DNA from: a virus
DNA length: 25,629 bases
Virus record (IMG/VR): IMGVR_UViG_3300025102_000254
Coordinates: 1 to 25,629 of that record
Direction: 5' to 3' (one strand)
Part shown: positions 1 through 25,629 of the stretch, piece by piece
How the letters are laid out: each line of letters begins with the position of its first letter
Position numbering within the stretch: position 1 is the first letter of the stretch
Made by a program: the position numbers and the translations under genes
The notes under the pieces: generated by a model
The model's input: the letters and a program-made list of their open reading frames with translations, nothing else
Told to the model about the DNA's origin: nothing
Database searches by the model: none

Positions 1-581
1 TCAGCTGACGACATAAAGCTAAATCCACTCCGTCTGTTTTTAAGATAGCACATTCCATAGCACCTGCTGTCCGCTTTACAAGCTTCCCAGAAGATGAAGA
101 AGAGTCTATTTGCCTCTCTGTAATCGGCTGCACCAACATCAATCTTTGACCATTGCAAGTACATGTAATGAGTACCAGTAATATAAGTAGGCACGCCATT
201 ATTAAAGAACCAATAACCCTCGTCTCGTTTTTTGAATTCATTATCTATATAATCAAACCATTTTTCTTTAAAGTCTATGGGGTATTCTTCCCAGTCAAAT
301 CTTGTTTTTATTCTAGCTAATTCTTTCGGGTATTCTTGTTTTTCCCAATACTGTTCCTCTTGCTTTTCGCTTCGTTTAAAAGGTTCATATTCTTTTGGTA
401 AAGCAATGCGGAGGTTTTGAATTTCAACAATCTGTCCAATTTGTCCAGTTTTACTAATTACTATAAAATCATAATCTTCATTATAACCATACTCCCACTT
501 TTTTAATCTATTTTGTTTAGATAATATTTTAGGGTTTACGACATCTTTTATTTCTTTCCAAAGCGTTTGTTCGTAACTCAT
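1..581 (-). CDS. terL: Terminase large subunit, N-terminal part (truncated by window edge)
   Basis: Reading the minus strand from the ATG at 581 gives 193 residues without a stop before the window ends. The end of the fragment has YITGTHYMYLQWSKI (about 133-147), REANRLFFIFWEACKAD (155-171) and a basic P-loop-like KNRRSGFS (181-188). This arrangement matches N-terminal ATPase regions of large terminases from marine tailed phages, where the Walker A deviates to an RRxGxS form. The protein would power DNA packaging into the prohead. Its ATG overlaps the stop of the gene before it (ATGA), so it is the last visible gene of the late operon. The nuclease domain is outside the window. Identification is by motif and pattern recognition; no search was run. 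Confidence 0.85.
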   Translation of the reverse strand, partial: MSYEQTLWKEIKDVVNPKILSKQNRLKKWEYGYNEDYDFIVISKTGQIGQIVEIQNLRIALPKEYEPFKRSEKQEEQYWEKQEYPKELARIKTRFDWEEYPIDFKEKWFDYIDNEFKKRDEGYWFFNNGVPTYITGTHYMYLQWSKIDVGAADYREANRLFFIFWEACKADSRCYGMCYLKNRRSGFSFMSSA

Positions 582-850
582 TTACTACGCCCTTCTGCAA
601 ATTTGAAATCTCTTTCTTTTTTTACTTCTTTAGGTTTACCATCTAACAAATTTTCTTCTTCTTCTATTCTATGTAGAATTTCAAAAGCATCAAATATTGC
701 TAACTTTTTTGTCGCAGCAGCATTTTTTAGTCTGTCCGCAGACACATCCTCCCCCGTGTCCACAATTGGCTCTTGAGCAACTTTTATCAGTTCTTTTACT
801 GCTAGTTGCCCAGCTTGGATTATACTCTTCTTCGTTTCCTTGACGTTCAT
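578..850 (-). CDS. Conserved small phage protein preceding the terminase (small-terminase candidate)
   Basis: This is a 90-residue, largely helical, charged protein. The core has AGQLAVKELIKVAQE (about 13-27), then DRLKNAAATKKLAIFDAF (39-56) and EILHRIEEEENLL (57-69). I recognise it as a type often found directly before large terminases in marine phages. Position and size would suit a small terminase subunit, but no DNA-binding motif is evident, so that role is inferred. The stop overlaps the terL ATG (ATGA). The start lies inside the gene before it, which runs on for 161 nt in another frame. The regular alanine- and lysine-rich helix pattern argues that this frame is the selected one in the overlap. 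Confidence 0.75.
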   Translation of the reverse strand: MNVKETKKSIIQAGQLAVKELIKVAQEPIVDTGEDVSADRLKNAAATKKLAIFDAFEILHRIEEEENLLDGKPKEVKKERDFKFAEGRSK

Positions 851-1373
851 CTTTCACTAATATATCTTTTGATTTCATACAATACAATAATTCATTGTCT
901 ACCACAAACTCAAACTCTCTATTTTGTTTATAGTAGACAATATCATTTTCTTTTATTCCTAAGGACTTTAAATTAGGATTACCATATCTTAGTATACCTT
1001 TTTGCGTTTGAGTTGCTAAGGGTTTAATAAAACATCTATCTCCTAAAGTATTCCATTTATCATCTTGATAATATAAATATATTTGATCTAATTCTACAAA
1101 ATATTTATTATCCTTAAAATATAACTTACTATTCTTTTCTCGACCTTTCATGTCATAGAATTTCCTAAAGACATTATGATGAATAATAACTATATCTCCT
1201 ACGTTTATATTAGTAATAATGTTTTTAGGTATCTGAGTTACCTTAGCTACTTTATTTACTGCTTTAAACGTTTCTATTTTAGTATTGATGACAAGTTGTT
1301 TATTCCCTACTTTTATAACGTTGTTATATCTTTCTCCAATAGGCTCAACTAGAAATTTATATAAAGCTTGCAT
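690..1373 (-). CDS. Tandem GroES-like fold protein (putative co-chaperonin-related)
   Basis: The 227-residue frame appears to contain two GroES-like beta-barrel units. Unit 1 (about 5-105) shows a FLVEPIGER start, then NINVGDIVIIHH (56-66) and DNKYFVELDQIYLY (88-101). Unit 2 (about 110-174) is closer to GroES: LGDRCFIKPL, GILRYGN, GIKENDIVYYK and LLYCMKSKDILV, matching the GDR-x-x-x-KP, GD-V and final SDIL elements. No clear GGIVL-type mobile loop is seen, so GroEL binding is uncertain. Residues after about 175 overlap the following gene, and their cysteine-rich sequence is probably a by-product of that gene's codons. The start forms a TAATG junction with the gene before it. The fold call is by eye. 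Confidence 0.6.
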   Translation of the reverse strand: MQALYKFLVEPIGERYNNVIKVGNKQLVINTKIETFKAVNKVAKVTQIPKNIITNINVGDIVIIHHNVFRKFYDMKGREKNSKLYFKDNKYFVELDQIYLYYQDDKWNTLGDRCFIKPLATQTQKGILRYGNPNLKSLGIKENDIVYYKQNREFEFVVDNELLYCMKSKDILVKDERQGNEEEYNPSWATSSKRTDKSCSRANCGHGGGCVCGQTKKCCCDKKVSNI

Positions 1374-1600
1374 TAATATTCTAAATCATATTCAACAGAA
1401 ATAGCCATATTTGAATTAAACTTTTTCCAAGGTATAATTTCATTATCTTTTTTAATAAATATATTATACGAGTTGTCAGTTTCCTCGTGAAGTATATCAC
1501 ATATAATATGACCGCCATACACTTGCTGACTTACAGAGTAGTGCATGGCTTCATTTTTATAATCAGCACCAATGCTGATTTTTCTAATAACATTTTCCAT
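1373..1600 (-). CDS. Hypothetical small late protein
   Basis: This 75-residue protein is not recognised. It is predicted to be mostly beta strand, with a YGGHIICDIL stretch in the middle and an acidic, aromatic C-terminus (SVEYDLEY). No signal peptide or membrane segment is visible. It sits between the coiled-coil protein and the tandem GroES-like protein, with one-base TAATG overlaps at both ends, so it is translationally coupled to both. A virion or chaperone-related role would be pure inference from position. Confidence 0.65.
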   Translation of the reverse strand: MENVIRKISIGADYKNEAMHYSVSQQVYGGHIICDILHEETDNSYNIFIKKDNEIIPWKKFNSNMAISVEYDLEY

Positions 1601-1839
1601 TACTCAGCTGCAACTGGTTCTTCTATTTTAGTATAAGTGCCGTCTTCTAAATTTATATTTACAGATCCGTATTCACTTTCTAATTCTGCTTTAAACTTTT
1701 CAACATCTTGATTAACTCCTGCCATTTCGTGAAGTAAACCATGCTTGTTGGCTTCTAACACTCCTATTTGGTTAATTAAGTTATTTAATTTAGTTTGTTG
1801 TTCTTTTATTGTTTCTAATTGTTCTTCTTTTATTTTCAT
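1600..1839 (-). CDS. Coiled-coil small structural-region protein
   Basis: The 79-residue protein is a coiled coil over most of its length (about 4-56), with regular heptads of L, I and V around EQLETIKEQQTKLNNLI and IGVLEANKHGLLHEMAGV. A short beta-rich tail follows (GSVNINLEDGTYTKI). Proteins of this kind are common next to tail and terminase genes in marine phages, but I know of no proven function. The ATG is preceded by an A/T-rich leader and follows the LamG-like fibre gene after 29 nt. The stop overlaps the next ATG. Confidence 0.7.
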   Translation of the reverse strand: MKIKEEQLETIKEQQTKLNNLINQIGVLEANKHGLLHEMAGVNQDVEKFKAELESEYGSVNINLEDGTYTKIEEPVAAE

Positions 1840-1868
1840 TTTATTAAATTTAATTGTTTGTTTTTATT

Positions 1869-3623
1869 TTATGTTATTCCATAATCACTTTTAAAGTAAT
1901 CGTATATTATTTGCATATCCGCGTCTGATTTAGCTTCGCCAGACCATAAAGCTAATATTCCAAACGAACCTTGAAAATCAAAGGTGCTAAAATCTGGACG
2001 TCTACCTTCTCCATATCTAAAACCAGTAAATTGTTCTATTATTTCACTAGCTGTTAAGTTACTTGCTGGATCAGTTCCATCTGATGGATCACTTGTATTT
2101 CCACCATCATATAAATAATCTATATAAGTTCCATCATTATTTACGTTTATAGTATTACCACCGCTTACTATTCCTGAACCAGTTATAGCATTTCCAGCAT
2201 TTGTAGAGGTATATTGATTTCCAAATAAATGTCTAATTTTTGGAACAGTAGGATCAACTGATATCATTAAACAACACCATTCATCATCTGCCCAATTTTG
2301 ATAGAGAGATTGATATACGTTAGGGTTGGTAGATCTTGGTCTAAACTCCATTTTTCTAGAAGCAGAGCTACCAATTGAATCTAATTGATAACCACTATCT
2401 TCTGATGTACTATTTCCGCTAATACTTGCATCAAATAAACCTAAGTCATCTTTATCTGGTTGAGTTGAATCTACTTTAAACCAAATCATAACTGTGTATC
2501 TATCTTGAGCAGGTGCCACAGTACTATTGTTGAAAGCATAATTAGGAAAACTACTAGAAGTCCACTTGAAATAAGCATTTTGAAAAGGACTAGTAGTAGA
2601 CTCTATGAATTCTATTTCTTCCCAAGCATCACCTACTGTTGTCTGAGAATTATTTATTGTTAGACTATTACCTGTTGAAGATCCGTCAAGTACTTTTGAT
2701 GGTACTGAGCTATTATTTACTACACCTAGATTACTTACTCCAGTTCCTTGCACAGCGCCAGTATAGTCGTTTGGATCCCACAAACCATAAAGATTACTAT
2801 TTATTATCGCCAGCTCATCAACATCTGGTCCTTCTATAATACTCGCAGTTGCAAAATTTTCAAAACCAGCCCAGTATAAACAACCATAGTTATTAGATGT
2901 TGGACTAAGAGTAGGATCTGCACCATTACCCTCTTTAATCCATCTTAATACTTTAGTAGAACCATCTAATCTAATATTTGATGCATCTGATATTTTACTA
3001 CCTGTTGGAAAGTTAAAATAAGGGTTTGCTGTTGGATGTACTATTAATGTACCTGTTGCTCCATCTGGTATATCTGAAATATCGCTTGCAGTGTTTGTAG
3101 TATTATTCCACATTGTAATAACATTATCAAGCGTAATAGCTGGGTCAGGATCTTGTGTAGTAATTAATTCTATATTTGGTCCATCAACACCATAATCCCA
3201 TTTTACTACATCTCCAGCTGTTAAATTTGTAAAACCTGGAGAACCAGCTGGAATAGTGATAGTTACATTATCTGGATCATTAGCTGTAAAAGTGCCTAAT
3301 TGAGTAACACCATATGCTATAGTCAACGTGCCATCATTAACAGTTGGTACAGTAGGTAAAGTAGTCCAACTTCCATCTTTATTTATATATTGATTAACAG
3401 CGCCACCCGTTGGTAACCAATTAGCTGTAGGTAATATACCATTTTGTATATTAGAAACATCCATTTTTTCAGTAACACTTCCTACTAACTCAGTTCCAGT
3501 TATTTTTACATTTTGTCCTAAAGCATCTTGATTATCTGTTCCTACGCCAGCTATAGCTGTCATCAATTCAACATCTCCATTTTTAACTTTAGCAAAATCA
3601 CTTATTTTTTTATTATTGCTCAT
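1869..3623 (-). CDS. Tail fibre or spike protein with C-terminal LamG/concanavalin-like domain
   Basis: The 584-residue protein begins with a short conserved head (MSNNKKISDFAKVKNGD), typical of fibre N-termini that bind a virion partner. A Thr/Asn/Pro-rich beta region follows. From about residue 285 it has a jellyroll resembling laminin G/concanavalin-like lectins: YTVMIWFKVDS, EWCCLMISVD and a closing FGILALWSGEAKSDADMQ then IIYDYFKSDYG. That last motif is characteristic of LamG_3-type domains in phage and bacterial surface proteins. The likely role is sugar binding on the host surface. It starts 3 nt after the stop of the small proline-rich gene. Fibre versus spike cannot be settled from sequence alone. 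Confidence 0.75.
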   Translation of the reverse strand: MSNNKKISDFAKVKNGDVELMTAIAGVGTDNQDALGQNVKITGTELVGSVTEKMDVSNIQNGILPTANWLPTGGAVNQYINKDGSWTTLPTVPTVNDGTLTIAYGVTQLGTFTANDPDNVTITIPAGSPGFTNLTAGDVVKWDYGVDGPNIELITTQDPDPAITLDNVITMWNNTTNTASDISDIPDGATGTLIVHPTANPYFNFPTGSKISDASNIRLDGSTKVLRWIKEGNGADPTLSPTSNNYGCLYWAGFENFATASIIEGPDVDELAIINSNLYGLWDPNDYTGAVQGTGVSNLGVVNNSSVPSKVLDGSSTGNSLTINNSQTTVGDAWEEIEFIESTTSPFQNAYFKWTSSSFPNYAFNNSTVAPAQDRYTVMIWFKVDSTQPDKDDLGLFDASISGNSTSEDSGYQLDSIGSSASRKMEFRPRSTNPNVYQSLYQNWADDEWCCLMISVDPTVPKIRHLFGNQYTSTNAGNAITGSGIVSGGNTINVNNDGTYIDYLYDGGNTSDPSDGTDPASNLTASEIIEQFTGFRYGEGRRPDFSTFDFQGSFGILALWSGEAKSDADMQIIYDYFKSDYGIT

Positions 3624-3625
3624 TT

Positions 3626-3790
3626 TTAATTATTTTGTGTTAAAACTTTATCTACACCGTTTTGCATTTCTAATGTGCTACCATCTTCCCATATTACAAA
3701 AAATTCAGAAGGTGGTGGTGGTGGCCCTGGTTTACCTTGCCCTGGCAAACTTGCTATAGTAGGAAAAGTATTTAACGTGCTTATCCACAT
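3626..3790 (-). CDS. Small proline-rich late protein
   Basis: This 54-residue frame was read from the ATG at 3790. It contains a PGQGKPGPPPPPSEF segment (about 16-30) followed by FVIWEDGSTLEMQNGVDKVL. The proline run comes from a (GGT)n tract on the plus strand at about 3712-3723. The tight fit between flanking genes (3 nt on each side) supports it as a real gene. The short collagen-like or polyproline linker plus a small beta domain suggests a virion appendage component, but no family is recognised. Confidence 0.65.
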   Translation of the reverse strand: MWISTLNTFPTIASLPGQGKPGPPPPPSEFFVIWEDGSTLEMQNGVDKVLTQNN

Positions 3791-3793
3791 AAC

Positions 3794-4153
3794 TTATAGT
3801 AATGCTACTAGTTCACCAGTTTGATTTAGCGCTGGAGTTGTCGCTTTTACTTGAACAGCTAATATAGGTAAAAATGAACCAGCTGAAATACCTCTAAAAA
3901 CAGTAGTTCCAATTGGGTTACCACTAGCGTCAGTTTTTGCTTGACCTTCTAAAACTACTTCAATACTAGTGTAGTCTTGTCCACAATACAAAGCTGCTCC
4001 TCTGTTAGGGTTTCCAGTTCCTGGAATTTGATTATTTAATCCTAAGGTATAAATGTCAACAGAGTCATGCCCCATAATTCTAGGATTGTCCGCAAACTTT
4101 CCATCTACTACTCTTTTAGGAGCGTACATATTTTCTTGGTCTAATGATGCCAT
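3794..4153 (-). CDS. Putative virion protein, weak similarity to spike-base proteins
   Basis: The 119-residue protein ends in a beta-rich half: YTSIEVVLEGQ, then TTVFRGISAGSFLPILAVQV and a terminal TGELVALL. This pattern (strand, gene-transfer-agent-like AGxxLPI, then a T-x-T-G-x-x-VAL close) recalls the RCAP_Rcc01079 spike-base family, though the N-terminal half (MASLDQENMYAPKRVVDGK) differs. The role is inferred as a tail-tip or decoration component. It lies immediately after the holin gene in transcription order and before the proline-rich gene. A structure-based search would be decisive. Confidence 0.6.
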   Translation of the reverse strand: MASLDQENMYAPKRVVDGKFADNPRIMGHDSVDIYTLGLNNQIPGTGNPNRGAALYCGQDYTSIEVVLEGQAKTDASGNPIGTTVFRGISAGSFLPILAVQVKATTPALNQTGELVALL

Positions 4154-4157
4154 TATT

Positions 4158-4613
4158 TTATTTTTTAATTTTTGTTATTTTTTCAGCGCCTCTAGATCCG
4201 AAGTACGCCACATATACTGTGATAAGTAGAGCTTCTAATAGTGAAACCCAACCTGTTTTAATCTCTAATAGTACAGTTGAATCCAGCACTATAAATATTG
4301 TCATTGCTAAAGTAAGATATATTAATGTCATAGGTCTAGTGTTTTTACTTAACCATGAGTCACTTTTCATATCACTAGCCCATCTCTCTGAGATGTTGTT
4401 CATTTCAGATATATCTTGTTCTAACAGCTTTAAAGCCATCTCTTTATCTTTAGGTTCTATACTAGAATCACTTGATATAAGATTTTTTACTATACCTAAA
4501 CCTCCTGAATCAGGTAAAAACTCGCCTACAGTATCTAAAATTGTAGGAGCTTTCTCTTTTAAGAAAACCCCTACTTTAGTATCTTTAAACTTTTTTTTCT
4601 TTTTATTACTCAT
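4158..4613 (-). CDS. Holin, GTA/3TM-like family
   Basis: Starting at the ATG at 4613 gives 151 residues. An earlier in-frame ATG at 4637 exists, but 4613 makes the ATGA overlap used throughout this operon. The N-terminus is lysine-rich and cytosolic (MSNKKKKKFK), followed by an amphipathic region ending in DSWLSKNTRPMTLIYLTLA. This W-x-x-(K/R)-x-x-RP-x-T entry to the first membrane segment is typical of the GTA_holin_3TM family. Membrane segments are seen at about 94-111 and 120-140, with a basic C-terminus. A holin would form the membrane lesion that releases the amidase encoded about 2 kb upstream in the operon. Confidence 0.75.
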   Translation of the reverse strand: MSNKKKKKFKDTKVGVFLKEKAPTILDTVGEFLPDSGGLGIVKNLISSDSSIEPKDKEMALKLLEQDISEMNNISERWASDMKSDSWLSKNTRPMTLIYLTLAMTIFIVLDSTVLLEIKTGWVSLLEALLITVYVAYFGSRGAEKITKIKK

Positions 4614-4813
4614 TTTATAGGAGTTTCCTTGACCCATTTAGCGTTGGGAAAATAATAATCATAACCAGGATACATTACTTTTGTATAACCCCTGTCATCA
4701 GTGCCTAATACTTTAAAATCCACGCCTTTCATAGTTATGTTACCACCCTCTATAATGTTAACTTTATTATTAACATCTGGAGAGTTTCTTTTATAACCTT
4801 TTTTAGATTTCAT
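4610..4813 (-). CDS. Hypothetical small late protein
   Basis: This 67-residue basic protein has a KSKKGYKRNSPDVNNK start and a beta-rich centre (MKGVDFKVLGTDDRGYTKVM), with aromatic residues near the end (YPGYDYYFPNAKW). It is not recognised. It overlaps the gene before it by one base (TAATG) and the holin by four (ATGA). Such placement supports expression, but the role is unknown. Confidence 0.65.
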   Translation of the reverse strand: MKSKKGYKRNSPDVNNKVNIIEGGNITMKGVDFKVLGTDDRGYTKVMYPGYDYYFPNAKWVKETPIK

Positions 4814-5511
4814 TATTTGCCTGTTCCAAATTTATAATTTACCCCGTGGCCAGCGTTTAAAATTGTACCTGATAATGATTGACCTTTTTTTGCTAAATCA
4901 TTTTTTTGTAGCTGCATGTATTTGTCAAGATTTGCTTTTGAACCGTCTTTACCATAATCACCTCGCCTATTCAATTTTGCCTCTACTCCAGCTACATAAG
5001 CTAAAGCATCAGAAGAATCTTGTGTAGCTCCAGGTAAGTCCATATTTTGCATCATTGTTTCAGCTGCTAAAATAGCTTTGCCTCTTTCGTCCCTACCACC
5101 ATATCTTTGAGCAGTAGTTAATTCTTTTATAGGCTTTATTTCTGGTTTAGGACCCTCGCTTGTTGTTGGGGTTGAAGAAGATTTTTTAGCTAAATTATAT
5201 GCCGCGTTTATGCTTTTTTGTGATGATACATATTCTGGCGAACCTTTAGCTGAATTGTTTCTGGTTTTTATATAGTTATTTAAATTTGGATCAGCTTTCA
5301 AAGCAGCATTATATGGATTGTCTTGTCGAACTCCAGCTTCTCTCATTTCCATACCTTTAGTTCTACTAGCGTCTATTGCCATTCCATCCATACTTAAATA
5401 TGGGTTTGTTTGTTTTGGAAAATATTCTCCCATTTTTTGATGAGGTCCTTTTTTACCCATGTGATCTCTATCGCCGTGCATGCCTTTGCTGTAAAGTGCT
5501 TTATTTTTCAT
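4813..5511 (-). CDS. Hypothetical late protein, possibly virion-associated
   Basis: The 232-residue protein is hydrophilic, rich in Lys, Gly, Asn and Ser, and likely has disordered stretches. Its N-terminus is His/Met/Gly-rich (MKNKALYSKGMHGDRDHMG). A helical middle (SPEYVSSQKSINAAYNLAK, about 91-109) leads to a Ser/Thr/Pro linker, then a helical C-terminal part with AILAAETMMQNMDLPG and DALAYVAGVEAKLNRRG. No catalytic motif or membrane segment is seen. The composition would fit an internal or scaffold-like virion protein, but this is speculation. It begins 11 nt after the metallopeptidase stop. Confidence 0.6.
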   Translation of the reverse strand: MKNKALYSKGMHGDRDHMGKKGPHQKMGEYFPKQTNPYLSMDGMAIDASRTKGMEMREAGVRQDNPYNAALKADPNLNNYIKTRNNSAKGSPEYVSSQKSINAAYNLAKKSSSTPTTSEGPKPEIKPIKELTTAQRYGGRDERGKAILAAETMMQNMDLPGATQDSSDALAYVAGVEAKLNRRGDYGKDGSKANLDKYMQLQKNDLAKKGQSLSGTILNAGHGVNYKFGTGK

Positions 5512-5522
5512 AATAGTTATTG

Positions 5523-5864
5523 TTAATTTCTTCTTTTGTTCTTTAGTGGTTTTTCTTTTTTATAAGCTTCTTTTTCCCAAGGAAGATTTTTACCACCTTC
5601 TTGAAATTTAGATCTTGAATATTTTTTACCTTTCCAATGAATGTTCTTATCATCATAAAAAAGATCACCTCTTTTTATTTGATCAACATGAACCATTTCA
5701 TGACTTAACGTGTTTTCTAATTGGTCGGGGTTACATATGTTTTTATTAATTATTATGTTTCCAGCATTAGTTGTAACACCATTTATGCCTTCTCCGTCAT
5801 CTTCTCCTAATCTAAATACGGAAGTCCAATCTATTTTATAAGGTGAAGTTAATTTAAAACTCAT
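5523..5864 (-). CDS. Small HExxH zinc metallopeptidase-like protein
   Basis: The 113-residue protein carries the zincin signature HEMVH (His55, Glu56, His59) in TLSHEMVHVDQIKRGD. A downstream acidic helix, LPWEKEAY (about 94-101), could supply the third zinc ligand. The N-terminal half is short beta strands (GNIIINKNICNPDQLENTL) leading into the active helix, as in compact minimal zincins. In tailed phages such domains occur among lysis and virion genes and may cut cell-wall peptides or virion proteins; the substrate here is unknown. Its ATG overlaps the previous stop (ATGA). Confidence 0.75.
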   Translation of the reverse strand: MSFKLTSPYKIDWTSVFRLGEDDGEGINGVTTNAGNIIINKNICNPDQLENTLSHEMVHVDQIKRGDLFYDDKNIHWKGKKYSRSKFQEGGKNLPWEKEAYKKEKPLKNKRRN

Positions 5865-6031
5865 TTTTTTCTAGTTAATTTATCAACTAAATTATTACTA
5901 AATCTATTGAGTTTTTCTTGTCGTTTTTTACAACCACAATCTTTTCCTGTTTTTTGCATTATAGCTTCTGTCATTTGGTGAACTCCACTTAATTTCATTA
6001 CACTATGTACTTTATCACCTAGATTTCTCAT
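5861..6031 (-). CDS. Small Cys/Lys-rich conserved-type phage protein
   Basis: This 56-residue frame starts at the ATG at 6031. It is basic, with a central CGCKKRQEKLNRF motif (about 32-44) and flanking helices (KVHSVMKLSGVHQMTEAIM). The C-x-C-K-K-R-x-E-K-L-N pattern recurs, to my recollection, in small proteins of marine phage late regions. The function is unknown, and two cysteines alone do not make a metal site. The stop shares ATGA with the metallopeptidase start. Confidence 0.65.
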   Translation of the reverse strand: MRNLGDKVHSVMKLSGVHQMTEAIMQKTGKDCGCKKRQEKLNRFSNNLVDKLTRKK

Positions 6032-6033
6032 AA

Positions 6034-6189
6034 CTAACTTTTAAATGCATATAAAATTTCTCTTAATCCAACGCCGAAAGCAATTCCGGAATACATCATA
6101 TGTCCTTCTAATAGTAACATTGATCCTATTATTCCACATCCTATTCCTTTAGATAATGGATGATTAATTATCATTTTTATTTTTTCCAT
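6034..6189 (-). CDS. Small membrane protein
   Basis: I place the start at the ATG at 6189, giving 51 residues. A longer frame to 6237 would overlap the neighbouring gene and adds an unlikely N-terminus. The chain is short and hydrophobic: a basic start (MEKIKMIINHPLSKG), then GIGCGIIGSMLLLEG and MYSGIAFGVGLREILYAF. This may form two short membrane-spanning hairpin segments separated by a histidine. Its position between lysis genes makes a lysis accessory role (holin or antiholin) possible but unproven. Confidence 0.6.
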   Translation of the reverse strand: MEKIKMIINHPLSKGIGCGIIGSMLLLEGHMMYSGIAFGVGLREILYAFKS

Positions 6190-6199
6190 AATTATATAT

Positions 6200-6424
6200 T
6201 TATTTACAACCCATAGATTTAGCTTTTTTTGAAACACAAGCTAAAATATCTTTTTTATTTCCTGAGCCTTTATATTTACCTATTAATCTTCTCGCCGCTA
6301 TAACATGGTCACAGTCAGGCACGGGAAAAGATTCTTCAGGTCCACAAAAAGAACTTGAAGGTAAAGCGTCTCTTTCTTTTGTTGTTAACCTTTTTTGCAA
6401 AGGACTATTTCTCATGTAAGGCAT
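6200..6424 (-). CDS. Small conserved phage domain protein (LTTKERDALPxSxF type)
   Basis: The 74-residue protein contains RLTTKERDALPSSSFCGP (about 12-29), then SFPVPDCDHVIAARRLIG and a helical end with KKDILACVSKKAKSMGC. The pattern L-x-x-x-x-R-x-x-LP-x-x-x-F followed by FPVPD-x-x-H-x-x-x-A-x-x-(L/A)-(L/I)-G is a recurring phage domain, seen alone or attached to prohead protease or Mu-F-like proteins. Its biochemical role is not known to me. An internal Met at residue 4 is an alternative start. Confidence 0.7.
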   Translation of the reverse strand: MPYMRNSPLQKRLTTKERDALPSSSFCGPEESFPVPDCDHVIAARRLIGKYKGSGNKKDILACVSKKAKSMGCK

Positions 6425-6427
6425 ATT

Positions 6428-6637
6428 CTACGTTTTAGAATGTTTAAGTATAGGATGTTTTCTAAACCTACTCATGTGATCGTCGTGAGCGTCTTTTTTA
6501 AGAGCGTGTGCATGATTAAAATCATTTTCAGCAGCAGCTTTTTTACCATGTTCTAATTCATATCTTCCGTCAGCACCTAACTTTTTCTCGTGAGAGTAGT
6601 CATCCATTGACGCTTCTTTATCTTCGTACCTGTTCAT
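6428..6637 (-). CDS. Small His/Lys-rich hypothetical protein
   Basis: I choose the ATG at 6637 (69 residues), because the frame upstream of it lies inside the amidase gene. The protein is highly charged: DDYSHEKKLGADGRYELEHG, then AENDFNHAHALKKDAHDDH and a basic end (RFRKHPILKHSKT). It has nine histidines, is probably helical and has no membrane segment. The A-E-N-D-F-N-H-A-H-A-L-K-K-D-A-H region reads like one amphipathic helix. No family is recognised. It starts 1 nt past the amidase stop. Confidence 0.6.
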   Translation of the reverse strand: MNRYEDKEASMDDYSHEKKLGADGRYELEHGKKAAAENDFNHAHALKKDAHDDHMSRFRKHPILKHSKT

Positions 6638-6638
6638 A

Positions 6639-7052
6639 TTATAAGTTTTTGTATTCTTCTGTTGCATCAAAACTAGGACATGCTTTGTTAGCAAAATCCT
6701 TGTGTGAATGTATTGTAGCATTTGGATACATTGCCTTAAGCGTTCTTAGCACTGCTAAAAGACTTTCTTTTTGGCAATCATATCTAGTATCTTTTGGAGT
6801 CTTACCATCACTCTCAACGCCTCCCGCATAGCATATTCCTATAGAATTTCTATTATACCCTTTAGTGTGAGCTCCTATTTTGGCTATATCTCTACCTTTA
6901 TATATATCACCATGTATGTCTATGTAGAAATGATATCCTATGTCAGTCCAGCCTCTGCCCTCCACGTGCCACTTCCTGATTGTTTCTACAGGAATATCTT
7001 GTCCTTCGCGAGTAGCAGAACAGTGGACTATAATTTTATTTATTTGTCTCAT
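6639..7052 (-). CDS. N-acetylmuramoyl-L-alanine amidase (T7 lysozyme-like endolysin)
   Basis: The 137-residue protein is an Amidase_2/PGRP-fold enzyme that cuts the bond between N-acetylmuramic acid and L-alanine in peptidoglycan. It aligns by eye to T7 lysozyme throughout: IIVHCSAT carries zinc ligand His10, WTDIGYHFYI carries Tyr40, KIGAHTKGYNRNSIGI matches the central strand, and HSHKDFANKACPSFD carries His117, Lys123 and Cys125. These correspond to T7 His17, Tyr46, His122, Lys128 and Cys130, so the active site is intact. T7 lysozyme also inhibits T7 RNA polymerase; whether this one does is unknown, but the idea is relevant given the T7-like promoters in the right arm. No signal peptide is seen, so export would need a holin. 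Confidence 0.92.
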   Translation of the reverse strand: MRQINKIIVHCSATREGQDIPVETIRKWHVEGRGWTDIGYHFYIDIHGDIYKGRDIAKIGAHTKGYNRNSIGICYAGGVESDGKTPKDTRYDCQKESLLAVLRTLKAMYPNATIHSHKDFANKACPSFDATEEYKNL

Positions 7053-7357
7053 GATCTTTTTGTTGGCATTACTTTATCAGAATACCCAAGCAACATGCTT
7101 AAACCTTTTTTTGTATCTTTCCACATTTGAGAAGGCTTCCAAGTTTGTGGTCCTGATTTTTTTCCTACTAAAGGTTTATCAGCTCCTGATGCGGGTTTGT
7201 TAGCTACGTTAGCTATGTTAGTATCACCAATCGTATTTTTTGGTTTTACATCTACGTAAGTAGTAGAAGATTCCATTATGTTTTCTTCGGGAGGATTAAA
7301 ATTAGGATTTTTAATTTGTTTCAAAGCTCCACCCATTCTTTTTAAATCTTTTCTCAT
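7049..7357 (-). CDS. Hypothetical basic late protein
   Basis: I start this at the ATG at 7357 (102 residues), which makes an ATGA overlap with the small membrane protein before it. A GTG start at 7384 is possible but would lie inside that gene. The N-terminus is basic (MRKDLKRMGGALKQIKNPNF), a Thr/Asn/Pro-rich likely disordered middle follows, and the C-terminus has WKPSQMWKDTKKGLSMLLGY. No family is recognised. The stop overlaps the amidase start by four bases. Confidence 0.6.
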   Translation of the reverse strand: MRKDLKRMGGALKQIKNPNFNPPEENIMESSTTYVDVKPKNTIGDTNIANVANKPASGADKPLVGKKSGPQTWKPSQMWKDTKKGLSMLLGYSDKVMPTKRS

Positions 7358-7512
7358 TTGTCGTTGTTTTTTAACTTCCACCACCTGTGAGCAGTATAAC
7401 CTATTGTTACCAAAAGTAAAGTTATTTTAAGAACTGGTTCTAACCAATCAAAGCTTGCAATAGTAAAAGAAGTTATATTAAAACAATATAATTTTAGATC
7501 ATCAATACCCAT
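7354..7512 (-). CDS. Small membrane protein, possible second holin or lysis accessory
   Basis: This is a 52-residue frame from the ATG at 7512 to the TGA at 7354. It has one strong membrane segment, WLEPVLKITLLLVTIGYTA (about 28-46), ending in a basic aromatic tail (HRWWKLKNNDK) that suggests the C-terminus stays in the cytosol. It is joined to both neighbours by TGATG and ATGA overlaps and lies two genes before the amidase. Size and topology fit a pinholin-like or spanin-like accessory protein, but no family match is apparent. Confidence 0.65.
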   Translation of the reverse strand: MGIDDLKLYCFNITSFTIASFDWLEPVLKITLLLVTIGYTAHRWWKLKNNDK

Positions 7513-7682
7513 CACTTATTAGCATTAAGTACAGCATTACCTTTGTAAGCTGGTGGTTCAATTTTAAAAGCAGGTTTAGTTGTTGTTGATGTTCTAGAAC
7601 CCATTGTTTTTGTAGAATTATCTACACCTGGCATTTTTTTTACAACTCCAGCTGATTTTTGTTTTTCTCCGTAACTTGGCAT
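7512..7682 (-). CDS. Small Thr/Ser/Lys-rich hypothetical protein
   Basis: This 56-residue frame runs from the ATG at 7682 to the TGA at 7512. It is basic and probably disordered, with a repeated flavour of Lys, Ser, Thr and Pro (KKMPGVDNSTKTMGSRTSTT, then KPAFKIEPPAYKG). It shares one base with the next gene (TGATG). No function can be suggested. Confidence 0.55.
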   Translation of the reverse strand: MPSYGEKQKSAGVVKKMPGVDNSTKTMGSRTSTTTKPAFKIEPPAYKGNAVLNANK

Positions 7683-7692
7683 AATTATTTTT

Positions 7693-7890
7693 TTAGTATT
7701 TACAATTCTTTTTTTGCACGGGGTATGTACCCATTTGATTACCCATTCCTGGCTGCATTGGCGGTTGTTGCACTACTTCTGTAGGATTATAATATGTTCC
7801 TGTTTGAAATTGATTTGGTATAACCGGGTTATTAGCTTGGTTTGGCATTGGTTGTATTGCTCCAAATTGTTTTATTGGTTTATCATACAT
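7693..7890 (-). CDS. Small Pro/Gln/Asn-rich hypothetical protein
   Basis: The 65-residue protein is dominated by Pro, Gln, Asn and Gly, with no predictable core. Examples are QPMPNQANNPVIPNQF and VQQPPMQPGMGNQMG. It ends in a short basic tail (KKNCKY). It looks like an intrinsically disordered virion or linker protein. It follows the winged-helix-like gene after 1 nt. Confidence 0.55.
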   Translation of the reverse strand: MYDKPIKQFGAIQPMPNQANNPVIPNQFQTGTYYNPTEVVQQPPMQPGMGNQMGTYPVQKKNCKY

Positions 7891-7891
7891 G

Positions 7892-8338
7892 TTATCTAGT
7901 TTTGTCTTTGTTAATGTTTAAAATTGAATGACTTAAAACTTTATCAATATAATTTTGGCCTTTCATTATTTTATTACTTCTTTCTGCAGTTGGAATATCT
8001 TCTTCTCCTAAAATTATTTTATATATTCTATTTAGTAATTGTTTAAATTTAAAAGAAGTTTTGTATAAATGGTATTTTTGCGTTGTTCTATTTCTTTTAC
8101 GCCAAACAATTATCCACTTGTCTTTTAATAATCTATTCCATCTTCTATTATCCCAACTATAGGAATAAACACCTTGTTTAAAATCTTGTTTAGTAAATAA
8201 TTCTAACGCGTCTAGATACATTAATAGTTCAAGGTCTGCCTCTTTAATATTACAGGTCTTTGACGCCCATTTACGTATTATTCTATAGTGTTTAAATAAA
8301 TTAAGACTTTTTAGATCTGAAGGTGTTGGTTTTCTCAT
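7892..8338 (-). CDS. Putative winged-helix (MarR-like) DNA-binding protein
   Basis: The 148-residue basic protein has a helical segment ADLELLMYLDALELFTKQDF (about 34-53), resembling the dimer or first helices of MarR-like regulators. A possible recognition-helix region, NRRWNRLLKDKW (about 68-79), is followed by a beta wing, IIVWRKRNRTTQKYHLY, and a second long helix (FKFKQLLNRIYKIIL). This order fits a winged helix. It lies just after groES, overlapping it by ATGA. It may regulate phage or host transcription. The fold assignment is by pattern only. Confidence 0.6.
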   Translation of the reverse strand: MRKPTPSDLKSLNLFKHYRIIRKWASKTCNIKEADLELLMYLDALELFTKQDFKQGVYSYSWDNRRWNRLLKDKWIIVWRKRNRTTQKYHLYKTSFKFKQLLNRIYKIILGEEDIPTAERSNKIMKGQNYIDKVLSHSILNINKDKTR

Positions 8339-8595
8339 AAAACTATTATAACATCTGACTCTCTTATAACAGAATATATTTTTTTATTTATCTCTAATAG
8401 ATTTTTACTTGCTATATCAAAATATATAGTATCACCTTTTTTAACACCTTTAACATCTGTTCCTATACTTATAACCAAAGCCTCTTGATATCTAATGTCT
8501 TCTCTTTGATTTTTACCTAAAATTAATCCACCTTCTGTTTCTACAGTTGCTGGTTCTATAGGTTGTATTATTATGTAACTACCTATAGCCTTCAT
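8335..8595 (-). CDS. groES: Co-chaperonin GroES
   Basis: The 86-residue protein fits the 10-kDa GroES ring subunit (97 residues in E. coli). It begins [15 protein letters not shown], matching the usual domain opening. The mobile loop includes GGLIL (22-26), the GroEL-binding hydrophobic tripeptide region. VKKGDTIYF (51-59) is the conserved GD strand, and it ends IRESDVIIVL. It would cap the GroEL ring to form the folding chamber. Its ATG overlaps the groEL stop (ATGA), so the pair is co-expressed, but in the order EL-ES, opposite to the usual bacterial groESL operon. Confidence 0.93.
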   Translation of the reverse strand: MKAIGSYIIIQPIEPATVETEGGLILGKNQREDIRYQEALVISIGTDVKGVKKGDTIYFDIASKNLLEINKKIYSVIRESDVIIVL

Positions 8596-10133
8596 ACTCT
8601 TAGGTTATTTATTACACAATCGGTAGATATTATTGTAGTAGCTACAGAAGCCGCGTTTTTTAGTGCGCTTTTAGTAACTAATAAAGGATCTATTATTCCG
8701 GACTTTACCATACTTACCGTTTTACCTGTAACCACATTTATTCCTTTACCATTACCTGTGGGTAAAGATATATTATCTATACCAGCGTTTTTAAGTATTG
8801 TTTCAAATGGAGCACAACAAGCGTCTAATAAAACTTGTTCTCCAACGCTTGTAGCTTTAACATTGCTTGCTGCGTTTAGCAGCGCAATGCCTCCTCCTGG
8901 AACTATACCTTCCTTAATTGCGGCTTTTGTAGCACAAATAGCATCTTCAACTCTATCTTTTTTCTCCTTAAGTTCGACTTCTGAATTAGCACCTACCTTA
9001 ACTATAGCTACTTTTCCACTTAGCCTTGATAATCTTTTTTCGTATCTTAACTTTAAGCTAGTGTTAGCTGTTTCATTTATTTGATTACGTAGCTTTTTTA
9101 TTAAGTCGTTAACTTCTTGAGAAACTTCATCAACTTGAATTATTGTTTCCACTCTATTACTTATAGACTTTTTACATCTACCTAAAGCTTCTGTACTTAT
9201 TAAATCTATATCATCGCCTAGATTTTCGTTTATTACAGTAGAACCTGTAAGTAAAGCTAAGTCATCTAAAACTTCTTTTCTATTAATACCGTGAATAGGA
9301 GCATCTATAATATTTACTTTTATATTACCTTTAACTTTATTCATTGCTAATGCTGTCATCACTTGAGGTTCTACGTCAGCTATTATTAATAAAGATTCTT
9401 TTTCCTTTATAACGTGTTCTAGTATGCTTTGTATTTTTCTAATGTTTTCAATTTTATTATCTAAAATTAAAACTAAAGGATTTTCTAGTTCAGCAGTATC
9501 TTTATCAGTATGTGTTACAAAATGAGAATTCTGATAACCAGCTTCGTATTGTACTCCTTCTATTTTTTCAATAACAGTTTCAGGAGAATCATTAGTCTCC
9601 ATCATCACTATACCTGTTTCGTCAACAGCTTTGAAGGCTTCACTTATTAATTCACCCAACTTTAAATCGTTATTGGCTGATATGGTAGCTACTTGTTTTA
9701 TTTTTTCACCTCGTACTGGTAAGGTTACTTTCTCAAGATAATGCACTACTTTTTCAACAGCCAAATTAATTCCCTCTTTTAATTGTCTTGGTGATTCTGA
9801 TTTTATTTTTTTGTAAGCTTCATTTAATATAGCGTGTGCTAAAACAGTTGCTGTTGTAGTTCCGTCTCCGGCTTCTGTAACTGTTTTTCTAGCCGCTTCT
9901 TTTAAAAGCTTAGCTCCCATGTTTTCTACAGGATCTAAAAGTATTACACTATTAGCAACCGTAACACCATCTTTTGTTATTTGAGGATTGCCACGATCAT
10001 CCTCCATTATAACACATTTTCCACTAGCTCCTAGTGTAGAGCTAACGGCTTTTGTTAACTTCTCTATACCTTCGTATATTTTATTTTTAGCATCATCACC
10101 GAAGTTAAGATGCTTTACTATAGTCTCATTCAT
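8592..10133 (-). CDS. groEL: Chaperonin GroEL
   Basis: The 513-residue protein is a full-length group I chaperonin, close to the usual 540-548 residues. Equatorial ATP-site features are intact: TLGASG (33-38), ITKDGV with Asp55, and [13 protein letters not shown] with Asp90. The later [22 protein letters not shown] block includes the catalytic Asp region matching E. coli Asp398. The C-terminus stops at [10 protein letters not shown] and lacks the GGM repeat tail found in bacterial GroEL. It would fold phage proteins, most plausibly the large capsid and fibre proteins made from the same operon. A plain host-derived copy would be expected to keep the tail; its absence and the compact arrangement suggest long phage residence. 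Confidence 0.96.
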
Positions 10134-10158
10134 TGGATTAAATTAAATTAAATTTGTT

Positions 10159-10491
10159 TTATTGGGGTGTCCAGGGTACTCCTTCTTCAGTAGTAGGAGT
10201 TAAAGCAGCTATAGCTTGGTTAAGCTTTGCTTCTGCCACTTGCTCTTTTTTAAGTTTAAGTTCATCACCTATTTCTGTAAATACCCAACTTAATACTTCT
10301 TGTTCAGTAAGATTTTCAAATGGTATAAAATCAGGTCCTATTTCTCCTGTAAATTTAGCACTTATTAATGTTGTACCATATACTTTCTTATTATCTACAG
10401 TTTCTGAAGCGTCACATCTACAACCAGCTTTGTATACATAGCCTGTATTAGTAATTCTTTCCAGTGTAGATACCGTCCATTTGACTTCCAT
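10159..10491 (-). CDS. Small conserved marine-phage protein (DUF7936-like)
   Basis: The 110-residue protein begins MEVKWTVSTLERITNTGYV, has a beta-rich middle (GCRCDASETVDNKKVYGTT), then an acidic helix (FIPFENLTEQEVLSWVF) and ends EEGVPWTPQ. The W-x-(I/V)-x-x-L-E-R opening, the LT-x-x-(D/E)-V-x-x-W helix and the closing GVPW are the hallmark pattern I recall for DUF7936 proteins found beside tail genes in cyanophages and other marine phages. The function is unknown; a structural or assembly role is inferred from the fibre-gene context. The family name is from memory and should be confirmed. Confidence 0.65.
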   Translation of the reverse strand: MEVKWTVSTLERITNTGYVYKAGCRCDASETVDNKKVYGTTLISAKFTGEIGPDFIPFENLTEQEVLSWVFTEIGDELKLKKEQVAEAKLNQAIAALTPTTEEGVPWTPQ

Positions 10492-10526
10492 ATTATTTAT
10501 ATATTACTTATTTTTATTATTTTTTA

Positions 10527-12938
10527 CTATCCAACTGTTTGTAATACTATACATAACCTGGCTGGATCATTAGGTGTATTACTTCCTACGCCTTCTGATT
10601 CTACGTAAACATCACCGTGTTTTAAGCCAGCTGCAACGGCTTCAGCATTGTTTGCAAAACAATAATTACCAGCTCCAGCTTCAGCGTCTCCTTTAACACT
10701 ATCGTTAAATGCCGATGCAATATCTGTACCAAAACTTATTAAATTTTTAAAAGCTACATTACCTGCCGCTCCTTTGTTTCTTTGATTTGCATTTTTACCT
10801 AAAGCTAATCCACCATTAGATCCTTTTGTATTATACCCTAATGTTACTGATTCAAATGCGCCTATACTTAAAGCGCCAATATTTACTGAGTTCGCAGGAA
10901 TAGTACCCGTAGTATCGTTATAAGCTTCGTTACCTATGATAACAGTATTGCTTAAAACACCTGTTATTGTTCCATTACCATATTGAGCTCTTTGACCTAT
11001 TATAACGTTATTAGAATCAACAGCCGTCATACCTGCTTGACATCCTAAAAGTACGTTAGCTCTACCTGTTGTTAGATTAACACCTGTTTCAGACCCCACC
11101 ATAACATTCGCGTTAGCTGTTCCATCTGTAGTACCTGCTAATTCTCTTGCAGACTCGTCCCCAATAGCAATGTTACTTTGATTAGTATAATGTGTTTGGT
11201 TGTATGATCTTAAAGCAAGGTGCCCAATAGCTATATTACTATTGGATCTCAAACGTCTACCTGTTTGATGACCTATACATATGTTTCTATCAACTGCCTG
11301 TAGAGGAAGACCTGAGCCGCCATCATAACCAGCTTCTAACATCGGTTGATTACCTATGGCTATATTGTTTTGACCACGTGAATCTCCACTTACATCACCT
11401 CTTCCCGCTTCATAACCTATAAAATAATTGTAAGCATCTTCACCGTTATTATCGTCCCAAAACTCTCCAGCTTCAAAACCTATAGATATACCGTTTGTGT
11501 TGCTGCTTGATTGATAACCTATAGCTATAGCACCTGAACCTACAGTAGTTTGATAGCCTATTGCAGTATTATATATTTGGGTTTGCAGTTTTGGAGAACA
11601 TCGATAACCTATAGATAAGCCAACCCCGTTACTCCATGATTCTGTTCCAAAAACAAATCCAGCATCTCCTGATGAGTAAGAATTATATCCTATTACTATG
11701 TTTGGGAAACCAGTAGACTTCTGTAAAGTATTACTTCCAGCGCCCGCTCCTATCATTATATCTCTCCAACCTACTAGATTACCAGCACCAGCACCTATAA
11801 CTACAGAGTTATAATTTGCAAAAAATGAAGCAGCTCCACCAGGTGGATTTGCAATGTGTCCAGAATCTTTACCAATAACTACAGATCCCCTTAGCCAACT
11901 ACCAGAAGGATCACTATTAGCACCTTCTCCAATAACTACAAATTCACTTGTATTTGCTAAATCATTCGGCACTTGTTTAACGGCACTTTTTCCAATTGTT
12001 ACTGAGCGGTTTGCTGTGTGAGCCCCTTCATTATCACTACCTAATATAAGTGATCTAACTTGCCTACTATATATTTCTGTTAGAAAGTTTATTTCATTAC
12101 CAACTTCACCCACTTGCATGTAAGTATCTTCATCACCAATAACGCTAAAGTAATTGCTATCAGGAATGTTACTGGCTTCTAATATATCAGATTCTATAGG
12201 AGAGTTTGATGCATCACCAGACCACATTTTATTATGATTAAGAGTTAGCCCAGATGCACCACCACCATCAATAGTCAATTCTTTTAATGCAGAATTTAAA
12301 GTAGTAGTTATACCATTTGTACCTTTAAACTTTAAAGTTTGAGTTGTAAGACCTGTAGATATAACAGCTGTGTTTGGTGTCGCAGCATCATCAGATACAG
12401 TGAAAGAACCATTATTAGCTATTCTTACTGTGTAGGGCGAAGTTGTCGAGGGACCAACACCAACAGTAATTCCAGTACCTGAAGCTGCAAAATTTACTTG
12501 TTCCGCAGCTGACACAATTCTAGTTGTAGTAGAATCTCCTAAAATCCAGTTATAAGCTGGCCCTGCTCCACCTGGTATACTAACTGTAACGTCATCTCCT
12601 ACGTTACTTATTAAAACTCCAGATCCAATAAAATCGTAAGATGCTGTATTAGTAGTAATTGGTGTTCCTGCATATTTAGTTTCTAAAGAACTACCACTAC
12701 CACTTCCTTTTACTACTAAGTCAGTGTCTAATATTCCACCTTTATACCAATACTCCACAATATCAGCCCCAGCTATTATTAATCCAACTGTTAAACCTTC
12801 AAATCTTACTCCAGAACCTACAGCAGTGTTAGCTGCTAATTTAGCTGCAGTTACATCCACACCTGAGTATGGTCCGTATTTAACATCTACTGGAGCGTTT
12901 GTAGCTACGTTTAGGTTATCACTTAAAACTATTGCCAT
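10527..12938 (-). CDS. Tail fibre/adhesin with YadA-head-like IGxxA repeats
   Basis: The 803-residue protein starts with a fibre head shared by marine phages (VKYGPY at 19-24, VEYWYKGGILDTDLVVKG at 61-78). A beta-rich stalk reaches to about residue 295. From about 297 to 745 it carries around twenty loose repeats of the type I/V-x-IG-x-x-A/S-G or -S: VVIGEGA, SVVIGAGAG, IAIGYQSS, FIGYEAG, ICIGHQTG, VIIGQRA and LALGKNA. This is the signature of the left-handed parallel beta-roll in trimeric YadA-like heads. The last part (FNDSVKGDAEAGAGNYCFAN, about 757-776) is probably the C-terminal tip. The likely role is a trimeric receptor-binding fibre. It is the longest gene in the window. Confidence 0.8.
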   Translation of the reverse strand: MAIVLSDNLNVATNAPVDVKYGPYSGVDVTAAKLAANTAVGSGVRFEGLTVGLIIAGADIVEYWYKGGILDTDLVVKGSGSGSSLETKYAGTPITTNTASYDFIGSGVLISNVGDDVTVSIPGGAGPAYNWILGDSTTTRIVSAAEQVNFAASGTGITVGVGPSTTSPYTVRIANNGSFTVSDDAATPNTAVISTGLTTQTLKFKGTNGITTTLNSALKELTIDGGGASGLTLNHNKMWSGDASNSPIESDILEASNIPDSNYFSVIGDEDTYMQVGEVGNEINFLTEIYSRQVRSLILGSDNEGAHTANRSVTIGKSAVKQVPNDLANTSEFVVIGEGANSDPSGSWLRGSVVIGKDSGHIANPPGGAASFFANYNSVVIGAGAGNLVGWRDIMIGAGAGSNTLQKSTGFPNIVIGYNSYSSGDAGFVFGTESWSNGVGLSIGYRCSPKLQTQIYNTAIGYQTTVGSGAIAIGYQSSSNTNGISIGFEAGEFWDDNNGEDAYNYFIGYEAGRGDVSGDSRGQNNIAIGNQPMLEAGYDGGSGLPLQAVDRNICIGHQTGRRLRSNSNIAIGHLALRSYNQTHYTNQSNIAIGDESARELAGTTDGTANANVMVGSETGVNLTTGRANVLLGCQAGMTAVDSNNVIIGQRAQYGNGTITGVLSNTVIIGNEAYNDTTGTIPANSVNIGALSIGAFESVTLGYNTKGSNGGLALGKNANQRNKGAAGNVAFKNLISFGTDIASAFNDSVKGDAEAGAGNYCFANNAEAVAAGLKHGDVYVESEGVGSNTPNDPARLCIVLQTVG

Positions 12939-12940
12939 AA

Positions 12941-14320
12941 TTAACTATTCTTTAATTGTAATGTTGTAGTATCTGATGATTTTAAAGCAACATATATTTT
13001 ATAATTTACACCACTCCACAAAGTAGTAGTAATAGACTGTGTGTCAGGATCGGAAAACAAATTTCTATTAGGATCGCTAAAGCTTGTTCCACCAATTGAT
13101 CCATTGTTTAATGCGTTTTCAAACCAAACTGTTTTATCATTTGATGTGGCTGGTGTTGCAAACCACATAAAATCAACCCCAGCAGTACCATTAAAAGCTG
13201 CTGATATATTCCCGCTTGAACTAGCAACTTCCTTAGTTGCAGTACTAGTTGGGCTTTGTATTTCAGCAACAACCTCAGCTACAGCTGTAGCATAATTAGT
13301 CCAGTTAGAAGTAGATAATCCCCAAAACCAAGGATATATTCCGGTAACACCTATGTTATTTGGAGTCTTTGATCCAACTCCTATAGCAGGACCAGAATCA
13401 GTTCCTGTACTATCCTTTAATTCATTACCTGCACTATATCCTATAGAAGAAGTATAACTAACATTTCCCAAAGGCATGATAAAATTGTCAGTTGCGGTGA
13501 AAGTATATTTTTTATTAGGAATGTTAGCGTTTGTATACCCAAATTGAGGGTCTAAGTTAGTCACTGGAGTTTCAGCAACATTTCCAACTGCTAAGCTTCC
13601 AGATAATGAACTTGTTATAGTAGGCGGAACACCATCCCAACCTCCAGAGTCGTTTTTAATTAATGCTAAAGTAATTATATTACTAACTTGAACTCCTACT
13701 TCTACAGTAGGTGGCGTCTGACTATCTGCTAAACTAGCAGTAGGAACTTCATATTCTGGAGCCAAAGTTGGAAACAATAATTTATTTAAAACATCTGTTG
13801 TAGATAATCCTACAAAATCTGCAGCTGTTAAATTATTTAAGTCATTAACATTGATAGCTACGGAAGTAGTAGGATCTATATTAGTATTATAAGCACTTGT
13901 AACTTCAGCTTTAGTAGTTGGATTTCCTGGATCTACTGTAAAATTTGAAATATCCATTGCTAATTCAGTGGCGTTTTGTATATCAGCAGTTGAACCATCT
14001 GTTTTTACACCTGTTATATTTATACTACCACCTGGACCACTACCCCCTGCAAACTCTGTCCAATCAGTTGCTTGTGTTGTACTTCCTGCAGGATTAGTAG
14101 TTAATATATATAGTTTACTTGTATCTTGTTGATACACGGCCATTCCTATCTCTCTACGTTGTTCTGTAAGTTTTCCACTAATACCTAATCTTTCATCTTG
14201 ATTAGCTACTGTTCTATATCCTCCATACCCATACGTATCTAAATGTGTAGGAAATTCAGCTATAAAGCCTCCGCCATTAGCTCCAGTGGGTCCTATGTTA
14301 TTTGTAATCTCTACTGCCAT
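12941..14320 (-). CDS. Modular tail-fibre protein sharing a domain with its neighbour
   Basis: The 459-residue protein opens with a fibre-associated module (GGYRTVANQDERLGI at 33-47, MAVYQQDTSKLYIL at 60-73). A Gly/Ser linker and a beta-rich body follow. Residues about 176-214 (VLNKLLFPTLAPEY, PPTVEVGVQVS) and WFWGLS (331-336) parallel IMNRIFYPYQEPAF, PTSLEVGTSVT and WYWGVS in the next-upstream gene, so the C-terminal halves are paralogous. There is no enzymatic motif. It is probably a receptor-binding or adaptor fibre. It ends 2 nt before the YadA-like fibre start. Confidence 0.7.
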   Translation of the reverse strand: MAVEITNNIGPTGANGGGFIAEFPTHLDTYGYGGYRTVANQDERLGISGKLTEQRREIGMAVYQQDTSKLYILTTNPAGSTTQATDWTEFAGGSGPGGSINITGVKTDGSTADIQNATELAMDISNFTVDPGNPTTKAEVTSAYNTNIDPTTSVAINVNDLNNLTAADFVGLSTTDVLNKLLFPTLAPEYEVPTASLADSQTPPTVEVGVQVSNIITLALIKNDSGGWDGVPPTITSSLSGSLAVGNVAETPVTNLDPQFGYTNANIPNKKYTFTATDNFIMPLGNVSYTSSIGYSAGNELKDSTGTDSGPAIGVGSKTPNNIGVTGIYPWFWGLSTSNWTNYATAVAEVVAEIQSPTSTATKEVASSSGNISAAFNGTAGVDFMWFATPATSNDKTVWFENALNNGSIGGTSFSDPNRNLFSDPDTQSITTTLWSGVNYKIYVALKSSDTTTLQLKNS

Positions 14321-14321
14321 G

Positions 14322-15815
14322 TTATATACTTATTGATGTTGCAACATTAATACCACCTTGTTTTACTGCTGTTCTATATACTCTATAATCTATAGCGTTG
14401 CCTAATCCACCGTTTACAGGTACATTACTTACTATCGTATAAAATCTAAAATCATTGCTACCACCTTGATCTAAAGTGTATGGGGCACCTGCATTTGTAT
14501 CAACATTGTTACTACCCAACTGCCAACTAATTAGATTACCCCATGAAGGAATGTTTGGAAATGCTACATACCAATATTCGTTAGTTGCAGTAAATGATTT
14601 AGTTCCGCTTCTGCTGTTTCCTAATACTCCTGTAAGTAAAGTGGGAATTTGTATATTACTTAAAGTAGGAAGCGCGCTAACACCCCAATACCACTTGTAG
14701 TACCATCTAATAGTGAATTTAGAAGCATTACTAAAAAACACCGTTGGCCCTGAAGGATTATCAGCTGTAGTTGTAGCTCTTGCTTGCCATGAATGAGTAG
14801 TAGCGGTAGCTGGTTGTATATTTAATCCTATATCAGCTGCAACTGTAGGTGTAATAGACGCTCCAGTTACAAGCGGATTTGTTGCGCCACTATTTATAGG
14901 ATTAGTTATATCGTTTATTTCTAGCGTATTTGGCTCAACATTTGCAGCGTACGAGTTGAAAGACCATGTAAAGTTTCTAGGACCACCAGTAACTGATGTA
15001 CCCACTTCTAATGATGTAGGTTGACCAACCATAGAAAAACTAGTAAACGCTGGTTCTTGGTATGGATAAAATATTCTGTTCATTATTTCAGTTAATGTCC
15101 AACCTCTATATATTGGGTTACCTTGAGCATCAACTCCGTCTGGAAGAGCAGCCCAATTTGAACCTAGTTCAACACCACCTACAGGCGCTGTAATAGACAC
15201 AGTTAGTGGATTTGAGTAAGAAACTGTTGAAGTTGTAGCAGCTGGAGGGCTTGTGGACAGCTGGAATGTGTTAGCTAGAAAAGAAACGTAGTAAGTTAAG
15301 CCAGCAGTTATAAAATCTGCGTCAATTGGACTTATAACACCACTAGAATCTGCTGTTTCTAGCGGAAAAGCACCAATTCCATCAATATTAAGCGTAGGTC
15401 CGGCTAAAGTGTTGCTATTTGCAAAAATTATTTTGTAAATAACATCAACTGAGTACTGTGTTATTGGTGGAGTTGCTACTCCTGTGTAATTATTGGCCAC
15501 ATATGAGCTAGCATCTACTGAAATTATCTCTGTTGGGATGACAGGTACCGCATCGGGTTGAGCACACCACGTGTTTGTCGATGTGCTGAAGACTAATATG
15601 TCACCATCCTGCAGTGTTACCGCGGAAGGAGGGCAAAAGTTTTTACCAAAAAGCTTAAAATCACTTATTTCTATTATTTCTGGAAAAAATGAAGCTAAAT
15701 CTTTTAAGTATACACTTTTAGTAGGCCTACCTGAGCGATTATCACTTAATATAAATAGCTGTTCTCCATCTAAGGCGGAAGCTTCTATCCGTGGATAGCT
15801 GTATATTATGGCCAT
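14322..15815 (-). CDS. Modular tail-fibre protein, MAIIYSYPRI head
   Basis: The 497-residue protein has an N-terminal head (about 1-50) beginning MAIIYSYPRI, shared with the first gene of the operon. This head is likely the virion-attachment part. A beta-rich region follows (about 95-190), then the GWTLTEIMNRIFYPYQEPAF module (238-257) and an Ig-like segment (PTSLEVGTSVTGGPRNFTW). WYYKWYWGVS (371-380) falls in the paralogous block shared with the neighbour at 12941-14320. It combines modules from both neighbours, a common result of fibre-gene recombination. Its role is host recognition by inference. Confidence 0.7.
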   Translation of the reverse strand: MAIIYSYPRIEASALDGEQLFILSDNRSGRPTKSVYLKDLASFFPEIIEISDFKLFGKNFCPPSAVTLQDGDILVFSTSTNTWCAQPDAVPVIPTEIISVDASSYVANNYTGVATPPITQYSVDVIYKIIFANSNTLAGPTLNIDGIGAFPLETADSSGVISPIDADFITAGLTYYVSFLANTFQLSTSPPAATTSTVSYSNPLTVSITAPVGGVELGSNWAALPDGVDAQGNPIYRGWTLTEIMNRIFYPYQEPAFTSFSMVGQPTSLEVGTSVTGGPRNFTWSFNSYAANVEPNTLEINDITNPINSGATNPLVTGASITPTVAADIGLNIQPATATTHSWQARATTTADNPSGPTVFFSNASKFTIRWYYKWYWGVSALPTLSNIQIPTLLTGVLGNSRSGTKSFTATNEYWYVAFPNIPSWGNLISWQLGSNNVDTNAGAPYTLDQGGSNDFRFYTIVSNVPVNGGLGNAIDYRVYRTAVKQGGINVATSISI

Positions 15816-15821
15816 TTCGCG

Positions 15822-16304
15822 TTAATTGATAGGTGTTAACTCAAAAGCATACCACTTAGCCTGATCGCCGCAAGCATTTCGATTCATAAATACCTCTAAG
15901 CGGCAGTCCTCGGTGTTATATCTCAAAGCGCAGTCAAAACCACCTGCCGGTCTTTCTGCTGTAGTGCCTTGAGGTAGTATTATAGCTCCTGTAGATCTTT
16001 TACTCCCAACAACTGTTTTGTTGTTCTTATCGGGATCACCTACAAAAATCTCGTTAGCATCACATGATAAGTCTAATGTGACTTTACCCGTAGCATTTGG
16101 TCCAGTAGAGGTTATTTCTAAATTATTATCTTGATTTAATATTTGAGAAACTCCTGCAGCGCCACTACTATTAAACATATATGATGTTAATTGAGAAACA
16201 CTCATAGCTCTTGTAGGAAAACCTTCTTCGCTCATGTCACATATGGGTAATAGATCTGAACCATTAATAGTGCTAATACGTGGATATGAATATATTATTG
16301 CCAT
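15822..16304 (-). CDS. Short tail-fibre protein, first gene of the late operon
   Basis: The 160-residue protein has the MAIIYSYPRI head (1-10) in common with the next gene, followed by a different beta body. Its C-terminal part reads ILPQGTTAERPAGGFDCALR, then YNTEDCRLEVFMNRN and KWYAFEL, a very common fibre tip pattern (LPxGTTxxRP...RYNTxxxxLEVF...W). The four cysteines at and after the tip could be coincidental. It is preceded by a 5-prime leader containing the TGACA hairpin element. The A-rich bases before the ATG lack a Shine-Dalgarno match. It is likely a short fibre or an adaptor for the longer ones. Confidence 0.75.
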   Translation of the reverse strand: MAIIYSYPRISTINGSDLLPICDMSEEGFPTRAMSVSQLTSYMFNSSGAAGVSQILNQDNNLEITSTGPNATGKVTLDLSCDANEIFVGDPDKNNKTVVGSKRSTGAIILPQGTTAERPAGGFDCALRYNTEDCRLEVFMNRNACGDQAKWYAFELTPIN

Positions 16305-16376
16305 GTTTTTTGTTTAAATTTTTAATATCTTGTATATTAATAGTTATTCACATATTTTATTTGTTTTTTACAAGTG

Positions 16377-16418
16377 TGACACTAGCTACTTATTAGTATA
16401 CCTAACACCCTATTGTCA
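16377..16418 (-). ncRNA. TGACA...TGTCA hairpin element, copy A (late leader)
   Basis: On the minus strand the 42-nt element folds as TGACA/TGTCA, TAG/CTA and TGTTA/TAATA (one G-U pair) around a short loop. The plus strand would have an A-C mismatch instead, so the minus-strand RNA is the better folder. It shares blocks TGACAATAG, TGTTA, TATACTAA, AAG, CTA and TGTCACACT with copy B at 17266-17308. It lies in the leader of the leftward operon. It could be an RNA processing site, a regulatory hairpin or a DNA operator. Confidence 0.6.
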
Positions 16419-16455
16419 CTATTTTAAAAAAATTATAATATATATAGAAGTAAAG

Positions 16456-16564
16456 GGTTGCCCCCCTCTCCCCTACTTTTTTCCTAAAACCAAAACGCTT
16501 TATTTTTACCCGGGTCCCCCTTTGTTCCTCCAGCGATCCCATTTCCGTTTACGTTTTTGCCCCC
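16456..16564. other. Pyrimidine-rich C-tract island, possible origin or G-quadruplex site
   Basis: In an AT-rich genome this stretch has repeated C runs on the plus strand: six C at 16461-16466, four at 16470-16473, CCCGGG at 16509-16514, five at 16516-16520, three at 16538-16540 and five at 16560-16564. Few purines lie between them. The minus strand is correspondingly G-tracted and could form G-quadruplexes. Its position at the divergence point would suit a replication origin or a switch site. Function is inferred only. Confidence 0.45.
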
Positions 16565-16593
16565 ATACATCTCTCCTACATTTGAGCATTTTG

Positions 16594-16624
16594 CATACTA
16601 AGTACGATACATATAAGATAATAT
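16594..16624 (+). promoter_or_regulatory. T7-like promoter P1
   Basis: This contains TACGA (16603-16607), 8 variable bases, then AGATAATAT, with the predicted +1 G at 16617. The upstream flank ACTAAG resembles the consensus ACTAAA. It is the first rightward promoter after the divergent region and leads to the 33-residue membrane peptide, with a 46-nt leader. Confidence 0.75.
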
Positions 16625-16662
16625 ACATGTAACTAAATTAATAATAACTTAAAACAAATAAC

Positions 16663-16764
16663 ATGAATAACTTAATTAACATTATCAAATCAAACTCTAT
16701 CTCCATCACAATGAATATTATATTCATATCATACTTCATCTTCTTATATTCAATAGCAATATAA
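16663..16764 (+). CDS. 33-residue hydrophobic peptide
   Basis: The short frame has a polar start (MNNLINIIKSNSISIT) followed by one membrane segment (NIIFISYFIFLYSIAI) and a stop. It is the first gene after promoter P1. Single-span early peptides of this size are common in phages and often act on host membranes, but there is no family match. The short length makes a chance frame possible; the promoter context is the main support. Confidence 0.45.
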   Translation: MNNLINIIKSNSISITMNIIFISYFIFLYSIAI

Positions 16765-16769
16765 TTAAT

Positions 16770-16801
16770 ACAAAGTAATAACGACTATACAAAGATAATA
16801 T
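16770..16801 (+). promoter_or_regulatory. T7-like promoter P2
   Basis: The core reads AACGA (16780-16784, one change from TACGA), then 8 bases and AGATAATAT, with the predicted +1 G at 16794. ACAAAGTAA stands upstream. The leader to the 71-residue gene at 16847 is 53 nt of A/T-rich sequence. Confidence 0.7.
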
Positions 16802-16846
16802 ATACAAATAAACTAAACTAATAATAACTAAATAAATATAACAATT

Positions 16847-17062
16847 ATGACTAATCAAATAACTAAATCAAGATTCATTATCTCTAACTCTCTACTAGGT
16901 TCTAACCTCATCATAACATTCACTAATAAAAAAGGCGAATCATATACATACGATCACGATCAAGTGTTTGCTAACAATCAAACAAGATTACTATCCATGA
17001 ACTGCTTCATTAAGTATGGCAATTACACTAACTCAAATAAAATACCTACTTGGGCTATATAA
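16847..17062 (+). CDS. Early small protein, paralogue of the gene at 17630
   Basis: The 71-residue protein aligns along its length with the 79-residue protein encoded at 17630. Shared elements are KSRF-I-I-S/RKSL-G, IITFTNKKGESYTYDHD versus IVTFTNSKGITYTYDHD, SMNCF-x-x-Y and YTNSN. It is small, beta-rich and without a membrane segment. The YTYDHD motif is the best conserved stretch. It looks like an early host-takeover protein that was duplicated; the target is unknown. Confidence 0.7.
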   Translation: MTNQITKSRFIISNSLLGSNLIITFTNKKGESYTYDHDQVFANNQTRLLSMNCFIKYGNYTNSNKIPTWAI

Positions 17063-17066
17063 TAAG

Positions 17067-17097
17067 CAAACTAAATACGAATAACTTAAGATAATAT
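17067..17097 (+). promoter_or_regulatory. T7-like promoter P3
   Basis: CAAACTAAATACGA, 8 bases, then AGATAATAT, with the predicted +1 G at 17090. It begins 5 nt after the preceding gene and leads to the 46-residue gene at 17121 with a 31-nt leader. Confidence 0.78.
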
Positions 17098-17120
17098 AAT
17101 AAACTAATAAAATAAATAAT

Positions 17121-17261
17121 ATGAATAATTTAACTAAAAAACAATCTCACGAAATTACTAATCTTTACGACATGCTTAGCAATGGCTGGCATTATACTAA
17201 TCATCCAATGCATTACAAGTTTATGCAAGCTCACAATGATTTACCTGATTACAATGAGTAA
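17121..17261 (+). CDS. 46-residue early hypothetical protein
   Basis: The protein is short, polar and helical at the start (MNNLTKKQSHEITNLYDML), then aromatic and His-rich (NGWHYTNHPMHYKFMQAH). The family is not recognised. It has its own promoter (P3), and the copy B hairpin begins 5 nt after its stop, which supports a monocistronic unit. Confidence 0.55.
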   Translation: MNNLTKKQSHEITNLYDMLSNGWHYTNHPMHYKFMQAHNDLPDYNE

Positions 17262-17265
17262 ACTA

Positions 17266-17308
17266 TGACAATAGCCTGTTACTCTTATATACTAACAAGC
17301 TAATGTCA
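17266..17308 (+). ncRNA. TGACA...TGTCA hairpin element, copy B
   Basis: The 43-nt hairpin has paired blocks TGACA (17266-17270)/TGTCA (17304-17308), AGC/GCT, and TGTTA (17277-17281)/TAACA (17293-17297), with an 11-nt loop. It is related to copy A on the other strand. It lies directly after the 46-residue gene, so it may end or process that transcript, or bind a regulator. No U-tract follows immediately, which argues against a classical terminator. Confidence 0.65.
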
Positions 17309-17410
17309 CACTACACTATTAATATTAATTAATATAACTATGTAAGTTATTGAGAAATCAAGTGTTGAACTATAAACTAATTTTTAACTAATAAACAAAT
17401 ATACACCTTT
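17309..17410. other. Intergenic A/T-rich spacer
   Basis: This is a roughly 100-nt stretch between the copy B hairpin and promoter P4. It is A/T-rich with repeated TAATATTAATTAATAT. No reading frame or convincing structure was found. Confidence 0.5.
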
Positions 17411-17442
17411 ACAAATTAAATACGACACTAAAAAGATAATAT
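17411..17442 (+). promoter_or_regulatory. T7-like promoter P4
   Basis: ACAAATTAAATACGA, 8 bases (CACTAAAA), then AGATAATAT, with the predicted +1 G at 17435. It leads to the 28-residue membrane peptide with a 32-nt leader. Confidence 0.78.
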
Positions 17443-17466
17443 AACTAAATAACAAAAAATAATAAA

Positions 17467-17553
17467 ATGATAATACTTATTTCCACTCTTACGCTAATTA
17501 TACCAATTATAATACTAGGCGATATTATTCACCAATTAATAACTAATAAATAA
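17467..17553 (+). CDS. 28-residue hydrophobic peptide
   Basis: The frame encodes a single hydrophobic helix (IILISTLTLIIPIIILG) with a short polar tail. It has its own promoter (P4) and nothing else in the unit. That is good evidence for expression despite the length, though a non-coding transcript is possible. A role in the host membrane is inferred. Confidence 0.45.
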   Translation: MIILISTLTLIIPIIILGDIIHQLITNK

Positions 17554-17559
17554 TAATTG

Positions 17560-17590
17560 CAAACTAAATACGACAAAGCAAAGATAATAT
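17560..17590 (+). promoter_or_regulatory. T7-like promoter P5
   Basis: AAACTAAATACGA, 8 bases (CAAAGCAA), then AGATAATAT, with the predicted +1 G at 17583. It leads to the paralogous gene at 17630 with a 47-nt leader. Confidence 0.78.
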
Positions 17591-17629
17591 AAACGTAAAC
17601 TAAATATAAATAAATAAAATATAATAACT

Positions 17630-17869
17630 ATGAAAACTAATAATTTAACAACAAAAAGATTTGTAATAAGAAAATCTTTAATCGGCGAAAACGCTATCGT
17701 AACTTTTACTAACTCAAAAGGTATAACTTATACTTATGACCATGACGAGATCTACTCTACGTTTCAAGAAAAATTCGAGTCAATGAATTGCTTTCAAGAG
17801 TATAAATCTTACACTAACTCTAATATTGTACCAAAATTCTGCAGAGAATTAGCTACAGTAAGTGAGTAG
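17630..17869 (+). CDS. Early small protein, paralogue of the gene at 16847
   Basis: This is the 79-residue partner of the protein at 16847. It keeps KRFVIRKSLIGENAIVTFTN, YTYDHDEIY, SMNCFQEYKSYTNSN and a longer, more polar C-terminus (KFCRELATVSE). It is beta-rich, with no signal or membrane segment. The two copies have separate promoters and lie about 570 bp apart, consistent with tandem duplication and divergence. The function is unknown. Confidence 0.72.
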   Translation: MKTNNLTTKRFVIRKSLIGENAIVTFTNSKGITYTYDHDEIYSTFQEKFESMNCFQEYKSYTNSNIVPKFCRELATVSE

Positions 17870-17906
17870 TAAACTAAACTCGTCGTTGATCACCATAATT
17901 TAGCGA

Positions 17907-17937
17907 GTATAAATAATACGAACACTTGGTGCAGCAC
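17907..17937 (+). promoter_or_regulatory. Degenerate promoter-like half motif
   Basis: AATACGAACACTT occurs here (TACGA at 17917-17921) with the same core and spacer start as copies P8 and P9, but the AGATAATAT initiation half is replaced by TGCAGCACA. It may be a weak or decayed promoter for the gene at 17957. The stretch before it (17870-17906) has a possible ACTCG/CGAGT stem. Confidence 0.35.
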
Positions 17938-17956
17938 AAACTAATAAATAATAACT

Positions 17957-18133
17957 ATGAATAACTTTGAATACGAGTTCGAGATCATACTTCCTGATGG
18001 TGAAACTACTTATCAGTACAATGACTCACCTAAACTAACTAATGACTTTATTGACTTCTTAAATGAAGTAGATATAGATATCACTAAATGTATTTACAAA
18101 GTATATAATTTAAAAACTGAACACTATGTATAA
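17957..18133 (+). CDS. 58-residue acidic hypothetical protein
   Basis: This small acidic protein begins MNNFEYEFEIILPDGETTYQ and has a helical FIDFLNEVDIDITKCIYK end. No family is recognised. Its last 8 nt overlap the next gene's ATG in another frame, so the two are coupled. It is preceded by the degenerate promoter motif. Confidence 0.6.
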   Translation: MNNFEYEFEIILPDGETTYQYNDSPKLTNDFIDFLNEVDIDITKCIYKVYNLKTEHYV

Positions 18134-18326
18134 TCCTAATAATCCCTCAAACTGGTCTTGGTCAAAAGCTTTCGCAGAAATGGAAAAGACTGTAAATCAA
18201 GCTGAACTCACTCAGCAATCTATTAATCACGTAATAAACTATACTGGTGAAGCTAATGGTGTTTTTATGACACTAAGCAAAAACCAACAAGATGATGTTT
18301 ACGAAATACTAGGTCAAATACTATGA
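18126..18326 (+). CDS. Hypothetical small helical protein
   Basis: This 66-residue polar protein begins MYNPNNPSNWSWSKAFAEME and ends in helices (AELTQQSINHVINYTGEA and LSKNQQDDVYEILGQI). It starts inside the end of the gene before it and stops over the next ATG (ATGA). The Trp/Ser-rich start resembles other small marine-phage proteins, but I cannot name a family. Confidence 0.6.
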   Translation: MYNPNNPSNWSWSKAFAEMEKTVNQAELTQQSINHVINYTGEANGVFMTLSKNQQDDVYEILGQIL

Positions 18327-18550
18327 TTAAAATAATACTAACCATAGCACAACTATTTCAACCATACGATCTACCTGAAGAAGCTTATTGGAATGAAGCA
18401 ATAGATAATGTTCAAGATCAAATGACTTGGATAAGAGAAGATCTAAATAATGGTAGAATAACTGAAGAACAAGCAGAAATATCCTTACAAAATTTAGATA
18501 GAACTGAAGATCTACTTATAAAATTATACAAATTAAATACGAACAAGTAA
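18323..18550 (+). CDS. Hypothetical helical protein with hydrophobic start
   Basis: The 75-residue protein has a hydrophobic N-terminus (MIKIILTIAQLFQPYD) that could be a signal peptide or a buried helix. Two acidic helices follow (EEAYWNEAIDNVQDQMTWI and TEEQAEISLQNLDRTEDL). It overlaps the gene before it by ATGA. Promoter P6 overlaps its last codons, so its 3-prime end doubles as a regulatory sequence. The design recalls the gene at 18975, but clear paralogy was not shown. Confidence 0.6.
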   Translation: MIKIILTIAQLFQPYDLPEEAYWNEAIDNVQDQMTWIREDLNNGRITEEQAEISLQNLDRTEDLLIKLYKLNTNK

Positions 18551-18559
18551 AGATAATAT
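18528..18559 (+). promoter_or_regulatory. T7-like promoter P6 (inside a gene end)
   Basis: ACAAATTAAATACGA, 8 bases (ACAAGTAA), then AGATAATAT, with the predicted +1 G at 18552. It lies across the last codons of the gene at 18323. The following ATG at 18564 gives a 12-nt leader. Confidence 0.8.
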
Positions 18560-18563
18560 AAAT

Positions 18564-18827
18564 ATGAATAATCACAAATACATATCAACTAAATATCTCG
18601 ACGCCATCATTCTCGATGACGACTACATCAAACTAGTAATTAACAAAGTACAAAAATCTCCGTACGGTTATACTAAACGAGATCTATTATCTTCACCATT
18701 CGGTGTAAAAACAAAAGCATTCACTTACGATTTTGTAAGTAATAAGGTAGACGAGGTGTATTCTACCTTTCACAAAGACGAAATACACGAGTTAATAACC
18801 AAAGTAAAAAAGTATAAAAATGGTTAA
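18564..18827 (+). CDS. Hypothetical basic early protein
   Basis: The 87-residue basic protein has beta strands and helices in a mixed pattern: KYISTKYLDAIILDDDYIKL, KSPYGYTKRDLLSSPFG, then a helical end (HELITKVKKYKNG). No motif is recognised. It starts 12 nt after the +1 of P6 and overlaps the next small membrane gene by 8 nt. Confidence 0.6.
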   Translation: MNNHKYISTKYLDAIILDDDYIKLVINKVQKSPYGYTKRDLLSSPFGVKTKAFTYDFVSNKVDEVYSTFHKDEIHELITKVKKYKNG

Positions 18828-18978
18828 ACAAGCAATAAAAAAGTTCTGCTACAAAGCAGTCGAGTGGCACATGCTTAAAATATATGCAACAATTATGACT
18901 ACAATATTCGTAGGAATATGGTTAACAGCGATGGTCGCTGTAGTAAGAGAAATGTTACAAACATTCTTTGGAATATGA
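18820..18978 (+). CDS. Small single-span membrane protein
   Basis: The 52-residue frame has a basic start (MVKQAIKKFCYKAVEW) and one membrane segment (IMTTIFVGIWLTAMVAVV, about 25-42). Its ATG lies inside the end of the gene before it and its stop overlaps the next ATG (ATGA). Positive charges before the helix suggest an N-in orientation. The function is unknown. Confidence 0.6.
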   Translation: MVKQAIKKFCYKAVEWHMLKIYATIMTTIFVGIWLTAMVAVVREMLQTFFGI

Positions 18979-19199
18979 AAAAACTATTATTAATACCAAT
19001 GTTATTATTTTCACAACATCCAAGTGATATAAATGAAAGAAAAACTATTGAAGGAGTTTTAATTAATGTTAAAGAATTACAAAGATGGGTTAACATAGAT
19101 TTCAACGCGAAAGTGATAGATCCAGAAACTGCTAGTATGTACTACAGTTTATTAGAAGTAACTATAAACCAATTAGAAAGTATAAAAGATGATAAGTAA
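18975..19199 (+). CDS. Small protein with signal-peptide-like start
   Basis: I choose the ATG at 18975 (74 residues), because it makes the usual ATGA overlap and removes a frame that duplicates the previous gene. The N-terminus MKKLLLIPMLLFSQHPS looks like a short signal peptide without a lipobox cysteine. The rest is helical and polar (VLINVKELQRWVNIDF, then LLEVTINQLESIKDD). It may act outside the cytosol or at the membrane. The function is unknown. Confidence 0.6.
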   Translation: MKKLLLIPMLLFSQHPSDINERKTIEGVLINVKELQRWVNIDFNAKVIDPETASMYYSLLEVTINQLESIKDDK

Positions 19200-19341
19200 A
19201 ACAATAAAACAGTTGCAAAACCTGTATTCTTGGAATCAGTTTTACCAAGACAGGAAGATGAAGGCTGAAATGAAAAAGTGCCAAAGTGAAATTCACCACT
19301 TGAAAAATGTGATTAACGAATTAAAAACTAAGAAAAAATGA
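19189..19341 (+). CDS. 50-residue basic coiled-coil protein
   Basis: This small, highly basic protein is helical throughout: KTIKQLQNLYSWNQFYQ, KMKAEMKKCQSEIHHLKN and VINELKTKKK. The spacing of Leu, Ile and Met suggests a short coiled coil. It overlaps the gene before it by 11 nt and the gene after it by ATGA. No family is recognised. Confidence 0.6.
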   Translation: MISKTIKQLQNLYSWNQFYQDRKMKAEMKKCQSEIHHLKNVINELKTKKK

Positions 19342-19628
19342 ATAGTACTAATGCAATAGAAAAAGCGCTAAAAGAAAGAGTAAGTGCAGAGTGCAGAGAA
19401 ATAGTTAACGACTTTATATCTGACTTAGAAAAACTATCAAAGAAATATGGTGGAGCTAGTAGCTTTTATGATTTTAAAGCTTGTAAAAGTAGTGATACTA
19501 GAGAATTTATGGTAACAGGAACTCATGGAGTGACAGAAGTATTACATAGAATGATACTAGATAATCACGGTAGTGCTATGTTAAAGTTTAAATCAAAAGA
19601 ATTACTAAATAAACTAGAATTAATATGA
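19338..19628 (+). CDS. Hypothetical early protein
   Basis: The 96-residue protein has an amphipathic N-terminal half (IEKALKERVSAECREIVND, then FISDLEKLSKKYGGASSFYD), a glycine-rich FMVTGTHGVTEVLHRM turn, and a helical end (KFKSKELLNKLELI). There is no catalytic pattern and no membrane segment. It is joined to both neighbours by ATGA overlaps. Confidence 0.6.
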   Translation: MNSTNAIEKALKERVSAECREIVNDFISDLEKLSKKYGGASSFYDFKACKSSDTREFMVTGTHGVTEVLHRMILDNHGSAMLKFKSKELLNKLELI

Positions 19629-19738
19629 GTTGCCCATGGGAAGTAGCTTACCAACTACATAAAGATAGGTACACTAAAGACGAAATAGATGACATGCTAT
19701 TATGTGAAATTAACGAACTAATATACGATTATGAGTAA
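19625..19738 (+). CDS. 37-residue hypothetical protein
   Basis: This frame (MSCPWEVAYQLHKDRYTK, then DEIDDMLLCEINELIYDYE) is acidic and helical. It sits exactly between two ATGA-type junctions, overlapping the previous stop by four bases and the next gene by eight. The helical DEIDDMLLCEINELIYDY end may be a protein-interaction helix. The function is unknown. Confidence 0.6.
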   Translation: MSCPWEVAYQLHKDRYTKDEIDDMLLCEINELIYDYE

Positions 19739-19931
19739 GAGTAAACAAATATATTGGAATCCTGACACTATAGATCATTTTATATTCATAAGTAATTATG
19801 CAGATGTAGATCAAGTGTTGACACAAGTTGAACAGTTTGTAAGTATAGACTGCGAACTACAAGGAAATGATACTGAGAAAGACTTAGTAGAAGACTTAAT
19901 GAATAAAATATACGAAAGAAGATATGAGTAA
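19731..19931 (+). CDS. Acidic hypothetical protein
   Basis: The 66-residue protein has an aromatic N-terminal part (SKQIYWNPDTIDHFIFISN) and an acidic helical end (VDQVLTQVEQFVSIDCELQG, then DLVEDLMNKIYERRYE). No family is recognised. It overlaps the genes on both sides by eight bases. Confidence 0.55.
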   Translation: MSKSKQIYWNPDTIDHFIFISNYADVDQVLTQVEQFVSIDCELQGNDTEKDLVEDLMNKIYERRYE

Positions 19932-20157
19932 TATGAGTTACTGCAGATTTGAAAATACTCTGCGAGATTTACAAGACTGTGTATGGGCACTTGAAGAAGG
20001 TGAACTAGAGAATGGTGGATCAGAAATGGACGCAGCAGTTGAAATGCTAGAAGCATGCAGAGAATATTTAGATTTAGAATACAAAATAGATAAAATAATT
20101 GAAGAAGATGGAGACGGTGAGTCAGTATTCTTCACTAAAAACTACGGAAAAATATGA
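19924..20157 (+). CDS. Conserved phage protein (MSYCRFENTLRDLQDC type)
   Basis: The 77-residue protein contains MSYCRFENTLRDLQDCVW (4-21), a start shared by many small phage proteins. A long acidic helical body follows (EEGELENGGSEMDAAVEML). The second Met (residue 4) is the likely real start, at 19933. The conserved opening suggests a fixed binding role. Biochemical function is unknown. Confidence 0.7.
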   Translation: MSNMSYCRFENTLRDLQDCVWALEEGELENGGSEMDAAVEMLEACREYLDLEYKIDKIIEEDGDGESVFFTKNYGKI

Positions 20158-20357
20158 ATGAAATACAAGCAATAGAGGCTATAACAAAAGATATCTTAGC
20201 CGGATACTATGGTAATACACAAAAAGCAGGCACTGAAACACAGAAATGGCAATATGCTCACAACCAAGCAAGGAAAATTTTTGAAGGTGAGTTACTAATA
20301 GATCCTGACCACACTTGGTTTGATGATCAAGGCGATGTAAAGTTTGAAGAACTATGA
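20154..20357 (+). CDS. Hypothetical early protein
   Basis: The 67-residue protein is helical and polar: IQAIEAITKDILAGYYGNTQ, WQYAHNQARKIFEGELLIDP, then a short acidic end (DHTWFDDQGDVKFEEL). It overlaps both neighbours by ATGA. The Trp and Tyr content in the middle helix suggests a packed fold. The function is unknown. Confidence 0.6.
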   Translation: MNEIQAIEAITKDILAGYYGNTQKAGTETQKWQYAHNQARKIFEGELLIDPDHTWFDDQGDVKFEEL

Positions 20358-20947
20358 GAAGAAGACAAATAAGATTGTCAAAAGATTGGAGAAATTACAA
20401 AAATAAACACCCAAATAGTAAATGGTTGGTCTGTGGAATAGGTCCTTCTATTAAAAATATAAATTTTAATGAGTATAAAGATCATTTACTTATAGGTGTA
20501 AACGATATAGAAAAAATAATTAAACCTGACTATCTAGTTATAGTAGATAGAATAGGAACTTTTGATGGCGAAAGAAGAAATACTATAATAAATACTAAGT
20601 GTGAAGAGATATTTGTTAACAATCCTCAATTTTCAAGAGAATTAGGAAACTTTGATCATCAAAGATTAATAAATATACCATTAATAAACATAATAAAAAA
20701 ACCTAATCTTTCAACTGAAAAAATAGTTTTTAGTAATAATTCTACATTTGTAGCCTGTGACTTAGCTAGAATAATGGGAGGAACAGATATTAAGTTAATA
20801 GGAGTTGACTTTACCGACCACAAATCTTTAGATAATCCTAAACAATTAGAAAGAATAAATAATGACTACAGCATATTAAACAAAGCTTTTAAACAAAGAA
20901 ATATAAAATTAACTAATTTATCACAAACAAGCAAATTAAAACTATGA
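20354..20947 (+). CDS. MptE/DUF115-like Rossmann-fold protein
   Basis: The 197-residue protein has a nucleotide-binding-style pattern: WLVCGIGPSI (24-33), LLIGVNDIEKIIKPDYLVIVD (45-65), then SNNSTFVACDLARIMGGTD and IKLIGVDFTDH. The NNS-x-F-x-A-x-x-L-A-x-x-x-G-x-x-x-I-x-L-(I/L)-G-x-D block recalls DUF115/MptE-like proteins (6-hydroxymethylpterin diphosphokinase-related) and glycosyl-type phage enzymes. It may act on a nucleotide or nucleotide sugar. It sits among unnamed early genes, so its substrate cannot be inferred. Confidence 0.65.
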   Translation: MRRRQIRLSKDWRNYKNKHPNSKWLVCGIGPSIKNINFNEYKDHLLIGVNDIEKIIKPDYLVIVDRIGTFDGERRNTIINTKCEEIFVNNPQFSRELGNFDHQRLINIPLINIIKKPNLSTEKIVFSNNSTFVACDLARIMGGTDIKLIGVDFTDHKSLDNPKQLERINNDYSILNKAFKQRNIKLTNLSQTSKLKL

Positions 20948-21072
20948 AATTAACTGAAAAAGATTACAATACACTTGCTAGACTTAGATGGCTGCAGGTA
21001 AATGAATTAGCTCTTAAATACTCTAATGATGCGGAGTATGGTGAAGTAGTAAGAGAACTAATAAAAAAATAA
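20944..21072 (+). CDS. 42-residue basic hypothetical protein
   Basis: This short basic helical protein (MKLTEKDYNTLARLRWLQVN, then ELALKYSNDAEYGEVVRELI) is joined to the Rossmann-like gene by an ATGA overlap. It ends at the left edge of promoter P7, so it is the last gene of its unit. The function is unknown. Confidence 0.6.
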   Translation: MKLTEKDYNTLARLRWLQVNELALKYSNDAEYGEVVRELIKK

Positions 21073-21073
21073 T

Positions 21074-21105
21074 ACAAACTAAAAACGATTACTTATAGAT
21101 AATAT
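21074..21105 (+). promoter_or_regulatory. T7-like promoter P7
   Basis: ACAAACTAAAAACGA (AACGA variant), 8 bases (TTACTTAT), then AGATAATAT, with the predicted +1 G at 21098. The ATG at 21110 follows after a 12-nt leader. Confidence 0.75.
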
Positions 21106-21109
21106 AAAT

Positions 21110-21271
21110 ATGAACGACAAAAATAAAATACAAACAATAAAATTTTATCCAAGCGACAGATCTAAGATAAAATTAGGAAACAAATTATACAAAGGTTATA
21201 CTATAGACAGCATTCCAGACGAGTGTAACTCATGGTTTAATTACAAAGGTTTAACTTTTGTAGTCAACTAA
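21110..21271 (+). CDS. 53-residue hypothetical protein
   Basis: The basic, beta-rich protein (KIQTIKFYPSDRSKIKLGNK, then YTIDSIPDECNSWFNYKG) is the only gene in the P7 unit before the structured RNA region. Its compact strands may make a small barrel. It is not recognised. The stop is 5 nt before the structured RNA stem. Confidence 0.6.
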   Translation: MNDKNKIQTIKFYPSDRSKIKLGNKLYKGYTIDSIPDECNSWFNYKGLTFVVN

Positions 21272-21276
21272 AACAT

Positions 21277-21546
21277 TGACAGGTGAATATGTGTAAGACT
21301 AAGAAGGGCTCGTTTCGAGACAGAAAGCATCATCTGCTATGGCACACCTGTCATACTTAAACCACGACTTCAACCCACCGTGTCGTAGCGGTGAAGAAGA
21401 CAAACAGTGGGGTTGAGTGACGGCTCAACTTGGACAGCGAGGTCAGGTGTATACTGATTAAATGAGGTAAATGTTCGCATAGAAAACCCATCGATGAAGT
21501 TACAGACTGTTCTAGACATGAGAGGTTCGAATCCTCTCTCTCGCTC
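21277..21546 (+). ncRNA. Large structured RNA candidate with tRNA-like T-arm
   Basis: This GC-richer, gene-free region folds into several stems. They are TGACAGGTG (21277-21285)/CACCTGTCA (21345-21353), CACCG/CGGTG (21376-21380/21389-21393), GTTGAG/CTCAAC (21412-21417/21424-21429) as an alternative to CAACCC/GGGTTG, and TCAG/CTGA (21443-21446/21454-21457). The 3-prime end has GAGAGG, loop TTCGAAT, CCTCTC (21520-21538), a perfect T-arm. AGCGAGG (21436-21442) pairs with TCTCGCT (21539-21545) like an acceptor stem, but the gap is 77 nt with no anticodon arm. A tRNA, or a tmRNA with a usual tag (no GCAGCTTAA-type end), is not supported. It may be a stable regulatory or tRNA-mimicking RNA. It lies between the P7 and P8 units. 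Confidence 0.6.
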
Positions 21547-21550
21547 TAAA

Positions 21551-21582
21551 ACAAATTAAATACGAACACTTATAGATAATAT
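21551..21582 (+). promoter_or_regulatory. T7-like promoter P8 (best consensus match)
   Basis: ACAAATTAAATACGA, 8 bases (ACACTTAT), then AGATAATAT, with the predicted +1 G at 21575. Against T7 AATACGACTCACTATAG it keeps AATACGA and TATAG at equal distance. The ATG at 21587 gives a 12-nt leader. Confidence 0.82.
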
Positions 21583-21586
21583 ATGT

Positions 21587-21802
21587 ATGAATAAAATATG
21601 TAAATGTGGCAATGAGATCCACCCAGTAAGAATTAAATATGGTTATAACAATTGTGTAGCATGTTCTACCGTTGAGAAATACGGTTGTGCTCCAATCATT
21701 AATCATAAAACAGGTAATAGTATAGAAATATTGTCTCGAGCAGATGCAAAGCGCATCGCCAAATTAACTAGGCGTAAAGGTTACGGCACAATGCTAAGAT
21801 AA
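21587..21802 (+). CDS. Small zinc-ribbon protein
   Basis: The 71-residue protein has Cys5, Cys7, Cys23 and Cys26 in KICKCGNEIHPVRIKYGY then NNCVACS, a compact treble-clef zinc ribbon in the manner of DksA/TraR-type fingers. A conserved C-terminal part follows: KYGCAPIINHKTGN and RIAKLTRRKGYG. It could bind RNA polymerase or nucleic acid. The CPV-like NHKTGN-x-I-x-x-(L/M)-S pattern is seen in other marine phages. It follows P8 with a 12-nt leader. Confidence 0.72.
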   Translation: MNKICKCGNEIHPVRIKYGYNNCVACSTVEKYGCAPIINHKTGNSIEILSRADAKRIAKLTRRKGYGTMLR

Positions 21803-21803
21803 T

Positions 21804-21974
21804 ATGACAGATAAAGAAGCATTACAAGAAATAGTATACATGGTTAATTATTATGTAAATAATAGAAATACTTTAATAAATATTAATGAGCAAAATTATG
21901 AGTTTATAAATAATTTAATAGAATTTTTAGAAGAAAATGTAATACATTGCGCTATGGATAATAACTACAAATGA
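21804..21974 (+). CDS. 56-residue acidic helical protein
   Basis: This small acidic protein (MTDKEALQEIVYMVNYYVNN, then YEFINNLIEFLEENVIHCAM) is probably two helices. It starts just after the zinc-ribbon stop, and its own stop overlaps the next ATG (ATGA). The function is unknown. Confidence 0.6.
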   Translation: MTDKEALQEIVYMVNYYVNNRNTLININEQNYEFINNLIEFLEENVIHCAMDNNYK

Positions 21975-22096
21975 AAAAAATTAAAGTAACCATGAAGGAA
22001 ATATACGATGCTATGCGTCCTTCAGTAGAAAAGAATAAAAAGAAATATACACGCAAAACTAAACACAAAAATGGCGAAGAAAAGAACAATGAATGA
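21971..22096 (+). CDS. 41-residue basic peptide
   Basis: The frame is lysine-rich: MKKIKVTMKEIYDAMRPSVE, then KNKKKYTRKTKHKNGEEK. It overlaps the previous stop by four bases and extends 26 nt into the following gene in another frame. The basic tail would suit nucleic-acid binding, but chance cannot be excluded for so short a frame. Confidence 0.5.
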   Translation: MKKIKVTMKEIYDAMRPSVEKNKKKYTRKTKHKNGEEKNNE

Positions 22097-22442
22097 GCTT
22101 AGACAAACTAAAGAATATAAAATTGATCCAGTACAACAAGTGTTAGCTCAACAAATAGAAGAACTAGCAGAAGCAGACAAGTACGATGGTGATATACATA
22201 AAGAATGTCCATTAGATCCTGTTGAAGAAGCTAAAATACTAATAGTAGATAAGATAACTAAACACTTTCACGATGTGATGTTTGAAATGGTGTGTGAAGA
22301 AATGAGTAAAAACTATGTATTTCAAACACAAAACTATTTCACTGATGCAGGATACGATCAGTTTGAAGATGAATGGTTTGAATTCTATCATAAACATCAC
22401 GGTGATATTATTTATGAAGTAATGCAAAATATTACAAACTAA
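22071..22442 (+). CDS. Conserved marine-phage protein (MAKKRTMNELRQTKEY type)
   Basis: The 123-residue protein begins MAKKRTMNELRQTKEY, an opening I recognise in many marine phages. It has DPVQQVLAQQIEELAEADKY, a central PVEEAKILIVDKITKHFHD helix, and an acidic aromatic C-terminal half (FEDEWFEFYHKHHGDIIYEV). No enzymatic motif is seen. Its last codons overlap promoter P9. The function is unknown; early regulation is possible. Confidence 0.65.
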   Translation: MAKKRTMNELRQTKEYKIDPVQQVLAQQIEELAEADKYDGDIHKECPLDPVEEAKILIVDKITKHFHDVMFEMVCEEMSKNYVFQTQNYFTDAGYDQFEDEWFEFYHKHHGDIIYEVMQNITN

Positions 22443-22465
22443 ATACGAACACTATAAGATAATAA
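22434..22465 (+). promoter_or_regulatory. T7-like promoter P9 (inside a gene end)
   Basis: ACAAACTAAATACGA, 8 bases (ACACTATA), then AGATAATAA, with the predicted +1 G at 22458. It overlaps the last codons of the gene at 22071. The ATG at 22477 follows after a 19-nt leader. Confidence 0.78.
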
Positions 22466-22476
22466 TAATAAAAAAT

Positions 22477-22704
22477 ATGACATTATACGACAAACTTAAA
22501 CCAGAAATCAAAGCTAAACTCGAAGAAAACTATAAAGAATATAGTACATCAGTAGGGTATATCTCTGATAAACTAAAACAAACATACCATTACAGTGATC
22601 TAAAAGTTGATGACGTAAAAACTATATGCACATTTGGTGATGTATGGCACTATGATTTGACTCAAAGTGATATACTGTATGGAGATTGGCTATTAAACAA
22701 ATAA
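22477..22704 (+). CDS. Hypothetical small early protein
   Basis: The 75-residue protein has a helical start (LYDKLKPEIKAKLEENYKEY) and a strand-rich aromatic end (VKTICTFGDVWHYDLTQSDI). No family is recognised. It is the first gene of the P9 unit. Confidence 0.6.
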   Translation: MTLYDKLKPEIKAKLEENYKEYSTSVGYISDKLKQTYHYSDLKVDDVKTICTFGDVWHYDLTQSDILYGDWLLNK

Positions 22705-22714
22705 ATAAAATCTA

Positions 22715-23059
22715 ATGACAGAAAAACAATATGAAGAAGCGATGTTTGCACTAGGTTGCAAAGACGTTACAAGTAAAACACAAAAGAAAAACGGTACTAT
22801 GGCTTTCAGGCTTCCTGATGGTATAAATATGGTTACTGAACACAAGACAGGTTATATAAGAAGAACTATGTTAAGTAATACAGGTAGAGTATCACACTGC
22901 TACCAACTAAATCCAACATATAAAGCTGATTATCAAAGTATAGGTTACAATGGTAAACTATATAAAGGTTATCACCAGAAAAGAACTTTGATATGGTCTA
23001 GAAAAGAAAGACTTAAAAGACTATTTTTATACACAATTAAAGCAGTAAACAATGAGTAA
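22715..23059 (+). CDS. Hypothetical basic early protein
   Basis: The 114-residue protein is basic and beta-rich, beginning MTEKQYEEAMFALGCKDVT. It has AFRLPDGINMVTEHKTGYIR and RRTMLSNTGRVSHCYQLN in the middle, and a basic helical C-terminus (WSRKERLKRLFLYTIKAV). The charge suggests nucleic-acid contact. It overlaps the next gene by 8 nt. Confidence 0.6.
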   Translation: MTEKQYEEAMFALGCKDVTSKTQKKNGTMAFRLPDGINMVTEHKTGYIRRTMLSNTGRVSHCYQLNPTYKADYQSIGYNGKLYKGYHQKRTLIWSRKERLKRLFLYTIKAVNNE

Positions 23060-23510
23060 TTACGCAAGAGAAGGACACATGCTCGATGAAAGAATGATTG
23101 AGCTTGTTAAAAACCATTTAGAACTATCAATATCTACCAGTGTAAATGACTTTGATAATGTAGATTGTATGATCTATAATGAATCAAGTGCAGATGGTTA
23201 TGATCTTTGGGTTGTAACTAATGATACTAGAAACGTAAGTATATGTGAAGATGTATATTATTATGAAAGTGATCTTGCAAATGCTTTTGAAGAGCAAGTA
23301 AGATGGGGTGATAAAACTTTTTACATTTGTGAATATGTATTTGAAGATGCTTATATTGAAGACAAACTACTTGAAATGTTTTCAGAAAATGTAGAAGATA
23401 TTATAGTAAATGATGAACTAGATATTACACTAGAAGAAATTAATTATTTAAAAGAAGAATATGGATTCGGAGAAGAAACTGAAAAAGCCGACAGCACCCA
23501 AGTGGTTTAA
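23052..23510 (+). CDS. Acidic hypothetical protein
   Basis: The 152-residue protein is strongly acidic. It has a helical opening (ERMIELVKNHLELSISTSV), a beta-rich middle (DGYDLWVVTNDTRNVSICED) and an acidic end (NVEDIIVNDELDITLEEINY). Its final 50 nt also encode the start of the next gene in another frame. Such acidic early proteins can mimic DNA, but this is speculative. Confidence 0.6.
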   Translation: MSNYAREGHMLDERMIELVKNHLELSISTSVNDFDNVDCMIYNESSADGYDLWVVTNDTRNVSICEDVYYYESDLANAFEEQVRWGDKTFYICEYVFEDAYIEDKLLEMFSENVEDIIVNDELDITLEEINYLKEEYGFGEETEKADSTQVV

Positions 23511-23742
23511 AGGCATGATATATACAAAAGGTGAAGAAGTTACAAACCCTTTTTCAGGTCAAAGCTATGAGCTAACTGGCTTAGAACTAAGCATTTACGA
23601 TTTTATAATAGGTTCACAAATGGTTATTGAAAAAATAGGCTGGATGAATTCTAAAACAAGTAAAGCTCAAAAAGAAATGTCTAAAGCATTGAACTGGTTT
23701 AGGACTAATAATCCTGAAGCTTACTACGTGTTGTTAGATTAG
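23461..23742 (+). CDS. Conserved marine-phage protein (NPFSGxxxxLTxxELSIYDF type)
   Basis: The 93-residue protein contains NPFSGQSYELTGLELSIYDF (29-48), then IIGSQMVIEKIGWMNSKTSK and a helical end ending EAYYVLLD. I recognise the NPFSG...LSIYDF motif as frequent in marine-phage early regions, but no function is known to me. It starts 50 nt inside the gene before it. The ncRNA element begins 15 nt after its stop. Confidence 0.65.
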   Translation: MDSEKKLKKPTAPKWFKGMIYTKGEEVTNPFSGQSYELTGLELSIYDFIIGSQMVIEKIGWMNSKTSKAQKEMSKALNWFRTNNPEAYYVLLD

Positions 23743-23756
23743 TAGTAGTTTAGTTT

Positions 23757-23854
23757 CCACGAATAAGCGCGTGAGGCGAGTAACCGCGGCATTAGGCAAA
23801 GGTATCTTACTCACTTGGCAAGCTCGTACCGTAAATGGTACGGGCTATTCGTGG
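23757..23854 (+). ncRNA. Structured RNA element, copy 1
   Basis: A closing stem joins CCACGAATA (23757-23765) to TATTCGTGG (23846-23854). Inside, AGCTCGTACC (23821-23830) pairs with GGTACGGGCT (23837-23846) around a GTAAAT loop, and GAGTAA (23778-23783) can pair with TTACTC (23807-23812). The closing stem and final hairpin recur at 25556-25603 with compensatory changes. It lies between the genes at 23461 and promoter P10. It has no T-run after it, so a classical intrinsic terminator is not clear. Confidence 0.7.
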
Positions 23855-23857
23855 TAT

Positions 23858-23889
23858 ACAAACTAAATACGATAACTAATAGATAATAT
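23858..23889 (+). promoter_or_regulatory. T7-like promoter P10
   Basis: ACAAACTAAATACGA, 8 bases (TAACTAAT), then AGATAATAT, with the predicted +1 G at 23882. It starts 4 nt after the structured RNA element. The ATG at 23894 follows after a 12-nt leader. Confidence 0.8.
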
Positions 23890-23893
23890 TATT

Positions 23894-24193
23894 ATGGATA
23901 AAAAAACAATGAATGAACTAGCTGATATTATTATAGCTAAACTTGAAGTTAAACAAGCTCAATGGGATGATGAATTCCATAACTCTATTCAAGATCTTTA
24001 TGGTCAAGAATCTAGTAAAGAAGCTTTTGTTATGACTGAAGAGCAAGCTTTAATAGGTGAGCTAGCAAGATTACAAACTCTGCTTATGATCTTTGAGAAT
24101 AACGAAGAATACGAAAAAGCAGCGATTATACTAAGCAAATTAAATGCAATTAAAACTAAATTAAGAAAAGGCGATTATAATGAAGACGATTAA
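23894..24193 (+). CDS. Acidic helical hypothetical protein
   Basis: The 99-residue protein is a chain of helices: TMNELADIIIAKLEVKQAQW, then EEQALIGELARLQTLLMIFE and YEKAAIILSKLNAIKTKLR. The leucine spacing suggests a helical bundle or coiled coil. It overlaps the DNA ligase start by 14 nt, so it is likely coupled to it; a ligase partner role is possible but unproven. Confidence 0.65.
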   Translation: MDKKTMNELADIIIAKLEVKQAQWDDEFHNSIQDLYGQESSKEAFVMTEEQALIGELARLQTLLMIFENNEEYEKAAIILSKLNAIKTKLRKGDYNEDD

Positions 24194-25028
24194 ACCTATG
24201 CTAGCGCATAAATATAATCCTGACAAAGCTGATTACCCTGCATACATACAGCCAAAACTAGACGGCGTAAGATGTGTATTTACAAAAGACGGTGCATACA
24301 GTAGAACAGGTAAAGAGTTTAAAAATGTAGATCACATCAAAAAAGACTTAGAAGTAGTATTTAACAGATACCCAAATCTTATACTAGATGGCGAATTATA
24401 TAACCACGGATTAAAAGATGACTTTGAAAAGATTATTTCATTAGTTAGAAAAACTAAACCAACACAAGATCACAAAGACGAAGCAGCTCAACTAGTACAA
24501 TATCATATGTATGATGTAGCTAGTTTTCCACACGCTACATACAACTGGCGTATGAACTTTATAAACACACTAAACGAATCTGCTGTAGTTAAAACTAGCA
24601 CTTGTCTATGTTTTATTGAAACTAAAGTTGTACTAGATTATGACGAAGCAGTTAAACAACACAAAAAATACCTAAAACTAGGTTATGAAGGTAGTATATA
24701 CAGATCTATTGATGGTAAATACAAAAATACTAGGTCATGGGACTTAATGAAGTTCAAAGACTTTGAAGATTCAGAAGCCACAATTGTTGGCTATGAACTA
24801 GGTAAAGGTAAGAGGCAAGGCACGCTTGGTAAGTTCATCATGCAAGATGACGAAGGTATACAGTTCGGCTGCCCACCGGGCAAAGGTTATACCTACAAGG
24901 ATCTAGCCGCTATGATCGATAACATTAGTGACTTTATAGGTCAGCGTGCTACCTTTACTTATTTTCAACGAACACAAGCAGGTTCTTACAGACACCCGCT
25001 TTACAAATGCATACGTAACTACGAATGA
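24180..25028 (+). CDS. ATP-dependent DNA ligase
   Basis: The 282-residue protein is a compact ATP-dependent ligase that seals nicks during replication and repair. Motif I is PKLDGVR with the adenylated Lys26, motif III is LDGELY with Glu72, motif IV is GYEGSIYR with Glu170, and motif V is LMKFKDF with Lys191 and Lys193. A C-terminal OB-like domain (about 197-282) has EATIVGYELGKGKRQGTLGK then ATFTYFQRTQAGSYRHP. The length is near T7-type ligases minus extra inserts. All key motifs look intact. It overlaps the following gene by four bases (ATGA). Confidence 0.93.
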   Translation: MKTIKPMLAHKYNPDKADYPAYIQPKLDGVRCVFTKDGAYSRTGKEFKNVDHIKKDLEVVFNRYPNLILDGELYNHGLKDDFEKIISLVRKTKPTQDHKDEAAQLVQYHMYDVASFPHATYNWRMNFINTLNESAVVKTSTCLCFIETKVVLDYDEAVKQHKKYLKLGYEGSIYRSIDGKYKNTRSWDLMKFKDFEDSEATIVGYELGKGKRQGTLGKFIMQDDEGIQFGCPPGKGYTYKDLAAMIDNISDFIGQRATFTYFQRTQAGSYRHPLYKCIRNYE

Positions 25029-25510
25029 ATATATTTTATTTACACAGAGACCCTTATAAAGCAGCTGAGTATCAATACAACAAACACGTTGTTAAGATGA
25101 TCTTAGAATCAGCCCAAATGCTTTGTACAGCACATCATGAGATAATGGGAGATGATGCAGACGTACCATACAAACGTGCACATGTAAATCACCCATCTAC
25201 AGTGTGGGCTAGACAAAATAAAAATCATTACAGATGGCTGTTTAATCACATGGTTGCGTTGGGTCATGAATATACGGCAAGATACGGTAAAACACATTTA
25301 TCAATTAACAAATGCTTTTTACCATTATACAGATATCCTGTAGGTATACCTGATGGTGTGTTTGAACAACCACCTCAATGCATGCCTGATGAATATAAAG
25401 ATGACTGCAGCGTGAAAGCTTACTGGAACTATTACATAGGTGAAAAGCACACTGTTGCAGCTAAAAACGAAAAAATATATGAGAAAATTGATATGGAAGC
25501 TTTACAATGA
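25025..25510 (+). CDS. Conserved phage protein, possibly repair-related (KHVVKMILESAQML family)
   Basis: The 161-residue protein begins MNIFYLHRDPYKAAEYQYNK, followed by HVVKMILESAQMLCTAHHE. It has HPSTVWARQNKNHYRWL in the middle, GHEYTARYGKTH, then PPQCMPDEYKDD and a terminal AYWNYYIGEKH. This combination is a widespread phage family, and some entries are named pyrimidine dimer glycosylase-like, but I cannot confirm that. Several conserved His, Arg and Glu residues would suit an enzyme. Co-expression with the ligase fits DNA repair. The family is known, the function uncertain. Confidence 0.65.
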   Translation: MNIFYLHRDPYKAAEYQYNKHVVKMILESAQMLCTAHHEIMGDDADVPYKRAHVNHPSTVWARQNKNHYRWLFNHMVALGHEYTARYGKTHLSINKCFLPLYRYPVGIPDGVFEQPPQCMPDEYKDDCSVKAYWNYYIGEKHTVAAKNEKIYEKIDMEALQ

Positions 25511-25514
25511 TAAC

Positions 25515-25565
25515 ATGATAAGCGAAGAAGTAGCGCATTTGCTACTAGATAAATACTACGAGTAA
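25515..25565 (+). CDS. 16-residue microORF
   Basis: ATG at 25515, then MISEEVAHLLLDKYYE and a TAA at 25563-25565. It sits 4 nt after the preceding stop and contains an AGTAGC/GCTACT hairpin (25529-25546). It may be a translated micropeptide or simply the leader of the RNA element at 25556. Little more can be said. Confidence 0.35.
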   Translation: MISEEVAHLLLDKYYE

Positions 25566-25603
25566 TAACTAGCTCATACTGGAAACGGTATGGGCTTTCG
25601 TAG
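25556..25603 (+). ncRNA. Structured RNA element, copy 2
   Basis: The closing stem CTACGA (25556-25561)/TCGTAG (25598-25603) encloses AGCTCATACT (25571-25580) paired with GGTATGGGCT (25587-25596), capped by GGAAAC, which closes as a GAAA tetraloop. Compared with copy 1, pairs change together (C-G to T-A in the closing stem, G-C to A-T in the hairpin). The long inner domain of copy 1 is replaced by 9 nt. CTCATAC/GTATGAG (to 25610) is an alternative outer pairing. Confidence 0.65.
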
Positions 25604-25612
25604 GTATGAGAC

Positions 25613-25629
25613 GATACAAACACGAATTA
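25613..25629 (+). promoter_or_regulatory. Possible truncated promoter at window end
   Basis: GATACAAACACGAATTA follows the copy 2 element at the same place where promoter P10 follows copy 1. It has the ACAAAC start and an ACGA core but lacks the TAAAT block. The window ends before the AGATAATAT half could be seen. Confidence 0.3.

Follow-up and report, generated by a model that had tools for sequence, protein, structure and literature searches.

Helix-turn-helix (HTH) repressors that control their own synthesis have a palindromic operator at the start of the regulator's own gene, and phage-encoded sigma factors, such as T4 gp55, serve late transcription. In phage phi29, the protein p4 binds imperfect inverted repeats located between the early A2b/A2c promoters and the late A3 promoter, and this one protein both represses early and activates late transcription. 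The p4 consensus is CTTTTT-15 bp-AAAATG, its four sites lie in one region, and p4 has a mixed fold of its own (PMC3100819).

The DNA analyzed here (the window) is a 25.6-kb linear virus contig, positions 1 to 25,629 of IMG/VR record IMGVR_UViG_3300025102_000254. Its leftward arm carries structural, lysis, chaperonin and terminase genes, and its rightward arm carries small early genes, a ligase gene and a Pyr_excise-like gene. A GroES-like gene (86 aa, by eye) and a GroEL gene (513 aa, PHROG 5725) were observed in the late arm at 8335-10133. The window's terminase fragment is nearest to that of MW202828, an uncultured podovirus (58% identity), followed by those of Cellulophaga and Flavobacterium phages. 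The terminase relatives, together with the names of the metagenome-assembled genomes (MAGs) noted below, indicate that the host is a probable member of the Bacteroidota. Two palindromes reported in this region by an earlier note are real, and they are separated by 847 bp. We refer to them as elements A and B; they flank the first early genes, and the features around them are as follows.

15822..16304, minus strand: first late gene (MAIIYSYPR.., 160 aa), with weak PHROG matches that make it structural-like, beginning 72 bp after A
16340..16374, minus strand: late-promoter-like cTTGTAA-N16-TGTGAATAACTAT, 2 bp downstream of A
16377..16418, minus strand: element A, imperfect palindrome with halves TGACAATAG and TGACACTAG, its consensus orientation facing the leftward late genes
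16603..16622, plus strand (rightward): first early-promoter-like TACGA-N-GATAAT in the A-B interval, read as a motif
16847..17062, plus strand: early ORF, 71 aa, resembling the 79-aa ORF at 17630-17869 and the ~77-aa early ORFs of relatives
17076..17095, plus strand (rightward): second early-promoter-like TACGA-N-GATAAT in the A-B interval, read as a motif
17122..17262, plus strand: early ORF, 46 aa, read in the sequence, directly preceding B
17266..17308, minus strand: element B, imperfect palindrome with halves TGACATTAG and TGACAATAG, oriented as A, 3 nt past the stop of the ORF at 17122-17262
16771, 17067, 17412, 17560, 18529, 21075, 21552, 22435 and 23859, plus strand (rightward): starts of the CAAACTAAATACGA-N-AGATAATAT block
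25025..25510, plus strand: Pyr_excise-like gene, whose homologue in the related locus L249 directly precedes a third site, C, and an HTH gene

The elements are conserved among related phages, they keep a set orientation, they stand in recurring contexts and they co-occur. Our reading is that they are putative double-stranded DNA operators of a phage-encoded HTH regulator that switches expression from early to late genes, to which we assign a probability of roughly 0.7.

Within the window, TGACANTAG occurs four times (1.1 expected), solely at the four arms of A and B. A profile built from 138 exact elements scored the two copies at 50.4 and 62.8 bits, with the rest of the window below 15 bits. 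The same profile had no match of 20 bits or more in 2.26 Mb of control sequence obtained by reversing the loci. The copies had been described as an inverted pair, a description that did not survive orientation of the elements by their polar center, in which AGTAA lies in the right half (126 elements were oriented in this way). By this measure both window copies lie on the minus strand (margins of 13.2 and 12.7) and are direct repeats. Copies less than 4 kb apart had the same orientation in all 30 distinct pairs, and in 14/14 pairs of an independently fetched set, which rules out an inverted pair bounding an invertible segment. Sites for a recombinase that inverts or resolves the 847-bp segment are an extremely improbable alternative: in many genomes two polar copies do enclose a promoter segment, but those copies are direct rather than inverted (30/30 and 14/14), A and B differ in sequence, and a search of the HTH protein revealed no recombinase catalytic domain.

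The element is a 41-44 bp imperfect palindrome, RTGACA-W-TAG..AGTAA..CTA-W-TGTCAY. Its length was 42-44 in the 126 distinct exact elements and 41-44 in a wider set, and the oriented consensus of the 126 was R TGACA W TAG S Y T N T T A, N, A G T A A N R G S CTA W TGTCA Y. A search for the element in relatives, as the earlier note had advised, was successful: the DNA pattern matched at least 120 viral stretches. Using the window late protein adjoining A as the query returned 80 viral loci, many with the same palindrome. Among 66 loci fetched solely by the window's DNA-ligase protein, the element was present in 63 and the HTH gene in 54; the loci without a match of at least 20 bits were L271, where the HTH start has an element of 16.9 bits, L284, and L301, which spans only 2.5 kb. 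A search of genome contigs gave 15 stretches, in which the profile scored >50 bits in seven, 24.8 and 27.0 bits in two, 16.0 bits in one and <12 bits in five. The top nine of these stretches sit on MAG contigs, and the HTH protein was present in 3/15 (L254, L255 and L259).

The usual count was three elements per genome. In two divergent phages, L245 and L248, the same odd half-site letters were observed in every one of the three sites, which suggests that one trans-acting protein reads all of the sites. Loss from close relatives, which the earlier note had named as evidence against the pair, was for the most part not seen. A, B and C are all present in L266 and L268 (ligase identity to the window of 86% and 81%), laid out as in the window; in L269, with a 96% identical ligase, A is kept and B has been lost together with about 290 bp. 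B is therefore dispensable in at least one phage, which counts against the operator reading.

The contexts of the sites differ by class. Element A stands beside a late promoter-like sequence: the pattern TTG-N18-TGTAAGTA was found 1-18 bp downstream of 26/280 distinct elements, window A included, and in 0/374 entries at each of three control placements. The spacing of the window's late-promoter-like sequence recurs downstream of 26 distinct elements; strict promoter patterns miss most elements (matches in 16/138 of one set and 26/280 distinct elements of another). By eye, A seemed to be helically phased to the promoter, but a period scan showed no 10.5-bp periodicity and the idea was dropped. 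About 10-45 bp upstream of A in relatives (e.g., L025, L029, L104 and L132) we noted by eye a motif like ACCCnATACTyCTATATTTGTAACG, whose window counterpart is the related CAACCCTTTACTTCTATATATATTATAA on the minus strand (by eye).

The distance from A to B was 308-2602 bp across relatives, save for one case of 59 bp. In these segments the early ORFs and TACGA-N-GATAAT motifs oppose the element orientation, with a few short contrary ORFs, and the early motif is confined to the early strand. In many relatives, by eye, a ~77-aa early gene ends directly before B. The 71-aa early ORF of the window (16847..17062) had no match in a PHROG search. The CAAACTAAATACGA-N-AGATAATAT block, a promoter-like sequence ahead of early genes that makes up direct-repeat family D2 with nine rightward copies, is probably the phage early promoter. 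A C-rich island (CCCCCCTCTCCCC, CCCGGGTCCCCC) occupies 16455-16580, between A and the first early-promoter-like motif, where the surrounding GC content is 26-29%.

Site C was found 4.0-9.2 kb from the neighboring copy and was opposite to it in orientation in 14/15 cases, and in 26/26 of a second set. Its right end, CTA-ATG-TCA, includes the codon at which a ~205-aa HTH protein starts. Among 81 distinct starts of the HTH gene, 80 carried the element at ≥12 bits and 79 at ≥20 bits, with the ATG exactly 6 nt from the right end of the element in 77/81; it was present in 0/60 random control stretches. The sole start scored as lacking it, in L225, does carry an element by a separate profile scan (48.5 bits). 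The window itself has neither the HTH gene nor the sigma gene described below, since the contig ends first; judging from the layout of L266 and L325, the window phage would have site C and its HTH gene just past base 25629, with C and the HTH-sigma pair expected within roughly 0.1-0.3 kb. A fourth class, D, was observed in some phages, with an element 30-32 bp before the ATG of another protein in 19/37 rows (PHROG 34748; in L098 this protein has 284 aa and is encoded at 2218-3069, minus strand).

Could A and B instead mark a replication origin at the early/late divergence, with the HTH protein as initiator? They are located at the divergence, the composition skew shifts in the region of A and B, and the HTH protein is encoded in the arm with primase/helicase and recombination genes. 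On the other hand, the sites are single and scattered, no iteron cluster is present, and a sigma factor is co-encoded. One copy class, D, precedes a gene of another transcription unit and C sits on the regulator's start codon, so the origin-linked option of the earlier note is less likely than operators, and we regard it as rather unlikely.

The protein encoded at C has a mean column identity of 61% over 11 aligned sequences. Pfam HTH_11 matched it with an E-value of 4.5e-5 and 23.7 bits, below the cut-off of 25, and other Pfam HTH matches were also under their curated cut-offs. A confident structural model of the protein (pLDDT 87.9) has a C-terminal domain resembling the HTH domains of TetR, MntR and sigma proteins with middling Z scores of 5-6. 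The partner gene is thus predicted to encode a helix-turn-helix DNA-binding protein. By sequence, only weak matches were found in the PDB; a Foldseek search of the PDB with the model gave nothing at E≤0.001, and one against BFVD gave one protein (E 6e-11, 30% identity). No match to the HTH protein was obtained by tblastn at E 0.01 in 50,697 named-phage records.

The HTH protein and the element occur together. It was present in 33/35 records, and the two exceptions, G001 and MW202828, had no exact element over their full length (the profile scan covered 20 of 50 kb in G001 and 40.6 of 60.9 kb in MW202828). Four records with the HTH protein that lacked an exact element hold degenerate copies. 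A sigma-like ORF lies within 1.5 kb downstream of the HTH gene, mostly adjoining it, in 82 of the 85 loci with enough downstream DNA. Its representative in L249 (11036-11788) matched Sigma70_r2 with 29.6 bits (cut-off 24), Sigma70_r4 with 22.1 bits (just under the cut-off of 24.1) and PHROG 351 at E 1e-22. With both region 2 and region 4 recognizable, the gene after the HTH gene is predicted to belong to the sigma-70 family.

That sigma gene is linked to the element equally well, so the sites might be read by its product, by a host protein or by a third factor, the link to the HTH gene then reflecting regulation of its own start only. We consider this unlikely. Sigma promoters are not typically 41-44 bp dyads, the HTH protein is DNA-binding in fold and has an operator where its own gene starts, and the two records without it are also without an exact element.

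Under the operator reading, we propose the following sequence of events. Early in infection, the rightward TACGA-N-GATAAT promoters between and beyond A and B would be active. The gene for the regulator would lie in the early arm, about 6-9 kb downstream, beginning inside its own operator (C) and next to that of the sigma-70-type factor, and the HTH-sigma pair would build up with sigma acting as a partner. HTH protein on A, beside the leftward late promoter, would then aid use of that promoter. With A and B bound together, the early-promoter segment may be occluded or looped and so shut down, and HTH protein on C would limit its own synthesis. Binding of the HTH protein to the elements is inferred, as are its activating role at A, its repressing role at B and C and any looping.

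The elements follow the constraint pattern of double-stranded DNA rather than that of RNA. At eight conserved arm positions, the changes in 280 distinct elements comprised 158 one-sided cases, 6 compensated ones and 5 in which both sides had changed without pairing, and at the inner positions 10-16 Watson-Crick pairing occurred at the expected rate with no covariation. The great excess of one-sided over compensated changes is what is expected from drift in a dyad DNA site and not from a conserved RNA stem. It had also been proposed that a G-C/G-U difference between the copies was a sign of structure. Among the 126 elements the flanking pair -1/+1 was G.C in 50, A.C in 40, G.T in 30, A.T in 5 and C.T in 1; that is, R/Y, so pairing is not conserved there and the proposal falls.

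Conserved RNA hairpins in the leaders of both arms, serving as RNase III or antitermination sites, would fit the folding of the single window copies, which was better than that of shuffled sequences (z of -2.6 and -4.0), and the conserved dyad ends; the pairing-avoiding position described below could be an internal loop. These good single-copy folds are outweighed by the variation across relatives (158 one-sided against 6 compensated arm changes, an interior without covariation and an unpaired -1/+1), and by consensus orientation B is antisense to the early transcripts. RNA hairpins are for these reasons very unlikely. When the whole window was compared with Rfam at E≤1, the one match was unrelated and sub-threshold, at 13540-13712. 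Thus, of the functions that the earlier note had offered for the pair, operators are supported and RNase III-type RNA sites are contradicted, as arm changes are one-sided and inner positions are not paired beyond chance.

A third stem, at 21277, had been likened to the pair as a further copy, which it is not: it has no profile match. This stem-loop (TGACAGGTG..CACCTGTCA, 21277-21352, about 76 nt) is missing at the same place in L266, L268, L269 and L277 and is probably a lineage-specific insertion beside a tRNA-like RNA. The neighboring stretch 21437-21548 is conserved and non-coding, with identities of 96.5% to L269, 86.7% to L266 and 80.7% to L268 over the matched parts of 21360-21600. Its ends look tRNA-like, in that AGCGAGG pairs with a 3' CTCGCT and GAGAGGTTCGAATCCTCTC resembles a T-arm, and its middle varies in length, being short in L277. 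ARAGORN and Rfam reported nothing for 21437-21548.

Comparison of the two halves of each element revealed a further property. At position 6 the two halves carried the same letter in 1/126 elements (54.5 expected), and collection-wide the self-complementary forms were found in 3 and 1 stretches, whereas the T..T / A..A form was found in at least 120. Position 6 does pair in 26/280 elements of the wider set found with the profile (115 expected), and 22 of those 26 differ elsewhere. The 9-bp halves were identical in 4/280 elements (permutation mean 65.0, minimum 44, 2000 permutations) and in 1/137 of those fetched solely by proteins (permutation mean 20.6, minimum 9 in 2000), where the permutations serve as a guide and not as a probability because related sequences are not independent. 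Exactly one of the two halves is TGACATTAG in 201/280. Relative to the polar center, T..T was found in 61/126 and A..A in 45/126; since both occur, position 6 does not set direction. Elements of class A and unclassified elements were mostly T..T. Those of class C were mostly A..A, as the right end of C holds the ATG.

This avoidance is not predicted by simple homodimer binding, which should favor identical halves. We tentatively suggest that the asymmetry is forced, such that a single protein has to recognize half-sites that are not identical, most often TGACATTAG together with a variant, on either side of a polar center. Avoidance of perfect palindromes for reasons of DNA stability would be another cause of the rule, and is not favored because no avoidance was seen at inner positions 10-16. 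A target-site duplication or mobile element, raised by the finding of the same base at mirror positions on one strand, was dropped because the elements occupy fixed functional places (start codon, promoter). If the asymmetry rule is true, the complex would be an obligate asymmetric, directional assembly for which a perfect palindrome is non-functional or harmful, and a new operator logic would join a new HTH-sigma switch module across a large group of uncultured phages. The half-site rule is a sharp puzzle for protein-DNA recognition.

Searches of the literature listed no description of the motif or the circuit, nor any such switch for uncultured phages of probable Bacteroidota hosts. What had been a raw repeat becomes a testable circuit of operator, HTH regulator, sigma factor and late promoter that is common to many uncultured phages.

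As in autoregulated HTH repressors, the regulator gene has an operator at its own start; unlike in those systems, the half-sites are almost never identical (4/280) and the center is polar. Like T4 with gp55, these phages encode a sigma factor, here a sigma-70-type gene next to the regulator in 82/85 loci, but its putative role is coupled to a dedicated HTH protein and a putative operator. The phi29 p4 system (PMC3100819) shares with this one a phage-encoded regulator and imperfect inverted repeats that separate early from late promoters, the promoters here being predicted rather than mapped; the dual role shown for p4 is proposed here. The absence of p4 from the structural matches listed for the HTH model excludes nothing. 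Compared with the p4 system, the one described here differs in its consensus (TGACAWTAG..CTAWTGTCA in 126 oriented elements, not CTTTTT-15-AAAATG), in its three dispersed sites, in an operator holding the regulator's start codon and in the co-encoded sigma factor. By analogy, we propose that the switch would work like p4 and, given its different site consensus, we do not place it in the p4 family.

Follow-up and report, generated by a model that had tools for sequence, protein, structure and literature searches.

Anticodon-less tRNA-like structures in phage gene gaps: a conserved phage RNA and a proposed role in mRNA punctuation

A stretch of viral DNA of 25,629 nt (IMG/VR record IMGVR_UViG_3300025102_000254; hereafter, the window), from an uncultured, probably marine phage, carries between two of its genes an RNA that, judged from sequence comparison, belongs in elaborate form to a wider class of tRNA-like structures (TLSs) without an anticodon arm, which occur between co-directional genes in many unrelated phages. 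We propose, with a probability of roughly 0.6, that these TLSs serve as mRNA punctuation and are substrates for host RNase P and RNase Z, cleavage being what we infer from the structure and placement described below. A broader formulation, for which we consider the odds to be about even, is that unrelated tailed phages carry mini tRNA mimics in gene gaps that route polycistronic mRNA to the tRNA-maturation cutting of the host, the family of the window having elaborated on this plan through a covarying 5' domain and a hypervariable arm of possible additional function.

The ORFs and RNA parts of this paragraph lie on the plus strand. The RNA follows an ORF of 53 residues (MNDKNKIQTIKFYPSDRS...WFNYKGLTFVVN, 21110-21271), which precedes it throughout a family of 17 records, and is followed by a promoter-like repeat at about 21551-21586 and an ORF of 71 residues with a CxCG..CxxC zinc-ribbon-like motif (21587-21802). 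The same repeat (AAACTAAATACGA...GATAATATA) stands ahead of many genes of these phages, as at 21083-21108, 17403-17430 and in other gaps. As stated in the original prediction, the stretch is gene-free and GC-richer than its surroundings: it holds no plus-strand ORF of at least 60 residues, and the GC content of 0.436 at 21251-21500 is high for the window. The predicted T-arm, acceptor-like pairing and 9-bp 5' stem could also all be located. The 5' end is formed by an accessory hairpin (21277-21353), in which the 9-bp stem pairs 21277-21285 with 21345-21353, followed by a 5' arm of stacked helices (CCAC/GTGG, CTTC/GAAG and CACCG/CGGTG; 21362-21410), hairpin A (GTTGAG-TGACGG-CTCAAC; 21412-21429) and the 5' strand of the acceptor-like helix P1 (AGCGAG; 21436-21441). 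P2 (21442-21507) consists of GTC (21442-21444), an AGGT bulge (21445-21448) that possibly represents a D-loop-like GG, a variable hairpin insert (21449-21504) and GAC (21505-21507). The junction TGTTCTAGACAT (21508-21519), which possibly forms a UGU/ACA mini-hairpin, leads to the T-arm (GAGAGG-TTCGAAT-CCTCTC; 21520-21538). The 3' strand of P1 (CTCGCT) and a tRNA-like end, T73-C74-T75-A76 (21545-21548), complete the RNA (21540-21548). Acceptor-like pairing in the window joins AGCGAGG (21436-21442) to TCTCGCT (21539-21545), and the T-arm begins after a gap of 77 nt.

The tRNA features found in this RNA are an acceptor stem and a T-arm with a canonical T-loop; an anticodon arm and a D-arm were not detected by ARAGORN, which reported no tRNA or tmRNA with introns allowed or not, apart from spurious calls at relaxed scores. 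No Rfam 15 family reached its gathering score for the window RNA or for its relatives L002, L012 and L013, and at E<=10 the window RNA gave a single chance match, leaving the tmRNA model RF00023 unmatched. These searches, proposed along with the original prediction, resolved no ordinary tRNA or tmRNA, and a tRNA with an intron and a tmRNA were both rejected. The tag reading frame and the pseudoknots of tmRNA are absent, and in minimal members such as L012 only 3 nt separate AGGT from (G)AC. UUCUAGA was rejected as the anticodon loop of an amber suppressor, as its stem has only 2 bp and it is not retained in the divergent relative L110. The nearest BLAST matches among cultured phages were also discarded, Acinetobacter phage Scipio matching with an ordinary tRNA and Pseudomonas phage vB_PpuM-Roomu-2 with a run of tRNAs bearing anticodon-like arms. 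The Roomu-2 genome contains unannotated tRNA-like genes with anticodon-like arms at 38978, 39605, 40461 and 40936, inside its tRNA cluster, which are missed by ARAGORN. The folding energy of 21265-21550 (-72.1 kcal/mol, z -0.26) is ordinary for the composition and, by itself, gives no support for a structured RNA.

The original observation is settled by conservation and not by folding energy. An exact scan of IMG/VR with the T-arm alone (GAGAGGTTCGAATCCTCTCTC) returned 12 viral contigs, all of which have TGGA(C/A)AGCGAGGT..GGT upstream and ACTGTTCTAGACAT immediately 5' of the T-arm; as these identical flanks lie outside the query, they are more than chance. Further patterns brought the family to 16 IMG/VR phage contigs plus the window, and each of the 17 records has a single strong match to a covariance model (R1). 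Comparison with relatives, a further check suggested at the outset, located this RNA in 16 other phage contigs with its place among the genes unchanged, either directly after the upstream ORF or, in L004, L007, L010 and L012, one gene beyond it. About 60 core positions of the RNA are invariant, whereas identity of the upstream ORF falls to 45-53% in the more distant contigs. Relatives of the upstream 197-residue protein were sought, and none was found. A relaxed pattern (GACGG..TGGANAGCGAGGT) gave 45 extra matches, mostly to one coding sequence (GACGGGAAGATGGACAGCGAGGT, DGKMDSEV), which were judged to be chance, and none of the six matches from a pattern scan of genome contigs was an R1 RNA. 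For most copies in the 17 contigs, the contig ends no more than about 3.5 kb away, to one or the other side, perhaps because assemblies break at a conserved core amid hypervariable surroundings.

In the alignment of the R1 core, 99.2% of the cells pair, and the covariation score was reached by none of 500 shuffles. The two strands of P1 (21436-21441 and 21540-21545) pair in 17/17 members, and hairpin A shows changes on both sides in five of its six pairs around an invariant GACGG loop. All 13 members that have a 5' arm share a similar tiered fold with compensatory changes (CTTC/GAAG becomes CTGC/GCAG, among other forms). The junction is invariant in the 17 records, and the T-loop also occurs as TTCGACT. 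The P2 insert, between AGCGAGGTC-AGGT and GAC-TGTTCTAGACAT, ranges from 3 to 71 nt and is mostly unrelated among contigs, yet its ends are complementary (136 vs 63.3 +/- 8.6 in shuffles), indicating that it is a hairpin extending P2. Acceptor and T-stem hardly vary within the family, and for this reason their support is taken from the wider class. The idea of a single RNA of about 270 nt holds in part: the conserved core spans only 21409-21546, the 5' arm occurs in 13 of 17 members, and the accessory 5' hairpin is confined to four contigs, with near-identical copies of that of the window only in L015, L072 and L075. A switch between CAACCC/GGGTTG and GTTGAG/CTCAAC, also suggested originally, did not survive the comparison; the latter pairing is supported by covariation, and the former is fully formed in no more than 2 of 12 sequences, those of the window and L018. 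The alternative partner proposed for CACCTG likewise exists only in the few phages with the accessory hairpin.

Relatives of the upstream ORF define 53 loci, and these led to the wider class. One of them, L110, has a divergent R1 RNA (E 5e-9) in which the junction has changed from UGUUCUAGACA to UGCUGCAGCA, with the UGY..RCA mini-hairpin preserved as UGC/GCA. Many of the 53 loci carry other anticodon-less structures, some of just 44 nt. The minimal TLS of about this length has an acceptor of 6-7 bp, a short AAUGGUU-type loop (e.g. AAUGGUUGGAC) and a T-arm of 6 bp. A pattern that fixed the loop and the T-loop and left the acceptor free (AATGGTTNNNNGNGNGGTTCGANTC) matched 39 contigs, and among 33 distinct matches the acceptor paired at 5.76 positions on average, vs 1.50 with partners swapped (the top of 2000 swaps being 2.08). 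An alignment of 24 mini-TLSs scored 0.919 for covariation vs 0.215 for shuffles; most of these were selected by a scan that required pairing, so the partner-swap test is the unbiased one. The mini-TLS model (R2, 45 positions) matches only the T-arm part of the window RNA (16.9 bits, E 0.25), the larger middle being a misfit. The window RNA shows the features of the class, namely an acceptor and T-arm stack of 12-13 layers, as in a tRNA, without an anticodon arm, an intergenic position on the coding strand, and the 3' end T-C-T-A. Comparison of relatives, covariation and class-wide acceptor pairing thus bear out the original suggestion of a tRNA-mimicking RNA without an anticodon arm. In a scan without a positive control, which makes its count uninformative, R2 had matches in 0/199 bacterial genomes from the phylum of the genome of L067 (a Bacillota MAG). 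Searches of the open-access literature found no prior description of phage elements of the TLS type, and within that scope a TLS class in phage gene gaps is undescribed.

The original alternative of an aberrant tmRNA-like RNA does not apply to the window RNA, which the tmRNA model leaves unmatched, but it does describe two sister loci. L117 matches the Rfam tmRNA model over the tRNA-like domain with 60.6 bits (gathering score 47), and L115 does so with 36.6 bits, below that threshold. These regions (L117 4977-5057, L115 4292-4367) look like messenger-less tmRNA-like RNAs, about 300 model positions being missing between the matched tmRNA ends. Both have G3.U70 and A73, of alanine identity, and G3.U70 is absent from the window acceptor in either numbering. 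Alanylation was rejected as a general function, G3.U70 being restricted to this tmRNA-like subset, and general charging is unlikely, no identity set being common to the acceptors. These sister RNAs could also be taken to suggest that the processed RNA acts in trans as a stable tRNA mimic, a decoy for EF-Tu, SmpB, a tRNA-modifying enzyme or a tRNA-cutting defence nuclease. The R1 RNA is indeed single-copy, elaborate and far better conserved than its neighbours, and an arms race would suit the hypervariable P2 arm. Against such a decoy, which would need no fixed position and which we consider unlikely, are the up to 12 TLS copies per phage, each at a gene gap with a hairpin and start codon after it, and again the lack of a common identity set.

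The TLS 3' end resembles a discriminator base followed by CCA minus its second C. Across 59 distinct non-tRNA TLSs, with numbering set to give 12 stem layers in total, the end reads N73-C74-(not C)-A76, with C74 in 56/59, C75 in 2/59 and A76 in 45/59; the scan imposed no 3'-end bases, although TLSs from within one phage group do not count as independent. C74 occurs in 18/18 TLSs of the phage group of the window, 27/29 of other IMG/VR phages and 11/12 of cultured actinophages. Numbering by 12 layers is a choice, and under 13 layers the same C would be N73.

L156 and L183 each contain five TLSs in successive gene gaps, laid out as stop codon, TLS, hairpin, AGGAG-like site and a start about 38-44 nt on (one L156 case is without a called start nearby). 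A BLAST search revealed TLSs in the cultured mycobacteriophages Indlulamithi and Send513, for which the right-hand 41.5 kb of each was counted. There, 12/20 (Indlulamithi) and 11/16 (Send513) of the gaps of 70-300 nt hold a TLS, mostly in the order stop, TLS, hairpin, ribosome site, start. In each phage the coding strand has 15 T-arms and the opposite one 0, and in neither phage does more than one lie well within an annotated gene. In four groups, stem-loops immediately 3' of the TLS reach significance (Stouffer z -5.1, -6.6, -8.4 and -9.3), and all TLS copies of one phage lie on one strand. The same scan of T7, lambda and TM4 25000-52000 detected no TLS, and R2 gave no convincing match in these sequences (the best, in T7, having 17 bits and E 0.24).

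In Indlulamithi and Send513 the T-arm mostly ends 42-53 nt ahead of the start codon, with a stem-loop between. This spacing would also suit an uncut cis element that protects mRNA 3' ends or that supports the following gene as a ribosome standby or a translation element. Such a role would leave the 12-13-layer stack and the tRNA-like 3' end (C74, no C75) unexplained, and it fits poorly with the window and several relatives, where the RNA is followed by the promoter-like repeat and not by a start codon; we regard it as improbable. An element acting at the DNA level, such as a recombination or attachment site derived from the 3' end of a tRNA gene, or an aid to gene shuffling, was considered as well, as tRNA 3' ends are frequent in phage attachment sites and flanks that align can either enclose a mini-TLS or lack it cleanly (at about 17930-17950 of the window vs L088 and L089). 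No integrase match was present among the window proteins searched. Moreover, compensatory stem changes, complementary insert ends and strict coding-strand orientation require an RNA, so that this last explanation is strongly disfavoured and very improbable.

Other observations concern further parts of the window. A possible H-type pseudoknot (ACTCG/CGAGT, CACCA/TGGTG) at 17878-17941 follows the gene at 17630-17869; its relatives share this layout, with covarying stems, and continue into a 44-nt mini-TLS, which is cleanly absent from the window. A likely structured RNA at 23757-23854, before a promoter-like repeat, has a 9-bp stem (CCACGAATA/TATTCGTGG) enclosing a hairpin (GCTCGTACC-GTAAAT-GGTACGGGC), and similar elements (CTCATAC..GTATGGGCTTTTCGTGGT) occur after a KGYTI-type ORF in L080-L107, at the place of the TLS RNA of the window. 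An RNA module, ACCGCGGC-GNRA-like-GCAAAGGT, recurs at about 23783-23804 of the window, in the P2 insert of L007, and in L105, L115 and L116. In addition, genes at 8592-10133 and 690-1373 (minus strand) of the window encode, respectively, a GroEL-like chaperonin, of which the closest matches (about 41% identity) include Bacteroides and Flavobacterium phages, and a protein whose N-terminal part is GroES-like.

In the proposed punctuation, host RNase P would recognise the TLS shape on the 5' side, and RNase Z, or another tRNA 3'-end nuclease like it, on the 3' side, so that a polycistronic phage transcript would be cut at each TLS. Such a cut would free the upstream mRNA and create a new 5' end on the downstream mRNA, which would often carry a protective stem-loop. 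In nine relatives of the window ATG follows the acceptor end directly (CTATG), and the AUG would thus come just after the acceptor stem; in L004, L007, L010 and L012 a hairpin (AGATTTAC-ACGAG-GTAAATCT) follows instead. Given the repeat after it, the window RNA would mainly set the 3' end of the upstream mRNA. RNase Z is blocked by a complete CCA, and omission of C75 would permit 3' cutting; keeping C74 and avoiding C75 may thus retain a contact with RNase P RNA without a finished CCA. A 3' RCCA contact is part of RNase P recognition, and this enzyme cuts phage M3 RNA, C4 RNA, T4 gene 32 mRNA, pre-tmRNA and plant-virus TLSs (PMC11143913). Several findings speak against punctuation. The encoded TLS 3' end is without the full RCCA preferred by RNase P, some gaps in the same phages have no TLS, and in the window the two genes are already set apart by the promoter-like repeat. 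R1 also shows an acceptor and T-stem more nearly invariant than pure shape recognition needs and, single per phage with an elaborate 5' domain and invariant core, may have an extra partner.

Should cleavage be confirmed, phages would use tRNA punctuation, so far mainly mitochondrial, with stripped-down mimics. The unexplained gaps of about 90 nt in cultured mycobacteriophage genomes would then have a function, a new class of RNase P/RNase Z substrates would have been overlooked by tRNA finders, and short processing modules would become available for operon building. Laboratory phages and their host, Send513 or Indlulamithi on M. smegmatis mc2155, would allow a direct test.

Among known systems, the tRNA-like domain of tmRNA (RF00023) shares with the TLSs an acceptor and T-arm, a D-loop without a normal arm and the absence of an anticodon. 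Like the window RNA, tmRNA has a side helix where P2 sits, and it is a known RNase P substrate; the window RNA differs in having no tag ORF, pseudoknot ring, G3.U70 or model match, and in lying between genes. The extended start-associated sequences (ESAS) of cluster K mycobacteriophages, also structured and unexplained, likewise precede start codons in gene gaps, but they are 17-bp imperfect inverted repeats with a short spacer (PMC3203893), and their identity with TLSs was rejected, no TLS being found in TM4 25000-52000. Plant RNA virus TLSs and mascRNA/menRNA are tRNA-mimicking RNase P substrates (PMC11143913, PMC11693755) of another build, located at the 3' ends of RNA-virus genomes or in one long non-coding RNA. 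The P1/P7 C4 antisense RNA, M3 RNA and T4 gene 32 mRNA are phage transcripts cut by host RNase P (PMC11143913), set apart by their descriptions as single cases and not a repeated gene-gap cassette. Finally, mitochondrial tRNA punctuation also places tRNA-shaped units between genes, and RNase P and RNase Z release the mRNAs, as we infer for the TLSs; the units there are real tRNAs, whereas those of the phages dispense with the anticodon arm.

Follow-up and report, generated by a model that had tools for sequence, protein, structure and literature searches.

Modular RNA elements of tRNA-like topology at gene junctions of a phage genome and its relatives

The DNA analysed here, which we call the window, is the whole stretch of 25,629 nucleotides of the IMG/VR virus record IMGVR_UViG_3300025102_000254. 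Its terminase is 58% identical to that of the uncultured podovirus MW202828 and about 35% identical to those of Cellulophaga and Flavobacterium phages, a similarity that makes a flavobacterial host likely. The 3859-aa giant protein of MW202828 gave no match to a PHROG family. The window also encodes a phage chaperonin GroEL (Pfam Cpn60; 8335-10133) with a GroES-like ORF directly downstream and, at 25025-25510, a match to the pyrimidine dimer DNA glycosylase family adjoining an ATP-dependent DNA ligase. The ligase is encoded between two small structured RNAs, elements 1 and 2, whose parts and neighbours are listed in Table 1. Element 2 overlaps the end of a 28-aa ORF, the last codons of which form the 5' strand of its closing stem, and in relatives copies of the element likewise lie downstream of an ORF end matching that of the 28-aa ORF; the AUG of the following ORF stands 2 nt past the stem.

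Table 1. Features of the two elements and their surroundings (window positions)
Feature	Position	Strand	Evidence
T-arm-bearing tRNA-like structure, variable interior	21436..21545	+	T-arm/acceptor scan; junction comparison
its acceptor, AGCGAGG/TCTCGCT	21436-21442/21539-21545	+	
its T-arm, GAGAGG-TTCGAAT-CCTCTC	21520-21538	+	
Element 1	23757..23854	+	fold z, scaffold covariation, homologues
Element 1 P1 (closing stem)	23757-23764/23847-23854	+	
Element 1 side-arm module (slot A)	23765-23820	+	recurrence in relatives
Element 1 P2 hairpin, loop CGTAAATG	23821-23829/23838-23846	+	
Promoter-like repeated block directly 3' of element 1 (TACAAACTAAATACGA..AGATAATAT; TACAAACTAAATACGATAACTAATAGATAATATTAT)	23857..23891	+	repeats
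28-aa ORF (..LLLDKYYE*) 5' of element 2	25479..25565	+	sequence reading; relatives
Element 2	25556..25603	+	fold z; same-junction homologues in L012, L017, L023, L061
Element 2 P1	25556-25562/25597-25603	+	
Stop codon of upstream ORF, inside the 8-nt linker of element 2	25563-25565	+	
Element 2 P2, GAAA loop 25582-25585	25571-25581/25586-25596	+	
Start of next ORF (MRRYKHEL.., leaves window)	25606..25629	+	sequence; L061 homologue MRNYKHEL

Both elements are built alike: inside the closing stem, P1, lie a slot of variable content, slot A, and then a hairpin, P2, with the 3' strands of P2 and P1 joined directly. The P1 strand reads CCACGAA or CTACGAG, and P2 has the sequence AGCTC-R-TAC/GTA-Y-GGGCT with a conserved U-G wobble. 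Folding z-scores, computed against dinucleotide shuffles, were -4.5 for element 1 folded alone and -5.5 to -7.2 for element 2, varying with the stretch folded, and for neither element did any of 200 shuffles equal the native sequence. A sequence-only reading of the window had proposed two related structured RNAs at these very coordinates, and with folding scores far below those of the shuffles it proved right. The closing stem and the AGCTC-R-TAC hairpin are indeed present in both, the two copies differ by the compensatory exchanges it had claimed (C-G to T-A in P1, G-C to A-T in P2), and one copy, element 2, carries the GAAA tetraloop. The great difference in the size of the inner domain was also seen correctly, although the 55 and 9 nt given for it measured 56 nt in slot A of element 1 and 8 nt in the linker that takes its place in element 2.

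Relatives were gathered through the ligase gene, which gave 66 loci from viral contigs, and by a conserved 20-base pattern, which had matches in 34 stretches; among these loci and stretches we found 55 non-identical copies of the element. All 24 close-relative contigs contained one to four copies each and none of the eight distant contigs contained any, about 26 nearly identical bases recurring at one to four sites per genome, and all elements found sit in one region of the genome, near the ligase gene. Window-type elements also occur in tandem, two or three together, on the reverse strand of L100 (about 11600-11940) and in L004 (3280-3530). Alignment of one 32-base scaffold per copy yielded 30 distinct rows, in which the 5' strand of P1 was chosen mostly by sequence and not by pairing; 13 of these choices were amended manually, and five copies were left out as unclear. 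In these 30 rows, 95.6% of the cells were paired, and double-sided changes were present at 5 pairs and in 22 cells, a number that 0 of 500 shuffles reached; as a control, sliding the partner by 1-3 columns gave at most 3 double-changed cells. One copy, in L004, has a G-C to C-G change inside P2. Since the pairs at columns 6-7 are unpaired in 4-8 rows, P1 should be taken as a stem of 5 to 8 bp, and in three of the 55 copies (L006, L015 and L020) it apparently has no 5' partner. The compensatory change in the scaffold is selection at the RNA level, and further homologues with covariation, the lack of which had been set beforehand as a ground for refutation, were thus found. Rfam, at gathering as well as permissive thresholds, returned only chance-level matches for the window region, a collection of 50,697 known-phage records contained no homologue of element 1, and a search of open-licence papers gave no description of such elements. 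Two pattern matches in 257 billion bases of bacterial genomes were disregarded because they are close to chance expectation (an estimated 4 or so).

Recurring hairpin modules are housed both in slot A, which across the copies spans 0 to about 110 nt, and in the P2 loop, called slot B, of 7 to 63 nt. The module TTAAACTGTCG..ACAGGT occupies slot A or slot B depending on the genome (L014 against L062 and L085), and CTGAATAGGCCCGATCAGCAGG stands alone in L007 and L020 but nested in L005. The side arm of element 1 consists of an outer arm, GCGCGTGAG..CTTACTCACTTGGC, around the internal-loop motif ACCGCGGC-loop-GCAAAGGT, 23783-23803. The outer arm is found with another interior in L005, L037 and L004, and also within larger RNAs of the distant relatives L036, L038 and L066; the inner motif recurs in the T-arm RNAs described below, and a circularly permuted version of it, GCAAAGG-loop-CCGCGGC, was noticed by inspection. 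In one recurrent module, represented by 11 aligned sequences, 6 of 8 pairs were double-changed with 100% pairing. Modules common to element slots and to the arms of the T-arm family were detected in 5 of 58 slots (E<0.01, 78-97% identity) and in 0 of 290 shuffled controls.

Two further observations concern these modules. A larger branched RNA, CGAGGTGAGGGTGGTAGCGCGTGAG..CTCACTTGGCAGAACGGCAGGATAAAGC..CACACCTGCCCGACCTCG, contains the outer module of element 1, whole or partial, in L036 (3140-3370), L038 (2950-3105), L064 (2910-3150), L066 (2955-3215) and L106 (300-380). The recurrent module GCGAATAAATAAC, whose interiors are nested and variable, was seen in L018, L029, L042, L043, L108, L126, L144, L161, L165, L177, L184 and L202; read as codons it gives Ala-Asn-Lys-stop, and a 6-nt insertion in L108 retains the frame. 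This frame, GCG AAT AAA TAA, resembles a mini tag, a reading that was set aside since not all copies keep the frame, which is broken in L053.

A scan for a T-arm together with an acceptor stem revealed many non-canonical tRNA-like structures among the loci, where ARAGORN reported ordinary tRNAs only, and these in a few of the loci. One such structure lies in the window (Table 1), its folding energy alone being non-significant (z -0.5); it belongs to a noncoding stretch of about 280 nt (21271-21545) that also has nested hairpins, TGACAGGTG..CACCTGTCA, and is followed by a promoter-like block at 21551. The largest T-arm family, GGGNGTG-AAATGGTTAG-module arm-AAC-T-arm-CACNTCC-A, comprises 76 copies of roughly 45-150 nt with a swappable module arm, located in L016, L024, L026, L029-L034, L042, L044, L054, L067 and many of L108-L203. 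Its best Rfam match, obtained with the L034 copy, is tmRNA (RF00023) at 28.4 bits and E 2e-10 against a gathering score of 47; where tested, the family drew no ARAGORN or Rfam-threshold call, and the known-phage collection held no full-length member. All pairs are retained in this family, pair 4-69 varies between C-G, A-U and G-C, and beside it G3:U70, the alanine identity pair, is kept in 24 of 25; judged by these patterns, the family shows selection at the RNA level. L052 additionally carries, at about 2890-3045, a tRNA-like gene, missed by ARAGORN, in which a D-arm and an anticodon-like arm are accompanied by a variable arm of great length that resembles the modules.

The two kinds of RNA alternate at orthologous junctions. 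At the junction that follows the FNYKGLT gene, a T-arm RNA is present in 6 loci including the window, a window-type element in 9 and neither in 5; at the next junction a window-type element occupies 4 loci and the T-arm family 2, and at neither junction does any locus have both. Judged by this exchange and by the sharing of modules, the elements of the window seem to stand in functionally for tRNA-like structures, with which they share the topology, a longer hairpin taking the place of the T-arm.

The position of the elements relative to genes is uneven on their two sides. Among the 51 copies whose next gene could be read, 42 have its AUG close behind P1, at 1 nt in 33 and at 2 nt in 9, and this holds across many of 15 unrelated protein clusters downstream. 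On the upstream side there are 14 clusters, and the stop codon there lies anywhere from about 0 to over 100 nt ahead of P1. In the T-arm family the AUG is 3 nt past the acceptor stem in 9 of the 76 copies. Such a fixed 3' edge and floating 5' edge fit cleavage at the 3' base of P1 better than translational coupling. In a minority of copies, element 1 among them, a promoter stands between the element and the next gene. The promoter-like block after element 1 is one of eight to nine copies in the window; counted as ACAAACTAAATACGA..AGATAATAT (16591-23901), the repeat has about ten copies, all on the + strand. Both elements had been placed by the sequence-only reading just before an ACAAAC promoter, which is borne out for element 1 by the repeated block that follows it but not for element 2, where the ACAAAC at 25616 is made of the codons TAC AAA CAC of the ORF beginning at 25606 and so is no promoter. 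By itself, ACAAAC would be expected 20 times in the window and is present 33 times.

The elements have an acceptor-like P1 of 7 bp, an exchangeable and nested module arm at the place of the D and anticodon arms, and P2 in the position of a T-arm. Because of this architecture and the exchange with tRNA-like structures, we favour, tentatively, the interpretation that they are tRNA-mimicking processing cassettes at gene junctions that would give near-leaderless mRNAs. The cassette would be recognised by nucleases of tRNA maturation (RNase P for the 5' base, RNase Z for the 3' base) or by a counterpart from the phage or its host, the polycistronic transcript would be cut, and the next mRNA would then start essentially at its own AUG; where a promoter follows, as at element 1, the cassette would set the 3' end of the upstream transcript. 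In vitro, RNase P cleaves hairpins composed of acceptor stem, T-stem and T-loop alone (PMC11143913), and in mitochondria mRNAs are freed by tRNA excision, the established tRNA punctuation (PMC8601606). Against processing, P2 has no T-loop (TTCRANN) and 9-11 bp instead of 5 bp, so neither RNase P nor RNase Z can be counted on to recognise it, the missing T-loop being the main weakness. Moreover, the near-leaderless argument does not apply to the minority of copies, element 1 among them, that have a promoter between them and the next gene, and adjacency to the AUG alone could reflect compaction, since elsewhere in these compact genomes, as at 21800-21804 of the window, a start codon directly follows the preceding gene. 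Processing had earlier been linked to T7-like polymerase units, for which there was no evidence: a PF00940 search of 18 contigs found no match to a T7-like RNA polymerase, the control genomes being equally silent.

A quite different role, which we regard as unlikely though worth keeping in view, is that of trans-acting structured small RNAs, in which the scaffold releases and stabilises a discrete RNA and the modules do its work, perhaps as decoys of factors for translation, ribosome rescue or defence in the host, the scaffold of the relatives being a tmRNA-like alanine-type acceptor domain. It would account for modules that nest, move between scaffolds and are themselves selected as RNA (6 of 8 pairs double-changed), and for a T-arm family that best matches tmRNA in Rfam and keeps G3:U70 beside a varying pair; however, element 2 keeps the full scaffold although its 8-nt linker makes it virtually module-free, and a purely trans-acting role leaves the tight placement before start codons unexplained. 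Somewhat less probable again, in our estimate, is that the conserved cassettes serve as homology for swapping neighbour genes, in the manner of PeSLs, promoter-stem-loop cassettes of T4-type phages reportedly dealt with by Arbiol in 2010 and Comeau in 2014. In T4-like phages gene shuffling is reportedly mediated by PeSLs (cited in PMC4503421), and the nearly identical 26 or so bases at one to four sites per genome, the 15 downstream and 14 upstream gene clusters and the promoters adjacent to some copies would suit such a role. Shuffling, however, explains neither the compensatory changes, the conserved layout and the nested modules nor why T-arm RNAs, whose sequence is different, can take the place of the element at one and the same junction, and the elements found are confined to one genome region near the ligase gene.

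A translational control leader, in which P1 beside the AUG shuts the start region until the upstream gene is translated, seems improbable to us: an AUG 1-2 nt past P1 agrees with it, as does the P1 5' strand of element 2, which is the end of the upstream ORF and would be opened by a translating ribosome, but the upstream stop may lie at P1 (about 0 nt) or over 100 nt ahead of it while the distance to the AUG is fixed, and in some copies a promoter separates the element from the next gene. We give hardly any credence to an intrinsic transcription terminator ahead of a promoter, a role that the sequence-only reading had also offered. Element 1 does lie between a gene and a promoter, and there is a GC-containing hairpin followed by 3-4 U; yet this U run is too short and itself paired in P1, a scan of 20900-25629 for a GC-rich hairpin and then at least 5 T in 8 bases found 0 sites, most copies stand directly before a start codon with no intervening promoter, and the T-arm RNAs that replace the element have no U run. 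Small ribozymes (hammerhead, twister and others) gave no match when compared by eye with the loops, and integron attC sites were discounted, given the RNA covariation of the scaffold and the replacement of one module by another in its side arm.

Beyond the processing cassettes that we favour, we can envisage, as a more speculative and on balance doubtful extension, that the phages hold a pool of nested, swappable RNA modules on tRNA-like scaffolds, some of them tmRNA acceptor domains without a message, and that these scaffolds both punctuate transcripts and, as free small RNAs, act on ribosome rescue or translation in the host; the elements of the window would then be a branch that has exchanged its T-arm for a longer hairpin. 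Two kinds known already are tRNA-like structures of viruses and cassettes at gene junctions, and we call the elements a variant of these; should RNA data reveal discrete products, their modular, nested and exchangeable arms could make them more than that. If the reading that we favour is right, bacterial viruses would cut their own messages with tRNA mimics as mitochondria do with tRNAs, and some marine phages would own a system in which a shared scaffold takes small RNA modules in exchange for one another. The curated thresholds of Rfam admit neither the window-type element nor the tmRNA-like family, and the elements with their T-arm relatives are candidate test substrates for RNase P, RNase Z, alanyl-tRNA synthetase and SmpB.

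Compared with tRNA (RF00005), the elements share the 7-bp acceptor-like stem (P1 of 7-8 bp) and a next helix on the 3' strand with zero linker, but have no D arm, anticodon arm or T-loop; P2, with 9-11 bp and loops such as GAAA or CGTAAATG, falls outside the T-arm definition of a 5-bp stem and a TTCRANN loop, and in the window ARAGORN called no tRNA and Rfam gave no gathering match. As in mitochondrial tRNA punctuation, their place is between genes, the following AUG being 1-2 nt off, and cleavage is presumed in their case. The tRNA-like domain of tmRNA (RF00023) also combines an acceptor stem, a hairpin abutting its 3' strand, no anticodon and a replaced interior, whereas the elements have no T-loop, G3:U70, mRNA-like domain or Rfam match. 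The mRNA-like domain, with its tag frame and pseudoknots, is absent from the window interiors of 8-56 nt, which drew no ARAGORN or Rfam tmRNA call, and the tmRNA domain with G3:U70 and a T-arm is found only in the T-arm family of the relatives, under the gathering score. Thus, having no T-loop, the elements are not tRNAs or tmRNAs. PeSLs, as they appear through PMC4503421, resemble them as repeated junction stem-loops that are sometimes adjacent to promoters and have shuffled neighbour genes, and differ in that the elements have a three-way tRNA-like fold, exchangeable nested modules and no terminator signature. A PeSL joins an early promoter to a stem-loop at shuffled gene junctions; the elements show the stem-loop and the shuffled neighbours, have a promoter in a minority of copies and mostly stand straight before a start codon. 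In the early genes of T7, intergenic RNase III processing hairpins divide the polycistronic transcript; the elements, in contrast, are junctions with a module arm, and the T-arm replacement points to enzymes of the tRNA type. Fungal mitochondria contain mobile bypass or double-hairpin elements, short and exchangeable in compact genomes, which insert in mitochondrial coding or spacer sequence, whereas in the phages the scaffold stands at gene junctions and the hairpin modules fill set positions within it.
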